From contig JAFYLD010000007.1 of assembly GCA_017537245.1 (NCBI GenBank), positions 1-58,603 on the forward strand: 58,603 nt of DNA, given 5' to 3'. A model generated the notes under the pieces. That model saw only the letters and a list, made by a program, of their open reading frames with translations, did not search any database and had not been told where the DNA came from. A program made the translations under genes and the position numbers. Source of the DNA: Clostridia bacterium. GTDB taxonomy: Bacteria; Bacillota; Clostridia; Oscillospirales; Acutalibacteraceae. Shown here in pieces: positions 1 through 58,603 of this stretch. The stretch's first letter is position 1. Each line of letters opens with the position of its first letter.

Positions 1-43
1 TAAAATTAGTGTAAATGATTTACTTTACGGGGAGGTAACAAAC

Positions 44-448
44 GTGGAAAATCGCGACAAAGAACTCGAGCAAAAGTTACTCGAAATAATTAAAGAAAAA
101 GAAGAAAGTGACCGCAGATTACTCACACTTGAATGGGTGGTAGGTATTTTGTCGATAATAGTTTTATTTATTCCAATACTAATCGCTGCATATTGTCCTA
201 TGAAAGATTGGCAAAGGGTTGCAATTATCTTTGCGGGCTTTATTCCCTGTTTTATTGGTTTTTGCTACGCAATAAAAATAGAGCAAACCGCAGGCTACTA
301 TGAGTGTGGGCACTGTAAGCACCGTTACGTACCAACGTTTAAGTCGGTGCTCTGGGCACAACACATGGGAAGAACCAGAAAAATGACCTGCCCTAAATGC
401 AATCAAAAAACTTGGCAAAAAAAGGTTATCAGTAAAGAAGATAAATAA
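44..448 (+). CDS. small membrane protein with C-terminal zinc ribbon
   Basis: The protein has 134 residues and no family that I recognise. It begins with a charged, probably coiled N-terminus (residues 1-28). Two hydrophobic segments follow, at about 30-50 and 60-78. The cytosolic tail carries two CxxC pairs (CGHC near 88 and CPKC near 116), which is a typical zinc-ribbon arrangement. The start is GTG, chosen because the purine-rich GGGGAGGT lies 7-8 bases upstream. A bidirectional terminator follows directly, so it ends its own transcript. The zinc-binding role is inferred from the cysteines only. Confidence 0.7.
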   Translation: MENRDKELEQKLLEIIKEKEESDRRLLTLEWVVGILSIIVLFIPILIAAYCPMKDWQRVAIIFAGFIPCFIGFCYAIKIEQTAGYYECGHCKHRYVPTFKSVLWAQHMGRTRKMTCPKCNQKTWQKKVISKEDK

Positions 449-453
449 CAAAA

Positions 454-489
454 AACTCCGACCAAAAACTTGGTCGGAGTTTAATTTTT
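454..489. terminator. bidirectional intrinsic terminator
   Basis: A perfect 10-bp stem, AACTCCGACC paired with GGTCGGAGTT, has an 8-nt loop. It is flanked by A-rich sequence on the left and T-rich sequence on the right, so it can stop both the plus-strand membrane gene and the converging minus-strand Asp23 gene. Confidence 0.85.
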
Positions 490-497
490 ACTTAATA

Positions 498-836
498 TTA
501 TTGTTCAGGAAAATCAATATCTTCTACGTTTACCACAACGCGTGTTACTGCAGAACCTGTTGTACCTTGTACCTTTTCTTTAACGTTTTCTTGTACAGCC
601 TCGGCAACTGCACGAATATCAGCAGTGGAATCAACACAAATATAAACAGTTATACCAATAGCGCCATTGATGCTCTCGATTTTAACACCCTTAACAACGC
701 TTCTTGCTTTTACAGCGCCACGAATATCAACCGCTTTTTTAGCAATACCCTTAACGCCTTCAATCTCTAGAGCGGCGCGCTCGGTCAATTTTTCAAGAAC
801 TTCTGTACTAACGGAAAGTTGTGTTTTGTTTTCCAT
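498..836 (-). CDS. Asp23/Gls24 family envelope-stress protein (YqhY-like)
   Basis: The protein has 112 residues and reads as a typical small Asp23 domain: 'TERAALEIEGVKGI' near residue 18, the central 'VKGVKIESINGAIGITVYI', and the C-terminal 'VTRVVVNVEDIDF'. Family members are membrane-associated scaffolds; in Bacillus, YqhY lies just beyond spoIIIAH and accBC and affects fatty-acid synthesis. Here it follows spoIIIAH directly, with accBC missing between them, so the position supports a YqhY orthologue. It has its own sigma-A promoter, so vegetative expression independent of the sporulation operon is likely. Confidence 0.88.
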   Translation of the reverse strand: MENKTQLSVSTEVLEKLTERAALEIEGVKGIAKKAVDIRGAVKARSVVKGVKIESINGAIGITVYICVDSTADIRAVAEAVQENVKEKVQGTTGSAVTRVVVNVEDIDFPEQ

Positions 837-887
837 TTTATTTTCCTCCGTATATAAAAAATCATTAAATACTTATATTACAAACGT

Positions 888-916
888 ATTGTAACATAAA
901 TTTTAAAACTTTGCAA
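888..916 (-). promoter_or_regulatory. sigma-A promoter of the Asp23 gene
   Basis: On the minus strand TTGCAA (911-916), a 17-nt spacer and TACAAT (888-893) form a good vegetative promoter. It lies just after the spoIIIAH stop and about 50 nt before the Asp23 start, which uncouples Asp23 from the mother-cell operon. Confidence 0.7.
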
Positions 917-918
917 CA

Positions 919-1458
919 TTATTTTATAGTAACTATTTTTATGTTACTAAGCGATACCTCGGTGTATGAAGTTATAATATCTTGTATTTGTAAAGTTTGG
1001 GTTGTTGTAAGACCCTCTGACTTTACGACTACGCTCACGTCACTATCACCTATTATCACTAGCGCTTTTTCAAAACCTTTAGCTTTTATGAGTGTTTCAA
1101 TGTTGTTGGCCTTTTCTATTCTAGATGCTAACGCATTTACAGATTTAAGCGCAGTTTCCCGCTCGGCATCGGTCGCGTTTGCCGATTTTAGCGTTTCTTC
1201 GACCAGTTCTTGCGCCTCGTCGAGCGCTTTTTGACGATCTTTTTTAGCGGTAGCAAAATAATCCTCGTCGGCCTCTACCTTTGCAGAAGTTTGTATCACC
1301 TCACCGCTTGCTATTTCGTCATCGTTTACAAGCGTTGCTTGACCTAGATATTTTTCACTAGATGAGAACTTCATATTTAGCCAAATAGCCGCGCCCAGCG
1401 CAAAAACCATTAGTGTTAATACCACGTGACGTTTACCAAAAACCTTACCCTTTTTCAT
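919..1458 (-). CDS. spoIIIAH: stage III sporulation protein AH
   Basis: SpoIIIAH is the mother-cell half of the SpoIIQ-SpoIIIAH channel that joins the mother cell to the engulfed forespore. The 179 residues show one N-terminal membrane segment (about 10-28), an Ala/Glu-rich helical stretch (about 70-130), and a C-terminal YscJ/FliF-like ring domain ending in 'SLSNIKIVTIK'. It overlaps the spoIIIAG stop by one base and is the last gene of the octet. The order and overlaps match the conserved operon, so the assignment is firm. Confidence 0.93.
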   Translation of the reverse strand: MKKGKVFGKRHVVLTLMVFALGAAIWLNMKFSSSEKYLGQATLVNDDEIASGEVIQTSAKVEADEDYFATAKKDRQKALDEAQELVEETLKSANATDAERETALKSVNALASRIEKANNIETLIKAKGFEKALVIIGDSDVSVVVKSEGLTTTQTLQIQDIITSYTEVSLSNIKIVTIK

Positions 1459-1994
1459 TATTTCATTCCTCCTGAAATATATACTCGTTTTGACGTAATA
1501 TTTAAAGCCGCCGTAACGGCGTTTTTTATTTTTTCGGCGGTTTGTTCTGCGTTACCGCCTTTACATATAATAGCCACACCGCGTATTTGCGGCATTATTT
1601 CGGTAACTATTAGCGCCTGCTCGCCGCCGTCGGCAGTTTTTACCGTAATGTATGATTGTTTTTTACTCTCGCTACTTTGGTCAGACGAACTGCCCGTAGA
1701 ACTAGAACTATCGGTTTCGTCGGCACTAGCGTAGCTATAACGTATGCCGCTTTCGAGCGTGATGACAACCGTAGGACTATCGTCGCCCGTAATACCCGTA
1801 ACAATATTCTCAACGTTGCTTTGCAACTGTTTTTGGTATTGCTCTAACGTATATGAGCTAGAAACGTGCGATTTATTAGTTTCTTCCGATTTGCCCGTAA
1901 AAATCGACGATATAAAAATAAGCGCTATTCCGCACACCCCGACAATCACGAGATATTTAGGATTTTCTATTATCTTTTTAATTTTTTCATTCAT
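1458..1994 (-). CDS. spoIIIAG: stage III sporulation protein AG
   Basis: This ring-forming component of the SpoIIIA-SpoIIQ feeding-tube apparatus has 178 residues. It has one N-terminal transmembrane helix (about 14-31), a Ser/Thr-rich linker, and a C-terminal ring-building domain containing 'GVAIICKGGNAEQTAEKIKNA', the signature shared by SpoIIIAG proteins. A serine-rich insertion near residues 90-110 is typical of the variable region. It overlaps spoIIIAF by 8 bases, which implies translational coupling. Confidence 0.93.
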   Translation of the reverse strand: MNEKIKKIIENPKYLVIVGVCGIALIFISSIFTGKSEETNKSHVSSSYTLEQYQKQLQSNVENIVTGITGDDSPTVVITLESGIRYSYASADETDSSSSTGSSSDQSSESKKQSYITVKTADGGEQALIVTEIMPQIRGVAIICKGGNAEQTAEKIKNAVTAALNITSKRVYISGGMK

Positions 1995-2409
1995 TTACTA
2001 CCATTACCTCATAACTATCAGAACCAATTGCATCCAAAACTTTTTGTGACGTTTCGCTTGTGTAAACCGTTACCCTATTTATAACTATGCTGCCATCGTT
2101 TAATTTATTAGTATCTATCACAATTTTTCTAAAATTTATATTTTTGGCTTTTAGCGCCTCGCCAAAGACCATTTGTGCAGTAACGCCTACGTTTTGCTCG
2201 GTCAGGATGGTGTCGGTTTTTGTAACATTAAACCACGAAAAATCGACAGATATATTGGTAGCAACGCCGATAATGCAACAAATAAAACAAAGGCAAAAAA
2301 CGTATCTTACCGATTTATTTATGCTGCCCGCCGGACACAACATATATAAAAACCCCAGTAAAATACAACTGCCACAAAAACTTATTATAAAAGAGGTTAT
2401 AGAATTCAT
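1987..2409 (-). CDS. spoIIIAF: stage III sporulation protein AF
   Basis: SpoIIIAF is a mother-cell membrane subunit of the SpoIIIA complex. The 140 residues contain two N-terminal membrane helices (about 8-25 and 32-52) followed by a small soluble domain facing the intermembrane space. The gene lies between spoIIIAE and spoIIIAG, with a one-base overlap upstream and an 8-base overlap downstream. The sequence is divergent, as usual for AF, so the call rests on topology plus position. Confidence 0.88.
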   Translation of the reverse strand: MNSITSFIISFCGSCILLGFLYMLCPAGSINKSVRYVFCLCFICCIIGVATNISVDFSWFNVTKTDTILTEQNVGVTAQMVFGEALKAKNINFRKIVIDTNKLNDGSIVINRVTVYTSETSQKVLDAIGSDSYEVMVVNE

Positions 2410-3512
2410 TATGTTTTACCTGCCGTGATTACCACCGTAAGCGATATTATAAACATACCTCCTACTATCAAAATCACGCCCAAAAGCACCGATAACATAG
2501 AGTCGACCGCGCGCAAAATTCCCGCAATTTTAGAAAGCGCCAATAGTTCGCTTAACGATATATTAACCATGAGTACAAACCGCCACAATAAAAGTTCAAC
2601 AATAATAGGTAACAACATAAAAATAAGCGCTACAACGCCATAAATACCTATTGACGATCGTAGTAGCCCCATAGATGCCGATATTGTAGATATCGACTCA
2701 CCAAGCACACTGCCAACCACCGGCACCGACGTGCCTAGTATAAATTTTGTTGTGCGAATAGTAACGCTGTCCGCCGCCGAATTCACAACCGTTTGTACAC
2801 TTAAAATCCCTACAAAAATAGTGCCCAAGAGCGACATTACCCACATAGATATTTTTTTGATACTCTCTACTATTCCCGCGTTATTTAAAAGTGGTGATAC
2901 ACCCGACGCAATACTAAGCGCCAAATAACCACCCATAAGCGGTAGTACAAAAAAAGACGCTACAAAAGATACGACCTCGCTAGCGCCCAGCAAAAGAGCG
3001 CTCATAGCGGGCGCTGTAACGGTATGCCCAGAAAGAGCTAAAACACTGGCAAAAATCGGTATGAAAGATAGCATAAACGAACTGCAACCCTTAACTGCCG
3101 TTACCGCCGCTTCTACGCTTTGCCATATATCGGTAGCTATAAAAGCGCACACGACAAGTACACCCGCATATATTGCCATATCGTAACGCGAAGATAGGCT
3201 AAATGCCGTTATAGACGCCGTCAAAAATATTACGCTAGCAATTAAAGTTCCACTCTTTAGCGGCAGTTTTAATCCGCCCGTAATAATACTCCAAATATGT
3301 GATAAAACGTTACTATTAGTAATTTGATTTACCCAGTTTGGATCTTTGGCATCAATGTTATTATCACTAAAAAACTCTTTAGTTTCATCGTCAAGACTGC
3401 TTTCTAACCTATCGGCACCTACGTTATCGTACTGCGTATCATATATTTCATCCGCTTCTACCGGTAGCGAAAAAACAAATAAAAGAAATATAAAAACAAC
3501 TATCTTTTTCAT
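2409..3512 (-). CDS. spoIIIAE: stage III sporulation protein AE
   Basis: This is the large polytopic subunit of the SpoIIIA channel, 367 residues long. It has an N-terminal signal-like segment (residues 1-20), a short extracytoplasmic region and about seven to eight membrane segments. The family regions 'SFMLSFIPIFASVLALSG' and 'LLLWRFVLMVNISLSELL' are present. It overlaps spoIIIAD by 4 bases (ATGA type), so the two are probably co-translated. Confidence 0.93.
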   Translation of the reverse strand: MKKIVVFIFLLFVFSLPVEADEIYDTQYDNVGADRLESSLDDETKEFFSDNNIDAKDPNWVNQITNSNVLSHIWSIITGGLKLPLKSGTLIASVIFLTASITAFSLSSRYDMAIYAGVLVVCAFIATDIWQSVEAAVTAVKGCSSFMLSFIPIFASVLALSGHTVTAPAMSALLLGASEVVSFVASFFVLPLMGGYLALSIASGVSPLLNNAGIVESIKKISMWVMSLLGTIFVGILSVQTVVNSAADSVTIRTTKFILGTSVPVVGSVLGESISTISASMGLLRSSIGIYGVVALIFMLLPIIVELLLWRFVLMVNISLSELLALSKIAGILRAVDSMLSVLLGVILIVGGMFIISLTVVITAGKT

Positions 3513-3904
3513 AATCCAACAAATTTTAACGCCGATTCTAATATTGACGTAACCAGCGGTAAACTTAGTATAAAAATTGCTATTTTACCCACAATTTCCG
3601 ACGTTTGCGCGAGCGCTGACAGACCAAAATCGCGACAACTATCGGCCGCAAAAGTGGTAACGTACGATATACCCAGCGCCTTTAACGCTACCGTAAAATA
3701 CTCGCCTATGTTACCGCTTTTATTAAACAAATCTCTTACTTTGCTAAAGGCAGAAAAAAGGTTGCCTAAAACCGTAAATAACACTATGCAAACGGTAGCG
3801 ATAAGCAGCAAAAACGAATATTCACCAAGACGTGAGCGCAATGATATTATCAAAACCGAAATAACAATTATTATCGCGCACGTTCTTATAACCTCACCGC
3901 TCAC
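3509..3904 (-). CDS. spoIIIAD: stage III sporulation protein AD
   Basis: A small polytopic membrane protein of 131 residues, the usual AD length, with three to four hydrophobic helices. The pair 'ALGISYVTTFAADSCRDFG' and 'LVTSILESALKFVGL' is characteristic of SpoIIIAD. It overlaps spoIIIAC and spoIIIAE by 4 bases each. AC and AD are related and presumably sit together at the membrane base of the complex. Confidence 0.92.
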   Translation of the reverse strand: MSGEVIRTCAIIIVISVLIISLRSRLGEYSFLLLIATVCIVLFTVLGNLFSAFSKVRDLFNKSGNIGEYFTVALKALGISYVTTFAADSCRDFGLSALAQTSEIVGKIAIFILSLPLVTSILESALKFVGL

Positions 3905-4095
3905 AGATTAAACAAACCCTTTACACTGCCAAACAAATCGGCAATTGCATCAACCACCATAAGCAGTACTACAACCAGTCCCGAAAGGGTTACAAGCATT
4001 GCCTGTTCCTCGCGTCCTGAACGCACCAAAAGTTGATGCAGCACCGTCACAATTATACCGATTGCCGCCACCTTAAATATAAAATCAACATCCAT
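3901..4095 (-). CDS. spoIIIAC: stage III sporulation protein AC
   Basis: A 64-residue protein with two membrane helices, matching the short SpoIIIAC family ('DVDFIFKVAAIGIIVTVLHQLL', then 'QAMLVTLSGLVVVLLMVV'). I start it at the internal ATG (4095) because AGAGGT precedes it at a good distance. The in-frame upstream start at 4125 would lie inside the end of spoIIIAB and adds ten atypical residues. Confidence 0.92.
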   Translation of the reverse strand: MDVDFIFKVAAIGIIVTVLHQLLVRSGREEQAMLVTLSGLVVVLLMVVDAIADLFGSVKGLFNL

Positions 4096-4105
4096 TTTAA
4101 TACCT

Positions 4106-4558
4106 CTATACAAGTAAAATTCCAAGTGTCAGACCGCTACAAACACCAAGAATTTGATATATTTTACACTTGTTTACGACGTCGTCTCTAGCGTCATTTA
4201 AACACGCTTGCATCTTTGTTTTAAAATGATTTATATAATCGCACTCTATCTTTTTTGTCGATTGACCAAGTCGCATAAAAAACTCTTCGATTAGCGGTTT
4301 TTCATTTTTTAAATCAGCATCGTCACACAAAATTTTTACCGCCGAAAAGTTTAAAAATCGGCATTTGCAAAACGCGTTTTTTATAGCGATATTAAGCTCG
4401 AATTCACCCTGGTCAATATAGTTATAAAGTGCGTTTAGACCATCTATTAGCATTGATAATTTACGGACCTTTTGACGCAAAGAATTGCTTTTAAAAACAC
4501 CTATAAGCGAGCAGCAAATCACTATTAGCAAAACGCCAAAAAGCTTAATTAAATACAC
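4106..4558 (-). CDS. spoIIIAB: stage III sporulation protein AB
   Basis: This 150-residue protein has an N-terminal membrane segment (about 5-22), a helical soluble domain resembling the type II secretion GspF fold, and a C-terminal hydrophobic segment 'ICSGLTLGILLV'-like at 135-150. In the family AB cooperates with the AA ATPase to assemble the complex. It overlaps spoIIIAA by 14 bases. Confidence 0.9.
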   Translation of the reverse strand: MYLIKLFGVLLIVICCSLIGVFKSNSLRQKVRKLSMLIDGLNALYNYIDQGEFELNIAIKNAFCKCRFLNFSAVKILCDDADLKNEKPLIEEFFMRLGQSTKKIECDYINHFKTKMQACLNDARDDVVNKCKIYQILGVCSGLTLGILLV

Positions 4559-5459
4559 CTTTTTCTAGCTCCAAATCCTTTAAAATTGTTGGTTTTTCGC
4601 CAAGTTTTTTAGATAGTAAAACAATATTTTTTATCGCTCCGCTTTCGATTATTTGACGCGTTACGTCACGAGAAAAGAGTTCTTCTTTTGTGTTGCAATG
4701 AGCAGTTGTTATAACACCTACGCCCGCGTTAAAACACTCTCTTACACTCTGCAGTTCGTCGGTTGTTCCTATCTCGTCAAAGGCAATAAAATGAGGGAAC
4801 ATTGTGCGTAGCGCTATCTGTGCGCCTACGGCTTTATCGAGAGTAAAAAGCAGGTCGGTGTTAACCCCTAAATCAAGCGCTCCACCGCCCGAAATTTCGC
4901 GGCGGCTATCTACCACCGCAACGCGATAATACTCCCCGTTTGTGCCGTTTGAAATCAGTCTTACAACGTCGCGCAGCATTGTCGTTTTGCCGCTACCGGG
5001 CGGTCCTGCAAGCAATAAACCTCCGCCCACAAAAGGCAGTAAACCTCCGGCACAACCAAATATTTGTCTTGCTATTCTAACATTTATAGAAGATACCGAA
5101 ATCAGCATTCCGTCTGCGTTAAAAACACCGCAAACACCTGCTCTGTTGCCGTTTTTAAGCGAGATAAAACCCTGCTTTATTTCGTTTTCGTGAAGGTATA
5201 TCGAATTGTTGCAAAGTCCCGATAAACATTGTGTTACGTCCTCTTTTGTAACAACTAACGGATTGCTCGGCAACGAACTAGAAACCGAGCTATCCCGACT
5301 CACAAAAAGCACGCCCCCGTCTACCGTAAGGCAAACCGGCAACTCTGCCCTAAGCCTTATTTCCTCGCATTTTTGTTTTATATCACTAGGCAAAAATTCA
5401 AGCGTTCTTTTTATCTTGTCCGTAAATTCTAAAATAGCGTTGTCAAATTCATTTGGCAT
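4545..5459 (-). CDS. spoIIIAA: stage III sporulation protein AA, ATPase
   Basis: SpoIIIAA is a secretion-type ATPase (GspE/VirB11-like) that powers assembly of the SpoIIIA channel from the mother-cell side. The 304-residue protein has the Walker A motif 'GPPGSGKTT' near residue 150, a Walker B-like 'HFIAFDEIGT' near 225, and the 'TTAHC' switch region near 250. I use the ATG at 5459, with AAGGA 8 bases upstream, rather than the TTG seven codons earlier. It is the first gene of the operon. I did not find a convincing sigma-E promoter. Confidence 0.93.
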   Translation of the reverse strand: MPNEFDNAILEFTDKIKRTLEFLPSDIKQKCEEIRLRAELPVCLTVDGGVLFVSRDSSVSSSLPSNPLVVTKEDVTQCLSGLCNNSIYLHENEIKQGFISLKNGNRAGVCGVFNADGMLISVSSINVRIARQIFGCAGGLLPFVGGGLLLAGPPGSGKTTMLRDVVRLISNGTNGEYYRVAVVDSRREISGGGALDLGVNTDLLFTLDKAVGAQIALRTMFPHFIAFDEIGTTDELQSVRECFNAGVGVITTAHCNTKEELFSRDVTRQIIESGAIKNIVLLSKKLGEKPTILKDLELEKGVFN

Positions 5460-5519
5460 TTTTATTGTCCTTGTCCGCAAACTTTAATTAAGTTTATGAG
5501 CGATTACAGTTTGGTAGAA

Positions 5520-5566
5520 CAAAAAAAACAACCGCAAACTCAAAAAGAGCTTGCGGTTGTCGCATT
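5520..5566. terminator. bidirectional intrinsic terminator after yebC
   Basis: The stem ACAACCGCAA (5528-5537) pairs with TTGCGGTTGT (5551-5560). On the minus strand it is followed by eight T residues, so it ends the yebC transcript ahead of spoIIIAA. Confidence 0.85.
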
Positions 5567-5575
5567 TTTTAAAAA

Positions 5576-6310
5576 TTATTCTTCGTCAGGCATTTCCCAA
5601 TTGTGCCAAATTGCCTGAACGTCGTCGTTGTCTTCAAGCATATCGATAAGCTTTTCCATCTTTGTTTGTAAATCAGGATCATCGATAGCGGTTGTTGTGC
5701 TTGGTATGTACTGAACCTCTGCAGAAAGGAAGCTGTAGCCCTGTTCCTCGAGCGCGTCACGTACTGTACCTAAATCGTTAGGCTCGGTTGTAATTTCAAA
5801 TACGTCGCCATCAAAGCTAAAGTCCTCGGCGCCTGCTTCAAGAGCTGCTTCCATAACGGTATCTTCATCAAGACCTTCGCCCTCGATTGCGATTATACCC
5901 TTGCGCTCAAACATAAACATAACTGAGCCGCTTTGACCCAAGTTGCCGCCGCACTTATCAAAGTAGTGACGCATTTCACCAGCGGTACGATTACGGTTGT
6001 CGGTAAGTGTTTCTACAACAACTGCAACACCACAAGGACCATAACCTTCGTAGATTAGATCTTCGTACTCGTTGCCGCCTGTTTCACCGGCAGCCTTTTT
6101 AATAATACGTTCGATATTATCGTTAGGCACGTTGTTTGCCTTTGCTTTTGCAATAGCGTCTTTAAGTTTGCTATTTTCTTGTGGGTTTGGACCACCAGCC
6201 TTAACTATAACTGCAATTTCTCGACCGATTTTTGTAAAAATCTTGGCTTTGGCAGCGTCGGTTTTTTCCTTCTTGCGCTTAATATTGTTCCATTTAGAAT
6301 GTCCTGACAT
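5576..6310 (-). CDS. YebC/PmpR family DNA-binding or translation-associated protein
   Basis: The 244 residues match the YebC family end to end: N-terminal 'MSGHSKWNNIKRKKEKTDAA', the central 'IEGYGP'-type segment 'LIYEGYGPCGVAVVVETLTDN', and the acidic C-terminal domain. Family members have been described as transcriptional regulators, and some as factors that relieve ribosome stalling; the sequence alone does not decide. Start and length are standard. It is transcribed toward a strong terminator and is separated from dus by 45 bases. Confidence 0.93.
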   Translation of the reverse strand: MSGHSKWNNIKRKKEKTDAAKAKIFTKIGREIAVIVKAGGPNPQENSKLKDAIAKAKANNVPNDNIERIIKKAAGETGGNEYEDLIYEGYGPCGVAVVVETLTDNRNRTAGEMRHYFDKCGGNLGQSGSVMFMFERKGIIAIEGEGLDEDTVMEAALEAGAEDFSFDGDVFEITTEPNDLGTVRDALEEQGYSFLSAEVQYIPSTTTAIDDPDLQTKMEKLIDMLEDNDDVQAIWHNWEMPDEE

Positions 6311-6355
6311 AAATTTACCTTCTTTTGTAAAACTATTTTTAACTTTGTTATTTTA

Positions 6356-7324
6356 TCACAGTTCTTCGTTCTGTTCAAGTGCTTTTTCAAAAATTAACTT
6401 TATATCGTCAAGGCTAGAAATCTCGCCGCACATACGTCTAAGATTTGCCGAACCTCGAAGCCCCGTAAGGTACCACGCGGTATGCTTTCGCGACTCTAAT
6501 ATCGCCGTTCTCGGTTCCTTGTATTTGTGCATAAGTTCTATCTGACAAAAACAGGTTTCAAACCTTTCTTCGAGCGTTGGAGGTGTATATTCCCTACCCT
6601 CAAAAAACGCGTTTATCTCCTCAAAAACAAATGGATTTCCCTGCGCGCCGCGACCAACCATAACGTAGTCGCAACCGGTATATTCATACGCAAATTTAGC
6701 GCTCACAGCATCCTTTACATCGCCGTTGGCAATTACCGGTATTTTTACCGCTTTTTTAACCTCGCGAATTATATCGTAATTAACGGGTGGCGCATACATT
6801 TGCTTGCGTGTTCTACCGTGAACAGTTATTGCCGCAGCGCCCGCCGCTTCACACATACGGGCAAGTTCAACTGCGTTTAGGCTATCTGTGTCCCAACCTG
6901 CGCGCATTTTCACGGTAATTGGCACGTGGGCAACACGCACAACCTCTTGCACTATTTTTTGCGCAAGTTCGGGCTCTTTCATAAGAGCGCTACCGCCGCC
7001 GTGACCTGCAACCTTAGGAGCAGGGCAACCCATATTTATATCAATAAAATCGGGGTTTAATTCCTCGGCTTTAAGCGCCGCTTCGGCCATAATATCGGGG
7101 TCGCGACCAAAAAGTTGCGACGCGCAAACGGCATCGCTATCAAAGCACTCTAAAAGCCTTGACGACTTTTTATCGCCAAGTATTACGCCTTTAGCGCTTG
7201 TAAGCTCGCCTACGGTAAAGCCCGCGCCAAACCCAGCACATATTTCTCTCATTGCTCTATCGGCAACACCTGCCATTGGAGCGAGAGCTGCAAATCCTTT
7301 AATTTCAATATCTTTTATCTTCAT
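6356..7324 (-). CDS. dusB: tRNA-dihydrouridine synthase
   Basis: This FMN enzyme reduces uridines in tRNA D-loops. The 322 residues form the expected TIM barrel with 'LAPMAGVADRAMRE' near residue 15, 'DINMGCPAPKVAGHGGGSALM' near 100 with the catalytic Cys, 'VTVKMRAGW', 'ITVHGRTR' and 'VIANGDVKD'. The ATG at 7324 is chosen because the alternative TTG at 7372 would lie upstream of the promoter -35 element. The -10 box ends only about 10 nt before this ATG, so the mRNA appears leaderless. The DusB subfamily is likely but not certain. Confidence 0.9.
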   Translation of the reverse strand: MKIKDIEIKGFAALAPMAGVADRAMREICAGFGAGFTVGELTSAKGVILGDKKSSRLLECFDSDAVCASQLFGRDPDIMAEAALKAEELNPDFIDINMGCPAPKVAGHGGGSALMKEPELAQKIVQEVVRVAHVPITVKMRAGWDTDSLNAVELARMCEAAGAAAITVHGRTRKQMYAPPVNYDIIREVKKAVKIPVIANGDVKDAVSAKFAYEYTGCDYVMVGRGAQGNPFVFEEINAFFEGREYTPPTLEERFETCFCQIELMHKYKEPRTAILESRKHTAWYLTGLRGSANLRRMCGEISSLDDIKLIFEKALEQNEEL

Positions 7325-7333
7325 AGCAAAACG

Positions 7334-7362
7334 ATTATACAAGAAAATAAACTTTATGTCAA
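7334..7362 (-). promoter_or_regulatory. perfect consensus sigma-A promoter of dus
   Basis: On the minus strand TTGACA (7357-7362), exactly 17 nt and TATAAT (7334-7339). The expected transcription start is 7 nt downstream, within 2-4 bases of the dus ATG, and no ribosome binding site can fit. Confidence 0.85.
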
Positions 7363-7380
7363 TTTTTTTCAAATTTTATG

Positions 7381-7409
7381 GTGACAAATTACTATTTAAG
7401 TGCTATAAT
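7381..7409 (+). promoter_or_regulatory. sigma-A promoter of polA
   Basis: GTGACA (7381-7386), a 17-nt spacer and TATAAT (7404-7409) lie about 35 nt ahead of the polA start and are arranged back to back with the dus promoter. Confidence 0.75.
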
Positions 7410-7444
7410 ATATATAATTATATGCTAGAAGGAGAAATGGCGTC

Positions 7445-9961
7445 TTGAAACTGCTCGCAATTGACGGAAACAGTATAATAAACCGTGCTTTTTACGGCAT
7501 AAAATTGCTATCTACAAAAGACGGCACCTACACTAATGCTGTTTATGGTTTTATAAATATTTTAAACCGCTTGCTCGAAAAAGAAAATCCCGACTGTGTT
7601 GCGGTAGCGTTTGACCTTAAAGCGCCAACCTTCCGCCATAAAATGTACGACGAATATAAAGCCGGTCGGCACGCTATGCCCGATGAACTTCGCGCTCAAT
7701 TCCCCGTACTTAAAGAGTGGCTAAAACTTGCAGGTTATCACTGCATCGAATGCGAAGGCTATGAAGCCGACGATATTTTAGGCACACTTGCTCACAGCGC
7801 AAATATAAGCGGTAACTCTTGCGTGATTGCTACGGGCGACCGCGACTCTTTGCAACTTGTGTCCGACTCTACTAGAGTTCTTTTAACAGTTACTAAAATG
7901 GGTCATCCCGAAATTACCGACTACACAAAAGAAAAACTGTTTGATGATTACGGACTTACCCCTCCCGAGATGATCGAACTAAAATCACTTATGGGCGACT
8001 CTTCTGACAATATTCCCGGTGTTGCAGGTATCGGTCAAAAGACCGCAACCGACCTTATTACAAAATATCATAGCATTGACTATATCTATGAAAACCTCGA
8101 TACTCTTGAAATTAAAGACGGCGTAAGAACAAAACTTGCCGCCGGACGCGATAATGCATTTTTAAGCCGAACACTCGGTACTATTAGCATAGAAGCTCCA
8201 ATAGACCAAAATATCGAGTGCTATAAAATCGCAGACGGCGATAAAAACGCTCTTGCCGCTTTGATGACTCGACTTGAGTTCTTTAAACTAATGGAAAAAA
8301 TGGGCATTACCCCTTGCTCGGTTGCCGACACAAAAGATGAGTGTTGCGACGTTTGCTTTACTGTGGGTACTGCCGCTGAGATTAAAGAAAACGCAGACGT
8401 TTACATTGACGAAAACGGCGCTGCCGCAGTTAGTGGCAATATTGTTTGCCAACTCAACGACATCGAATTATTGCTAGTTTTAGAAAACGAGTTTATAAGC
8501 AAACGCGTATACGATTACAAAAATCTTTACAAACAATATAGCAGCATAAAATCCGTACACTTCGACGCTATGCTAGCGGCGTATTTGTGCAATCCATCTG
8601 CATCTGATTACTCACTCGCAAGACTTCTTGCCGAATATGGCGTGGATGCAAAACTAGATACCGATGACGAGCTACTACTTAACGCCGCTAAATTTTCACT
8701 TTGTTGTAACGCTCTTACAAAGTCACTCGAAGAAAGTGGTCAGTTAGAACTTCTTAACAATATTGAAATTCCACTAGCGCGTGTTCTAGGTAGCATGGAG
8801 CTTGTAGGTTTTCTAGCAGATTTTGACGGACTAGAAGAACACTCAAAACATCTGCAAGAAAGAATTGACGAACTAACGAGTGAAATTTATAGCCTCGCAG
8901 GTCAAGAATTTAACATAAATTCTCCAAAACAACTAGGTCAAGTTTTGTTTGTAGATTTAGGACTTCCTGCAAAAAAGAAAACCAAAAGCGGTTTTAGTAC
9001 AAATGCAGAGGTTTTGGAAGAACTACGCTACGATTTCCCTATTGTTGAACTAATTTTGCAATACAGACAACTTGCAAAACTTAAATCGACCTACTGCGAC
9101 GGTCTGCTTAACTGCAAAGGCGCAGATGGCAGAATTCACTCTACGTTTAACCAAACCGAAGCGCGCACAGGTCGTATTAGTTCGCTTGAACCAAACTTGC
9201 AAAACATTCCGGTAAGAACCGAAGAAGGCAAAGTTTTGCGCAAGTTCTTTATGGCGCGCGAGGGTTACGTACTTTGCGATGCCGACTACAGCCAAATCGA
9301 GCTTCGCGTACTCGCATCTATGGCAAACGACAGCGTAATGATCGACGCGTTTAACAGCAACACCGATATTCACACCGTTACCGCTTCACAGGTATTTAAT
9401 ATTCCGGTTGATATGGTGCTACCTGTTATGCGTAGCCGCGCAAAAGCGGTAAACTTTGGTATAGTTTACGGTATTGGTGCATTCTCGCTCGCAAAAGACA
9501 TTGGCGTCAGTCGAAAAGAAGCCGACACCTATATCAAAAACTACCTTGATACTTACAAAGGTATTGCCGCTTATATGGAAAACACCATAGCTCAAGCAAA
9601 GGCCGACGGATACGTTACAACGTTGTTTGGTCGCCGTCGCTATCTTCCTGAGCTTTCGGCGTCAAACGGTATGCTTCGCGCATTTGGTGAGCGTGTTGCG
9701 CGCAATGCACCTATTCAAGGTACCGCTGCCGATATTATAAAAATTGCGATGATTAAGGTTAGCGACCGCTTAGCGCGTGAGCTTCCAACAGCTAGACTTA
9801 TCTTGCAAGTACACGACGAACTTATTGTCGAATGCGAAGAAAAAGATAAAGACACCGCTTGTCGCATTTTAGAAGAAGAAATGTCAAGCGCCGCAAATAT
9901 GGCGGTAAAACTTACCGTTGACGCCAACAGCGGCAAAAACTGGCTTGAGGCAAAAGGATAA
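7445..9961 (+). CDS. polA: DNA polymerase I
   Basis: The 838-residue protein has the N-terminal 5'-nuclease domain (1-290; 'IATGDRDSLQL', 'GDSSDNIPGV'), a degenerate middle domain without the DEDD proofreading residues (about 300-460), and the family-A polymerase domain. Motif A is 'DYSQIELRV' near 614, motif B 'RAKAVNFGIVYG', motif C 'VHDELIVE'. It should therefore lack 3'-5' proofreading, like Bacillus Pol I. The start is TTG, with AAGGAG 10 bases before it. A four-codon reading frame (ATG at 7437, stop overlapping the TTG) lies between the ribosome binding site and the start. It fills Okazaki gaps and repairs DNA. Confidence 0.96.
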   Translation: MKLLAIDGNSIINRAFYGIKLLSTKDGTYTNAVYGFINILNRLLEKENPDCVAVAFDLKAPTFRHKMYDEYKAGRHAMPDELRAQFPVLKEWLKLAGYHCIECEGYEADDILGTLAHSANISGNSCVIATGDRDSLQLVSDSTRVLLTVTKMGHPEITDYTKEKLFDDYGLTPPEMIELKSLMGDSSDNIPGVAGIGQKTATDLITKYHSIDYIYENLDTLEIKDGVRTKLAAGRDNAFLSRTLGTISIEAPIDQNIECYKIADGDKNALAALMTRLEFFKLMEKMGITPCSVADTKDECCDVCFTVGTAAEIKENADVYIDENGAAAVSGNIVCQLNDIELLLVLENEFISKRVYDYKNLYKQYSSIKSVHFDAMLAAYLCNPSASDYSLARLLAEYGVDAKLDTDDELLLNAAKFSLCCNALTKSLEESGQLELLNNIEIPLARVLGSMELVGFLADFDGLEEHSKHLQERIDELTSEIYSLAGQEFNINSPKQLGQVLFVDLGLPAKKKTKSGFSTNAEVLEELRYDFPIVELILQYRQLAKLKSTYCDGLLNCKGADGRIHSTFNQTEARTGRISSLEPNLQNIPVRTEEGKVLRKFFMAREGYVLCDADYSQIELRVLASMANDSVMIDAFNSNTDIHTVTASQVFNIPVDMVLPVMRSRAKAVNFGIVYGIGAFSLAKDIGVSRKEADTYIKNYLDTYKGIAAYMENTIAQAKADGYVTTLFGRRRYLPELSASNGMLRAFGERVARNAPIQGTAADIIKIAMIKVSDRLARELPTARLILQVHDELIVECEEKDKDTACRILEEEMSSAANMAVKLTVDANSGKNWLEAKG

Positions 9962-10401
9962 TGAACGAAATAACAATAACTACCGCAACACCCGATGACG
10001 TTTTAGATATTGCAAAAATTGAAAAAGCATCTTTTTCGACACCCTGGAGCGAAAACGCTATTCGCGAATCGATGGATGCTAAAACCCACTTTTACGTAGC
10101 GCGTTTAGATAGCCTAGTCATTGGATACATGGGTATTTCGACAATTTGCGGCGAAGGTTACGTAACTAACGTAGCCGTTTTACCAGAATATCGCAGACTA
10201 GGCGCGGGACAAAAAATACTAGAACACGCGATAAACACTTTAAAAGACGAACTAGAGTTCATCTCGCTTGAAGTAAGGGTTTCAAACGCTCCCGCCATTG
10301 CGCTTTATGAAAAATTCGGATTCCAAAACGTTGGTATTAGAAAACGTTTTTACACCCATCCTGATGAGGACGCAATGATAATGACAAAAAATTCATTTTA
10401 A
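9961..10401 (+). CDS. rimI: ribosomal-protein-alanine N-acetyltransferase RimI-like
   Basis: A GNAT-fold acetyltransferase of 146 residues. It shows 'IEKASFSTPWSENAI' near 20 (a RimI signature), the acetyl-CoA loop region 'YRRLGAGQKILEHAI' near 80 (R/Q-x-x-G-x-G/A), and 'NAPAIALYEKFGF' near 110. The start codon overlaps the polA stop by one base. Its location beside tsaD is the classic RimI-TsaD arrangement. Confidence 0.9.
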   Translation: MNEITITTATPDDVLDIAKIEKASFSTPWSENAIRESMDAKTHFYVARLDSLVIGYMGISTICGEGYVTNVAVLPEYRRLGAGQKILEHAINTLKDELEFISLEVRVSNAPAIALYEKFGFQNVGIRKRFYTHPDEDAMIMTKNSF

Positions 10402-10417
10402 TTTAATTGGTGATTAA

Positions 10418-11422
10418 ATGATTATTTTAGCAATAGAATCGTCTTGTGACGAAACGTCGGTAGCAATAACCGACGAACGCAAAATACTTTCAAATATAAT
10501 AGCAACGCAAATAGCCGAGCATAAGCTATACGGCGGCGTAGTGCCCGAAATTGCTTCTCGCCGACACACCGAGGCCATCAGCCAGGTATGTGACGAGGCA
10601 TTAAAACAAGCGGGTATTACATACGGTGATATCGACGCTATTGCGGTCACTTTTGCTCCCGGTCTTATAGGCGCTTTGCTTGTAGGCGTAAACTTTGCAA
10701 AAGGACTAAGCTACGCTCTTGGCGTGCCGCTAATTCCGGTACACCACTTGCGCTCACATATTGCGGCAAACTACATCAACACTCCCGAACTAAAGCCACC
10801 GTTTATGTGCCTTACAGTATCGGGCGGTAATACAATTATTACCGAGGTAGCCGATTACACTAAGTTTAATCCTATTGGCAGAACTACAGACGATGCCGCA
10901 GGCGAATGTTTTGACAAAACGGCTCGCGCATTGGGTCTTTCCTACCCAGGTGGTGTCAACCTTGATAAAATCGCAACAACTGCCGATACACAAAAATATC
11001 CTCTACCTTCTCCTCACACCGAAAACGAATTTGACTTTAGTTTTTCGGGACTTAAAACCGCCGTTGTAAACCTTGTTCACAACAAATCACAAAAAGGTGA
11101 AGAAATTGACGTTCCTGTAATGGCGGCAACAATTAGACAAAAGGTTTGCGATATTCTTATTAAAAAAACAATAGCCGCGGTAGAAAGTCACAACTACAAA
11201 ACGCTTGTAATGGCAGGTGGTGTTTCTGCAAACTCAGAGTTGCGCACTCGCATGCAGGCCGAATGTGACAAGCGTGGAATAAAACTTTATTACCCACCGC
11301 TTAAATACTGTGGTGACAATGCCGCAATGGTTGGTGTGCAAGGCTATTACGAATATCAAAGCGGCAATGTAGCCGACGCCACACTAAACGCAACAGCAAC
11401 TCTCCCAATCAATTATCGATAA
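10418..11422 (+). CDS. tsaD: tRNA N6-adenosine threonylcarbamoyltransferase
   Basis: TsaD completes the t6A modification at A37 of ANN-decoding tRNAs. The 334 residues include the N-terminal 'ILAIESSCDETSVAI' nucleotide-binding strand, 'GGVVPEIASRRH', the metal-binding HxxxH in 'VHHLRSHI' near 110, and 'VSGGNT' near 132. It needs TsaB and TsaE, which are often neighbours but are not present in this window. It lies 16 bases after rimI in the same operon. Confidence 0.96.
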   Translation: MIILAIESSCDETSVAITDERKILSNIIATQIAEHKLYGGVVPEIASRRHTEAISQVCDEALKQAGITYGDIDAIAVTFAPGLIGALLVGVNFAKGLSYALGVPLIPVHHLRSHIAANYINTPELKPPFMCLTVSGGNTIITEVADYTKFNPIGRTTDDAAGECFDKTARALGLSYPGGVNLDKIATTADTQKYPLPSPHTENEFDFSFSGLKTAVVNLVHNKSQKGEEIDVPVMAATIRQKVCDILIKKTIAAVESHNYKTLVMAGGVSANSELRTRMQAECDKRGIKLYYPPLKYCGDNAAMVGVQGYYEYQSGNVADATLNATATLPINYR

Positions 11423-11438
11423 TTTGGAGGTTTTAAAT

Positions 11439-12380
11439 ATGCAAGACAAGAAACTTCTTATAATAGCTAATCCAAAATCCGGTAAAGCTAAGGTTAAAGA
11501 GCTACTTCTTCAAATGGTACAAATATTTTCAAACGATGGATATCTTGTTACCGTTTATCCTACCAAAGCGCGTGGTGACGCCACAGTTTTTGCGTCTGAA
11601 ATCAAAGAAAATGAGTACGACCGCATTGTAGTTTGCGGTGGTGACGGTACTTTAAACGAGGTTATAACCGGCTTTATGCAAAGCGGATTAAAATGTACCA
11701 TAGGCTACGTACCGCTTGGCACTTTGAACGAGTGGTCGTCTAGCCTTAGCATTTCTAGAAACGCTTTAACTGCGGCCAAGGATATTCTTGACGGCGAATA
11801 TACCGAACTTGATATTGGTCAGTTCAACGACAAATTCTTTACATATACTGCATCTTTTGGCGCGTTCACAAAAGCGTCTTACGCCACATCTCAAAAAGTA
11901 AAGAACGTGCTCGGTCAAGCTGCGTATTTCTTATCGGGCATTAAATGTCTTGCTGATATAAAACCCATTCATCTAAAGTTTAAATATGATGACAAAGAAA
12001 TTGAAGATGATTATCTTTTTGGCGCAATTTCAAACTCAATGTCGGTAGGCGGCGTTGTGAAATTTAAAGAAAGCCTTGTTAAACTTAACGACGGTCTATT
12101 TGAGGTTGTTTTAATCAAAAAGCCCCATTCAATTGGAGAGTTTAATTCTATTGTAAATGGAATCTTACGCAAAGATTTAACACATAAGGGTATTGAATTT
12201 TTCCACACAGATAAAATAACCGTAATAGGCGGAGAAAAGGTCGCTTGGACGCTTGACGGCGAGTATGCGGCAGGATGTGACGAAGTAACTATTACTAACG
12301 TTCCATCAGCGTTACATTTAACAATTCCAAACGAAGCTAAACGAGCAAAAAAATCCTCAAAGAAAAAATCTAAGGAGTAA
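11439..12380 (+). CDS. diacylglycerol/lipid kinase family protein (DagK/YegS type)
   Basis: The protein has 313 residues with the DAGK catalytic signature 'VVCGGDGTLNEVI' near 70 and 'GYVPLGTLNEWSSSL' near 98, typical of soluble YegS/DgkB-like lipid kinases. The start is the ATG at 11439, with TTGGAGG placed 8 bases upstream; an earlier in-frame ATG at 11424 lacks this spacing. The C-terminus is very lysine-rich ('KRAKKSSKKKSKE') and may contact the membrane. It precedes mreB by only 8 bases. A role in lipid recycling is likely but the substrate is not determined. Confidence 0.88.
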   Translation: MQDKKLLIIANPKSGKAKVKELLLQMVQIFSNDGYLVTVYPTKARGDATVFASEIKENEYDRIVVCGGDGTLNEVITGFMQSGLKCTIGYVPLGTLNEWSSSLSISRNALTAAKDILDGEYTELDIGQFNDKFFTYTASFGAFTKASYATSQKVKNVLGQAAYFLSGIKCLADIKPIHLKFKYDDKEIEDDYLFGAISNSMSVGGVVKFKESLVKLNDGLFEVVLIKKPHSIGEFNSIVNGILRKDLTHKGIEFFHTDKITVIGGEKVAWTLDGEYAAGCDEVTITNVPSALHLTIPNEAKRAKKSSKKKSKE

Positions 12381-12388
12381 TATAAATT

Positions 12389-13408
12389 ATGTTCACAAGA
12401 GATATCGGTGTAGATTTAGGCACCGCAAACACCTTGGTTTGTATAAAAGGCAAAGGAATTATCATGCGCGAACCTTCGGTCGTAGCGTACGACGTACGTA
12501 ATGATGCCGTTCGTGCAGTAGGTCATGAGGCAAAAGAAATGATCGGCAGAACACCTGGTTCTATCGTGGCAGTTCGTCCGCTTAAAGACGGTGTTATCGC
12601 CGACTTTGACGTTACGACAGCTATGCTTAAACGCTTTGTAAGCGTAGCGCTTAAAGGTTCGTTTTTTTCACGTGTAAGAATGGTAATATGCATTCCAACA
12701 GGTGTTACCGAGGTTGAAAGCCGAGCAGTTTTTGATGCCGCTAAACAAGCAGGCGCTTACGACGTTGACCTAATAGAAGAACCTATGGCAGCAGCAGTTG
12801 GCGCTGGATTACCCGTGCAAGAAGCTACTGGTAACATGATTGTTGATATCGGTGGCGGCACTAGTGAAATCGCCGTTATTTCGCTTGGCGATATCGTTAC
12901 CGCACAATCACTTCGTGTAGCGGGCGACGATCTTGACGAAGCAATCATTAACTACATGCGCAAAAAGCACAATCTTCTTATTGGTGAGCGTACCGCAGAA
13001 CAAATCAAGATAGATATCGGCTCTGCAAAAGAATATGAAAACGAAACTTCTATAGAAATTAAGGGCAGAAACGTAGTTGACGGTCTTCCAAAGAACGTTA
13101 CAATAACTTCGGCCGAAATACGTACTGCCATGCTTGATACAATATATCAGATAATAGATGCTATTCGCTCAACACTTGAAAAGACTCCGCCAGAGCTTGC
13201 TGCAGATATTATTGATAGCGGCATTACTCTAACTGGTGGCACGGCGCTTTTGCGCGGTCTTGCAGAACTTATCGCCGAAGAAACCGGCATGCCTGTAAGC
13301 ATTGCGGCAAATCCGCTTGATTGTGTTGTTTTGGGCGCCAAAAAGCGTCTTGAGGGTGATGAAGGCTTTTCAAACTACACCTTCCGCAGAGGCAAAAGAT
13401 TTAGATAG
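12389..13408 (+). CDS. mreB: rod shape-determining actin-like protein MreB
   Basis: An actin-fold ATPase of 339 residues. The phosphate-1 loop is '[11 protein letters not shown]' at residues 4-14, the phosphate-2 loop is '[15 protein letters not shown]' near 150, and the adenosine loop is '[11 protein letters not shown]' near 285. It polymerises under the membrane and guides lateral wall synthesis together with MreC, MreD and PBP2, which are encoded directly downstream. It forms one operon with them. Confidence 0.97.
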
Positions 13409-13419
13409 GAGAAACAAAA

Positions 13420-14280
13420 ATGCGATTTTTTCTTCGCAGCCGTCAATTCAAAATTATACTAGCAATATTTTGTGTGGTTGTTATCGCTACCCTTTCTTTC
13501 GTAATTGTCGGCAACCACATGTCACCGCAAACCGACCTTGCCAGCACTATATCGACACCGATCAAAAGCTTTTTTGCCGGCATTTCAAATACAGTTAGTG
13601 ATTTTTTTGATAGTTTTAATAGCGGCAACGAATTAAACTTAGAAAATGCTGCACTTAGAGCAGAGATAGATTCCCTGCGTCAAAAAATAGCCGATTACGA
13701 CGAGGCTATTAAGCAAAATGAGTTTTACAAGGATTATCTTGATATTAAGGATGAAAACCCTGATTTTTCTTTTACAGACGCTACTCTTATAGCGCGTGAC
13801 AGCGACGATCCTTATGGTGGATTTACCATCAACAAGGGTTCAACGTCAAACATATCAAAATACGATCCCGTTATTACTAATTCTGGTATAGTTGGCTACG
13901 TAACCGAAGTAGGTCTTACCTCTTCTAAGGTAACTACCATATTAAATCCTGAACTCACTCTCGGCGCTCTAGACAATAGAACTAGCGACTCGGGCGTGGT
14001 GACAGGCTCGCTCCCACTTGCTCAAAAAGGCTACTGCCGCTTTGCAAACCTTTCTCGCTCTTGCACTGTTGCCGTTGGCGATTACGTCGTTACGTCAGGC
14101 GAAGGCATCTTCCCCGAAGGATTATTAATCGGCTCGGTTGATAACATAGGCATTGATGATAGCAACAACTCAATATATGCCGAAATCAAACCTTTTGCCC
14201 AGTTAGATGAAATTCGTTCGGTTATGGTAATTACGTCGTTCGATGGTCAAGGCGGAATAAACGTTGAGGGTGGTAAATAG
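13420..14280 (+). CDS. mreC: rod shape-determining protein MreC
   Basis: The 286 residues show an N-terminal membrane helix (about 10-28), a coiled coil (about 68-105), and the C-terminal twin beta-barrel domain with 'ARDSDDPYGGFTINKGS' and 'GIVGYVTEV'. MreC bridges cytosolic MreB with PBP2 outside the membrane. It is preceded by AGGAG and lies 11 bases after mreB. Confidence 0.95.
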   Translation: MRFFLRSRQFKIILAIFCVVVIATLSFVIVGNHMSPQTDLASTISTPIKSFFAGISNTVSDFFDSFNSGNELNLENAALRAEIDSLRQKIADYDEAIKQNEFYKDYLDIKDENPDFSFTDATLIARDSDDPYGGFTINKGSTSNISKYDPVITNSGIVGYVTEVGLTSSKVTTILNPELTLGALDNRTSDSGVVTGSLPLAQKGYCRFANLSRSCTVAVGDYVVTSGEGIFPEGLLIGSVDNIGIDDSNNSIYAEIKPFAQLDEIRSVMVITSFDGQGGINVEGGK

Positions 14281-14284
14281 CCTT

Positions 14285-14797
14285 ATGACGAACCGAAAAA
14301 CTATCTTTATACTTAGACTTATCAACGCGCTTTTTTTCATCGTTTTGTTTTATATTCAATATAACGGCGTATTTTCAGTCAAGATAGGAACAATAAATCC
14401 TATGTTGACACTTTCACTTCTTGTTGCTGTGTGTATGTTCAGTTCCGAATTAACGGCAGCAATCTCGGGATTATTGCTAGGTATATTCGTTGACTCGGTT
14501 GCTTCAACACCACCCGGATTTAACGCTATTATATTTATGATAATAGGTGTTGCGGCATCACTTATAGTTAAGCACTTATTTAACAACAACGTATGGGCAG
14601 GTGCAGCTCTCTGCGCATTATGCGCCGCTTTCTATTATTTGTTACGTTGGTTATTCTGCATTGCTTTTTCAACAAGCCTTACAGATAATCTTACGTATAT
14701 TATGGAAACAATACTTCCATCCATTTTATATACCGCTGTTTTTGCAATTCCATTTTACTTTATTGAAAAAAAGTTATATAACAAGTTTTACAAATAA
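14285..14797 (+). CDS. mreD: rod shape-determining protein MreD
   Basis: A polytopic membrane protein of 170 residues with about five hydrophobic helices and the family segment 'GLLLGIFVDSVASTPPGFNAIIFM'. The ATG at 14285 is preferred over a TTG seven codons earlier that lies inside mreC. Its position between mreC and the PBP2 gene is diagnostic. Confidence 0.92.
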   Translation: MTNRKTIFILRLINALFFIVLFYIQYNGVFSVKIGTINPMLTLSLLVAVCMFSSELTAAISGLLLGIFVDSVASTPPGFNAIIFMIIGVAASLIVKHLFNNNVWAGAALCALCAAFYYLLRWLFCIAFSTSLTDNLTYIMETILPSILYTAVFAIPFYFIEKKLYNKFYK

Positions 14798-14833
14798 TAT
14801 ATTAAAAATCTAAACTAGTGAGGTGATTTTAAA

Positions 14834-16819
14834 ATGCCGTTTACAAGAAAACATCAAGCAAAACTTACAGTTTTATCTATTTTGTTGGCTCTTGTTATCG
14901 CAGTATATTCGGTTAGAATATACAACGTACAAATTATAAACGCAGATAAATATTCTTCTAACGCGTTGGGTAGTTCATCGACTCGCACGGCCGTTTTAAA
15001 AGCGCCTCGCGGCGAAATCCTTGATAGTTACGGCAGACAAATTGCCGCAAATCGTGACGGATATAACGTAGTTTTTAACAAAGCATACGTAAAAGATAAT
15101 ATCAACGATATTATTTTGCAGCTTGTTAATTTATTGGATGAAAACGATATCGAGCATAAGGACAGGCTACCTCTAGAATATACTTCGCCTTACAACTTCA
15201 AAGAGGGCGAATCCACCAAAAAACTTATAAAAACACTTGAACTTGCAAATTACGCTACCGCCGCTAACTGTTTTTCACGTCTTATAGAGAGATATGAACT
15301 AGAAAAATACGATATAGACGAGCAACGCAAAATTGCAGGCGTACGTTATAGCATGGAAATAGAAGATTTCTCTATTTCGTACCCATATACTTTTGCCGAA
15401 GATATACCGACCGAGCTTATGCGTAAAATTTTGGAATCAAACTTTATGCTAGACGGCGTGTCGGTTGAGATAGTACCTTTCCGCGATTATCCTGACACTT
15501 CTTTGGCGGTCAACCTAATTGGTACCGTTGGTCCAATTTACGAAGAAGACTGGGCCGAGGGAGAAAATTACAAAGACCGCGGCTACTCTTATGACGATAA
15601 GGTTGGTAAAAGCGGTATTGAATACTGGGCAGAAGAATATCTTCGCGGCACCGATGGCGAAATCACCTATTATCTTGATGCTGACGGAAACATTATTGAA
15701 AAACGCATTACAAAAGAACCCGTTGCTGGCAAGACCGTTATGCTAACGCTTGACGCAAAAATGCAGCGCACCGTACAAGACGCTCTTGCAACAACTGTTC
15801 GCACACTACAAAGCGAGGGCGGTACTGTAACTGCGGGCTCTGCCGTTGTTATTGATATAAATACAGGCGGCGTAATCACGGCCGCAAACTATCCGACATA
15901 CGATACGGCTAATTTTTCTGAAAACTATGAACAACTTTTAGCCGACCCGTCAAAGCCGCTTACCGACAGAGCCTTTCAAGGTGTTTATCCAATAGGTTCT
16001 ACCATTAAACCTATCGTTGCGGCAGCGGCGCTCGAAAATAATCTATACGACACTAGCGAAACAATCTTTTGTGCTAAAACCTACAACTATTTTGAAGACT
16101 ATAAACCAAGCTGTATGCACTATCATAAACACATGGGACTTACAGCCGCTCTTTCAAAAAGTTGCAACTACTTCTTCTTTGAACTAGGTCGTAGAATCGG
16201 CTCGGTTACTATGACCGATTACTTTAAACAATTTGGTCTTGGTGTAAAAACCGGTGTTGAAGTCGACGATAGCGCCGGTATATTGGTTGAGCCTACCAGT
16301 AATGGTATGGGCGGTGACACGTTGCAGATAGCAATAGGTCAAATGAACGCCTTCACCCCACTTCAAATGGCAAATTACGTTGCCACCTTTGCAAACGGCG
16401 GCACACACTATAAGGCAACCCTTATAGATAAAATCATATCGTACGATATGACCAAAACCTACGATACATGTGAACCACAGGTTTTAAACACAATCTCTTT
16501 AAAAGAAAGCACAATATCATCAATTAAATCGGGTATGTTATCGGTTACAGTCGACGGTACTGGTCAAGCGGCTCTAGGTGATTACCCTATAAAACTTGGT
16601 GGTAAAACTGGTACGGCTCAGGTAAACGGCAAAGCCGACCACTCTACGTTTATACTATTTGCGCCTTACGATAATCCCGAAATTGCCATATCGGTAGTTT
16701 TGGAGCACGGTTCATCAAGTTACGCCGCAGGTAGTCTTGTAAGAGAGATTCTCGACGCGTATTTCTTTGGTTCTGAAATTGACACCGAAGACATTCCGCC
16801 ATTTACTGTTTTAAAATGA
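14834..16819 (+). CDS. mrdA: penicillin-binding protein 2 (elongasome transpeptidase)
   Basis: A class B PBP of 661 residues. It has one N-terminal membrane anchor (about 10-30), the dimerisation domain starting 'KAPRGEILDSYGRQIA' near 55, and the transpeptidase domain. The active-site motifs are intact: SxxK as 'GSTIKP' with Ser389, SxN as 'SKSCN' near 440, and KTG at about 591-593 in 'GGKTGTAQV'. It cross-links lateral wall peptidoglycan with the Mre complex. The usual glycosyltransferase partner RodA is not in this window. Confidence 0.94.
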   Translation: MPFTRKHQAKLTVLSILLALVIAVYSVRIYNVQIINADKYSSNALGSSSTRTAVLKAPRGEILDSYGRQIAANRDGYNVVFNKAYVKDNINDIILQLVNLLDENDIEHKDRLPLEYTSPYNFKEGESTKKLIKTLELANYATAANCFSRLIERYELEKYDIDEQRKIAGVRYSMEIEDFSISYPYTFAEDIPTELMRKILESNFMLDGVSVEIVPFRDYPDTSLAVNLIGTVGPIYEEDWAEGENYKDRGYSYDDKVGKSGIEYWAEEYLRGTDGEITYYLDADGNIIEKRITKEPVAGKTVMLTLDAKMQRTVQDALATTVRTLQSEGGTVTAGSAVVIDINTGGVITAANYPTYDTANFSENYEQLLADPSKPLTDRAFQGVYPIGSTIKPIVAAAALENNLYDTSETIFCAKTYNYFEDYKPSCMHYHKHMGLTAALSKSCNYFFFELGRRIGSVTMTDYFKQFGLGVKTGVEVDDSAGILVEPTSNGMGGDTLQIAIGQMNAFTPLQMANYVATFANGGTHYKATLIDKIISYDMTKTYDTCEPQVLNTISLKESTISSIKSGMLSVTVDGTGQAALGDYPIKLGGKTGTAQVNGKADHSTFILFAPYDNPEIAISVVLEHGSSSYAAGSLVREILDAYFFGSEIDTEDIPPFTVLK

Positions 16820-16838
16820 TTTTAGGCGCTATTATTAA

Positions 16839-16867
16839 TTGACATAAAATACCTTTTATGATAAAAT
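16839..16867 (+). promoter_or_regulatory. sigma-A promoter ahead of the minD-like gene
   Basis: TTGACA (16839-16844), 17 nt and TAAAAT (16862-16867), followed after about 30 nt by AGGTGA and the ATG. This gives the minD-mgsA-hisS-aspS group an independent start. Confidence 0.75.
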
Positions 16868-16897
16868 GTTTTGAATAAAGGCAGGTGAACGCACAAA

Positions 16898-17629
16898 ATG
16901 GGTATATGTTTAGCTACAACGTCTGGCAAAGGCGGCACCGGTAAATCCACCGTTTCGTGCGGTTTATCAATCGCTTTTTCAAAAATGGGCAAACGTGTTT
17001 TGCTGGTAGATATGGACGAGGGGTTGCGTTGTCTTGACCTGCTTTTAGGCGTCGACCACAAGGTTGTGTTCGACCTTTCTGACGTGCTAGGCGGCGCTCC
17101 AATATCAAACGCTACCTACACCCTACCTCAAAACCAATTAATTAGCGTTGTCCCCGCTCCCAGCGAGGTTGGAAATATTAGCGCCGACGCATTAAGCGCT
17201 TTTGCTAAAAAGGTTAAGGAAGTTTTCGACGTTGTAATTTTTGACTTCCCTGCGGGATTAGACTTTTCTTTGTATTCGTCAATCGGTAAAGATACGCAGT
17301 TTTTAACTATCTGCAATCCTGATCCCGTATCGGTGCGTGATGCCGCTGCAGTTTGCGCGCGTTTACCGCAAACCGAACGCGATGCTCGACTTATAATCAA
17401 TCGCTTTGATGCAGAATATATAAAGAAAAAAATATATAATAATATAGACGATATAATAGATATATCGGGTTTTAGACTGCTAGGACTCGTACCGCAAAGC
17501 AGCGAACTAATGTTACTTAGTGTAACGCATAGCGTACACAAAAAATCAAAAGCATTTAAAGCTCTTTTCCGTATCGCAAAAAGACTTTGCGGTGAATCGG
17601 TTAAGTTGCCTAAAATAAAAAAGATTTAA
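16898..17629 (+). CDS. minD: MinD-like ParA-family ATPase
   Basis: A 243-residue deviant-Walker ATPase: 'GKGGTGKST' at residues 10-18, switch I region 'DMDEGLRCLDLLLG' near 40, and 'VIFDFPAGLD' near 110. The C-terminus 'AFKALFRIAKRLCG' can form an amphipathic membrane-targeting helix like that of MinD. In related Clostridia this block usually contains minC, minD, minE and rodA between PBP2 and mgsA. Here only the minD-like gene remains, so division-site selection by a standard Min system cannot be concluded from this locus. Confidence 0.82.
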   Translation: MGICLATTSGKGGTGKSTVSCGLSIAFSKMGKRVLLVDMDEGLRCLDLLLGVDHKVVFDLSDVLGGAPISNATYTLPQNQLISVVPAPSEVGNISADALSAFAKKVKEVFDVVIFDFPAGLDFSLYSSIGKDTQFLTICNPDPVSVRDAAAVCARLPQTERDARLIINRFDAEYIKKKIYNNIDDIIDISGFRLLGLVPQSSELMLLSVTHSVHKKSKAFKALFRIAKRLCGESVKLPKIKKI

Positions 17630-17644
17630 CAAGGGGGATTTAAA

Positions 17645-18046
17645 ATGACAATTGCTTTGATTGCTCATGATGCCAAGAAGGAACTAATGGTGCAGTTTTG
17701 TATTGCGTACTGCGGAATACTCAGCCGTCATAATATAGTTGCAACCGGTACTACCGGTAAAACCGTTGCAGAAGCCACCGGTCTTGATATTACCCGCTTT
17801 TTAGCAGGTTCACAAGGCGGCGCACAACAGATTGCTTCTCGCATTGGTTGTGACGAAATTGACCTTTTACTACTTTTCCGCGATCCGCTCAATCCAAAGC
17901 CTACCGAACCAGACGAACAAGCATTATTGCGACTTTGCGACGTTCATAACATCCCCGTTGCTACAAATATTGCTACCGCCGAGGTTCTAATTCACGGTCT
18001 TGAACGTGGCGACCTCGATTGGCGCGAAATTGTTAAAAATTCTTAA
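17645..18046 (+). CDS. methylglyoxal synthase homologue with altered active site
   Basis: The 133 residues align without gaps to the MgsA core: '[13 protein letters not shown]', 'ATGTTGKT', 'RDPLNPKP' and '[15 protein letters not shown]'. MgsA converts dihydroxyacetone phosphate to methylglyoxal. The Asp that acts as catalytic base (Asp71 in E. coli, within GGDQQ) is Ala60 here ('GGAQQI'), and the active-site His98 is Thr87 ('KPTEPD'). The other three aspartates (D9, D80, D90) are kept. The fold is therefore clear but the normal reaction is doubtful. It lies 15 bases after minD and 20 before hisS. Confidence 0.85.
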
Positions 18047-18066
18047 AGTCAGGAAGTTATTTAAAA

Positions 18067-19371
18067 ATGGCAGAAATTAACCGTGCAATAAAAGGCACGA
18101 ACGATATGTTACCATCAGACTCTCACAAATTTCAGTTTGTAGAGGGCAAAATGCTTGAAATAGCATCACTTTACGGTTTTCGCGAAATACGCGTTCCAGT
18201 TTTTGAACACACAGAGGTATTCCAGCGCAGTGTTGGCGATACAACCGACGTTGTTCAAAAAGAAATGTATACCTTCGACGACAAAGGCGGTCGCTCAATA
18301 ACCCTTCGCCCAGAGCTTACTGCAGGCGTTGTTAGAAGCGTTATCGAGCACGGTCTTGTAAACGGCGCGTTGCCTGTAAAGGTTTGCTACGTTGGCGGTT
18401 GCTACCGTTACGAAAAACCACAAGCGGGCAGACTACGTGAATTCCACCAATTTGGTGTTGAGTGCTTTGGCGCAGCTTCCCCTGCTGCCGATGCCGAGGT
18501 TATCTCACTTGGTCTTCAGGTGCTAGAAACAGTTGGCATTAAGAACATTTCTCTTGAAATCAACTCTATTGGTTGCCCAGAATGCCGTAAAAATTACCAC
18601 AAAGCGTTAAGCGAATACTTCGCTTCTCATATTGACACACTTTGCGAAACCTGTCGCGATAGACTCTCTCGCAATCCTATGCGTATTCTCGACTGCAAGT
18701 CACCAGTTTGCTCTGCCCTTGCAAAGGATGCTCCAAAGGTAATCGATTTCTTGTGCGACGAATGTCAAAACCACTTTGACGGAGTTAAGGCTCATCTTGA
18801 TGCCGCTGATATTAAATACACCGTAAATCCACAAATCGTACGCGGTCTTGACTACTATACAAAGACAGTATTCGAGTTTGTATCGGGCGATATTGGCGCG
18901 CAAAGCACAGTTTGTGGCGGTGGTCGTTACGACGGTCTTGTATCACAAATGGGTGGTCCTCAGGTAGCAGCACTCGGTTTTGGTATGGGTATTGAGCGTC
19001 TTATGCTAGCGCTTCAAAATCAAAACGCCGATTTTCCAGAGGCTGACAAGTGCGATATCTATATCGCTCCTATGGGCGATGCTGCCGCTATTAAGGCAAC
19101 CGCTCTTTGCACAGCGCTTCGCCGCGACGGCTTTGAAGCGCAATGCGACGTTTGTGGTCGCGGTCTTAAAGCACAAATGAAATATGCCGACAAAATCGGC
19201 GCTTTATACAGCATGGTGCTTGGCGACAACGAACTTGCCGAGGGCAAAGTAAATATTAAAAATATGAAAACAGGCGAACAAAAAGAAGTAAGCCTTAATG
19301 ATTTTAGCGAACAATTTATGCAAATTAAAATTGACGACGCATTTTCTTCACTAGAAGAATCAGTTTTATAA
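18067..19371 (+). CDS. hisS: histidine-tRNA ligase
   Basis: A class II synthetase of 434 residues. Motif 1 lies around 'FREIRVPVFEHTEVF', motif 2 is 'YRYEKPQAGRLREFHQFGVE' near 120, the HisA motif is 'RGLDYYTKTVFE' near 260, and motif 3 is 'ALGFGMGIERLML' near 305. The C-terminal anticodon-binding domain (about 330-420) is present, which separates it from the HisZ paralogue. Downstream aspS is its frequent partner. Confidence 0.95.
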   Translation: MAEINRAIKGTNDMLPSDSHKFQFVEGKMLEIASLYGFREIRVPVFEHTEVFQRSVGDTTDVVQKEMYTFDDKGGRSITLRPELTAGVVRSVIEHGLVNGALPVKVCYVGGCYRYEKPQAGRLREFHQFGVECFGAASPAADAEVISLGLQVLETVGIKNISLEINSIGCPECRKNYHKALSEYFASHIDTLCETCRDRLSRNPMRILDCKSPVCSALAKDAPKVIDFLCDECQNHFDGVKAHLDAADIKYTVNPQIVRGLDYYTKTVFEFVSGDIGAQSTVCGGGRYDGLVSQMGGPQVAALGFGMGIERLMLALQNQNADFPEADKCDIYIAPMGDAAAIKATALCTALRRDGFEAQCDVCGRGLKAQMKYADKIGALYSMVLGDNELAEGKVNIKNMKTGEQKEVSLNDFSEQFMQIKIDDAFSSLEESVL

Positions 19372-19386
19372 TTAGAAGGTGTTTTT

Positions 19387-21177
19387 TTGAAACTAGATAG
19401 AATGAATGGATTAAAGCGTACCCATTACTGCGGCACGCTAACAAAAAATGAAGTAGGCAACCAGGTTGTTGTTTGCGGTTGGGTACAACGTCAACGTGAC
19501 CTTGGCGCACTTATATTCGTTGACTTGCGCGACCGTACAGGTATTGTACAGTTGGCGTTTGACGACAACACAGATCGCGAAATTTTTGACAAAGCATTCC
19601 AGCTTCGTAGCGAATTTGTAGTTATGGCAAAGGGTAACGTTCGTATGCGTTCATCAATCAACACCGAAATTCCTACCGGTGAAATCGAAATTGAAGTAGA
19701 CGAACTTAAGGTGCTTGGCGAGTCAAAGACTCCTCCTTTTGAAATTGTTGAAAACAGCAACGCAAAAGAGGATTTACGTCTTAAATATCGTTATCTCGAC
19801 CTTCGTCGCGCAGATTTACAAAAGAACATCCTTATGCGCCACAAGATTGCAAAAGTAACCCGCGACTACTTTGACGAAAACGGATTTATCGAGCTTGAAA
19901 CCCCTACCCTTATCAAATCTACACCAGAAGGCGCACGTGACTATCTTGTTCCTTCTCGTATTCACAAGGGTAACTTCTTTGCTCTTCCACAGTCTCCACA
20001 GATGTATAAGCAGCTTTTGATGCTTTCTGGTTTTGACCGTTATATGCAGCTTGCTCGTTGCTATCGTGACGAAGACTTGCGTGCTGACCGTCAACCAGAA
20101 TTTACTCAAATCGACCTTGAAATGTCATTCGTAGAACGCGATGACGTATTCGCTATTGCCGAGGGTTACGTTAGCCGTCTATTTAGCGAAGTTCTTGGTG
20201 TAAACGTACCTACCCCACTACCACGTATGCGCTTTGACGACGCTATGAACGACTACGGTTCAGACAAGCCTGACACTCGTTTTGATATGAAGATTAAGGA
20301 TCTTTCTGATATCGTAAAAAACTGTGGTTTTGGCGTATTTGCCGATACAGTTAAAAACGGTGGTACAGTTCGCGCAATTACTGCAAAGAACGCTGTTGAC
20401 ACCTATACTCGTAAAGAAATTGACAAACTTACCGAAGAAGCAAAAGGCATCGGCGCAAAAGGTCTTGCCTTCATCCGCTGGGTAGAAGACACACCTACCT
20501 GCTCTTTCGCTAAGTTCATGACCGAAGAAGAAATGGCAGCTATCATCGAACGTACAGGTGCCGAGAAGGGTGACGTTGTATTTATCGTTGCCGATAAAAA
20601 ATCTCTTACCCTTTCAGTTCTTGGTTCACTTCGTCTTATGGTTGCAAAACGTCTTGATATTATTCCTCACGACCAATATAACTTCTTGTGGATTACTGAA
20701 TTCCCATTCTTTGAATACAATGAAGAAACAGGCAATTGGGATGCAATGCACCACCCATTCACCTCACCTCTTGACGAGTGTATTCAGTATCTTGAAACTG
20801 CACCTGAAAAGGTTTATGCAAACGCTTATGACTTGGTACTTAACGGTACTGAACTTTCAAGTGGTTCTATTCGTATTACCGACCCAGAGCTTCAAGCACA
20901 AATGTTTAGAGCGCTAGGTCTAAGCGACGAAGAAGCAGAGCAAAAATTCGGCTTCCTTACCGGCGCATTCCGTTACGGTGCGCCACCACACGGCGGTATG
21001 GGTATTGGTCTTGATAGACTTTGTATGATAATGACAGGTAGCGATTCACTACGTGACGTTATCGCATTCCCTAAAGTTGCAACTAGTGCCGAACTTATGT
21101 CAGGCGCACCTGGTCCTGTTGATGATATTCAGCTTGGTGACCTTGCAATTGCAATTATAAAAGAAGATAAAGAATAA
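19387..21177 (+). CDS. aspS: aspartate-tRNA ligase
   Basis: The 596-residue class IIb enzyme has an N-terminal OB-fold anticodon domain (about 15-110), motif 2 'ARCYRDEDLRADRQPEFTQID' near 220, a bacterial GAD insertion (about 290-410), and motif 3 'GGMGIGLDRLCMI' near 540. I keep the TTG start at 19387 because AAGGTG stands 7 bases upstream; an ATG five codons later is possible. It ends at a strong terminator. Confidence 0.95.
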   Translation: MKLDRMNGLKRTHYCGTLTKNEVGNQVVVCGWVQRQRDLGALIFVDLRDRTGIVQLAFDDNTDREIFDKAFQLRSEFVVMAKGNVRMRSSINTEIPTGEIEIEVDELKVLGESKTPPFEIVENSNAKEDLRLKYRYLDLRRADLQKNILMRHKIAKVTRDYFDENGFIELETPTLIKSTPEGARDYLVPSRIHKGNFFALPQSPQMYKQLLMLSGFDRYMQLARCYRDEDLRADRQPEFTQIDLEMSFVERDDVFAIAEGYVSRLFSEVLGVNVPTPLPRMRFDDAMNDYGSDKPDTRFDMKIKDLSDIVKNCGFGVFADTVKNGGTVRAITAKNAVDTYTRKEIDKLTEEAKGIGAKGLAFIRWVEDTPTCSFAKFMTEEEMAAIIERTGAEKGDVVFIVADKKSLTLSVLGSLRLMVAKRLDIIPHDQYNFLWITEFPFFEYNEETGNWDAMHHPFTSPLDECIQYLETAPEKVYANAYDLVLNGTELSSGSIRITDPELQAQMFRALGLSDEEAEQKFGFLTGAFRYGAPPHGGMGIGLDRLCMIMTGSDSLRDVIAFPKVATSAELMSGAPGPVDDIQLGDLAIAIIKEDKE

Positions 21178-21185
21178 AAAAACAA

Positions 21186-21213
21186 AACCACGGATTTAAA
21201 AATCCGTGGTTTT
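21186..21213. terminator. bidirectional intrinsic terminator between aspS and the phosphatase gene
   Basis: AAAACCACGGATTT pairs with AAATCCGTGG(TTTT) around a very short loop. T-runs lie on both sides, so it serves aspS (plus) and the lipoprotein phosphatase (minus). An almost identical stem recurs at 22602-22632. Confidence 0.85.
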
Positions 21214-21217
21214 AATT

Positions 21218-22537
21218 TTATTCAAGCATTATTGATTTAAATGAGTCAATTTGCGACTTTGGAACACCTACATAATTTATAAGCCAATGCTCAATCGATT
21301 GCTGCAATGTTTTGCAACCATTTTGTGCACCGTATTCCATCATGCTTGTGTAAAGCTGACGCCAACGAATTTCATTAGAACCTTCCGACATATTTTCGTT
21401 AGAATCAGAAAATGTATTACCCGCACCTGCACTGCGCCAACGCTTTTGACCTGACAATGACGTCAACTCAAAATCACGGGTCAAATCCTCATAAGATACG
21501 CCTAAGAGACCGTTAAGCAAAAATGCATAGGTTCCCGTGCGGTCGGAACCGCCCTGACAGTGCGCATAAATAGGATAGTTGCTTTCGTCTGAAAGAAGTG
21601 TAAATATTTGTTTGTAATTATTTTTTACCTCAGTTGAAATGGTGTTGCTATTTTTAAAAATAGCATCATAAGACGCCGCTGTGCTAAGGAAAACGTAATT
21701 AAATCCAGTACCTGCAGTTTCTGAAGGGTCGTTACTCGTATGACGTATATCAAGCTCAGTTTTGATACCCAAAGATTTTAATTGCTCAATTCCACTCTCT
21801 TTAATGGTATTAAGCTGCTGACCGCGATACAGCATTTCATACTTGACGGTTTTGCCGCTCTCGGTCTTCCAACCACCCATATCTCGCACGTTTCTTACAC
21901 CGTCAATAGATATCCAACGCACGGGCGCATCAACGATCTTGATTATACCGCCGCCTAAAATCTCATCAGAATTTGCGCCAATAGCCTTCCAATAATACGT
22001 CTTACCCGGAACTAATGTAGCATTCTTTATGCTTGAAGACGAAGTTTGAAAAGTAATTGCATTGGAAAAATCAGATTTTTCAGAAAAGTAAACGGTATAT
22101 GTACTGCCTGTCGTTTTCCAATCCAAATTCAGATTCTGATAGTTAAAATACTGTCCTGTGTAGTTGCTTAACCAATAATATTGATTGTCAGCATCGGTTG
22201 CATCAAGATAACTGCGCACAATGTCGTCACAGATATCTACTTCTACAACAGTATTGTAATCAATATACGCATTATTACTATCGGTAATACTGCTGGTGTC
22301 ACTGCTTGTATTACTGCTTACATCACTGTTCACGGTTGGATTTTGGTTACTTGATACGTTTGAATCCGACGATACCTCGGCGTCAGAGCTTGTAACGGTC
22401 TCACCGCTTTCATCAACAATTATTTCCTGATATTCAACATCTACAGCCTCGCTTGACGAATTGTCGGGTTCCGATTTGCAACCGCAAACACTTAATATCA
22501 TTAAAAATGATAATAATAATGAAAATACCTTCTTCAT
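21218..22537 (-). CDS. lipoprotein tyrosine-phosphatase (Y_phosphatase3 type), copy 1
   Basis: The 439-residue protein starts with a lipoprotein signal 'LLSFLMILSVCGC', so it should be anchored outside the cell membrane. A Ser/Asp-rich linker (25-85), a fibronectin-like beta domain (about 95-195) and a tyrosine/serine-phosphatase domain follow. The phosphatase P-loop is 'HCQGGSDRTG' near residue 327, with Cys and Arg of CX5R intact; 'NVRDMGGW' near 220 is typical of PF13350-like enzymes. The ATG at 22537 is chosen over the upstream one because the signal peptide begins there. It is a tandem paralogue of the next gene. Its substrate is unknown. Confidence 0.85.
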   Translation of the reverse strand: MKKVFSLLLSFLMILSVCGCKSEPDNSSSEAVDVEYQEIIVDESGETVTSSDAEVSSDSNVSSNQNPTVNSDVSSNTSSDTSSITDSNNAYIDYNTVVEVDICDDIVRSYLDATDADNQYYWLSNYTGQYFNYQNLNLDWKTTGSTYTVYFSEKSDFSNAITFQTSSSSIKNATLVPGKTYYWKAIGANSDEILGGGIIKIVDAPVRWISIDGVRNVRDMGGWKTESGKTVKYEMLYRGQQLNTIKESGIEQLKSLGIKTELDIRHTSNDPSETAGTGFNYVFLSTAASYDAIFKNSNTISTEVKNNYKQIFTLLSDESNYPIYAHCQGGSDRTGTYAFLLNGLLGVSYEDLTRDFELTSLSGQKRWRSAGAGNTFSDSNENMSEGSNEIRWRQLYTSMMEYGAQNGCKTLQQSIEHWLINYVGVPKSQIDSFKSIMLE

Positions 22538-22601
22538 AGCGCAAACATCTCCTTTTTCTTTTGATAGTATCATATCACTTTTACTACATTATTGTCAACA
22601 T

Positions 22602-22632
22602 AAAACCACGGATTTGAAAATCCGTGGTTTTT
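22602..22632. terminator. intrinsic terminator after phosphatase copy 2
   Basis: AAAACCACGGATTT pairs with AATCCGTGGTTTT around a 3-4 nt loop, followed by T-rich sequence on both strands. The stem is nearly identical to 21186-21213, so the duplication probably included the terminator. Confidence 0.85.
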
Positions 22633-22635
22633 ATT

Positions 22636-23970
22636 TTATTCTAGCATTATTGATTTAAAACTGTCGATTTGCGATTGTGGAACACCTACATAATTTATAA
22701 ACCAGTGTTCAATAGACTGTTGCAACGTGGTGCAGCCATTTTCTTTGCCGTATTCCATCATACCATTATAAAGATCGCCCCAAGCAATAGTTTGACCTGT
22801 TTCGGTTTTATAAGACGTATCGTTTGGACCAAATGTACCGCCTTTACCTTCACCGCGCCAACGTTTATTTCCACCAAAGGAAGTTAGCTCAAAATCTCTT
22901 GTCAAATCCTCATAGGATACACCCAAAAGACCATTTAGCAAGAATGCGTAAGTACCTGTTCTATCGGCGCCACCCTGACAGTGAGTATAAATTGGGTAAT
23001 TGCTTGCGTCTGACAGATAATTAAACATTGTCTTGTAATTTGATACTACAGTGTTTTTTGTGCTTTTTGAGAAAATATTATGATATGCTGTGTGGTCGGC
23101 AACCGCCACATAATTTAAATTTACGCCTTCGGCCGCAACACCCGCATCACTACTGGTACGCAAATCAAACTCGGTTTTAATACCTAAACTATTAAACGTT
23201 TCAAGACCGGCGCTCTTTAAATTTTGTACTATTGTTCCATCGTCTTTTTTTGCGTTAAGTTGTGCGCCGCGATAAATCATTTCGTATTTTACTTTTTTGC
23301 CGCTTGTCGTGGTCCAACCACCCATATCACGCACGTTTGATATACCTTCGATATAAATCCAACGCACAGGCGCATCCTTTATTTTTATCTTTCCGCCACC
23401 CAAAATCTTATCAGAATTTGAGCCTACTACCTTCCAATAATAAGTTTTACCGGGAACACAAATTGTGTTTTTAATCTCGAAAGAATTAGTTACCGTAATT
23501 ATTGCATTGCTAAAATCTGCATTTTCTGACATATAAATGGTGTATGGCGCTCTTCCCATTTCCCAATCAAGTTTAATATTTTGAAAATCGGCCTTTGTAC
23601 TTTGATAAGTGCTTAACCAAAAGTATTGATTATTTATAGTTGTAGCATCAAGATAGCCACGTACTACGTCGTCGCAAATATCAATTTCTACTATCTTATT
23701 ATAGTCAATTTTAATCTCAGTTTGACTAGAAGTATTGCCAGAAACGTTGCTTTGACTCTCGCTCGGTGTAGAAACGGTAGAAGACGTATCGTCTTTGGAC
23801 GAAATATTATCTTCTTTTGAAGTTGTCGTTTCACTGCTTGTTTGATCTACGACAATTGTTTCTGTTTCAACAATTTCACTTTCGTTAGAAATTTTATCTT
23901 GCGATGCGCAACCACAAATACCAATCACACAAAAGAGCGATAATAACAATGAAAAAATCCTTATTTTCAT
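22636..23970 (-). CDS. lipoprotein tyrosine-phosphatase (Y_phosphatase3 type), copy 2
   Basis: The 444-residue protein has the same layout as its neighbour: lipobox 'VIGICGC' near residue 16, Ser/Thr-rich linker, fibronectin-like domain, and phosphatase domain with 'HCQGGADRTG' near 331. The last residues ('QIDSFKSIMLE') and the segment 'LLNGLLGVSYEDLTRDFELTS' are identical in both copies, while the linkers differ, which points to a tandem duplication. GGAGG precedes the ATG by 7 bases. Both copies could dephosphorylate surface proteins, phosphoinositides or other extracellular substrates. Confidence 0.85.
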   Translation of the reverse strand: MKIRIFSLLLSLFCVIGICGCASQDKISNESEIVETETIVVDQTSSETTTSKEDNISSKDDTSSTVSTPSESQSNVSGNTSSQTEIKIDYNKIVEIDICDDVVRGYLDATTINNQYFWLSTYQSTKADFQNIKLDWEMGRAPYTIYMSENADFSNAIITVTNSFEIKNTICVPGKTYYWKVVGSNSDKILGGGKIKIKDAPVRWIYIEGISNVRDMGGWTTTSGKKVKYEMIYRGAQLNAKKDDGTIVQNLKSAGLETFNSLGIKTEFDLRTSSDAGVAAEGVNLNYVAVADHTAYHNIFSKSTKNTVVSNYKTMFNYLSDASNYPIYTHCQGGADRTGTYAFLLNGLLGVSYEDLTRDFELTSFGGNKRWRGEGKGGTFGPNDTSYKTETGQTIAWGDLYNGMMEYGKENGCTTLQQSIEHWFINYVGVPQSQIDSFKSIMLE

Positions 23971-24052
23971 ACAATATCCTCCGACTAAAATATAAACAAA
24001 TTGTATCATTTGCACATATTTTTGTCAAATTAAAAATTTTAAAAAATAGTGC

Positions 24053-24080
24053 TTGACTTTTTAAATAAAGGTAGTATAAT
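24053..24080 (+). promoter_or_regulatory. sigma-A promoter of the glycine-riboswitch operon
   Basis: TTGACT (24053-24058), a 16-nt spacer and TATAAT (24075-24080) stand about 55 nt before the first aptamer. Confidence 0.75.
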
Positions 24081-24134
24081 ACTATTGTTCTTTAAAGCAA
24101 TAAAGTTCAACAATTAAATATTGCTATATGATGT

Positions 24135-24293
24135 TTGCAGGAAATAGTTTTTACTGACCGAAGGAGTAACACTCTCAGGTGTCCTAATGGATGAGGACTG
24201 TAAACGGATAGCACTTTGGAGAAGCTTGATTAAATTCAAGTGCCGAAGGGGCAAAGACGCCATGCGTTAAATCTCTCAGGCAAAAGGACAAAG
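24135..24293 (+). promoter_or_regulatory. tandem glycine riboswitch
   Basis: Two glycine aptamers (gcvT motif) lie in series. The first has 'ACCGAAGGAGTAA' and 'CTCTCAGGT', followed by 'GAGGACTG'. The second has 'GCCGAAGGGGCAA', 'CTCTCAGGCAAAAGGAC', which is the canonical core. A short linker joins them near 24205-24215. The downstream gene is an AGCS amino-acid symporter. A factor-independent terminator between aptamers and gene suggests that glycine binding controls transcription elongation. Confidence 0.9.
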
Positions 24294-24347
24294 TTTTAAT
24301 TTTTCCCTTACATATTATATAGGGGTAATTTTGATTTTTGTTATTTT

Positions 24348-24381
24348 GTCGGATTGCGCGCTAGCGTGATTCGACTTTTTT
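24348..24381 (+). terminator. riboswitch expression-platform terminator
   Basis: A 12-bp stem (GTCGGATTGCGC with GCGTGATTCGAC, including G-T pairs) has a 4-nt loop and is followed by six T residues. It lies between the glycine aptamers and the symporter. Separately, CCCTTACA at 24304-24311 can pair with TGTAAGGG at about 24402, covering the ribosome binding site. Confidence 0.8.
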
Positions 24382-24417
24382 GCTTTAAAAAAGTATTTTT
24401 TGTAAGGGGATGTCGAA

Positions 24418-25944
24418 ATGTTAAAATTTATCGAAAACATTAACGGCGAAATCAACGGAGTTGTATGGGGCATATTTGGTCTTATACTACTCATCGGCAC
24501 AGGTATTATAGTTACCTGTTGCACAAAGTTCTTCCAAATCTCACGTCTTGGTACTTGGTGGAAAAACACAATTGGTAGTATGTTCTCAAAAGAAGTTATG
24601 AAGCACCGCAAAGAAAAGGGTACTATCTCTCCTTTCCAGGCGCTTTGTACCGCTCTTGCTGCAACTGTTGGTACCGGTAACATTGCCGGTGTTGCTGCCG
24701 CTATTTGTATTGGTGGCGCGGGTGCTGTTTTCTGGATGTGGGTTGCTGCGTTCTTTGGTATGATGACCAATTACGCAGAAAACGCTCTTGGTATCTATTT
24801 CCGTCGCAAGAATTCCGAAGGCGAATGGTCCGGCGGCGCTATGTACTATCTACAAGATGGTCTTGGTGCAAAAAAAGGCTGCAAATGGATTGGTAAAACT
24901 CTAGCTGTTCTTTTCTGTATTTTTGCTATGCTCGCTTCATTTGGTATCGGTAGCATGGGCCAGGTAAACAAGATTGTTTTAAACATAGCAGATGCTTTTG
25001 ACGTATCTTCACTATCTTCTATCACCGTTTTCGGCAACGTTTCACTTTACAATCTTATCCTTGGCGCAATCATTATGCTCCTTACCGCTGTAATTACTTT
25101 GGGCGGCGTTAAGCGTATTGCTAACGTTGCTGAAAAGATAGTACCATTCATGGTAGTTCTCTTTGTTCTTGGTTCACTTGTTATTATCGGTGTAAACTAT
25201 AACGCAATTCTTCCTGCATTTAAGGCAATTTTCGTTCACGCATTTGCTCCAAAAGCAGTTGTTGGTGGTGGCCTTGGCGCAATCATTATCGCTATGACAA
25301 ACGGCTTTAAACGAGGCGTTTTCTCAAATGAAGCAGGTCTTGGTTCATCTGTTATGGTTCACTCTAACTCAAGCGTTAAAGAACCTGTTAAGCAAGGTAT
25401 GTGGGGTATATTCGAAGTATTTGCCGACACAATGGTAGTTTGCACAATGACCGCTCTCGTAACCTTGACTTCTGGCGTTGTCAACTACAACGAATCAATG
25501 GCAAACGTTGAATCCGCAACACTTGTAGGTAACGCATTTAACAGCGTATTTAGCTGGGGCGGATTTGGTTCTAAGTTCATTGCTATCGCTATGTTCTTGT
25601 TCGCGTTCACAACCGTTCTTGGTTGGTCACACTACGGCTCAAAAGCTTGGGAATACCTCTTTGGCGCAAAGACAACCTTTATTTTCCGTATAATCCACGT
25701 TTGCACAATTATCTTTGGCGCAGTTCTCACCTCTTCACTCGCTTGGGATATCTCTGATACCTTTAACGGTCTTATGATGATTCCTAACCTTATTGGTGTA
25801 CTTGTAATGTTACCACTTGTAATTAAGCTTACCAAAAACTACGTTGATCGTAAGGTTAAGAAAAAGGACGTTGAACCTATTCTTTCTTATGACGCCGATA
25901 TTCAAGCAGAAGCTGCCGAGGCAGTTGCAAATGGTGAAGAATAA
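24418..25944 (+). CDS. sodium:alanine/glycine symporter (AGCS family)
   Basis: The 508-residue polytopic transporter shows the AGCS hallmarks: 'ALAATVGTGNIAGVAAAICIGGAGAVFWMW' near 80 (signature region), 'YAENALGIYFR', 'GGAMYYLQ', and 'FKRGVFSNEAGLGSS' near 295. It couples sodium entry to uptake or export of glycine and alanine. The tandem glycine riboswitch upstream makes glycine the likely substrate. AAGGGG precedes the ATG. A hairpin terminator follows. Confidence 0.94.
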   Translation: MLKFIENINGEINGVVWGIFGLILLIGTGIIVTCCTKFFQISRLGTWWKNTIGSMFSKEVMKHRKEKGTISPFQALCTALAATVGTGNIAGVAAAICIGGAGAVFWMWVAAFFGMMTNYAENALGIYFRRKNSEGEWSGGAMYYLQDGLGAKKGCKWIGKTLAVLFCIFAMLASFGIGSMGQVNKIVLNIADAFDVSSLSSITVFGNVSLYNLILGAIIMLLTAVITLGGVKRIANVAEKIVPFMVVLFVLGSLVIIGVNYNAILPAFKAIFVHAFAPKAVVGGGLGAIIIAMTNGFKRGVFSNEAGLGSSVMVHSNSSVKEPVKQGMWGIFEVFADTMVVCTMTALVTLTSGVVNYNESMANVESATLVGNAFNSVFSWGGFGSKFIAIAMFLFAFTTVLGWSHYGSKAWEYLFGAKTTFIFRIIHVCTIIFGAVLTSSLAWDISDTFNGLMMIPNLIGVLVMLPLVIKLTKNYVDRKVKKKDVEPILSYDADIQAEAAEAVANGEE

Positions 25945-25989
25945 TTTTTCTTGTTGTTACAGTTTCGTACTGGAACTCTCTTAATAGCA

Positions 25990-26023
25990 AAAATGACGAA
26001 GGTATATCGCCTTCGTCATTTTT
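25990..26023. terminator. bidirectional terminator between symporter and AraC gene
   Basis: AAATGACGAAGG pairs with CCTTCGTCATTT; T-rich 3' flanks occur in both directions. It separates the converging transcripts. Confidence 0.85.
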
Positions 26024-26027
26024 GTTA

Positions 26028-26870
26028 TTATACCTGTGATGGGTTGTGCCCTGTTTCTCTTTTATAGGCAGATGAAAAGTAGCCTTGCGAACTAAAACCT
26101 AACTCATCCGATACCTCATTTACCGACATTCCGCTTTTTAGCAAAACGGTAGCATTTTTAATTTTAAGAGTTAAAAAATACTTGTGTACGCTCATACCTG
26201 CATATTTGTCAAATAACCGTTTTAAACTAGATACACTTATACTAAGTTCACTAGCTAGGTCATCAACCGATAGCGATTCACTAATTTTTTGGTTCATTAT
26301 CTCAAGTGCCCGCTTAAATAGCTCTGTTTCATAAGTTTTGGCTTTAGGAAGTGTATTGCTACCCGACGCTAACGACAACACGATACGACCAATATAGTTT
26401 GCTACCGTTTGTAAAAATATATCATCACCTTCAAAATATGATAATATATCACCGAATGAATCCTTGCTGTCTATTGCTTTGCAGTGCTCTACACTATATT
26501 CCACATACTCTATAAAATTTCTAATAATTGAGCGATTGTACTTATCAAGATGAAATGCCCTCCGCGCCATATTCTTACAAATCGGGCCCGACATAGCAAA
26601 AGAAAAAATAAACATTGTAGCGCCACCGTCACCCACAACGTTAAACTTGTGCAACTCTAGAGGCTTGTGAAAAATTATATCTCCACTTTTAAACTCGTGT
26701 ACGTTTTCATCAGCCGAAATGATAACCTCACCGTCAATTACATACACAACCTCCCAAAAATCGTGCATCTCTCCAAGAAAGTTTTTGCCTTTGTCATAAC
26801 GTCTTTTAAAAAGACTATATAATTCATCAATTTTAACCAATTCTTTAACTTCTAGGCTACGCCAAGCCAT
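26028..26870 (-). CDS. AraC-family transcriptional regulator
   Basis: The 280-residue protein has an N-terminal cupin sensor domain ('EVVYVIDGEVIIS', 'GDIIFHKPLELHKFNV') and two C-terminal helix-turn-helix units ('LSVDDLASELSISVSSLKRLF' near 210 and 'SVNEVSDELGFSSQGYFSSAYKRETG' near 255). The ATG at 26870 has AGGTGA just upstream. It is divergent from the oxidoreductase cluster, so it probably senses a sugar or polyol and controls that cluster. Confidence 0.88.
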   Translation of the reverse strand: MAWRSLEVKELVKIDELYSLFKRRYDKGKNFLGEMHDFWEVVYVIDGEVIISADENVHEFKSGDIIFHKPLELHKFNVVGDGGATMFIFSFAMSGPICKNMARRAFHLDKYNRSIIRNFIEYVEYSVEHCKAIDSKDSFGDILSYFEGDDIFLQTVANYIGRIVLSLASGSNTLPKAKTYETELFKRALEIMNQKISESLSVDDLASELSISVSSLKRLFDKYAGMSVHKYFLTLKIKNATVLLKSGMSVNEVSDELGFSSQGYFSSAYKRETGHNPSQV

Positions 26871-26918
26871 ATTATCACCTTTTTGAACCAAAATCATATA
26901 TATTTAGCTAAATTTATA

Positions 26919-26947
26919 TTGATTTGTGCTTTTAGACCGTTTATACT
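26919..26947 (+). promoter_or_regulatory. promoter of the oxidoreductase cluster
   Basis: TTGATT (26919-26924), 17 nt and TATACT (26942-26947) lie in the 119-bp divergent spacer. The weak -35 element is compatible with activation by the adjacent AraC protein. Confidence 0.55.
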
Positions 26948-26989
26948 GACATTGTAAGATAAATTCCAAAAAAAGTAAAGGAGAATTTT

Positions 26990-28261
26990 ATGAAAAAGTT
27001 AAAGGTTATAGTAATAGGCGCAGGTAACCGTGGCGGTACGTACACCGACTACATGACCCAGATGCCTGAAAAGTACGAGGTTGTAGCAGTTGCAGAACCT
27101 AGAGAAAGCCGTAGAGAATACGTACAAAAGAAGCACAATATTCCTGATAATATGTGCTTTGACGATTACAAGCCACTTTTAGAGCTTGGCAAAATTGCAG
27201 ATATCGCTCTTATTGCTACAATGGACCGTCAGCATTTTGAGCCTGCTATGAAGGCAATTGACTTAGGTTATGACCTTCTTCTTGAAAAACCAATCACCCC
27301 AACACCAGAAGAGTGTATTGCTCTTACCAAACACGCCAACGAAAAGGGCGTTAAGGTTGTTATTTGTACCGTATTGCGTTACACATTCTTGTTTAACAAA
27401 CTTAAAGAAATCATCGACTCCGGTAGAATCGGTAAGGTTATGTCAATTAACCACGAAGAATGCGTTGAGTTCGTTCACCAGTCACACAGCTTCGTTCGCG
27501 GCAACTGGCACAATAGCGAAGAAAGCTCATTTATGCTTCTTCAAAAATCTTGCCACGATATGGATATTCTCCAGTGGCTTTTGGGCAAAAAATGTAAGAA
27601 GGTTCAGTCTTTTGGCTCACTCTCTTACTTTAGATCAGAAAACGCTCCAGAAGGTGCTCCAAAACGTTGTATCGAAGGTTGCCCTGCTGGCGAAACCTGC
27701 CCATACAATGCAGTTAAGCTTTACCTCGAAAATGAGAGCAACTGGTTCCGTAGCGCCGCTACAAAACTTGTTAAATCAAGCGACGAAGACGTTAAGAAGT
27801 CACTTATTGAATCAAACTATGGTAAGTGCGTATTTTATAGCAACAACGACGTAGTTGACCATCAGACAGTAAATATGCTCTTTGAAGATGACGTTACCGT
27901 AACATTTACAATGAACGCATTTAACTCAGGCGGTCGTTACATAAACATTTATGGTACAAAGGGTGAAATCCGCGCAGCGCTCAAGGGTGACTCACCTATC
28001 AAGATTTATGACCCTGTTACCAAAGAAACCGAAGAAATCCCATGCAACGCTACCGATGGTATCCTTGGTGGTCATGGCGGCGGTGACGCAGGTATTATAG
28101 TAGCCCTCTACGACTATATGACCGACAACTATGATGGTTGCGCTATTCCTACCATCAACGAGTCTTGCTACAACCATCTTATTACCTTTGCAGCTGAACA
28201 CGCTCGTAAAGAAGGTACAGTTGTAGACGTTGACGAATTTATAAACAACTTGCAAAAATAA
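26990..28261 (+). CDS. Gfo/Idh/MocA family oxidoreductase
   Basis: The 423-residue NAD(P)-dependent sugar dehydrogenase has the Rossmann motif 'VIGAGNRGGTY' at 8-18 and the family 'LLEKPITPTPEEC' near 95, with the catalytic Lys. An uncommon cysteine cluster 'RCIEGCPAGETCPYNA' occurs near 225-240. The C-terminal alpha/beta domain carries 'MNAFNSGGRYINIYGTKGEI'. AAAGGAG precedes the ATG. It opens a cluster with an epimerase-like and a second Gfo/Idh gene, suggesting catabolism of an unusual sugar or inositol. The exact substrate cannot be read from sequence. Confidence 0.88.
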   Translation: MKKLKVIVIGAGNRGGTYTDYMTQMPEKYEVVAVAEPRESRREYVQKKHNIPDNMCFDDYKPLLELGKIADIALIATMDRQHFEPAMKAIDLGYDLLLEKPITPTPEECIALTKHANEKGVKVVICTVLRYTFLFNKLKEIIDSGRIGKVMSINHEECVEFVHQSHSFVRGNWHNSEESSFMLLQKSCHDMDILQWLLGKKCKKVQSFGSLSYFRSENAPEGAPKRCIEGCPAGETCPYNAVKLYLENESNWFRSAATKLVKSSDEDVKKSLIESNYGKCVFYSNNDVVDHQTVNMLFEDDVTVTFTMNAFNSGGRYINIYGTKGEIRAALKGDSPIKIYDPVTKETEEIPCNATDGILGGHGGGDAGIIVALYDYMTDNYDGCAIPTINESCYNHLITFAAEHARKEGTVVDVDEFINNLQK

Positions 28262-28276
28262 ACAAAATATATTACA

Positions 28277-28310
28277 ATACAGTTGGGTGTACGCCCAACT
28301 GTATTTTTTT
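28277..28310 (+). terminator. intercistronic intrinsic terminator
   Basis: ATACAGTTGGG pairs with CCCAACTGTAT, followed by seven T residues. It sits between the first oxidoreductase and the TIM-barrel gene, only 13 bases before the latter's ATG, so expression of the downstream genes may be attenuated. Confidence 0.8.
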
Positions 28311-28322
28311 AGGGGTATTATT

Positions 28323-29063
28323 ATGATTAAGGTTGGAGTTGCCGACTACGGACTAAACGTATGGTATGGCAATATGCACGATTATGAGTGGCGTTTAAAA
28401 ATGCTAAAAGAGTTGGACTTTAACGGTATTGAGCGTCTAGAAGCCGCAACCGCCGAACGCGCACTATCATATAACGCGCTAGCTCATAAACTTGGTATGG
28501 ATTTTGCTACCTGCCGTGGTAGTAACGCTGCCGACACCATCACCTTTTCGTCAGGACTCGGCAAAGAATATATCTGGGTACAGTCAACCGCAAAAGATTT
28601 TGACACCTTTTGCCGTCACGCTAATCATCAGGCAGAACTTGCCGCGCAATATGGCTTAAAGGTTGGTATTCACAACCATTTGGGTACTCCGGTTGAAACC
28701 GAGGCACAGTTAGAAGAGTTTTTGGCTCGCTGTCCTAATTGCTATATCGTGTTTGATATTGGGCATCATCACGCTGCCGGCGGCGACCCACTTTATATTA
28801 TAGAAAAATATTTTGACCGTCTTGTTATGGTTCATTTTAAAGACTACGCCATAAAAGACGCTAACGCTGAAGTTTGGTCAAGCCGACTTCGTTTTTGCGA
28901 GCTTTCAGGCGGTGTTATGGGTGATATACCCGCACGCGTTGCAAAGCTCTTGTTAGACAAGGGTTATGAAGGTTGGGTTATGATAGAGCACGACACCCAC
29001 TTGCAAGATCCGCTTATCGATTTAAAAATTAGCCGCGATTATCTTAAAAATTGCGGTATATAG
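28323..29063 (+). CDS. sugar phosphate isomerase/epimerase (xylose isomerase-like TIM barrel)
   Basis: The 246 residues belong to the AP_endonuc_2-like TIM-barrel superfamily: 'LGMDFATCRG', 'GLKVGIHNHLGTPVET' near 125, 'VFDIGHHHAAGGDP' near 155, 'VHFKDYAI' near 180 and 'WVMIEHD' near 228, supplying the metal-binding Glu/Asp/His residues. The ATG at 28323 follows AGGGGT; the earlier in-frame codon lies inside the terminator. It is flanked by two Gfo/Idh enzymes and probably acts on their product. Confidence 0.86.
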   Translation: MIKVGVADYGLNVWYGNMHDYEWRLKMLKELDFNGIERLEAATAERALSYNALAHKLGMDFATCRGSNAADTITFSSGLGKEYIWVQSTAKDFDTFCRHANHQAELAAQYGLKVGIHNHLGTPVETEAQLEEFLARCPNCYIVFDIGHHHAAGGDPLYIIEKYFDRLVMVHFKDYAIKDANAEVWSSRLRFCELSGGVMGDIPARVAKLLLDKGYEGWVMIEHDTHLQDPLIDLKISRDYLKNCGI

Positions 29064-29074
29064 GAGGAAATATT

Positions 29075-30136
29075 ATGTCAAATCCAATTAAACTAGGCCT
29101 TGTAGGTATTGGCCGCGCAGGCTGGGGTATGCACGTACGAGATATTGAGAAAAAACCTGATACGTACACATACGCTGCAGCTTGTGACCTACTACCCGAA
29201 AGAGTGGAAAAAATGGTAGAAAAATTTGGTTGCAAAGGTTATAGCAATATCGACGATCTTCTTACCAATGAAGATGTAGAAATCGTTTGTATTGCGACTC
29301 GTTCTTGCGACCACTACGAGCATGGTATAAAGGTACTTAAAGCAGGCAAAGATTTGCTTATGGAAAAGCCAATGGGTCTAACTCTTGCTCAAGCAAAAGA
29401 CCTTTTTGCAACCGCTCATAAGTTAAACAGAAAAATATATATGCGTCATAATCGTCGTTTTGAAAGCGTATTTAACGAGGTTAAAAGCGTTATCGAATCG
29501 GGTATTCTTGGCAACGTTTACGAAATAAATATTTCACAAGGCTCTTTCCAGCACCGCGACGACTGGCAAACTTTAAGTGAGTTTGGCGGCGGTCAACTTC
29601 TTAACTGGGGACCACACATCATTGACCACTCACTTCGTCTTTTGGGCGCGCCTGTTAAAGAACTTACCGGCGAATTAAAGCAAGTAACTGCCGGTGGCGA
29701 CTGCGAAGACCACGTTATTGCTCATTACGTAGGCGAAAACGGCAGAACTGTTAATATGTGCATTAGCGGTGGTATGGCGCTAAATGGCGGTAGAATTTTT
29801 ACCGTTTTTGGTGATCGTGGTTCTATGATTTGTAACGACAGCAATATCAAACTTCGTTATATCAATCCCGAACTTGAAATTCCACCAGTTGTTTCAAGCC
29901 CCGACACCCCAGGAGCTGCGTTTGGCGCAAGCGGTACCTACGCATCTGCTACACAGGTTGAATGGTTAGAAAAAGAATACAAAGCACCTGCCGAGGATTT
30001 AAGTGTTATTTGGGACTATATGTACGATAGTTACAGAAACGGTGCCGAGTACCCAATCAAAGAAGAAGAAGCTTTGCAGGTTATGGAAGCAGCAGAAGCC
30101 ATCCGCAAGGACACAAAATTTGATTTTCATAAATAA
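29075..30136 (+). CDS. Gfo/Idh/MocA family oxidoreductase, second gene
   Basis: The 353-residue enzyme has 'GLVGIGRAGWGMH' at 8-20 for NAD(P) binding, 'LLMEKPMGLTLAQA' near 95, and the C-terminal domain with 'GGGQLLNWGPHIIDHSLRLLG' near 175, supplying the active-site His/Asp. The ATG at 29075 has AGGAGG 7 bases upstream and comes 11 bases after the TIM-barrel gene. Together they form a short sugar-modification module. Confidence 0.88.
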   Translation: MSNPIKLGLVGIGRAGWGMHVRDIEKKPDTYTYAAACDLLPERVEKMVEKFGCKGYSNIDDLLTNEDVEIVCIATRSCDHYEHGIKVLKAGKDLLMEKPMGLTLAQAKDLFATAHKLNRKIYMRHNRRFESVFNEVKSVIESGILGNVYEINISQGSFQHRDDWQTLSEFGGGQLLNWGPHIIDHSLRLLGAPVKELTGELKQVTAGGDCEDHVIAHYVGENGRTVNMCISGGMALNGGRIFTVFGDRGSMICNDSNIKLRYINPELEIPPVVSSPDTPGAAFGASGTYASATQVEWLEKEYKAPAEDLSVIWDYMYDSYRNGAEYPIKEEEALQVMEAAEAIRKDTKFDFHK

Positions 30137-30142
30137 TACGTT

Positions 30143-30177
30143 AAAGGGTTGAGAAGCAGTTTTCTCAACCCTTTTTT
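30143..30177 (+). terminator. intrinsic terminator ending the oxidoreductase cluster
   Basis: AAAGGGTTGAGAA pairs with TTCTCAACCC around a short loop and is followed by six T residues. Confidence 0.85.
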
Positions 30178-30180
30178 AAG

Positions 30181-30209
30181 TTGACATATTTTGTCGAATA
30201 TGATAATCT
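30181..30209 (+). promoter_or_regulatory. sigma-A promoter of the zinc-ribbon gene
   Basis: TTGACA (30181-30186), 17 nt and TAATCT (30204-30209), located about 32 nt before the ATG at 30241. Confidence 0.6.
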
Positions 30210-30240
30210 TTATATATAATAATTCTTGGAGGAAATAACT

Positions 30241-30993
30241 ATGTTTTGTCCTTATTGCGGTAAACAAATTCCAAACGAAGCGGCTTTTTGCATGAGTTGC
30301 GGCAACAAAATTACTCCGCCACAACCACAAACTCCCGCACAAGCAGCTCCCGAACAACAAACAGCCTATCAAGCTCCTGTTCAACCACAGGCCCCTGCGC
30401 AACCAACTTACGTTCAGCAAGCGCCAGTTCAACAGCCACCTGTTCAATACCAAGCTCCTGCGAATTCAAATATTGCATCACAGCTTGTCGCGTGTGGCAA
30501 CACTGCCGTTAAATCTAAAGCAAAGTTATTTATTTTGATTCCTATTATTGCCGTTCTTATCGGCGCAATAGTATTTGCTAGCCTTTATTTCTTTAAGAGC
30601 GACGAAGATAAAATTCGTGATAGACTAGACACGTTTGCTGCAGCATGTAATGACGGCGACATTGAGGGTATGGTCGAATGCTTTGATAAAAAAACCAGAA
30701 AATACTACGAAACGTCAATCGGTCTTGTTGAGGGTATATTTGGCGGACTTACAGGCGTAGATCTTCCTATTGGCGATATGTTTGAATTATTTGGTATGCA
30801 AGAAATGGGCGGACAGGTAAATATGGAACTTATTGTCAACAGCATACAAATCAACGGCAATACCGCAATAGTAAATATAACAATGTCTGAATCCGGTCAT
30901 ATCGAAACCGATCAGATAAAAATGCGCAAAGAAGACGACGATTGGTTTATCGATCTAGAAGGCACAACCGGTCAAACACTTTCTTTCTATTAA
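30241..30993 (+). CDS. zinc-ribbon membrane protein with Pro/Gln-rich linker
   Basis: The 250-residue protein begins with a zinc ribbon 'CPYCGKQIPNEAAFCMSCG' (residues 3-21). A Pro/Gln/Ala-rich linker (25-80), one transmembrane helix (about 100-120) and an extracytoplasmic domain of about 125 residues follow. The last part ('RLDTFAAACNDGDIEGMVECF') resembles the small NTF2/DUF4878-like domains common in Firmicute surface proteins. The start is the ATG after TTGGAGG. Function unknown; a sensor or anchoring role is only a guess. Confidence 0.75.
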   Translation: MFCPYCGKQIPNEAAFCMSCGNKITPPQPQTPAQAAPEQQTAYQAPVQPQAPAQPTYVQQAPVQQPPVQYQAPANSNIASQLVACGNTAVKSKAKLFILIPIIAVLIGAIVFASLYFFKSDEDKIRDRLDTFAAACNDGDIEGMVECFDKKTRKYYETSIGLVEGIFGGLTGVDLPIGDMFELFGMQEMGGQVNMELIVNSIQINGNTAIVNITMSESGHIETDQIKMRKEDDDWFIDLEGTTGQTLSFY

Positions 30994-31007
30994 AAACATA
31001 ACAAACA

Positions 31008-31041
31008 ACGCTTTTCACTTTGAAAAGCGTCGTTTTATTTT
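31008..31041 (+). terminator. intrinsic terminator
   Basis: ACGCTTTTC pairs with GAAAAGCGT around a 5-nt loop, followed by CGTTTTATTTTT. Confidence 0.8.
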
Positions 31042-31100
31042 TGCAATAAACTCCGCTATATTAATATATATTTAATATATAAAATACAATTTCTTAAAGG

Positions 31101-31129
31101 TTGCAAAATTTGTTATTATATGATATAAT
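31101..31129 (+). promoter_or_regulatory. sigma-A promoter of the phospholipid cluster
   Basis: TTGCAA (31101-31106), 17 nt and TATAAT (31124-31129). The transcription start is expected at about 31136-31137, exactly at the first ATG of the PAP2 gene, and no ribosome binding site precedes that ATG. The mRNA is probably leaderless. Confidence 0.75.
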
Positions 31130-31136
31130 GTCTGTT

Positions 31137-31790
31137 ATGATGAAGAATTATGTAAAAAAGTTGTATAACCTAATTCCTCGTTACGGCTGGATTATGTTAA
31201 TTTGCTTTTTATCGTTCAACATGCTTACCTATTACGGCGCTAGACTATTTATTATGGACGCCTACAAGTATGATTTGACAATCGCTCTTGACAAGATAAT
31301 TCCGCTACGTACCGAATGGATCATAATTTACGTGCTATCCTATCTGCAGTGGGCGGTTGGGCTTATTCTTGCTGCTCGTGAACGCAAAGGACTTTGCTAT
31401 CATGTTTTGGGTGGCGAAATAATTGCAAAATTCTTCTGTTTAATTTGTTTCTTATTATTCCCAGCTACAATAGTACGTCCCGAAATTACGGGCACTGCTC
31501 CGTGGGACTATCTAACGCGAATAATCTATTCTATCGACACACCAGATTGCCTATGCCCTTCTTTGCACTGCCTAGAGAGCTACGTCTGTTTCCGTGCCGC
31601 TACCTTATCAGAAAAAATGCCGCGTTGGTACGCTTGGGTAATGGGTATATTTACGTTACTTGTTTTTGCCTCTACCGTGCTTGTAAAACAACACTTTGTT
31701 GTTGATATTTTTGCCGGTGTGGCCGTTGGCGAAATCGGCTTGCAAATAGCTAGATTTGTGCTAATTAAAAAGGGGTATTATGAAAAATAA
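31137..31790 (+). CDS. PAP2 superfamily phosphatase-like membrane protein
   Basis: The 217-residue polytopic protein has about six hydrophobic segments and PAP2 motifs: 'CLCPSLHCLESYVCFRAA' near 140 (the PSxH step) and 'STVLVKQHFVVDIFAGVAVG' near 185 (SxxxxxHxxxD). It should dephosphorylate a lipid phosphate such as phosphatidic acid or undecaprenyl pyrophosphate. Its start is one of two adjacent ATGs (31137/31140) directly at the predicted transcription start. It heads a phospholipid cluster and overlaps the next gene by 11 bases. Confidence 0.82.
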   Translation: MMKNYVKKLYNLIPRYGWIMLICFLSFNMLTYYGARLFIMDAYKYDLTIALDKIIPLRTEWIIIYVLSYLQWAVGLILAARERKGLCYHVLGGEIIAKFFCLICFLLFPATIVRPEITGTAPWDYLTRIIYSIDTPDCLCPSLHCLESYVCFRAATLSEKMPRWYAWVMGIFTLLVFASTVLVKQHFVVDIFAGVAVGEIGLQIARFVLIKKGYYEK

Positions 31791-32841
31791 AATCAAGAAA
31801 ACTAAAAACAATAAAATATTGTGGAGTATCTTGTTTCTTATAATTGCCGCTTTGAGCGTATGGGCTGTTATTCAGCAAAACGATAATTTCTCTCTACAAC
31901 AATTGTTAAATTCGTTTAAGGGCGAAAACATCGGTTGGCTCATTGCCGCATTGGTTAGCGTTGTTCTTTATATTTGGCTTGAAGGCAAGGCATTGCTAAC
32001 ACTTAACAAATCGCTAGGATATCCTGGCAGATTTACCGACGGTCTACTCTACTCGGCATCCGACATTTACTGCTCGGCTATAACGCCATCTGCAACGGGC
32101 GGTCAACCGGCAAGCGCATACTTTATGATTAAGCGTGGCGTTCCGGGAACGGTAGCTACCGTTAGCTTGCTTGTTAATTTAATTATGTACACTCTATCGA
32201 TTGTAGCAATCGGTGTTGTATGCTTAATTATAAAGCCTGATCTTCTAATCTCTCTACCGTGGCACGTTCAGTCGCTTATCTACGTTGGTATAGCGGTGCA
32301 AATCGTATTAGTGTTTGTCTTTTTCCTACTTTTGTGGAAAAGCGGTGTGCTCTGGGCTATCTGTGATGCTTTTATTCGCTTTTTTGGAAAACTTCACCTA
32401 CTACGCAAGCCACAACACAAACGTGTAAAATTGCGTCAAGCTATCGATGCTTATCGCGAACGAGTTCACCAGGTATCTGGCCAACGAACTACGTTGGTAA
32501 AAACATTTATTTATAATATATTGCAACGCGCTGTGCTAATCGTAATTTCAGGTTTGGTTTGCCTTGCTATGGGTGGCACAATTAACGATTTTGTTTCTAT
32601 TTGCGCTTTGCACGCGTTTGTAATTTTGGGCGCATCTTGGATTCCTATTCCAGGCGCTATGGGTATTACAGACTATATGCTACTCGCAGGTTTTGCAAGC
32701 TATTGGCCACACTGGAGCGAAGAGTTTGCACTACATTTAGAACTTTGTTCTCGCGGTATTTCATTCTACGCTTGCGTATTACTCTGTGGTGGTTTTATGC
32801 TGGCTTTAATGGTAAAAGATAAAATTAATGCTAAAGGTTAA
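31780..32841 (+). CDS. flippase-like membrane protein (LPG_synthase_TM / UPF0104 family)
   Basis: The 353 residues form a polytopic membrane protein with about eight helices and the family regions 'SAITPSATGGQPASAYFM' near 105 and 'WIPIPGAMGITDYMLL' near 285, as in the membrane half of MprF and AglD-like proteins. These domains move or modify lipids. No aminoacyltransferase domain is fused, so it is not a complete MprF. It overlaps the PAP2 gene and precedes pssA, supporting a lipid-related task. Confidence 0.82.
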   Translation: MKNKIKKTKNNKILWSILFLIIAALSVWAVIQQNDNFSLQQLLNSFKGENIGWLIAALVSVVLYIWLEGKALLTLNKSLGYPGRFTDGLLYSASDIYCSAITPSATGGQPASAYFMIKRGVPGTVATVSLLVNLIMYTLSIVAIGVVCLIIKPDLLISLPWHVQSLIYVGIAVQIVLVFVFFLLLWKSGVLWAICDAFIRFFGKLHLLRKPQHKRVKLRQAIDAYRERVHQVSGQRTTLVKTFIYNILQRAVLIVISGLVCLAMGGTINDFVSICALHAFVILGASWIPIPGAMGITDYMLLAGFASYWPHWSEEFALHLELCSRGISFYACVLLCGGFMLALMVKDKINAKG

Positions 32842-32860
32842 AATAAGGAAGGTGCAATAA

Positions 32861-33547
32861 ATGATAGGATTTTTTGATTACACAACTATATTAACTTATG
32901 CATCACTAGTTTCTGCTGTACTTGGTATCGCATTTTCATTCAGCGGTGACGGACATCCATTTATCGGTTCGTGCTTCTTGCTATTTTGTGGTTTGTGCGA
33001 TGCTTTTGACGGCAAGGTTGCAAGAACCAAGAAAAATCGTACCGAAAGAGAAAAGAATTTTGGTATCGAGATCGACTCCCTTTGCGATATAGTCGCATTT
33101 GGTATTTTGCCTGGCTGTATTTGTATTGGTAAATGGCGCCGTTATATGCTAGAGCACGGTAATGCCGCTAACGAGGACTATAACTTCTTGGTTTATACCA
33201 TTGTTGCTCTTTACGCGCTCGCAGCATTGATTAGACTCGCTTACTTTAACGTAACTGAAATGGAAAGACAAAAGACCGAGGGTGGCGTTCGCAAAACTTA
33301 TACCGGTTTGCCTGTTACCTCTGCTGCGCTTATCTTCCCAACAGTTATGTCTATCTATTATATTATAGGTCAAAATATCGTACCTGTTTATCTTGCGGTA
33401 ATGCTTATTACAGCATTTGCATTTTTAGCAAAATTCCAACTTCCAAAACCGGGACTACGCGGAATTTTAATAATGGTTGGTATTGGTCTTGCTGAGTGCA
33501 TCGCATTATTGGTACTATATATTCAAAACGGACCACTACCATCATGA
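32861..33547 (+). CDS. pssA: CDP-diacylglycerol-serine O-phosphatidyltransferase
   Basis: The enzyme makes phosphatidylserine from CDP-diacylglycerol and serine. The 228 residues hold the CDP-alcohol phosphatidyltransferase motif (D-x2-D-G-x2-A-R-x8-12-G-x3-D-x3-D) in 'CDAFDGKVART' and 'FGIEIDSLCD' at about 47-75, and several membrane helices. GGAAGGTG precedes the ATG. The stop overlaps the psd start by four bases, so the two enzymes of phosphatidylethanolamine synthesis are translationally coupled. Confidence 0.93.
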   Translation: MIGFFDYTTILTYASLVSAVLGIAFSFSGDGHPFIGSCFLLFCGLCDAFDGKVARTKKNRTEREKNFGIEIDSLCDIVAFGILPGCICIGKWRRYMLEHGNAANEDYNFLVYTIVALYALAALIRLAYFNVTEMERQKTEGGVRKTYTGLPVTSAALIFPTVMSIYYIIGQNIVPVYLAVMLITAFAFLAKFQLPKPGLRGILIMVGIGLAECIALLVLYIQNGPLPS

Positions 33548-34386
33548 TAAAACTAAATTTTGAAAAGGCGATTGCCCCACCAAAAGATGGCGGCGCTTTA
33601 CGATTTTTGTATCATAACGCTTTTGGCAGGCTTTTACTTCGCGTTTTAATTTCTCGCGGAGTTTCAAAGCTCGCCGGCGCTTATCTTAGCTCTAGATTGT
33701 CTAAAGGACTTATCAAGAAATTCGTTCGTAATAATAATATTGATTTAAACGATTTTTATAGCGACGATTTTAAGTGCTTTAACGATTGTTTTTGCCGCAA
33801 GATAAAAGACGGCAAGCGCCCTCTAGAAGATGGACTAATCGCTCCATGTGACGGACTTTTATCAGTTTATGATATAGAAGACGGCTTGGTACTACCTATT
33901 AAGCAAAGCAAGTATAGCGTTGCCGACTTGCTCGATGACGCCGAGCTTGCTCGTGAGTTTGACGGCGGTAAAGTGCTCGTTTTTCGTTTGTGTGTAAATC
34001 ACTATCACCGATACCATTATTTTGATGATGGTGTTAAAGGCGACAACAAGTTTATTAAAGGCAAGCTTCACACAGTGCGACCAATAGCGCTGGGTCAATA
34101 CCCTGTCTTTACACAAAACTGTCGCGAAATGACCGTTATGCAGACCGAACGTTTTGGCAAAGCGGTGCAAATAGAGGTTGGCGCTATGCTTGTTGGCAAG
34201 ATTGCCAATCTTCACCAAAGCGGACCAATCAAACGCGGCGAAGAAAAGGGTATGTTTCTTTACGGTGGTTCAACGGTTGTACTACTTCTTCAAAAAGATG
34301 CTGCTACCCTACCGGAAGAATTATTTGAAAACACTCGTCAAGGTCTTGAAACCCCTGTACGCATGGGGCAACAAATTGGCGAATAA
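33544..34386 (+). CDS. psd: phosphatidylserine decarboxylase proenzyme
   Basis: This enzyme decarboxylates phosphatidylserine to phosphatidylethanolamine using a pyruvoyl group formed by self-cleavage. The 280 residues include 'CDGLLSVYDI' near 100, 'VNHYHRYHYFDDG' near 155, and the processing site 'GGST' near 240 (the LGST position) in 'MFLYGGSTVVLL'. The ATG at 33544 overlaps the pssA stop (ATGA). A terminator follows. Confidence 0.93.
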   Translation: MIKLNFEKAIAPPKDGGALRFLYHNAFGRLLLRVLISRGVSKLAGAYLSSRLSKGLIKKFVRNNNIDLNDFYSDDFKCFNDCFCRKIKDGKRPLEDGLIAPCDGLLSVYDIEDGLVLPIKQSKYSVADLLDDAELAREFDGGKVLVFRLCVNHYHRYHYFDDGVKGDNKFIKGKLHTVRPIALGQYPVFTQNCREMTVMQTERFGKAVQIEVGAMLVGKIANLHQSGPIKRGEEKGMFLYGGSTVVLLLQKDAATLPEELFENTRQGLETPVRMGQQIGE

Positions 34387-34400
34387 TATTTTATAGCTTA

Positions 34401-34432
34401 TAGGCTTGGATGAAAATCCAAGCCTTATTTTT
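34401..34432 (+). terminator. intrinsic terminator after psd
   Basis: AGGCTTGGAT pairs with ATCCAAGCCT around GAAA and is followed by TATTTTTT. Confidence 0.85.
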
Positions 34433-34468
34433 TATACAAACTTATTATTAAAAAACTTATTAATCAAA

Positions 34469-34498
34469 AAAAGGCTTGAGGTTTTACCTCAAGCCTTT
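34469..34498. terminator. intrinsic terminator of the small lipoprotein gene
   Basis: AAAAGGCTTGAGGT pairs with ACCTCAAGCCTTTT. On the minus strand it ends the lipoprotein transcript. The same core stem recurs at 36281. Confidence 0.8.
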
Positions 34499-34513
34499 TA
34501 TGTAATTAAAAAA

Positions 34514-34813
34514 TTATTTTAGTTTGATAAACTCGTCGCCATCAATTGATAGTTTCTCACCATCAAAAGTAAATGGAACAGTTTCGGTTTCGCCATCATA
34601 AGTCATTGTAATTTGACCATCTTTGATTTCGTAATCAAAAACAATGCTTGTCTCAGCATCGTATGAAATGGTCAATTTGTTGTCGTCTTCAAAAACAACG
34701 GAAAAACCAAGGTCTGCTGAATAGTACTCACCACTTGGCGCGCTCTCACCACAACCCACTAACATAGCGAGCATCATAACAGCTACTACTGTTAAACAAA
34801 TAATTTTTTTCAT
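34514..34813 (-). CDS. small lipoprotein
   Basis: The 99-residue protein has a lipoprotein signal ('VVAVMMLAMLVGCGES', Cys near residue 20) and a beta-rich domain of repeated short strands ('FSVVFEDDNKLTISYD', 'GQITMTYDGETETVPFTF') like the DUF5640-type domains common in Clostridia. GGAGA precedes the ATG at 34813. It has its own promoter and terminator and is therefore monocistronic. Function unknown. Confidence 0.8.
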   Translation of the reverse strand: MKKIICLTVVAVMMLAMLVGCGESAPSGEYYSADLGFSVVFEDDNKLTISYDAETSIVFDYEIKDGQITMTYDGETETVPFTFDGEKLSIDGDEFIKLK

Positions 34814-34863
34814 AATAAAATCTCCTTTAGAATAATTTACCAAACACTTATTGGTACAGCAAT

Positions 34864-34892
34864 ATTATACTCCTTAAAAAAACTAATTTCAA
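34864..34892 (-). promoter_or_regulatory. sigma-A promoter of the small lipoprotein gene
   Basis: On the minus strand TTGAAA (34887-34892), 17 nt and TATAAT (34864-34869). Confidence 0.75.
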
Positions 34893-35073
34893 CTCCTTTT
34901 ATAAATATACACTCGAAATTTCTTAAGTTATATATAGCGTTAAACAGGAATTTTAAAAATTTTTAAATTTTTTTCAAAAAAATAAAACCGTTTGCGTTTT
35001 TGATTCCCCTTAATTAATGTAAGACGTAAAAAGTCACACACAAAAACAAAAAATTTTTAGGAGATGTAAAATC

Positions 35074-35772
35074 ATGGCAAAATTCACAGACACAATCAAA
35101 GGCTTTATCAACAAACACTTCACTGGGGAAGTAACCTGCGCACACTGCGGCAAAAAAGGAAAAGTAATGTTCTTTTCTACAATGAGCGACGACAACAGAC
35201 TTTGCTCTAGTTGCAAAAATTCGATTCCGGCAGAATTTCATTTCAATCCAAAAGAATCAACCCTTGAAGAGTTTAAAAATCTAGACAGCTTTATGCAGTA
35301 CACCAAAAACCAGCTAGAACCTGTTTTTGAACCCGATCGCGAATTCTCTTACGGCGATTTCAAGGTTGACCCGGTTAACTGCCTATGCAAAGTAAATAAC
35401 AGTTTCGTTTTTGAAATAAGCAATATTCTCGCTTACGACTTTTCATTTAGAGCAGAAGAATTTAAAGACGGTATTTTTTCTTCAAAGGTAAAAGGCGACG
35501 TTTATTTGAACACCCTAATCCTTAGAGAGCCAGGCGCTGTATTTGGCGAAACAGCAATTAAATATTCTGCAAAAGGCAAGGCAGAAAAGAAAATGTTTAG
35601 CAGCACCGTTACATACCAAAACCCTGCAGATTTAGACGAATTTTTAATGAAGTTTGACGCTCTTTGGAGCAGATTTGAAAACGAAAGACAACAACAAGAA
35701 TTTGACGATCTAGTTGAACAAAAGGCAAAAGAGTTACTCGCGCAAAGAGAACGCGCTACGTTAAATGCATAA
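35074..35772 (+). CDS. protein with N-terminal treble-clef zinc motif (DUF4428-like)
   Basis: The 232-residue protein begins with a four-cysteine unit, CxxC near 22-25 ('CAHCGKKG') and 'LCSSCK' near 44-47, like DUF4428 domains. A beta-rich domain of about 120 residues and a charged C-terminal helix ('EQKAKELLAQRERATL') follow. TTAGGAGAT precedes the ATG. There is no signal peptide, so it is cytosolic. The roughly 230-bp region upstream is very AT-rich and I found no convincing promoter in it. Function unknown. Confidence 0.75.
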   Translation: MAKFTDTIKGFINKHFTGEVTCAHCGKKGKVMFFSTMSDDNRLCSSCKNSIPAEFHFNPKESTLEEFKNLDSFMQYTKNQLEPVFEPDREFSYGDFKVDPVNCLCKVNNSFVFEISNILAYDFSFRAEEFKDGIFSSKVKGDVYLNTLILREPGAVFGETAIKYSAKGKAEKKMFSSTVTYQNPADLDEFLMKFDALWSRFENERQQQEFDDLVEQKAKELLAQRERATLNA

Positions 35773-35812
35773 TAACACGAATATAACAGTTAAATTAAAG
35801 GAGATTATAAAA

Positions 35813-36271
35813 ATGGAAAATATTATTACAAACAACACTTACATCAATAATGAAAACACAACCGCCGGCAACACTACAGAAAAAGAAATACATAACGGTC
35901 CATCAGCATGGGAAAAATTCAAGCGCCGCGTTAATCAGTTTTTAAACGCAATTTACATTATTCGTTGCGTATGTTGCTTTACCTCTATCTTCTCTGTCCT
36001 TGGTACTTTGGTGCTTATTTTTGGCGGCTCTATGACCCTTGGCGGCATATTGTTTGTAATCGGTCTTCCTTCAGCACTACTTGCCTGCCCAATTAAATTC
36101 TTGAGCATAGTATTGGCATTTACAACTACCGGATTTACCATTGGACTATGTTTTGTAGGCTTTGGTTGCGTTATTGGCGCCGCAATAGGATTTATCTTGG
36201 CTGTTGTGTTGTGGCTCTACTTCCCCGCTTTTGTAACTATTCCACACTATTTCAAAGAACTAAGAAGATAA
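35813..36271 (+). CDS. small polytopic membrane protein
   Basis: The 152-residue protein has an Asn/Thr-rich N-terminus (1-35) and about three to four hydrophobic helices (55-140) with many glycines ('GGSMTLGGILFVIGLPSALL'). The ATG at 35813 is preceded by AAAGGAG, which selects it over the in-frame codon 16 residues earlier that overlaps the previous gene. It is probably co-transcribed with the zinc-motif gene. I do not recognise the family. Confidence 0.7.
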   Translation: MENIITNNTYINNENTTAGNTTEKEIHNGPSAWEKFKRRVNQFLNAIYIIRCVCCFTSIFSVLGTLVLIFGGSMTLGGILFVIGLPSALLACPIKFLSIVLAFTTTGFTIGLCFVGFGCVIGAAIGFILAVVLWLYFPAFVTIPHYFKELRR

Positions 36272-36280
36272 ATAACAAAA

Positions 36281-36310
36281 AAGGCTTGAGGTAAAACCTC
36301 AAGCCATTTT
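36281..36310. terminator. bidirectional intrinsic terminator
   Basis: AAGGCTTGAGGT pairs with ACCTCAAGCC around AAA; A and T tracts on the two sides allow it to serve both converging genes. The stem repeats the one at 34469. Confidence 0.8.
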
Positions 36311-36313
36311 ATT

Positions 36314-37144
36314 TTATTGCTTTTTATTTGAATTTTTCTTCTTTTTAAAATATCGTATAATAACTAGTGTTACTATAGTGGCTACACCTGGAACAAGCAA
36401 ATATGGAATAATAGATAAGAACAGCGCAAATAGCGTAACTAATGCATCGCCAACATCTTCAAATCCCTCCACTATATTGTTCCAAATTGAGCTCCAGTAG
36501 CCTTCGTTTTCGACCTCTCGCTCAACTTCTACAACGTCGAGGTTAATCGTGCAATAATCGGTTTGGTTTTCCAAACTCTTTAACTGCGCGGTATAAGACT
36601 CAATCTGCGCTCTGACAGCAGCAATACGCTCTTCAACAGAGATTACGTCAGTTACGTTATCCGCTTGTTTCATTATTTCTAAAAGACTTTCTTCTTCGGC
36701 CTCATAAACCTTGATTCTAGCCTCTATATCAACGTATTGCTCGGTTACGTCCTCTACGCTCTCGCTGCGTTCGGTAACAATAACACCTTTTGATGCAAAT
36801 TCTGTAAAACTATCAGTTTCACCAACAGGAACTCTTATCGTAGCAGTAAAACTTCTAAAATCATCATCGGTAAATTCGTTAGAGGATTCTATATAGCCGC
36901 CGCTTGACGTAACGTTTTTGCGAATATTCGCAATATAATTATCATAATCCTTGGTTTCTACCGACAAAGAGATTTCTTTTATTAGTTTGCGCGAATCAAT
37001 AACGTCGGTTTCTAAATCAACATCTGATTCTTCAAGAGATACTTTTTCTTTATAAACCTTGTTTTTGGTTGTTTCGTCAGCACAACCACAAAACGTTGCC
37101 AGAACAAAAATCATACAAACAACTAGTGCAATAATTTTTTTCAT
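36314..37144 (-). CDS. DUF4349 domain lipoprotein
   Basis: The 276-residue protein has a lipoprotein signal ('IFVLATFCGCADE', Cys near 21). The DUF4349 domain follows: 'ISLSVETKDYDNYIANI', 'GGYIESSNEFTDDDFRSFTATIRVPV', a long coiled coil (about 135-195), and a C-terminal membrane helix (about 240-262) with a Lys/Asn-rich tail. The topology suggests an extracytoplasmic coiled-coil protein held at both ends. Function unknown. GGGAGG precedes the ATG. Confidence 0.85.
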   Translation of the reverse strand: MKKIIALVVCMIFVLATFCGCADETTKNKVYKEKVSLEESDVDLETDVIDSRKLIKEISLSVETKDYDNYIANIRKNVTSSGGYIESSNEFTDDDFRSFTATIRVPVGETDSFTEFASKGVIVTERSESVEDVTEQYVDIEARIKVYEAEEESLLEIMKQADNVTDVISVEERIAAVRAQIESYTAQLKSLENQTDYCTINLDVVEVEREVENEGYWSSIWNNIVEGFEDVGDALVTLFALFLSIIPYLLVPGVATIVTLVIIRYFKKKKNSNKKQ

Positions 37145-37242
37145 AAGAAAACCTCCCTTTCATAATTTAATTATACTGTACCCCCCCGAAAAATCAAGAG
37201 GATTTTATTTATCGCTTTATCTGTGCCGTCTTGCGCACAATA

Positions 37243-37274
37243 AAAAGGCTTGGAGAAATCTCCAAGCCTTTAAA
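37243..37274. terminator. intrinsic terminator
   Basis: AAAGGCTTGGAG pairs with CTCCAAGCCTTT around AAAT. It ends the minus-strand four-helix-bundle gene and belongs to the GGCTTG-stem family seen at 34401, 34469 and 36281. Confidence 0.8.
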
Positions 37275-37292
37275 AGTTAAATAAACTCTTAT

Positions 37293-37643
37293 TTACAAAT
37301 TGTATTTTTCTTTAGTTGTATTTATAGAAGAAATTAAAACTCGTCTGATTTTACCGCAATCGTTTTGCAATTCAGAATATACATTACTATCAATAATATC
37401 GGTTTTTGAAAAAAGTTTAAGCCAATATTCAGTTTCGTAACATTCTTTAAGTGCAATTTGAAGTTTCGAAATAAAATCGGCTTTGCTTTGTGCATAATTT
37501 GCTTCGTGAATATTAGCACCTATACTAGTACCGCTTTTGAGAATTTGATTTTTCAAAACAGCTTTTCCTTGAATTTGGTCGGTTAATTTCACAATTTTTA
37601 CCGCAAATTCAATAGAAAAATCTACTAAAAAATTATCAGACAT
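37293..37643 (-). CDS. four-helix-bundle protein (S23 / 23S rRNA intervening-sequence protein family)
   Basis: The 116 residues fit the IVP/S23 family: 'FSIEFAVKIVKLTDQI' in helix 1, 'ILKSGTSIGANIHEANYAQSKADFISKLQIALKE' (the family core) and 'ETEYWLKLFSK'. The family was first found in intervening sequences of 23S rRNA and is related to the Avd accessory proteins of diversity-generating retroelements. The ATG at 37643 has AAAGGAGA upstream. There is no rRNA nearby; instead the gene starts about 20 bases from a hairpin array. A nucleic-acid-binding role is inferred. Confidence 0.85.
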   Translation of the reverse strand: MSDNFLVDFSIEFAVKIVKLTDQIQGKAVLKNQILKSGTSIGANIHEANYAQSKADFISKLQIALKECYETEYWLKLFSKTDIIDSNVYSELQNDCGKIRRVLISSINTTKEKYNL

Positions 37644-37664
37644 ATCTTTTCTCCTTTTAATGAT

Positions 37665-37862
37665 ATGCGCTACGCGCATGAAATGATTTCATCATTAAAT
37701 GCAACTAACGTTGCATGAAATAAAAATTGCCATAAATCCCCATTTAAACAATGTGCCGCATCCAAAAGATGCGGCACATTTCATGCTTTAGCATTTCATT
37801 CACAGCGTGAATTTCATTTGCCGTAAGGCAAATTTCATTACAAATAATCGCAGATTATTTGT
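37665..37862. repeat. array of eight short hairpins with ATTTCAT spacers
   Basis: Eight palindromes lie almost end to end: 37665-37679, 37678-37692, 37699-37716, 37750-37780, 37783-37794, 37798-37812, 37816-37833 and 37840-37862. Stems are 5-13 bp with loops of 1-5 nt and differ in sequence. The heptamer ATTTCAT occurs at 37686, 37778, 37793, 37811 and 37832, and its complement ATGAAAT at 37678 and 37715. The last hairpin overlaps the end of the GGGtGRT gene. Only the 13-bp stem looks terminator-like, and it has no good T-run. It lies upstream of the four-helix-bundle gene. Confidence 0.85.
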
Positions 37863-38856
37863 TAAGTGCTTCGTTAACTGCAACTGCGCAAGCAACAGTC
37901 ATACCAACCATTGGGTTGTTACCAGCACCGATAAGACCCATCATTTCAACGTGAGCAGGAACTGAAGATGAACCTGCAAACTGAGCGTCAGAGTGCATAC
38001 GACCCATTGTATCGGTCATGCCGTAAGAAGCAGGACCTGCTGCCATGTTATCTGGGTGAAGTGTACGACCTGTACCGCCGCCAGATGCAACAGAGAAGTA
38101 CTTCTTGCCCTGTTCGATACATTCTTTCTTATAAGTACCTGCAACAGGATGTTGGAAACGAGTTGGGTTGGTTGAGTTACCTGTGATAGATACGTCAACG
38201 CCCTCTTTGTGCATGATTGCAACGCCTTCACGAACGTCGTCAGCACCGTAGCAACGAACCTTTGCGCGCTCACCGTTTGAGTAAGCTGTTTCGTTTACGA
38301 TGGTGAGTTCACCGGTGTAGTAGTCAAACTTGGTTTGAACGTAAGTAAAACCGTTGATACGTGAAATAATTTGAGCTGCGTCTTTACCAAGACCGTTAAG
38401 GATAACGCGGAGTGGTTCTTTACGAGCTTTGTTAGCGCTACGAGCTAGACCGATAGCGCCTTCAGCAGCAGCGAATGATTCGTGACCTGCAAGGAATGCG
38501 AAACATTGTGTTTCGTCACGAAGAAGCATTGCGCCCAAGTTACCGTGGCCGATACCAACCTTACGATCGTCAGCAACAGAACCAGGAATGCAGAATGACT
38601 GAAGACCAAGACCGATCTTTTCAGCAGCTTCTGCAGCAGATGCAACCTTATCTTTGATAGCGATTGCGCAACCTACAACGTAAGCCCAAGCAGCGTTTTC
38701 AAAGCAGATTGGCTGAATGCCTTTAACGATGTTGTAAGCGTCAACGCCTGCATCGTCACAAATTTGCTTTGCTTCTTCGATAGAAGCGATGCCGTGCTTT
38801 GCGAGTTCTGCGTTTATTTGATTAATTCTTCTTTCATAGCTTTCAAATAATGGCAT
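37855..38856 (-). CDS. GGGtGRT protein
   Basis: The 333-residue protein contains the name-giving motif 'GGGTGRT' near residue 260 in 'VASGGGTGRTLHP' and the conserved end 'GAGNNPMVGMTVACAVAVNEAL'. This family of anaerobes has no established function. It is paired with an iron-sulfur scaffold-like gene 18 bases upstream, a conserved arrangement that hints at metal-cluster chemistry. Codon choice is strongly biased toward common codons, suggesting high expression. Its stop lies inside the last hairpin of the array. Confidence 0.9.
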   Translation of the reverse strand: MPLFESYERRINQINAELAKHGIASIEEAKQICDDAGVDAYNIVKGIQPICFENAAWAYVVGCAIAIKDKVASAAEAAEKIGLGLQSFCIPGSVADDRKVGIGHGNLGAMLLRDETQCFAFLAGHESFAAAEGAIGLARSANKARKEPLRVILNGLGKDAAQIISRINGFTYVQTKFDYYTGELTIVNETAYSNGERAKVRCYGADDVREGVAIMHKEGVDVSITGNSTNPTRFQHPVAGTYKKECIEQGKKYFSVASGGGTGRTLHPDNMAAGPASYGMTDTMGRMHSDAQFAGSSSVPAHVEMMGLIGAGNNPMVGMTVACAVAVNEALNK

Positions 38857-38874
38857 AATCTGTTACCTCCCTAA

Positions 38875-39567
38875 TTATTCTTCACGTGGATCGATGAGGC
38901 GAGCAGCGTCATCAACACGTCCGTACTGGCCGCTAGCTTTTTCGAGAGCTTCGTTAGCGTCCATACCCTTTTTAATCATTTCCATCATTTTGCCGAGGTG
39001 TACAAACTTGTAACCGATGATGGTGTCGTTTTCATCAACAGCACACTTTGTGATGTAACCTTCAGCAAGTTCGAGGTAACGAGGACCTTTAACCTTTGTA
39101 GCGTAGGTAGTACCTGTTTGTGAACGAAGGCCCTTACCAAGGTCTTCAAGACCAGCGCCGATTGGCAAACCGTCTTCTGAGAAAGCGGTCTGTGTACGAC
39201 CGTAAACGATCTGTAAGAAGAGTTCACGCATAGCGGTGTTGATAGCGTCGCAAACAAGGTCAGTGTTAAGTGCTTCAAGCAAAGTCTTGCCTACAAGAAT
39301 TTCAGAAGCCATAGCAGCAGAGTGAGTCATACCAGAGCAACCGATTGTTTCAACCAATGCTTCCTCGATGATACCCTCTTTAACGTTAAGGCTAAGCTTG
39401 CAAGCGCCCTGCTGTGGTGCGCACCAGCCGATACCGTGGGTAAGACCAGAGATATCTTTTACTTCTTTTACCTGTACCCATTTACCCTCTTCAGGAATAG
39501 GAGCAGGACCGTGATATGCGCCCTTAGCTAGTGGGCACATATTTTGTACTTCATGTGAGTAGTTCAT
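38875..39567 (-). CDS. iron-sulfur cluster assembly scaffold protein, NifU-like
   Basis: The 230 residues show a NifU/IscU-like core with 'GIIEEALVETIGCSGMTHSAAMASEILVGKTLLEAL' near 60-95, where cysteines occupy scaffold-type positions ('GWCAPQQGAC' near 47-54 and 'GCSGMT'). It is larger than IscU and is typically found with GGGtGRT proteins. The two genes probably form a single transcript. GGAG precedes the ATG. Cluster-scaffold function is inferred from family similarity. Confidence 0.85.
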   Translation of the reverse strand: MNYSHEVQNMCPLAKGAYHGPAPIPEEGKWVQVKEVKDISGLTHGIGWCAPQQGACKLSLNVKEGIIEEALVETIGCSGMTHSAAMASEILVGKTLLEALNTDLVCDAINTAMRELFLQIVYGRTQTAFSEDGLPIGAGLEDLGKGLRSQTGTTYATKVKGPRYLELAEGYITKCAVDENDTIIGYKFVHLGKMMEMIKKGMDANEALEKASGQYGRVDDAARLIDPREE

Positions 39568-39664
39568 AATATGTAACTCCTTTCAAATTTTCATACAAAG
39601 ATATTATAACAGTATTTTGTCGAAAAAACAATACCGAAAATACTAAAATTTTAACAAAATACAT

Positions 39665-41047
39665 TTAAGAAACTATTGTTTTTATCCAAGCGCCTCTATT
39701 TACAAATACGTAGCCCAAGAAACACTTAATAACGTTTAGCGCCTGAACGATGAAAAATATGGTAAGTACGCCAAGCGACGTATAGCTTATAAGGCAAAAT
39801 GCCGCAAGGACGCTGACTACCCAAGTAAATCCGCAGTCAAAGATAAGTGTTATTCCAACCTTACCGCCCGAGCGCAAAGTAAAGTAGGACGCGTGGGCAA
39901 AAGCATCTATCGGAATCGTAATGGCCGTTATTTGCATAAGCGAGGTTGCCATACTTTTGGCGGTGTCGCTTATATTATATATTTGAGGTATATAAACTGC
40001 GCTAAATGCATATACCACCGCTACTATCACACCAATAAATACCGAAAAAGCAATAAGCTTAAACGCGGTGTCTTTTATTTCTTCTTTGCTCTTGCCGGCG
40101 CCCAGATCGTGACCTAGTAGTATGCCGACCGCTATACCAACCGAGAAAAACGCAACCGAAAAGACGTTCCAAAAGGTTTGTGAAATATTGTTAGCCGCAA
40201 CAACGTCTATACCACGCTGTGCATAAAGTCCGTTAACAGTAGCCATGCCCGAAGCCCATAAAGCCTCGTTCACCATAAGTGGCATACCTTTTTTAAAGAT
40301 TTTACCAATTAGGCCAAAAGATATGTAATAACTTTTCCAGCCTTCTAATATATAACGGCATTTATCACTCTTAACAAAAGTATAAGCGACAAGTATTGCA
40401 AGCTCTACAAAACGCGAGATAACGGTTGCGATAGCCGCGCCGTCAACACCAAGACAAGGTGCGCCAAATTTGCCATAGATTAGCACGTAGTTAAGCGCAA
40501 GATTTACCACAACTGCAGTAACACCCGCATACATTGGCACCGCGCTCTGCCCTGCCTCACGCAAGGTGCTGCCGTAGCACTGCGCTATTGTGTATGGTAA
40601 AAGACCTATAAGCATTATATAAAGATAACTTTTTGCAAACGAGAGCGATTCGGCCGCGAGCGTTGCGTTGTCATCCGCATTAAGATAAAGCATTATAAGG
40701 TCATTGTTTTTAAAAGCCAAAAAAGCAATACCCAAAACCGCAAGCAAACTGCAGAAAATCATCTTGAATCTAAAGGTTTGCTTTACACCCTCTAAATCGC
40801 CCTTGCCAAAATACTGCGCCGTAAAAATACCAGCGCCCGAAATAGCGCCATAAATACAAAGGTTAAAAACAAATATCAACTGGTTAGACACAGCAACACC
40901 GGTCGACTGCGCTTGACCAACGGTACCAACCATAACGTTGTCTAGCATGTTAACAAAGTTGGTAATACCCTGTTGTATCATTATAGGAATTGTAAGCAAC
41001 ATAACGCGCTTATAAAACGCCCTGTTACCAATAAGTTTATTTAACAT
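39665..41047 (-). CDS. MATE family efflux transporter
   Basis: The 460-residue polytopic protein has about 12 membrane helices in two related halves: N-terminal 'LLTIPIMIQQGITNFVNMLDNVMVG' and 'GAISGAGIFTAQYFGKGDLEGVKQTFR', with C-terminal 'AVGILLGHDLGAGKSKEEIKDTA'. MATE proteins export drugs or metabolites in exchange for sodium or protons. The start is preceded by weak purine-rich sequence (GAGGTAA). It is monocistronic. Confidence 0.92.
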   Translation of the reverse strand: MLNKLIGNRAFYKRVMLLTIPIMIQQGITNFVNMLDNVMVGTVGQAQSTGVAVSNQLIFVFNLCIYGAISGAGIFTAQYFGKGDLEGVKQTFRFKMIFCSLLAVLGIAFLAFKNNDLIMLYLNADDNATLAAESLSFAKSYLYIMLIGLLPYTIAQCYGSTLREAGQSAVPMYAGVTAVVVNLALNYVLIYGKFGAPCLGVDGAAIATVISRFVELAILVAYTFVKSDKCRYILEGWKSYYISFGLIGKIFKKGMPLMVNEALWASGMATVNGLYAQRGIDVVAANNISQTFWNVFSVAFFSVGIAVGILLGHDLGAGKSKEEIKDTAFKLIAFSVFIGVIVAVVYAFSAVYIPQIYNISDTAKSMATSLMQITAITIPIDAFAHASYFTLRSGGKVGITLIFDCGFTWVVSVLAAFCLISYTSLGVLTIFFIVQALNVIKCFLGYVFVNRGAWIKTIVS

Positions 41048-41105
41048 AAATTACCTCGTAAATCATCATTTTACCAAGACAAAATTTTATCACAAAACCA
41101 TATAT

Positions 41106-41147
41106 AATGCAACAAAAAAAGACAGAACAATAGCTCTGCCTTTTTTT
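41106..41147. terminator. intrinsic terminator
   Basis: AAAAAGACAGA pairs with TCTGCCTTTTT (one mismatch) with T-runs on both sides. On the minus strand it ends the small SOS-type gene. Confidence 0.75.
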
Positions 41148-41184
41148 GCATAAAATAAGAAAGGTATGAAAAGAAAGGAAAAAA

Positions 41185-41382
41185 TTATGCTCTATGTTTT
41201 TCGGGGTAGTATGATTTATTAACCTTTGAGCCGCCTTCTATAACCTTTAACTTGCGGCGACGAAAACGCGCAACAATGCGATCCTCAAACTTAATAAATC
41301 TATCCTCGTGGAAAACGCCCCACACAACAAAACAAGCTAATGCAATTTCAAATAAAGTAATTAAAGAAGATGTAAAATCCAT
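41185..41382 (-). CDS. SOS-regulated small membrane protein
   Basis: The 65-residue protein has one N-terminal membrane helix (about 8-27) and a strongly basic cytosolic tail ('RIVARFRRRKLKVIEGG'). I do not recognise the family. Its promoter is a perfect consensus, and a perfect LexA box lies between the predicted transcription start and the ribosome binding site, so it should be repressed by LexA and induced by DNA damage. Small, LexA-controlled membrane proteins such as YneA and SidA stop cell division. That role is a hypothesis here. GGAGG precedes the ATG at 41382. Confidence 0.8.
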   Translation of the reverse strand: MDFTSSLITLFEIALACFVVWGVFHEDRFIKFEDRIVARFRRRKLKVIEGGSKVNKSYYPEKHRA

Positions 41383-41396
41383 AGTTTTTCCTCCGC

Positions 41397-41410
41397 CGAA
41401 CATTTGTTCG
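41397..41410. promoter_or_regulatory. LexA (SOS) box
   Basis: CGAACATTTGTTCG is a perfect dyad matching the Gram-positive LexA consensus CGAACRNRYGTTYG on the minus strand (CGAACAAATGTTCG). It lies about +8 to +21 of the predicted transcript, directly ahead of the ribosome binding site. Confidence 0.88.
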
Positions 41411-41424
41411 TTTTCTGTAATTTT

Positions 41425-41453
41425 ATTATAATCAAGCGCTAGTCATTTGTCAA
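41425..41453 (-). promoter_or_regulatory. consensus sigma-A promoter of the SOS gene
   Basis: On the minus strand TTGACA (41448-41453), 17 nt and TATAAT (41425-41430), an exact consensus that would need tight repression. Confidence 0.85.
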
Positions 41454-41556
41454 GCACTTTTTACAATTTTATTTTAGTGAATTGGGTGTCCTAAAATCTA
41501 CCCAGTGAATAAAAAATATAATAAAAAAACTTTTTTGAAAAATTTGAAAATTTTTG

Positions 41557-41585
41557 TTGACAATCGACACACTTGGTGATATAAT
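41557..41585 (+). promoter_or_regulatory. consensus sigma-A promoter of tRNA-Leu
   Basis: TTGACA (41557-41562), 17 nt and TATAAT (41580-41585), placed about 30 nt before the mature tRNA end. Confidence 0.85.
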
Positions 41586-41615
41586 AATCGGGCGCGATAA
41601 AAGTGCGTTATATAT

Positions 41616-41699
41616 GCGAGTGTGCTGGAATAGGCAGACAGGCACGTTTGAGGGGCGTGTGTCCACGACGTATGGGTTCAAGTCCCATCACTCGCACCA
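41616..41699 (+). tRNA. tRNA-Leu (GAG anticodon)
   Basis: The acceptor stem GCGAGTG pairs with CACTCGC, followed by encoded ACCA. The anticodon stem CACGT/GCGTG encloses TTGAGGG, giving anticodon GAG (Leu, CUC/CUU). A long class II variable arm with GTC/GAC stem and the T-arm ATGGG-TTCAAGT-CCCAT are complete. It has a consensus promoter and its own terminator. tRNA genes are common integration sites, and the accessory region starts right after it, but I found no repeat of its 3' end in this window. Confidence 0.95.
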
Positions 41700-41707
41700 A
41701 AGCATTC

Positions 41708-41757
41708 AAACCCGAACCTTTTACCAATCGGTGAAACGTTCGGGTTTGTTGTTTTCT
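41708..41757 (+). terminator. intrinsic terminator of tRNA-Leu
   Basis: AAACCCGAAC (41708-41717) pairs with GTTCGGGTTT (41738-41747) and is followed by GTTGTTTTC. Inside the loop TTTTACC and GGTGAAA extend the stem. Confidence 0.85.
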
Positions 41758-41860
41758 TAAAAGATGTTAAATAGCCTTTGTTTGTGGCAGTACAGAATGA
41801 TTTGCTCTGTACTGCCACTTCTTCGTTTCAATGGATTTCGTACATAAAGGAGATTTTGAA

Positions 41861-42757
41861 ATGAAGACTAAAAAAGCAACTAAAACTAACATATCAAGAA
41901 TTATTTTCTTTACCATTGCACTTACATATAATTTAATATTAGGATTTCACTTGAGAGACTTTCTTGTTCTCTCGCCCACTCTACAGGTATTCTATTTACT
42001 ATCGGTTTTACCCACTTTACTTTTAACAGTTAAGATAAATTCAAAAGCAATGAGGGCAATGGTTTATATTTTGCTGATACTCATTGTGTGCATGAACATT
42101 GTTTATGCTATTTATTCCCGTAGAGTATTTCCCATTTTTGCAATCATATCACTTAGTATTGTCTTTATGTATTTCGTTGCTTTTGTCAACGCTACTCGTA
42201 AAGATAAGTTATTGACGAAAATTATTGTATTGCTATTATCTGTTACAATTTTGTTATTGCTTTTCTCAGCATATATTTTCGTCTACAAACAGGATAATCT
42301 TTCTCTTACCAACGGTCATGCAACGCTGTGGGATACAAAGACTGTAGAACTTGCTGACGAAATTTGCGGCGACTGTGATACTGATGAAGAAAAAGTAAAA
42401 GCAATATACGAATGGATGATATATAATTTCGAGTATGACTACGAGTATAATCCTGTTGTTCAGTATTTTAATGTTCATAAAACCTTGCAAACACAAAAAG
42501 GAGTCTGTTATGACTTTTCTCATCTATTTGCCGCACTCTGCCGAAGTCAGAAAATTCCTTGCTATGTAGTTGATGGCGATAAGCGTGATAACGCTCAATA
42601 TCACCACACTTGGAACAGAGTTTATTTTGATGGATCTTGGTGGAACATAGATATAACCTACGATATTACTCATAAACAACACGGTTATTATGATTTTAAA
42701 AACATTGAAAACGCTTATCAAAAAGACTTAGAATTTATAATATGTCGGATATATTAA
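41861..42757 (+). CDS. membrane protein with C-terminal transglutaminase-like domain
   Basis: The 298-residue protein has about five hydrophobic helices (residues 10-150) followed by an outward-facing or cytosolic transglutaminase core: 'KGVCYDFSHLFAALCRSQKIPC' (catalytic Cys near 210), 'YHHTWNRVYFDGSWWNIDITYD' (His near 245 and Asp near 260). All three catalytic residues are present. Such domains act as proteases or cross-linkers. The ATG at 41861 has AAAGGAG 8 bases upstream. It opens the accessory region and is bounded by a strong terminator. Substrate unknown. Confidence 0.85.
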   Translation: MKTKKATKTNISRIIFFTIALTYNLILGFHLRDFLVLSPTLQVFYLLSVLPTLLLTVKINSKAMRAMVYILLILIVCMNIVYAIYSRRVFPIFAIISLSIVFMYFVAFVNATRKDKLLTKIIVLLLSVTILLLLFSAYIFVYKQDNLSLTNGHATLWDTKTVELADEICGDCDTDEEKVKAIYEWMIYNFEYDYEYNPVVQYFNVHKTLQTQKGVCYDFSHLFAALCRSQKIPCYVVDGDKRDNAQYHHTWNRVYFDGSWWNIDITYDITHKQHGYYDFKNIENAYQKDLEFIICRIY

Positions 42758-42764
42758 GTTGTAC

Positions 42765-42811
42765 GCAACACAAAAGCCGCCCATATGAGCGGCTTTTGTG
42801 TTGCTTTTTTA
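42765..42811. terminator. strong intrinsic terminator between converging genes
   Basis: GCAACACAAAAGCCGC (42765-42780) pairs perfectly with GCGGCTTTTGTGTTGC (42789-42804), followed by six T residues on the plus strand. Confidence 0.9.
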
Positions 42812-43117
42812 TTTAGAGTTTAATGTACGAATCATTTGCATGACAGCGCTTTTTTGTTCTGCTGTGAGGCTAACCCAAGAGTCAAAGAGTTCTTTAATTT
42901 CGGGCGTCATCTCAACCATATCACCATCCGCAAAGAACTGGGATATTGTAATGCCAAATCCGGTACAAATGGCCTCTAATGTGCTTATTGAAGGCAATGT
43001 GTTTCGTCTAAAAATATTAGCAAGAGTTGATTCGGACAAACCACATTCTTTAGATAATCTATATTCGGTCCATCCACGCTCATTTAATAGCTGACGAAGT
43101 CTCTTATGTGTATCCAT
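42809..43117 (-). CDS. XRE-family transcriptional regulator
   Basis: The 102-residue protein has an HTH domain at about 5-58 ('RLRQLLNERGWTEYRLSKECGLSESTLANIFRRNTLPSISTL') and a short C-terminal helical tail. The ATG at 43117 has AAGGTGGTG ahead of it; a TTG six codons earlier is less likely. It faces away from the invertible segment and has its own promoter beyond an insulating terminator. A GTAAT-GTG-ATTAC dyad (43179-43191) in its leader could be its operator. It could regulate the neighbouring switch. Confidence 0.88.
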   Translation of the reverse strand: MDTHKRLRQLLNERGWTEYRLSKECGLSESTLANIFRRNTLPSISTLEAICTGFGITISQFFADGDMVEMTPEIKELFDSWVSLTAEQKSAVMQMIRTLNSK

Positions 43118-43178
43118 AGCCTCACCACCTTTCAAGTATATTTTACCGCTAAATTGAATGGTTTTATACTAAATACTT

Positions 43179-43191
43179 GTAATGTGATTAC
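43179..43191. promoter_or_regulatory. candidate operator dyad
   Basis: GTAAT and ATTAC form an inverted repeat around GTG, lying between the predicted promoter and start of the XRE gene. Autoregulation is an inference. Confidence 0.4.
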
Positions 43192-43204
43192 CGTTATGTT
43201 AAAC

Positions 43205-43233
43205 TGTATAATGCATTCTATTTGAGATGTAAA
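43205..43233 (-). promoter_or_regulatory. promoter of the upstream XRE gene
   Basis: On the minus strand TTTACA (43228-43233), 17 nt and TATACA (43205-43210). It lies left of the terminator, so this gene does not need the invertible promoter. Confidence 0.55.
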
Positions 43234-43242
43234 ACCTCAAAA

Positions 43243-43277
43243 GAAAAATCAGCACCTCTTACAAAAAAGATGCTGAT
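43243..43277 (-). terminator. leftward intrinsic terminator facing the invertible segment
   Basis: Read on the minus strand, ATCAGCA plus TCTTT pairs with AGAGG plus TGCTGAT (12 bp with two G-T pairs, 6-nt loop), followed by five T residues. It stops transcription that leaves the left repeat from the outward promoter, about 85 nt after its start. Confidence 0.75.
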
Positions 43278-43281
43278 TATA

Positions 43282-43309
43282 TTTCGCAAAGTATTTAACT
43301 TTAAGAAAA
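43282..43309. repeat. left 28-bp inverted repeat of the invertible segment
   Basis: This repeat is identical over 28 bases to the reverse complement of 44654-44681. It contains a central dyad AAAGT-ATTTA-ACTTT (43288-43302), the expected form of a tyrosine-recombinase crossover site with two arms and a short core. Confidence 0.93.
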
Positions 43310-43335
43310 CTTTATGCTACTGAAAACATAAGTCT

Positions 43336-43364
43336 ATTATACAAAATGGTGTTATATTTGTCAA
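43336..43364 (-). promoter_or_regulatory. perfect consensus sigma-A promoter inside the invertible segment
   Basis: On the minus strand TTGACA (43359-43364), exactly 17 nt and TATAAT (43336-43341). Transcription would start near 43329, about 20 nt before the left repeat, and read out of the segment. There is no gene for it in this direction before the terminator. Confidence 0.9.
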
Positions 43365-43478
43365 TAAATTAATGGCGCTTTTTAAGGAAATAACTGATAT
43401 TTATAATATAAATGTCACATTTATGGTGATTTCGGTATTATTCTCCGTCAAAATCATAGTCATAGGAGGTTTCATTTA

Positions 43479-44591
43479 ATGTCAAGGAGAGGCGAAAATA
43501 TATATCATCGAAAGGATGGTCGTTGGGAAGGACGATACATTAAATACCGTTCTTTAAAAAACAAAACAGTTTATGGATATGTGTATGCAAGTTCATACAA
43601 TGAAGTTAAAGAAAAACTTATTAGTGCAAAAAACGCAGTAGATACAGTTGTTCAAACAAGCAATTATTTTCTTTTTAGTGAAATAACAACGCAATGGCTA
43701 AATAGAAAAAGAGCTACTGTAAAACAATCAACAATAACTCTTTACGAAAACAAAATATCAAATTATTTGCTCCCGTTCTTCGGGAAATATGTTATTGAGG
43801 AAATCACAACATTCATGTTGCAGAATTTTGTTGATGGATTATTGTGTGGACAGGATACTAACAAAAAGCTAGCAACGAAAACTATAGCAGATATTTTGAC
43901 CCTTTTTAAATCAATTCTCAATTTTGCAAAAGAAGCAGGTTGTGTTTTAAAATGCAATCTTTCTATTCTAAAATTAAAGTTTGAAACAAAAGAAATTAAA
44001 ATACTATCTCACGACGAGCAATCGTTAGTGAACAAAAAACTATTTTATTCTGTAGATTACACATCAATCGGGATTTTAATATCTTTGTATACGGGTGTTA
44101 GAATAGGCGAACTGTGTTCTTTAACAACAAATGATATAGATATGTCTTTGTCAAAATTAACGGTATGGAGAACTTTACAACGCATACAAGACAAAAGCGT
44201 GAGCAACCAAAAAACCGTTTTGAAATTTACTGAACCAAAATCGAAAAAATCAGTCAGAGAAATACCCTTGCCTAATTTTATTGTTGATAAATTAAAAGAG
44301 CTCGAATATACGGATGGAACCTTTTTGCTCTCCGGAACAACAAATCCAGTTGAGCCAAGGACTATGGAAAATAGATATAATCGTTTTATGGCGGATCTGG
44401 GTATTCAAGGAACAACTTTTCATACATTACGGCACACCTTTGCAACACGTTGTATTGAAGCAGAATTTGATGTAAAAACCTTAAGCGAAATTCTAGGTCA
44501 TGCAAGTGTTAATCTTACTTTGAACAGGTATGTACACTCTTCGTTTAGTTTAAAAACCGAAAATATGAAAAAGATCTCTTTCGAAATATAA
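43479..44591 (+). CDS. tyrosine recombinase (site-specific integrase/invertase)
   Basis: The 370-residue enzyme has an N-terminal AP2-like arm domain ('YHRKDGRWEGRYIKYR'), a SAM-like core-binding domain (about 65-165), and the catalytic domain with Arg in 'YTGVRIGELCSL', HxLRH in 'HTLRHTFATRC', and His/Tyr in 'LGHASVNLTLNRYVH'. All catalytic residues are present. AGGAGG precedes the ATG. It resembles Tn916-type integrases, but its position between 28-bp inverted repeats suggests that it inverts the segment that encodes it. It reads toward the accessory operon, so weak read-through is possible. Confidence 0.93.
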   Translation: MSRRGENIYHRKDGRWEGRYIKYRSLKNKTVYGYVYASSYNEVKEKLISAKNAVDTVVQTSNYFLFSEITTQWLNRKRATVKQSTITLYENKISNYLLPFFGKYVIEEITTFMLQNFVDGLLCGQDTNKKLATKTIADILTLFKSILNFAKEAGCVLKCNLSILKLKFETKEIKILSHDEQSLVNKKLFYSVDYTSIGILISLYTGVRIGELCSLTTNDIDMSLSKLTVWRTLQRIQDKSVSNQKTVLKFTEPKSKKSVREIPLPNFIVDKLKELEYTDGTFLLSGTTNPVEPRTMENRYNRFMADLGIQGTTFHTLRHTFATRCIEAEFDVKTLSEILGHASVNLTLNRYVHSSFSLKTENMKKISFEI

Positions 44592-44653
44592 TGCGCCGTC
44601 AAAATTTTAGTCAAAAGGATACAAATCGGCTCTATATCAATAAAAAACAGCCT

Positions 44654-44681
44654 TTTTCTTAAAGTTAAATACTTTGCGAAA
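44654..44681. repeat. right 28-bp inverted repeat of the invertible segment
   Basis: This is the exact reverse complement of 43282-43309. It ends 20 bases before the ATG of the XRE gene, and the sequence after it supplies GGAAGGAG as ribosome binding site. The promoter would therefore be joined to the operon by inversion. Confidence 0.93.
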
Positions 44682-44701
44682 ATTAAAGGAAGGAGTTAAC
44701 T

Positions 44702-45256
44702 ATGGAAAATAAAGAAAAATGGAAAATCACAGATGCTGAAAAACAAAGATTTATAAGAGCACTATCAAATGAGCTGTCGGCACTAAGGGCAAAAGCCGGC
44801 GTACCGCAAGATGAACTTGCTAGACTCATTGGTGTTTCAAGACAAACCTATGGAGCCATTGAACGTAAATCCAGAGAAATGTCTTGGAGCACATATTTAT
44901 CATTAATACTATTTTTTGATTACAACAAAGAAACTCATAATATGTTAAGACATTTATCCGCCTTCCCCTCAGAACTTATTGACAGATTTAACGACGGGAA
45001 ACATACAGCCGAGCTAAATATTGAAGAGATTTCTGGGATTGCAATTGACGATATAAATGATAAACTCGACGAACAAGCGCTTCACTCTATAAGAACGGTT
45101 GTAATGCTTGAATATGCTCGATGCAATAATTTGCCTGGCGATGCGGTTGTTAAATCATTTGACGGAAGAACATTTTCCAATGATGTATCAGCAAATGATA
45201 TTCAAATTAAAAGGTCACTAAAGAATTTACAAGGACAAGGTGCCACAACAAAATGA
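44702..45256 (+). CDS. XRE-family regulator, first gene of the accessory operon
   Basis: The 184-residue protein has an HTH domain at about 15-70 ('LSALRAKAGVPQDELARLIGVSRQTYGAIERK') followed by a helical region of unknown role. GGAAGGAG is spaced well before the ATG, immediately outside the right repeat. It overlaps the next gene by 4 bases. The pairing of an XRE protein with an ImmA/IrrE protease is typical of mobile elements, where the protease destroys the repressor on a signal. Its target promoter may be that of the switch. Confidence 0.9.
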   Translation: MENKEKWKITDAEKQRFIRALSNELSALRAKAGVPQDELARLIGVSRQTYGAIERKSREMSWSTYLSLILFFDYNKETHNMLRHLSAFPSELIDRFNDGKHTAELNIEEISGIAIDDINDKLDEQALHSIRTVVMLEYARCNNLPGDAVVKSFDGRTFSNDVSANDIQIKRSLKNLQGQGATTK

Positions 45257-45927
45257 ATACTTTGAGCAAAAAAAGAGCTTGTAAGTTTAAAAAAGAATTC
45301 AAACTTCATAAAGCAACGTATCAAAGCATTTGTGAAATTTTAAATAAGCAAGGGTATGAAATCGTATTATTTAACTCTATATATAATGTACCCGATGTTA
45401 GCAGTTTAATTACTGCATTAAACTTGACTGAGCTAATAAAAGAGAGAAAAGGTTTCACATATGCAGATGCAAATAATAGGATTGTATTTTTAAATGAAGA
45501 TTTATCCGAACAAGAAAAACTGATAGTTCTTTTACATGAAGAAGGCCATATATATTGCGGCCATTTAAACGAAAAAGCTTTAATCGGTCGTGACGTGATT
45601 CAAGAATATGAAGCAAATGAATTTGTGCACTATATATTTAATGAATCACCATGGCAAAAAATCAAAACAAGTATATCTTGTCATAAAAAAGCGTTTTCAA
45701 TTGTTTCTATATTATTGGTTGTGCTAATAGTAATCGGTGTTGCCGCTACTTTGGCTGCGAAAGAAAATTCGTATTATGGCGAATATTACATAACACAATC
45801 AGGCAACAAATATCACGAAAAAGAATGTATTTTTGTAAAAGATAAAAATACAACAAGTCGGCTAACTAAAGAACAATTTGAAAAAGGAGAATATGAACCC
45901 TGTGGAACATGTCTCCCCAATAATTAG
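45253..45927 (+). CDS. ImmA/IrrE-like metalloprotease with membrane anchor and C-terminal zinc module
   Basis: The 224-residue protein has the zinc-protease motif HExxH in 'LLHEEGHIYCGHL' near residue 95, with a later Glu ('EYEANEFVHYI') as third ligand. One membrane helix (about 151-170) leads to a short module 'YHEKECIFVK' ... 'PCGTC', a Cys/His arrangement also seen at the C-termini of thermonuclease-like and Ada-type proteins. It overlaps the XRE gene by 4 bases (ATGA). It probably cleaves that repressor; the membrane anchor could let it sense events at the envelope. Confidence 0.85.
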   Translation: MNTLSKKRACKFKKEFKLHKATYQSICEILNKQGYEIVLFNSIYNVPDVSSLITALNLTELIKERKGFTYADANNRIVFLNEDLSEQEKLIVLLHEEGHIYCGHLNEKALIGRDVIQEYEANEFVHYIFNESPWQKIKTSISCHKKAFSIVSILLVVLIVIGVAATLAAKENSYYGEYYITQSGNKYHEKECIFVKDKNTTSRLTKEQFEKGEYEPCGTCLPNN

Positions 45928-45950
45928 ATCCAAATAAGGAGAGTTTGAGG

Positions 45951-48491
45951 ATGGTAAAAAAATTAAGTTGTATGGTTCTTGCATTAATTTTAATTTTTTC
46001 TGTTTGTATAGTTAATGTAAGTGCTACAAGCAACACGGAAGGTAAAACTATTAAAAAAGTAGTTAGTATTGTTTATGATGATTCTGGCAGTATGAAAAAC
46101 AACAATGAAGACTGGGCATATGCTAGTTATTCACTACAGAATCTTATGGGGTTAATGAATTCACAGGATGAGTTAAGCGTTGTAAAAATGTCGAATCCAA
46201 CTCAAACAGTGGGTTTTGATTTATCAACAAATGCTTCTAGATCCGAAGGCATTAAAACAGTTGAAGGCTGGGGCGCACGTGGTGGAACTCCATTTACAGC
46301 AGTGCAGACAGCTGTCGATTGGCTAAAATCAAAAAAATCCGGATATGCCGATTCACAATCCGTTGAATTTTGGTTAGTTATTATAACGGACGGAAGTTTT
46401 GAGAATGGATACCCCTCTAATATGACAAATTATCTCAACGAACTAAAAGGTTCTATGGGAAATAGCAAATTTGAAGGTATCTTCGTGGCAATTGGCAACA
46501 GTGTTCCCGCCTCAGTGAAAAAGGATTGGACGAGCGTAACCGGTAATCATTTAATAACAGCTAAAAATAGTAACGACATTGTTAACGCCATGTCTGAGGT
46601 ATCCGGTTTAATCATTGGCCAAGGCGGAAAAAGCACAGATGTTAATGTGACCACAACTGCTGATGGCAAAGGTATAACGTTTACTTCCTCTTTCCCGTTA
46701 AAAAAATTCATCGTATATGAGCAAAATCAAAATGTTGGAATTGCCTCAATTAGTGTCAATGGCACCAAAGTTAAAACAACTGCAGATTTTGCAGCCAAAA
46801 AACCAGGCAAAGGCACACTAACATCGAGAACGATCCATTGCGAAAGTGAAGGAACGGATTATATACCCGCAGGTCAAATTACAGTAAATTTTGATTCTAA
46901 AATCAATACAGCAACAAATAACTTTAAAATCCTAACAGATTCTGCTGTTAATGTTGATTTCAAAGTTTTAGATAAGGCTGGAAATGAAATTAAAGATTTG
47001 GATAAAGCCTCTTTGGTAGAAGGCGATTTAGTTGAATTTGCAGCTACGGTAACAAGTAGCATTGACAAAAGTCCTATAAATCTTAAAAACTGGGCTACTG
47101 AAGTATCCGCACAACTTGTTGTAAATGACCAAAGTATCACTATGGAATACAACCTAAGTGATAATACTTTCTATGGTTCGTTCAAAATTCAATCTGGCAG
47201 TAATTTGGCTTACTCAATTATTACATTGCCTGGATATTTCAGAGCTAAATCGGATGTGGTAAATCTTTATCCTATTGAAGTAATAGATAACACATCCGCC
47301 ACCGTTTCCAATAGCACTTTAAATGTTCCGTACAAATATTGTGAAGACTTTGAGGAAATTGGTGCATTTACATATACGGTCTCGGGCGGCTCTATAAACG
47401 GTATTTGCAATTTTGAATTTAAGAATATGCCCAAAGGTATAACAGTTAGTGTTAATGGCATATTTGCCGATGACGATGGTAAACTGTCAGTAAAAATTCG
47501 CAACGACGCACCTGCCGATGTGAAATTTTATCGTAATAAAGACTATAAAGAAACCGAAAAATCAACAATCGCAATCAATGTAACAAGTAACCAATATGTA
47601 TTGCATTGGCAAAAAGATTCCATAACAGAGATTGTAATTAATCCTGTTAAAAGAAAAATAACATTAGAAACTGTTAAAACAAACGGTTCAGAAGAACTTA
47701 AATTAAATGATTTTGATGGAAAAGCAATATATGTGATTTCGGTGTTAGGTAATGGTGAATACCTTTCTAAAGAAGAATTGGAAACTCTAAAACTTGATAC
47801 AAGTAAGTTGGGTGGCATTAAATTAAAAACAGAAGTTATTGAATATAACGGCAAATATGCTCTTCAGATTACCTGCAACAAAACCGCACCTGCTTTATTT
47901 GTTAAAACCGGTGATATTGATTCTGAAATAACAGTTACCACGTTGTATGGAGAAAAATCGGAATCTGAAAAAATTTCATTCTACATAAAAGATAGCATTA
48001 CAAAATATCTTCTCCCATTATTATTAATAATTCTGATCGTTCTTTTGATTGGATATTTGCCGGGAATTAAAAAGCGAATTCCTAATAAAAAATATCATAT
48101 TCAAGCAAACGGCGAAGCAGAGGCTATCTATGTAAAACCCGCAACAAGATTTTTACCATATGTTGCAGAAAAAGGTTCCGGTAGTGACTTATCATTGATT
48201 GCAACGTCAAACAAGAATAGGGTTTCTGTAGTACTTGATCTTTATGACGAGCAAAAGGCTTTACTTGATGGAGAACTACAGGAAAGCAAATCTAAAATAG
48301 ATTTGGCAATTGGTAGCGAATTGAAAATTTCTGAACCAAACAGAGAAACTGTTTATTTATATTGTGATTCACGTAATGATGATACATTCAGTGATGACTT
48401 TGGCGGTCTGGATGACACAGATGATTTGTTTGGTGATGATATGGCGACAGCTTCTGTTAGCGATAATGCTGACGATGATTTTTTCAGTTAA
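45951..48491 (+). CDS. secreted, membrane-anchored VWA domain protein
   Basis: The 846-residue protein has a signal peptide (about 1-24) and a VWA domain with a complete metal-ion-dependent adhesion site: DxSxS at 43-47 ('DDSGS'), the Thr in 'GGTPFTA' near 110, and Asp in 'IITDGS' near 145. Several beta-rich, Ig-like stretches (about 225-680) precede one membrane helix (about 684-706). The cytosolic part of 140 residues ends in an acidic tail rich in Asp and Phe. The ATG at 45951 has AAGGAG upstream. The layout suggests that it binds a ligand outside and transmits it to the tubulin-like partner inside. Confidence 0.88.
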   Translation: MVKKLSCMVLALILIFSVCIVNVSATSNTEGKTIKKVVSIVYDDSGSMKNNNEDWAYASYSLQNLMGLMNSQDELSVVKMSNPTQTVGFDLSTNASRSEGIKTVEGWGARGGTPFTAVQTAVDWLKSKKSGYADSQSVEFWLVIITDGSFENGYPSNMTNYLNELKGSMGNSKFEGIFVAIGNSVPASVKKDWTSVTGNHLITAKNSNDIVNAMSEVSGLIIGQGGKSTDVNVTTTADGKGITFTSSFPLKKFIVYEQNQNVGIASISVNGTKVKTTADFAAKKPGKGTLTSRTIHCESEGTDYIPAGQITVNFDSKINTATNNFKILTDSAVNVDFKVLDKAGNEIKDLDKASLVEGDLVEFAATVTSSIDKSPINLKNWATEVSAQLVVNDQSITMEYNLSDNTFYGSFKIQSGSNLAYSIITLPGYFRAKSDVVNLYPIEVIDNTSATVSNSTLNVPYKYCEDFEEIGAFTYTVSGGSINGICNFEFKNMPKGITVSVNGIFADDDGKLSVKIRNDAPADVKFYRNKDYKETEKSTIAINVTSNQYVLHWQKDSITEIVINPVKRKITLETVKTNGSEELKLNDFDGKAIYVISVLGNGEYLSKEELETLKLDTSKLGGIKLKTEVIEYNGKYALQITCNKTAPALFVKTGDIDSEITVTTLYGEKSESEKISFYIKDSITKYLLPLLLIILIVLLIGYLPGIKKRIPNKKYHIQANGEAEAIYVKPATRFLPYVAEKGSGSDLSLIATSNKNRVSVVLDLYDEQKALLDGELQESKSKIDLAIGSELKISEPNRETVYLYCDSRNDDTFSDDFGGLDDTDDLFGDDMATASVSDNADDDFFS

Positions 48492-48506
48492 AAGGAGTTA
48501 ATGAAA

Positions 48507-51500
48507 ATGAATGAAGGTTATAAAAATGTTCCTGCCCTTTTAATCGGCTTGGGCGGTATTGGTTCAGAAATTGTAGACAGTGTTTACGGTAGACTAAAAG
48601 AAACTGGCATGGCCGAGAATGTTGAGGCTCTTGTGTTTGATACAGATATCAACTCACAAAGAAATCTCACTAACATTAGTGGCGAATGCAAAATCCAAAC
48701 CAGTACAGATAAAACAGTAAAATATGCATTAGAGAACGATCCGACGGCAAAAGATTGGTTCCCCGTTCATCCTTTGGTTGAAAAAATGCAAATGCTTAAC
48801 GGTGCTGGTCAAATTCGTGCCGTTTCTCGTCTCGCACTGCGCTCTGCAATGAAAGCAGGAAAACTCAATTCAGTTTCTGCAGTTAAGGAGCGCTTATTCA
48901 AACTTGGCAGTGGCACAAGTGAAAAAGGCCTTAGAGTAATGATCGTTTCCTCTATGATGGGCGGTACTGGCTCAGGTATGTTCTTGCAAATTCCTCTTTA
49001 CATTAGAGAAATTTTTGAAAGTCAGTTTAATACTGATAAAATCGAGATTCAAGGTACATTTATTTTACCTGATGTACTTAAGGGCTCTATTACCCCTGAA
49101 CAAACCGAAAATGTTTATGCTAACGCATATGCATCGATGAAAGAGCTTAACGCTATGATCATGTCACTTGGCGGAGATGGTTCAAGCATTAACTTGGAAT
49201 ACAAGCCAAATCAGTTAAACTCTGAAGGTATGCGTGATATAGCACTCAAAGATTGGCCTTATGATTATTGCTATTTCTACGATAAAGAGGATACTAAGGG
49301 CCGTGTATTAAGTGGATTTAAAGATTATATCAACATGATTGAAAACAATCTTTATTTGCAAGTATTCGGACCCATTTCCGATAGAATGTATTCTAACTTC
49401 ATCAATGAGATGAGAGGAACTATTCGTAAGAATGGTAGAAACATTTATGGTGGTATCGGTGTTGGAGAGTTAAGCTATCCTTATGATGATATCGTTGATT
49501 ACTGTGTGTATAAGGTTCTTGCGAGTAGCCTTGATAATCAATTGCTTAAAATTGATCAAATTTATCGCGCTGAAATGGATAAGTATAATCGTAACATCCA
49601 GAACGGTATTGACGATCAAATGCCCGACCGTGAAAACGTATATATTACTAACTTCGAATCGTTAGCTACAACTGACAATTTCTTCAGTCAAATCAAACGC
49701 TCGCTAACCGAGTATGATGACAACGATAACGAAGTAAGTGACAATATTAAAAAATTACAAGCAGCCATTGACGAGGAAATTCTTTCGATTTATAACAATG
49801 ACGAAGAATTCAAGGCACAGGTTGGTGCTTGTTACATTAAGCCTGGTTCTTTCTCCAATTTGCCTGCAAAAAAACTTAGAAGTGTTGTATCGAATTGCGA
49901 AAGCCGTTTCCGTCAATTCCGCATCACTGTTGAAGGCAAGGCACAAAACAAAGCAGAATCAAAAGCAAATGCCGATTGGGGCGTATACTCCGAAAATGAC
50001 AAGAGCATTCTTAACGAATTCCTCCGCAACAAAGAAACATATGTCAACTCTGTTGGTATTCGTTACATGCTTTATAAAACCCACAAAAATCTAAAACAAG
50101 CTAAAATTGATTTAGATAACAAACTTGCTGATACAGTTAACAAGCTCAGACGCGGTGAAGAAAAACCTTTTACTTCTCAAAGCGGTGCAGGTGTAGATGC
50201 TGTTAAGAAAGCAGAAGAAGTTGTTAAGAGCAAGGGCTTGTTCAGCAAGAATTTGAAGAACTTTAAAGAGGATTATGCACGTAAAGCTGCAGGTCACTTT
50301 AAGCTCTTAGAAGCATATTGCAAAGATAGCCTCAAATCAGCATATTATGAGCGTTCTATTAAATTATTAGAAGTTTTGATTAGTGAATACGAAAATATGT
50401 TTAGTCGTCTTGCTGATCAGAAATATGAAGTAGAAAAGCACATTAAGAGCCTCCTTATAAAGCATGATGATACTAAGGGTACAACCAATCTTTATGTATT
50501 GGCTAATCAAAAGTATAAAGAACAAATTTGGCGTACAATCCCTGACGATGTTAAAACAAGTATCCTTTCCGGTACTCTTTCTGAAGAAATGCACGGTGCT
50601 CTTTTCAGTGGTTTCCAAAAGAAAGTTAATAACTCTATCGGCCAAGTGGTGAGCTACGATAAACTCTTCCATGACCTTATTGTGAAAAGCTGCCGTGAAC
50701 GCTTACTTGCTAATAGCAGTGTTCGTGAAGAACTTGATATCAATATTATGCAGGCTCTTGAAAGAGAAGCTGATTTCAGTGGTCAGTCTATGTCTAAGCA
50801 AGATTATATTAAGTCTCGTCTTAATACACTTGCCGACTCGGTTTGTCCTTGGACTCCAAAATCAGAAGACTCTAGCGATTTCAACCTTTGGGGTATTAGT
50901 AGCGATTGCAGAACCGCAACCGAATCGCCAGATGAAAAGAGTTCGCTTGAAAAACTTATTGATGATGCATCCGCAGGAAAACTTTCTGCGAACAACGTTG
51001 TAAGTCATAATGTATTGTCAAAGAATAGTATTCTCTTTGTTACCGCCAGATATGGACTCATGGTAAGTGATTTTGTGAAGTTCGCTGCTGGTAAAAACAG
51101 CACTCCTGACGGCGAATACTATGTTGCTTACAAAAATGTTGTAGAGCGTATTCCTAAAGATGGCCAAACCAACACATTTGCCGATACCTCTATTACACCT
51201 CATATTGATAAGAGATGGCATCTTACCTTGCGCGATATTAACGATGCAGTGTATTTGAAGAATATGAATGATGTTGCAAAAGCATTTGTAATTGGTATTG
51301 CCAATAAAAACTTTGTTGTTAAACAGTCTGATTCTTCTTTAAACGTAACACAATTCGTATCAATATTCGACGGAATGCCCACAGCAATCAGTTATCAAGG
51401 CAGTCCTGTTGACGGCAAAATCAAGAACCTGTACAAAGCTTTATCAGGTAACCCAGACTTAGTAAGAAATGTTATGGAAGAATTTGAAAAGTATTGTGAA

Positions 51501-51890
51501 AATGCTCAGAGAAATTCTAACCGTGATATCAGCGTAGTAGAAACCGAATTGATTAAAAAACTTAACGATGTTAAGGTTTTAGGTTACGACGAAGGTAAAA
51601 ACATTGTTGACGTATTTATCAATTTCGAACGTGAATCTACTAAAGCCGAAAAAGATGATAAGAATTATGAAGATAAGTATCGTCTTTTCTACAATGCTCT
51701 TTATGAAGTTATTGAAGATGCGGTGAAACCATATTGCTTCGGCCAAGGAGACTTGGATCTAAAACTCAATTGCAATAAGGTTCTTAATAGTCTTATCCAA
51801 TCATCATATTGGGAAGAAAAATTGAGCAAGGATGATATGGTTTACGCTAGATCTCTTGGTCAGCTTAAAAACAAAGTTGAAAATATGTAA
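48507..51890 (+). CDS. tubulin-like GTPase, long form (Tubulin_2 type)
   Basis: The 1127-residue protein begins with 'PALLIGLGGIGSEIVDSVYGRL', matching the first loop of the tubulin/FtsZ GTP site, and carries the tubulin signature 'GGTGSGMF' near residue 152. 'DTDIN' near 47 is the second loop region. This N-terminal GTPase of about 350-400 residues is followed by about 700 residues of mainly helical sequence with coiled-coil stretches, far longer than FtsZ or TubZ. No membrane segment is seen. I prefer the ATG at 48507 (9 bases from AAGGAG) to 48501. It may form filaments; its function is undescribed to my knowledge. Confidence 0.85.
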   Translation: MNEGYKNVPALLIGLGGIGSEIVDSVYGRLKETGMAENVEALVFDTDINSQRNLTNISGECKIQTSTDKTVKYALENDPTAKDWFPVHPLVEKMQMLNGAGQIRAVSRLALRSAMKAGKLNSVSAVKERLFKLGSGTSEKGLRVMIVSSMMGGTGSGMFLQIPLYIREIFESQFNTDKIEIQGTFILPDVLKGSITPEQTENVYANAYASMKELNAMIMSLGGDGSSINLEYKPNQLNSEGMRDIALKDWPYDYCYFYDKEDTKGRVLSGFKDYINMIENNLYLQVFGPISDRMYSNFINEMRGTIRKNGRNIYGGIGVGELSYPYDDIVDYCVYKVLASSLDNQLLKIDQIYRAEMDKYNRNIQNGIDDQMPDRENVYITNFESLATTDNFFSQIKRSLTEYDDNDNEVSDNIKKLQAAIDEEILSIYNNDEEFKAQVGACYIKPGSFSNLPAKKLRSVVSNCESRFRQFRITVEGKAQNKAESKANADWGVYSENDKSILNEFLRNKETYVNSVGIRYMLYKTHKNLKQAKIDLDNKLADTVNKLRRGEEKPFTSQSGAGVDAVKKAEEVVKSKGLFSKNLKNFKEDYARKAAGHFKLLEAYCKDSLKSAYYERSIKLLEVLISEYENMFSRLADQKYEVEKHIKSLLIKHDDTKGTTNLYVLANQKYKEQIWRTIPDDVKTSILSGTLSEEMHGALFSGFQKKVNNSIGQVVSYDKLFHDLIVKSCRERLLANSSVREELDINIMQALEREADFSGQSMSKQDYIKSRLNTLADSVCPWTPKSEDSSDFNLWGISSDCRTATESPDEKSSLEKLIDDASAGKLSANNVVSHNVLSKNSILFVTARYGLMVSDFVKFAAGKNSTPDGEYYVAYKNVVERIPKDGQTNTFADTSITPHIDKRWHLTLRDINDAVYLKNMNDVAKAFVIGIANKNFVVKQSDSSLNVTQFVSIFDGMPTAISYQGSPVDGKIKNLYKALSGNPDLVRNVMEEFEKYCENAQRNSNRDISVVETELIKKLNDVKVLGYDEGKNIVDVFINFERESTKAEKDDKNYEDKYRLFYNALYEVIEDAVKPYCFGQGDLDLKLNCNKVLNSLIQSSYWEEKLSKDDMVYARSLGQLKNKVENM

Positions 51891-51909
51891 CAGTTAATAG
51901 AAGAAACCA

Positions 51910-51939
51910 GAGGCTGTCCCGATATCAAGGGACAGCCTC
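51910..51939 (+). other. intercistronic stem-loop before the coiled-coil gene
   Basis: GAGGCTGTCCC (51910-51920) pairs perfectly with GGGACAGCCTC (51929-51939) around 8 nt. It has no T-run and stands directly ahead of GGGAGG, the ribosome binding site of the next gene. It is probably an mRNA stability or processing element, or it tunes translation. Confidence 0.7.
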
Positions 51940-51954
51940 CTGGGAGGTAAAAAA

Positions 51955-54123
51955 ATGGTAATAGTAATAGATCTGAGTAGAAAATTAGTAGGTTTTAATT
52001 TATTTGAAAGCTTCTTTTATAAACTCAAAAGCGAAGGTAATTTAGTGTTTGCTAATAACCCTCTCACCGTTGATGATGAAGATTTCAATTATTCCGACCT
52101 AAAAGCCCATGTGCAAAACATTTTATTTGATCACCATGCAAGTTCTTATAGCTTATGTGTTTTGTATGACATGGAAGACCAAAAAAAAGATCCTATTAAG
52201 TGCAGCATTGCCTCTAACATTCACGAAATAAAAGAAAATATCATTAAACCTTTGTCGCAAGAATACTCTTTCGATAAACTTTATTATTTTTCGCTTGATA
52301 ATGTGAAGCGCAATTACGATGGCATTCCATATGATGATAATATCAAATTAGCCATTGATTATGATTCACAAGGATACATAAACGAAGAAATTGATAGTAA
52401 ATATAAAGATATTCTCTTTACCGATGAAGAAATCAATAAAATTGATTTGCTATGGTATGAATTAAGAAATAGAAGTATGTCTTCCGATAATATTTCTATT
52501 AAGGATTCTAAGAAAGTTGCTGCCGAATTCAAAAAGGAACTTAATAACTGCTTTAACACAAAACTATCGTTAATTAATGATAAATACAACAATTTGAGTT
52601 GGTACGCCAAACGCCTTGAAAAAGTGTTCAAGGTGGTTTATGCGAGTTTTGAAACAACATTATATAAAAATGCAAACTCTATAAACTCCATTCAGTCCCC
52701 TTCTGAACTTGTGCGTAACGCGTTGAAGATGGAAGTATCTACATATCGTGAAAGAGATGCAATTATTATTCATATTAACTTGAACGATAAAAACGCCACC
52801 CTCAACCGTGAAGTTCTAAGGTTTAGACACCAATTAGAAATAATTGCACTACTGATTTATTTATCAACTAACGATACAAAACTTGTTTTTGAGGGTGGCC
52901 AATCTATCGGTCGTGAAAATCATTGGGAAATTACAACTATTCTTAATGATGAGAATCTCTCAAAAATGCTGAATTCTTATAATTCAAAACTTAAAACCGA
53001 ACTCGATAAGCTCGGTAAGTTTACCAATAATGAAATCGAATACGAAGAATTCGCACCTAGAACATTTAATCTCGCAATGGAAATGAATAAGCCCGAATTA
53101 CCTGCAACACCTCCGTTCGGAATGTTCTCTAACAAAAAAGATTCCAAAAAAATGGAGAATTTTGCAGATGCTTTGTATGCGAGATATCTTAAGGGCGTTG
53201 ATTATGCCAATAAGAGAATTCGTGAACTTACTACTAAACTGAGAGTTCAAAAAGAATCTGACTCTTCTGGCAAAATTAAAAAAGGAAATATATTAGAGAT
53301 AAGCTCTGAACTCGAAAAAATGCAAAACGATATTAAAACCTTGCAACAACGTATCGCATTTTATCGACCTAAAGAAGCTGTTGCTATTAATCCTAATTTG
53401 AAATTGGAATATGATGTTGTTGTTAAGGATATTCAAGAAATGATGTCCAAGAGACTCAAAGGTTCCACATTTATTAAAAATATCCTTTTGACAATGGGTA
53501 TTTCTTTATGTACATATCCTCTCTTGCAGTTTACAGATATGCCAGATAAAACAATGTTAATAATCTCTTTATTGATGCTGGTTTTACCTGTTTCAATTTA
53601 TATTCTTCTGCAAATTGGATACTCTGCTCTTTTGAATAAGAAGATAGCAAAGAAAATCTCGGCACTTATTTATCAAAACGAAGACCTTGTCAATAACCTC
53701 TTCCGTAATGACAATGAAGCTTCGAAGTATGTTCAAGATATTTATAATTTGATCATGCAAAGAAAATATGTAAACGAGTGTAACGCTAAGGTGATTTCTT
53801 CAAACCGCAAATTCAAGCAATTTAACTATCACCACGACAAATTGAAAGAACACGCAGAAGTAAGTGATAGATTGATTGAAATCTTAGGTATAAACACTTC
53901 TAGCGCAGGCCTAGTTCAAATTGACAAGATGGAAGGTCTTGAAGGTGGAAAAACAGCCGAAATAAATCCGTTGTATTGTCCTTTAAGTTATCTGTTAATT
54001 ACAGATCCTATAAAGAACAAAGCTATAATTAACGATCAGCAAAACGTCGATATCGATAGCAATCTTATTGGTTTTGTTGATAAATTTATTATTAAACACG
54101 ATAAGGAGTACCGCCATGATTAA
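51955..54123 (+). CDS. coiled-coil membrane protein of unknown family
   Basis: The 722 residues show no family that I recognise. The N-terminal 330 residues look like a soluble alpha/beta domain beginning with strand 'MVIVIDLSRKLVGFNLF'. A long coiled coil lies at about 405-480 ('KRIRELTTKLRVQKES', 'ELEKMQNDIKTLQQRI'). Two adjacent membrane helices follow at about 503-522 and 527-550, and a cytosolic tail of about 165 residues ends the protein. The membrane hairpin and coiled coil suggest a scaffold or tether between the tubulin-like protein and the membrane. GGGAGG precedes the ATG. Its end overlaps the next gene by 8 bases. Confidence 0.8.
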   Translation: MVIVIDLSRKLVGFNLFESFFYKLKSEGNLVFANNPLTVDDEDFNYSDLKAHVQNILFDHHASSYSLCVLYDMEDQKKDPIKCSIASNIHEIKENIIKPLSQEYSFDKLYYFSLDNVKRNYDGIPYDDNIKLAIDYDSQGYINEEIDSKYKDILFTDEEINKIDLLWYELRNRSMSSDNISIKDSKKVAAEFKKELNNCFNTKLSLINDKYNNLSWYAKRLEKVFKVVYASFETTLYKNANSINSIQSPSELVRNALKMEVSTYRERDAIIIHINLNDKNATLNREVLRFRHQLEIIALLIYLSTNDTKLVFEGGQSIGRENHWEITTILNDENLSKMLNSYNSKLKTELDKLGKFTNNEIEYEEFAPRTFNLAMEMNKPELPATPPFGMFSNKKDSKKMENFADALYARYLKGVDYANKRIRELTTKLRVQKESDSSGKIKKGNILEISSELEKMQNDIKTLQQRIAFYRPKEAVAINPNLKLEYDVVVKDIQEMMSKRLKGSTFIKNILLTMGISLCTYPLLQFTDMPDKTMLIISLLMLVLPVSIYILLQIGYSALLNKKIAKKISALIYQNEDLVNNLFRNDNEASKYVQDIYNLIMQRKYVNECNAKVISSNRKFKQFNYHHDKLKEHAEVSDRLIEILGINTSSAGLVQIDKMEGLEGGKTAEINPLYCPLSYLLITDPIKNKAIINDQQNVDIDSNLIGFVDKFIIKHDKEYRHD

Positions 54124-57100
54124 AATTTTAATATTCATCGCCGTTGTAATTGGCGCTGCTCTTGCTGCATTTGGTATTCTCGCCACATATAAAGCGTTAA
54201 ATATCAAAAAAGAATATCGTTTCAAACATCATAAGCACTTGGTTTTCTTAAGTGTTGATGTAGCTATTGGTGTACTGGTTTATTTCGGAACATGGATTAT
54301 TTCTTTATTGAGTGAAAAGGCAGCTGCTTTCTTTGAAAGCATTTATACTACTCACTTAATACCAAGTTTGGTTTTATCAGTATTTTTGTTGTATAAAAGT
54401 ATTTATAAAATTTATTTTCATATTTACTCAAAAAAATCTACTGATATTTCCGAAAACAATTTGCCCGTACAATATTACGAAAAGGATGGAGCTTTTTACC
54501 TATCTCCATATTATTCGACTCTCGCTAAAGTCTTTAAGTTTGCAACAATAATAGTTGTAGCACTTATAAGTATTGGTATAGGTATCATTTACCTTGTTAA
54601 CGAAGGTAGCACAGATAAAATTTCTATAACTGTAGAAACATTTATACTCTTACCTTTGTTTTTAATGGAATTGAATTCCTATTTTGACGGGCACCTTGAA
54701 GACGATGTGAAAAGAGCTTTGCAAAATCAAGAATCTCCCAAAGAAAGAGATACCGTTTGGGCAGATTTGGACAAAGAATATCGTCGTCTTTGGAAAGAAC
54801 AATTACTCGGCAGATACAATGTTACCAATAAATATGAAAGAGAGATCATCTCTAAAACAGGAAAAAGAGACCTTCTTTCAGAGAACATTGCAAAAGCAGC
54901 ATCAGGCAATAAATCTAATGATTTTCTTTATTCAAGAATTCTTTCGCCTATTATGCGCGGAGAGGATATGATTATTGAAAGTTGTTTGCTTCAAAGCTTT
55001 TCTGACATTATCGTACCAATTGTTAATATTATGTTTACAGCAAGTAAACGTATGATGTTTGTTTGCGATAGTCAAAGCACCGTTAAACAGTGTGAAAAAT
55101 GGTTTGAAGAGTTGGATATAAAATCTAATACTGCGAATTCCAATATTGTAATTGACGTCTTAAACTACGATAATACAGAGTCAATTAAAATGGATAGCAA
55201 TGTTGATATTTATATCGGCACCGTCGATTTAGCTTTGAATAGTAAGGCGATTTTTGAAAATATTGATGTTGTATTCTGTCTCAACATTGATAAAATTATT
55301 TCTGAAAGTGCACTTAACCTCAACTTGCTTGCATCAGTTCTTTCTAGTGATCGTTACGATAACGTACAATATGTTCTCTTTGGTAACCGTGTAAATGGTC
55401 TTAAACAGACTGCTTCGCAAGTGTTTATGAGAAATAACTTTGGTTATCAAGTAGTTAACAGTTCTATTGAAAAGAGTTTAAGTGCTAACTTCTGGTCAAC
55501 AGAAAAAGGTTGGTTACAGTCAGCAATTCTTCCTGGTTTTGCAGCGCAGTATTTAGGCCAACTTATTCCTCTTGCAATACCTGCGTTTAAATTTGATATT
55601 CGACATGCCGATATTATTTCCGCATCACAATCATTCTCGGATCAGATGCTTTCACTCCAAACAGCACAACCATTGCTCAAAAAATATATGGATAAAGATA
55701 TCCTAAATATTGATGAAGCAATAACATTTGCTGAAAACGAAAACTTCCTTACATTGAATGATAATTCGGTAGTGGTTGTTGGAGATACAAGTAATAACGC
55801 CGCACTAATTCTACTTAACTGGTTAAAATATGCTAAATCGAATATGTTCTTAAACGTTGTATCTTCCCCATATTTGTTGCGCGATTACATCGTTAGCAAT
55901 ATGGATTTCTTCCTTGGTAACGTTGAGGCTATCGGTAATATTTTGCCTGTTCCTAAATCGAACATCAAGCTTTCTGTTTATCGACTTATCAATCAGTTGT
56001 GCTACGGTAACGTTGCGGAAGAAACTTTGTTGCGTGAAATCAAGAACCAAGAAACAGATATCAAAATTGATACTTTTGAAAATGATCAGGTTCGTTTTGT
56101 AACCGAAGCACTTCAAGATTTGACTAAACGTGCTTTTGGAACTAATATTTTCTTTACTTCTTATTTAACATCGCAGAGAATCAATAAAGAAAAATCGATG
56201 GAAAGTAAGCGTTACTACAAATTACTTGATTCCATCAAAAACGAATTACCCGAAAGACTTTTCAAAAACATAACCTTTATTGACTCTGAGCAATTTGCAA
56301 AGGTACTTAAAAGGATACCTGTATTTGAACTTTATCAAAACTATCTTGAAGGCCAATATATTTCTTTTGATGGCAAATATTATTTGATCGACAAGATTGA
56401 TTATGATAATGGCATTGTAGAACTCACTTATTCAAGCAATAACGCAAGTGTTCGTTACCGGCAATGCCGCCAAATCAGCAATGTTGTTCATAGAGGTGTG
56501 AGCAAGGAATTGCCTGTATTAAAGGTTAGAGACAGTATCTTGAAGAAGAGCATTCTACGTGCGGATATAGAAGTTAACACTGATGGTTATTATGAATTTA
56601 ATAATGCTATAAGTTTTGCACCCGGTGGTTTTGCTTATAAGAAAGTTGATGCCAAGAAAAAAGGCTTGCGTCGAAACTATAAATCCACCAACGTTCTTGC
56701 TGTTAATATTACAAGTTCTACAATTGCTGCAATGTCTGCAAAAGAAAAATTTAAGTTATCATTTACACTCAGCGTATTGCTAAATGAGATGTTTGAAACA
56801 CTTTTCTCCAACATTAAGCAGTATATTGTTGTAAGAAGCGTAGTTCCTGATAACAGTCATTGGAGCGATTTTGCAGATCAAGAGATTGTAAATCTTTATA
56901 GACCTATCATTGATACCCAAGTTGATGATGGAATTAACATTTATATTACCGAAGATACCGAACTGGAAAAAGGCATAACAGATACTATTGTTAATAATTT
57001 TGATAATATTATTATGCGCCTTCTTTTCGACTATCTCTTCTGGTTACTACAAGAAAAAGAAGGAAACCGTATCGAAAAATGGTTTGCTTCCGATAGTGGC

Positions 57101-57631
57101 GATTACATCAGCGTAGAAAAGATGGATAAATATCTTTTCCTTAAATATGGTGATGAGCAAGTAAATGAATGTCTTGACCTAGAAGCAGCCTTTAATTGTC
57201 TATATGAGCTTATACTCAAAGGCAACGATACCCTCACTTACAGTAGACTTGAATTTATTCGCAAGAGAATGGAAGGAGATCCTTTCAAACTGTTAGAGGT
57301 TGATGTTGTCGAAGAAGAGCAATTTGCTTCTGAAGAACAAACAGAAGTCGAACCAGAAGAATCGGTTAATGAAGTAATTGCCGATGAATTGGAAGAGACT
57401 ATCGAGACTGCTGAAGAAACTGTTGTCGAAGACGATAATGATGATCAAGTATCAGAATCAACAACAGATGAAACATCCTCTGAAAATACTCCCACTTTTG
57501 AAGAAGAATCCGCTTCTGAAGAAAATGGTACCACTGAAGAAGAAACTGTAGATGAATCTGAAATGGTTGAAGAGACTAAAAAGCGAGAGAAACGTAATAA
57601 GAAAAAAGAAAAATCAAATACAGAAGAATAG
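54116..57631 (+). CDS. polytopic membrane protein with degenerate SF2 helicase-like region
   Basis: The 1171-residue protein has about five N-terminal membrane helices (3-25, 40-64, 75-95, 137-160, 170-188). The soluble part aligns in outline with a superfamily 2 helicase: 'GEDMIIESCLLQSFSD' where the Walker A would be, 'VDIYIGTVDLALN' (motif Ib-like), 'VVFCLNIDKII' where DEAH would be, and a C-terminal part like DUF1998 ('INIYITEDTELEKGI'). The catalytic Lys and DExH residues are absent, so ATPase activity is unlikely. An acidic tail (about 1060-1150) and a Lys-rich end follow. The ATG at 54116 has AAGGAG upstream. The helicase relation is inference. Confidence 0.75.
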   Translation: MIKILIFIAVVIGAALAAFGILATYKALNIKKEYRFKHHKHLVFLSVDVAIGVLVYFGTWIISLLSEKAAAFFESIYTTHLIPSLVLSVFLLYKSIYKIYFHIYSKKSTDISENNLPVQYYEKDGAFYLSPYYSTLAKVFKFATIIVVALISIGIGIIYLVNEGSTDKISITVETFILLPLFLMELNSYFDGHLEDDVKRALQNQESPKERDTVWADLDKEYRRLWKEQLLGRYNVTNKYEREIISKTGKRDLLSENIAKAASGNKSNDFLYSRILSPIMRGEDMIIESCLLQSFSDIIVPIVNIMFTASKRMMFVCDSQSTVKQCEKWFEELDIKSNTANSNIVIDVLNYDNTESIKMDSNVDIYIGTVDLALNSKAIFENIDVVFCLNIDKIISESALNLNLLASVLSSDRYDNVQYVLFGNRVNGLKQTASQVFMRNNFGYQVVNSSIEKSLSANFWSTEKGWLQSAILPGFAAQYLGQLIPLAIPAFKFDIRHADIISASQSFSDQMLSLQTAQPLLKKYMDKDILNIDEAITFAENENFLTLNDNSVVVVGDTSNNAALILLNWLKYAKSNMFLNVVSSPYLLRDYIVSNMDFFLGNVEAIGNILPVPKSNIKLSVYRLINQLCYGNVAEETLLREIKNQETDIKIDTFENDQVRFVTEALQDLTKRAFGTNIFFTSYLTSQRINKEKSMESKRYYKLLDSIKNELPERLFKNITFIDSEQFAKVLKRIPVFELYQNYLEGQYISFDGKYYLIDKIDYDNGIVELTYSSNNASVRYRQCRQISNVVHRGVSKELPVLKVRDSILKKSILRADIEVNTDGYYEFNNAISFAPGGFAYKKVDAKKKGLRRNYKSTNVLAVNITSSTIAAMSAKEKFKLSFTLSVLLNEMFETLFSNIKQYIVVRSVVPDNSHWSDFADQEIVNLYRPIIDTQVDDGINIYITEDTELEKGITDTIVNNFDNIIMRLLFDYLFWLLQEKEGNRIEKWFASDSGDYISVEKMDKYLFLKYGDEQVNECLDLEAAFNCLYELILKGNDTLTYSRLEFIRKRMEGDPFKLLEVDVVEEEQFASEEQTEVEPEESVNEVIADELEETIETAEETVVEDDNDDQVSESTTDETSSENTPTFEEESASEENGTTEEETVDESEMVEETKKREKRNKKKEKSNTEE

Positions 57632-57633
57632 CA

Positions 57634-57672
57634 AATATGGAGAGCACATGAACGTGTTCTCCATATTTTTTC
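57634..57672 (+). terminator. intrinsic terminator of the accessory operon
   Basis: ATATGGAGA-GCAC pairs with GTGT-TCTCCATAT and is followed by six or more T residues, directly after the last stop codon. Confidence 0.88.
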
Positions 57673-57771
57673 TTTAATAAAGTGTTCCGACAGAGCAAAA
57701 TTTAGCTAATTTTTACCCCTTCATTTAAGTTTTCTTGAAACTCAAATAAAACCTTTTTTACATTTTTATCA

Positions 57772-57806
57772 AAGAGTCGCGGTGTCGCGGCTCTTAATTT
57801 TTTATG
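57772..57806 (+). terminator. hairpin ahead of the small XRE gene
   Basis: AAGAGTCGCG pairs with CGCGGCTCTT (one G-T pair), followed by AATTTTTTA. It terminates upstream transcripts or acts as a leader attenuator for the XRE gene that starts 18 bases later. Confidence 0.65.
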
Positions 57807-57823
57807 TAAAAGAGGTTTTTTGT

Positions 57824-58057
57824 ATGTTAGACAGAACAGAGTATGAAAATTTTTGGTACGCCCTACAGCAAAAGGTTGACAAACTCTTAGCAGAGCGTAA
57901 TATGTCCTATCGGCATTTAAGTATTGAACTTGGTAAATCGCCGGGATATATTCATGACGTTTTCAATCGGAGAATTGATCCGTCAACTATAGTCTTATTT
58001 GAAATGGCAGCATATTTTGGCTGTACAATATCGGATTTTTTAGATGTTACCAAGTAA
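57824..58057 (+). CDS. small XRE-family regulator
   Basis: The 77-residue protein is almost entirely an HTH domain ('KVDKLLAERNMSYRHLSIELGKSPGYIHDVFNRRIDPSTIVLFEMAAYFG'). The ATG at 57824 follows AAAGAGG at 7 bases; an upstream in-frame codon lies inside the hairpin. It stands between the accessory operon and the structured-RNA region, and I cannot tell whether it belongs to the island. Confidence 0.82.
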   Translation: MLDRTEYENFWYALQQKVDKLLAERNMSYRHLSIELGKSPGYIHDVFNRRIDPSTIVLFEMAAYFGCTISDFLDVTK

Positions 58058-58102
58058 AATTCCCGGGGCATCGTTTGTCAAACAACACATCGGGCAAATC
58101 TA

Positions 58103-58131
58103 TTGACGGCCCCAAAATCACATGCTAAACT
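58103..58131 (+). promoter_or_regulatory. candidate promoter of the structured-RNA region
   Basis: TTGACG (58103-58108), 17 nt and TAAACT (58126-58131). Transcription would start near 58138, just ahead of the stem-loop-rich region. Confidence 0.5.
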
Positions 58132-58137
58132 GACTAT

Positions 58138-58603
58138 ACTTCATTCATAATTAAGAAGGAGTGAACACAAAGAGTAACGTAAAAATGAGTGTGTTATTGT
58201 TGCTCTTTGCCTACTTTTATGTTTTGTCTTCGGTAAGTGACGGGGCAAAAAAGGACCATAAAAGGAGGATTCAAAAGGCTGAGCAATTTATTTGCTAAAT
58301 TATGATGGGAAGTTTGTTGTGCCAATGCATTTTGTTGCCTTGGTACCGAGAACTACAGTCTGGTTCTGCGACGGACTGAGAATCACTAGCAGAAAACCTT
58401 TGAAGTTAAGGTATAACTTCATCAGTCGATGCTCTAAGGCTGATTATCTGTATAACCGTCATAATAGGAAATACAGAACTAAAGAGCTATCACAGTTCTG
58501 GCAACGGACAGGGTGATATGTGGTAAATAGGCTTGCAAGGTGCAAGAACCTATTACGTTGCCCAGGTTTATGATTGCCCGTAATTAATCAGAACCCACTT
58601 TCA
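58138..58603 (+). ncRNA. candidate large structured non-coding RNA (truncated by the window)
   Basis: At least seven stems can be drawn: 58169-58178 with 58199-58208, 58356-58360 with 58374-58378, 58402-58408 with 58414-58420, 58421-58425 with 58440-58444, 58474-58480 with 58494-58500, 58498-58506 with 58556-58565, and nested inside it 58526-58537 with 58541-58554. The last is a long, almost continuous arm. No good protein gene is present; two short reading frames lack a proper ribosome binding site. I do not recognise RNase P, tmRNA, 6S or SRP RNA motifs. A raiA-, ROOL- or OLE-type large RNA should be tested. The 3' end lies outside the window. Confidence 0.5.

Follow-up and report, generated by a model that had tools for sequence, protein, structure and literature searches.

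The locus raises the question of whether a short DNA segment carrying its own recombinase gene could switch the large operon that lies behind it. In the window (the whole stretch of DNA analysed, 58,603 nucleotides), we found two copies of a 28-bp sequence, the presumed recombination core, at 43282–43309 on the plus strand and at 44654–44681 on the minus strand, which form an exact inverted repeat and retain 94% identity over 33 nt. Chance alone, as modelled by 300 order-1 Markov copies of the 4-kb region, produced no exact inverted repeat above 20 nt (mean 13.5 nt). The pair bounds a 1.4-kb segment and surrounds an intact tyrosine recombinase gene together with an exact, outward-facing promoter, which is the arrangement of inverted repeats around a promoter expected of an invertible-promoter switch, and this confirmed the initial annotation of perfect 28-bp inverted repeats around such a gene. 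Dyad symmetry within the repeat itself was 7/9 (shuffle p 0.3). The repeat has no further or inverted copy elsewhere in its own genome (79.6% complete) and, with up to three mismatches allowed, was found in just one other of 70 genomes of the genus, as a single copy, with 0 exact matches in viral contigs; likewise, no inverted molecule of the window locus was found in its own genome, the 70 genus genomes or the viral contigs.

The promoter is a sigma-70 consensus sequence (TTGACA-N17-TATAAT, 12/12 match) at 43336–43364 on the minus strand, with the −35 TTGACA beginning at 43364, the −10 TATAAT ending at 43336 and a spacer of 17 nt between them. Exact sequences of this kind occur 4 times in the 58.6-kb window versus an average of 0.02 in 100 Markov copies. 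As the segment now lies, the promoter points left, away from the six-gene operon and into an intrinsic terminator just beyond the left repeat (43278–43247, minus strand; stem of 14, T tail, −17.2 kcal/mol). On the other side of the segment, GGAAGGAG is located at 44688–44695 and an ATG at 44702, 20 nt past the right repeat. The outward consensus promoter, its aim into a terminator and the GGAAGGAG plus start codon close behind the second repeat had all been described in the initial annotation, and all three stood up to inspection.

A start codon only 20 nt past the right repeat leaves no space in which the operon's own promoter could fit, so operon transcription must begin inside the segment or farther left. 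A weaker, rightward promoter-like site (10/12, 44565–44592) faces the operon in the present orientation; since the 4-kb region contains 27 promoter-like sites scoring at least 9, compared with 18.4 in shuffles, a single weak site of this kind means little. Nevertheless, no terminator was found between the recombinase gene and the operon inside the window cassette, and together with the 10/12 site facing the operon this means that the present state may not be silent. Beyond the left terminator, a helix-turn-helix (HTH) gene (42809–43135, minus strand) points away from the cassette and has a conserved counterpart in a second species of the genus (genome G023); it is a possible second target if the terminator leaks.

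The recombinase (43479–44591, plus strand, 370 aa; Phage_integrase, E 1.9e-24) has an N-terminal arm-binding-like domain followed by core-binding and catalytic domains, the layout of an arm-binding tyrosine recombinase, and its intact reading frame encodes a site-specific recombinase of a class suited to a switch. It aligns with full-length lambda Int from residue 1, and residues 8–58 are predicted to form a strand-strand-strand-helix unit; a search of the N-terminal domain alone against PDB chain sequences returned nothing but unrelated weak matches. Residues R208, H315, R318, H341 and Y351, which we take to have catalytic roles, are invariant or nearly so across a group of related recombinases, which we found to be arm-binding integrases of the lambda/Tn916 type.

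To define this group, loci were read from named genomes (24) and related genomes (5), with further ones from the profile matches listed, and membership was set by a score cut of 330, chosen after the scores were known. Among the matches listed, there were 57 group members, and in 52 of them the sequence extended 250 nt or more to either side of the gene. Of these, 47/52 had an exact inverted repeat (≥15 nt) with one copy on each side no more than 600 nt from the gene, versus 1/83 other integrases; the figure was 44/49 after exclusion of two identical copies and one palindromic contig. Fifteen of these 49 were profile members, themselves selected for having repeats, and the independent figure is therefore that of the members outside the profile, in 29/34 of which exact inverted repeats 15 nt or longer enclose the gene. 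The five members lacking such a repeat were L108 (14 nt), L082 (12 nt), L083 (11 nt), L135 and L052. A tree of 54 group members and 40 controls required 4 label changes, and control L093, which has repeats, sits among the group members; on these two observations a single strict clade was rejected, and the score cut is a convenience. The cassette segments are about 1.3–1.9 kb long, carry an outward promoter of at least 11/12 in 21/48 cases and contain a terminator after the recombinase in 10/48. At L037 (3350–5618), a 442-nt exact inverted repeat around a group recombinase was observed, which is probably a palindromic assembly artefact and was excluded from the adjusted counts.

Additionally, the cassettes share short boxes on either side of the recombinase gene. 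In the window, two candidate arm-type sites, each a pair of boxes, lie upstream (43445–43462) and downstream (44596–44613) of the gene, both on the plus strand and as direct repeats of each other; in the upstream one, a degenerate second box follows the CCGTCA box at a distance of 12 bp. Across the cassettes, CGTCA (39/48) and CCGTC (38/48) were the top 5-mers occurring on the same strand on both sides of the gene, compared with at most 15 shuffled cassettes for any 5-mer, and the spacing of neighbouring boxes was 12 or 13 in 53/65 cases. Among the matches listed, boxes on both sides were present in 38/52 group members, 24/34 of the independent ones and 1/83 controls. The core repeats differ from locus to locus, whereas the boxes are constant, and the CCGTCA-type boxes are probably arm sites bound by the N-terminal domain.

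Behind the right repeat, six same-strand open reading frames lie between 44702 and 57631, followed by a hairpin and T run, read by eye, that would end the operon transcript (57635–57670, plus strand). Gene 1 (44702–45256, 184 aa) encodes an XRE-type HTH regulator, relatives of which come after cassettes L103 and L111–L113 and after recombinase L093; gene 2 (45253–45927) encodes an M78 (ImmA/IrrE-like) metallopeptidase with an HEEGH motif. Gene 3 (45945–48491) encodes a von Willebrand A (VWA) domain protein with a hydrophobic N terminus and a DDSGS motif (VWA_2, 25.6 bits, just below the cut-off of 27), and stands beside gene 4 (48501–51890), a tubulin/FtsZ-like gene of the FtsZl1 family with a GGTGSG loop (Tubulin_2, 185 bits, E 2.6e-54), the pairing that marks FtsZl1/vWA operons. 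The product of gene 5 (51955–54123, 722 aa) has one transmembrane-like segment and matched neither a Pfam model above cut-off nor any NCBIfam model; gene 6 (54117–57631, with the start picked by eye where an ATG overlaps the preceding stop) encodes a large membrane-type protein with a transmembrane-like N terminus, relatives of which are found by the tubulin gene elsewhere. All six genes lie on the plus strand. A perfect 11-bp hairpin without a T run, seen by eye at 51910–51939 between the tubulin-like gene and gene 5, near the next ribosome site, perhaps plays a part in RNA processing or translation.

The operon, an FtsZ-like-1/VWA system that includes HTH and M78 genes, has a patchy distribution: tubulin matches were detected in 25/394 genomes of the order (E 1e-20) and 3/70 genomes of the genus (E 1e-10), its own genome included in both. 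Of the 24 other tubulin loci of the order, 21 were fetched, and these had relatives of the VWA gene in 12/21 and relatives of the last gene beside the tubulin gene in 17/21. None of the 21 had a group recombinase directly upstream, although L065 has a distant integrase upstream and L070 a group member downstream, and an exact 17-nt inverted repeat was absent from up to 5 kb read upstream in 19/21. At L073 and L077, exact GTGAAGAGTGAA-type inverted repeats lie ~250–350 nt apart and ~1.1–1.5 kb upstream of the VWA gene; these are perhaps simple repeats, or small invertible segments. The operon was also considered as a defence system, which we rejected, as a PADLOC scan of the recombinase, genes 1–4 and the upstream HTH gene gave no match except a general HTH one.

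We subsequently compared the genes reading away from 48 group cassettes within 1.5 kb, linking them at E 1e-10. Across species, homologous targets occurred on either side of the recombinase, in 6 cassettes versus 10, in a tally in which several cassettes belong to two target groups and close relatives (L106/L108/L109 and L115/L119) are included. The numbers of cassettes with the target on the promoter side and on the opposite side were, respectively, 5 and 5 for targets linked to signal peptidases, 4 and 3 for camelysin/TasA-like targets, 2 and 4 for TetR targets and 1 and 4 for a surface protein beside TetR; within the signal peptidase group, L039, L082 and L127 are linked less strongly (mostly E 1e-11 to 1e-16). 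The grouping agreed with domain searches of individual members: the L120 target contains Peptidase_S26, with a SipW model match under its cut-off, Peptidase_M73 was found in the L114 target (L110 under cut-off) and TetR_N in those of L087 and L086. In the tree, L087 is the sister of L117 (100/100); the two cassettes are 78% identical inside, and their flanks, 81% identical, lie on opposite sides; L120 and L127 form a second sister pair of opposed orientation (100/98). Opposed sister pairs, along with homologous targets on both sides, indicate that segments of this group have inverted in evolution, and more than once.

Similarly, a terminator was present within 180 nt on the non-target side in 16/23 cassettes and on the target side in 2/23, whichever way the recombinase points, compared with 1.7% in shuffled sequence; the 23 are those cassettes with at least 100 nt on the non-target side, out of 27 with an assigned target. 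A stricter T-tail rule gave 12/23 and 3/23, respectively, and was loosened because A-T pairs of the stem had consumed the T run. Cassettes with the window-type HTH target had the present orientation in 3/3 cases (window, L103 and L111), as did L215; in nine Enterococcus cassettes, the target operon is on the same side as in the window, and four Enterococcus raffinosus strains compared directly were identical in cassette orientation. Overall, a gene reading away within 400 nt was found only on the 3′ side of the recombinase in 26/48 cassettes, only on the promoter side in 8/48, on both sides in 8/48 (window included) and on neither in 6/48. Either OFF is the usual state of sequenced cells, or read-through from the recombinase gene serves the operon. 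The earlier reading of a self-contained switch is thus supported by the recurring cassette, by targets on both sides, by the terminator on the non-target side and by the conservation of promoter, core and terminator in G023; as for orientation in related genomes, both arrangements do exist at homologous targets, but the HTH-type and Enterococcus cassettes were seen only in the present one. The arm boxes, the recombinase family and the nature of the operon were absent from the initial annotation.

Other cassettes of the group precede quite different genes. At L215 (G438:C1, 3662–16075), in the same genus, a group cassette precedes a type VII secretion gene (EssC, TIGR03928); here the recombinase (L093) has a 28-nt inverted repeat and is followed by a window-like HTH gene and then the EssC-type gene, and further reading frames resemble WXG100, kinase and phosphatase genes by eye. 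The L092 cassette stands before an MmeI-like methylase (score at cut-off), that of L229 before accessory Sec genes (SecA2/SecY2/Asp) and that of L234, with a 14-nt repeat, before a WxL cluster. L229–L232 are Enterococcus raffinosus megaplasmids with a group cassette, and the recombinase of L230 is broken into two frames. An identical cassette occurs in three genomes of two families (L111, L112 and L113, with L216 and L217), which suggests cassette transfer; it is followed by an HTH gene and one further reading frame that presumably resembles an erm(B)-type 23S rRNA methylase gene.

The G023 genome aligns with window positions 42825–43365 at 81% identity (half-locus L225, G023:C9, reverse complement of 8281–9509). 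It keeps the HTH gene, both promoter hexamers unchanged, a single core copy (3 mismatches) and, at the terminator position, a hairpin seen by eye whose stem is altered; similarity stops just past the −35 box. Beyond the promoter there is only a short integrase-like reading frame; the 17 kb read revealed no other core-like copy that matched comparably well, and the genome gave no tubulin match. This half-locus looks like a remnant, and shows promoter and core kept together. Elsewhere in the window, the tRNA-Leu gene (41616–41699) was tried as the site of an island and rejected, since its 3′ end has no second copy in the window, and a reading frame of the 23S rRNA intervening-sequence protein family (PF05635) was observed at 37293–37679.

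We consider the window cassette to be a self-contained invertible-promoter switch, with a probability of roughly 0.8. In the mechanism that we propose, the recombinase would bind both 28-bp cores and, via its N-terminal domain, the CCGTCA-type arm boxes, and would invert the 1.4-kb segment bearing its own gene and the strong promoter. As presently oriented, the promoter would fire into the terminator at 43278–43247, leaving the operon OFF or low; after inversion, 74 nt would separate the end of its −10 box from the HTH start codon downstream, and transcription from it would turn the HTH-M78-VWA-FtsZl1 operon ON. Because both pairs of arm boxes move with the segment and their placement relative to the cores stays unchanged, the two orientations mirror each other, and inversion should work in both directions. 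Its purpose may be bet-hedging of a costly cell-envelope or conflict system.

Several other explanations were weighed against this one. The present orientation might already express the operon by read-through from the recombinase gene, in which case the outward promoter would not be the main one of the operon and inversion would raise or alter expression instead of turning it from OFF to ON, or the segment might be effectively locked as it lies. This is possible, though on balance unlikely: the recombinase gene reads in the same direction as the operon and no terminator was found between the two, the weak site at 44565–44592 faces the operon, targets on the 3′ side exceed those on the promoter side (26 vs 8), and the HTH-type and Enterococcus cassettes all lie in one orientation; however, 10/48 cassettes terminate after the recombinase within the segment, other cassettes have homologous targets on one side or the other, and an outward promoter of at least 11/12 recurs in 21/48 and is kept in G023. 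A two-way switch, in which the promoter would serve the operon after inversion but, as the segment now lies, the HTH gene at 43135–42809 by leakage through the terminator, appears improbable, given the 14-pair terminator between promoter and HTH gene and the relatives that mostly have their terminator on the side away from the target, even though the HTH gene points away from the cassette and G023 has preserved it along with terminator, core and promoter.

Two further accounts would deny the cassette a switching role. A single recombinase gene between inverted repeats resembles an insertion sequence, and the identical cassette of L111–L113, in three genomes and two families, would suit a mobile element; the repeats could then mark the ends of a transposon, and the presence of promoter and operon would be coincidental. 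Such an element would, however, hardly be expected to change its repeats between cassettes while the boxes stay, to remain in place between flanks 73–90% alike in other species, to have a terminator on one side and a target on the other, or to have a repeat without a further copy in the genome, and we regard this explanation as very improbable. The locus could otherwise be a decayed integrase with the attachment region of an integrative element, its recombination lost, as might be suggested by the Tn916/lambda type of the integrase, the HTH genes close by, the one sister species with a half-locus only and the lower G+C content of cassette (0.31) and operon (0.35) compared to the left part of the window (0.41). 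Perfect repeats, an intact reading frame with the group-invariant residues and a tRNA-Leu end lacking another copy in the window speak against decay, which we also judge improbable. The invertible-promoter switch is, on this evidence, the reading that we prefer.

More broadly, the cassette may represent a widespread plug-in phase-variation module in Bacillota, in which a lambda/Tn916-type integrase with arm sites acts as a promoter inverter encoding itself, placed before diverse operons that would be switched on in some cells, a proposal for and against which we see the evidence as evenly balanced. Its putative targets would include FtsZl1/VWA, type VII secretion, SipW-dependent matrix, accessory Sec, WxL and DNA methylase genes. 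If this is true, arm-binding integrases can serve inversion as well as mobility, and an unstudied tubulin-like operon is under phase variation, which could explain a function missed in bulk cultures. According to the accessible text of PMC5903667, the presence of a recombinase is not considered a dependable indicator of an inversion switch, because the enzyme may be encoded elsewhere; a recombinase group that is recognisable, has conserved boxes and is encoded within the segment would permit the prediction of such switches from sequence in uncultured bacteria.

Among known systems, the fim switch, the Clostridioides difficile flagellar and cwpV switches (RecV) and gut invertons likewise have short inverted repeats enclosing a promoter, a tyrosine recombinase and a target outside the segment; unlike these, the window cassette has the recombinase gene inside the segment, an arm-binding-type domain and arm-like boxes. 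The Hin segment also contains a promoter. In the Hin switch of Salmonella, the recombinase gene is inside its own invertible segment (available text of PMC5903667) and the enzyme is a serine recombinase (available text of PMC8987985), whereas that of the window is an integrase-type tyrosine recombinase. Two Clostridia group-139 invertons with coordinates printed in the accessible part of PMC11892184 are ~255 nt long, with the invertase near by, compared with about 1.3–1.9 kb for window-type segments. Tn916/Tn1549 and lambda integrases have the same domain order, core-binding/catalytic fold and arm-binding-type N terminus, and arm-binding domains are tied to mobile elements in the accessible text of PMC8138268; at the window locus, by contrast, no element ends or cargo were identified, and the sites are inverted repeats around the gene itself. 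FtsZl1/vWA operons, proposed as a membrane-remodelling machine, likewise combine Tubulin_2, VWA and membrane-type partners in the accessible text of Makarova and Koonin (2010, PMC2875224), but the window operon stands behind a promoter cassette and is led by HTH and M78 genes. A literature search covering few subscription papers, in the text accessible to it, found no arm-binding tyrosine recombinase inside its own invertible promoter segment. Phase variation by invertible promoters is already known, and what appears to be new here is an arm-binding tyrosine recombinase encoded inside its own segment.
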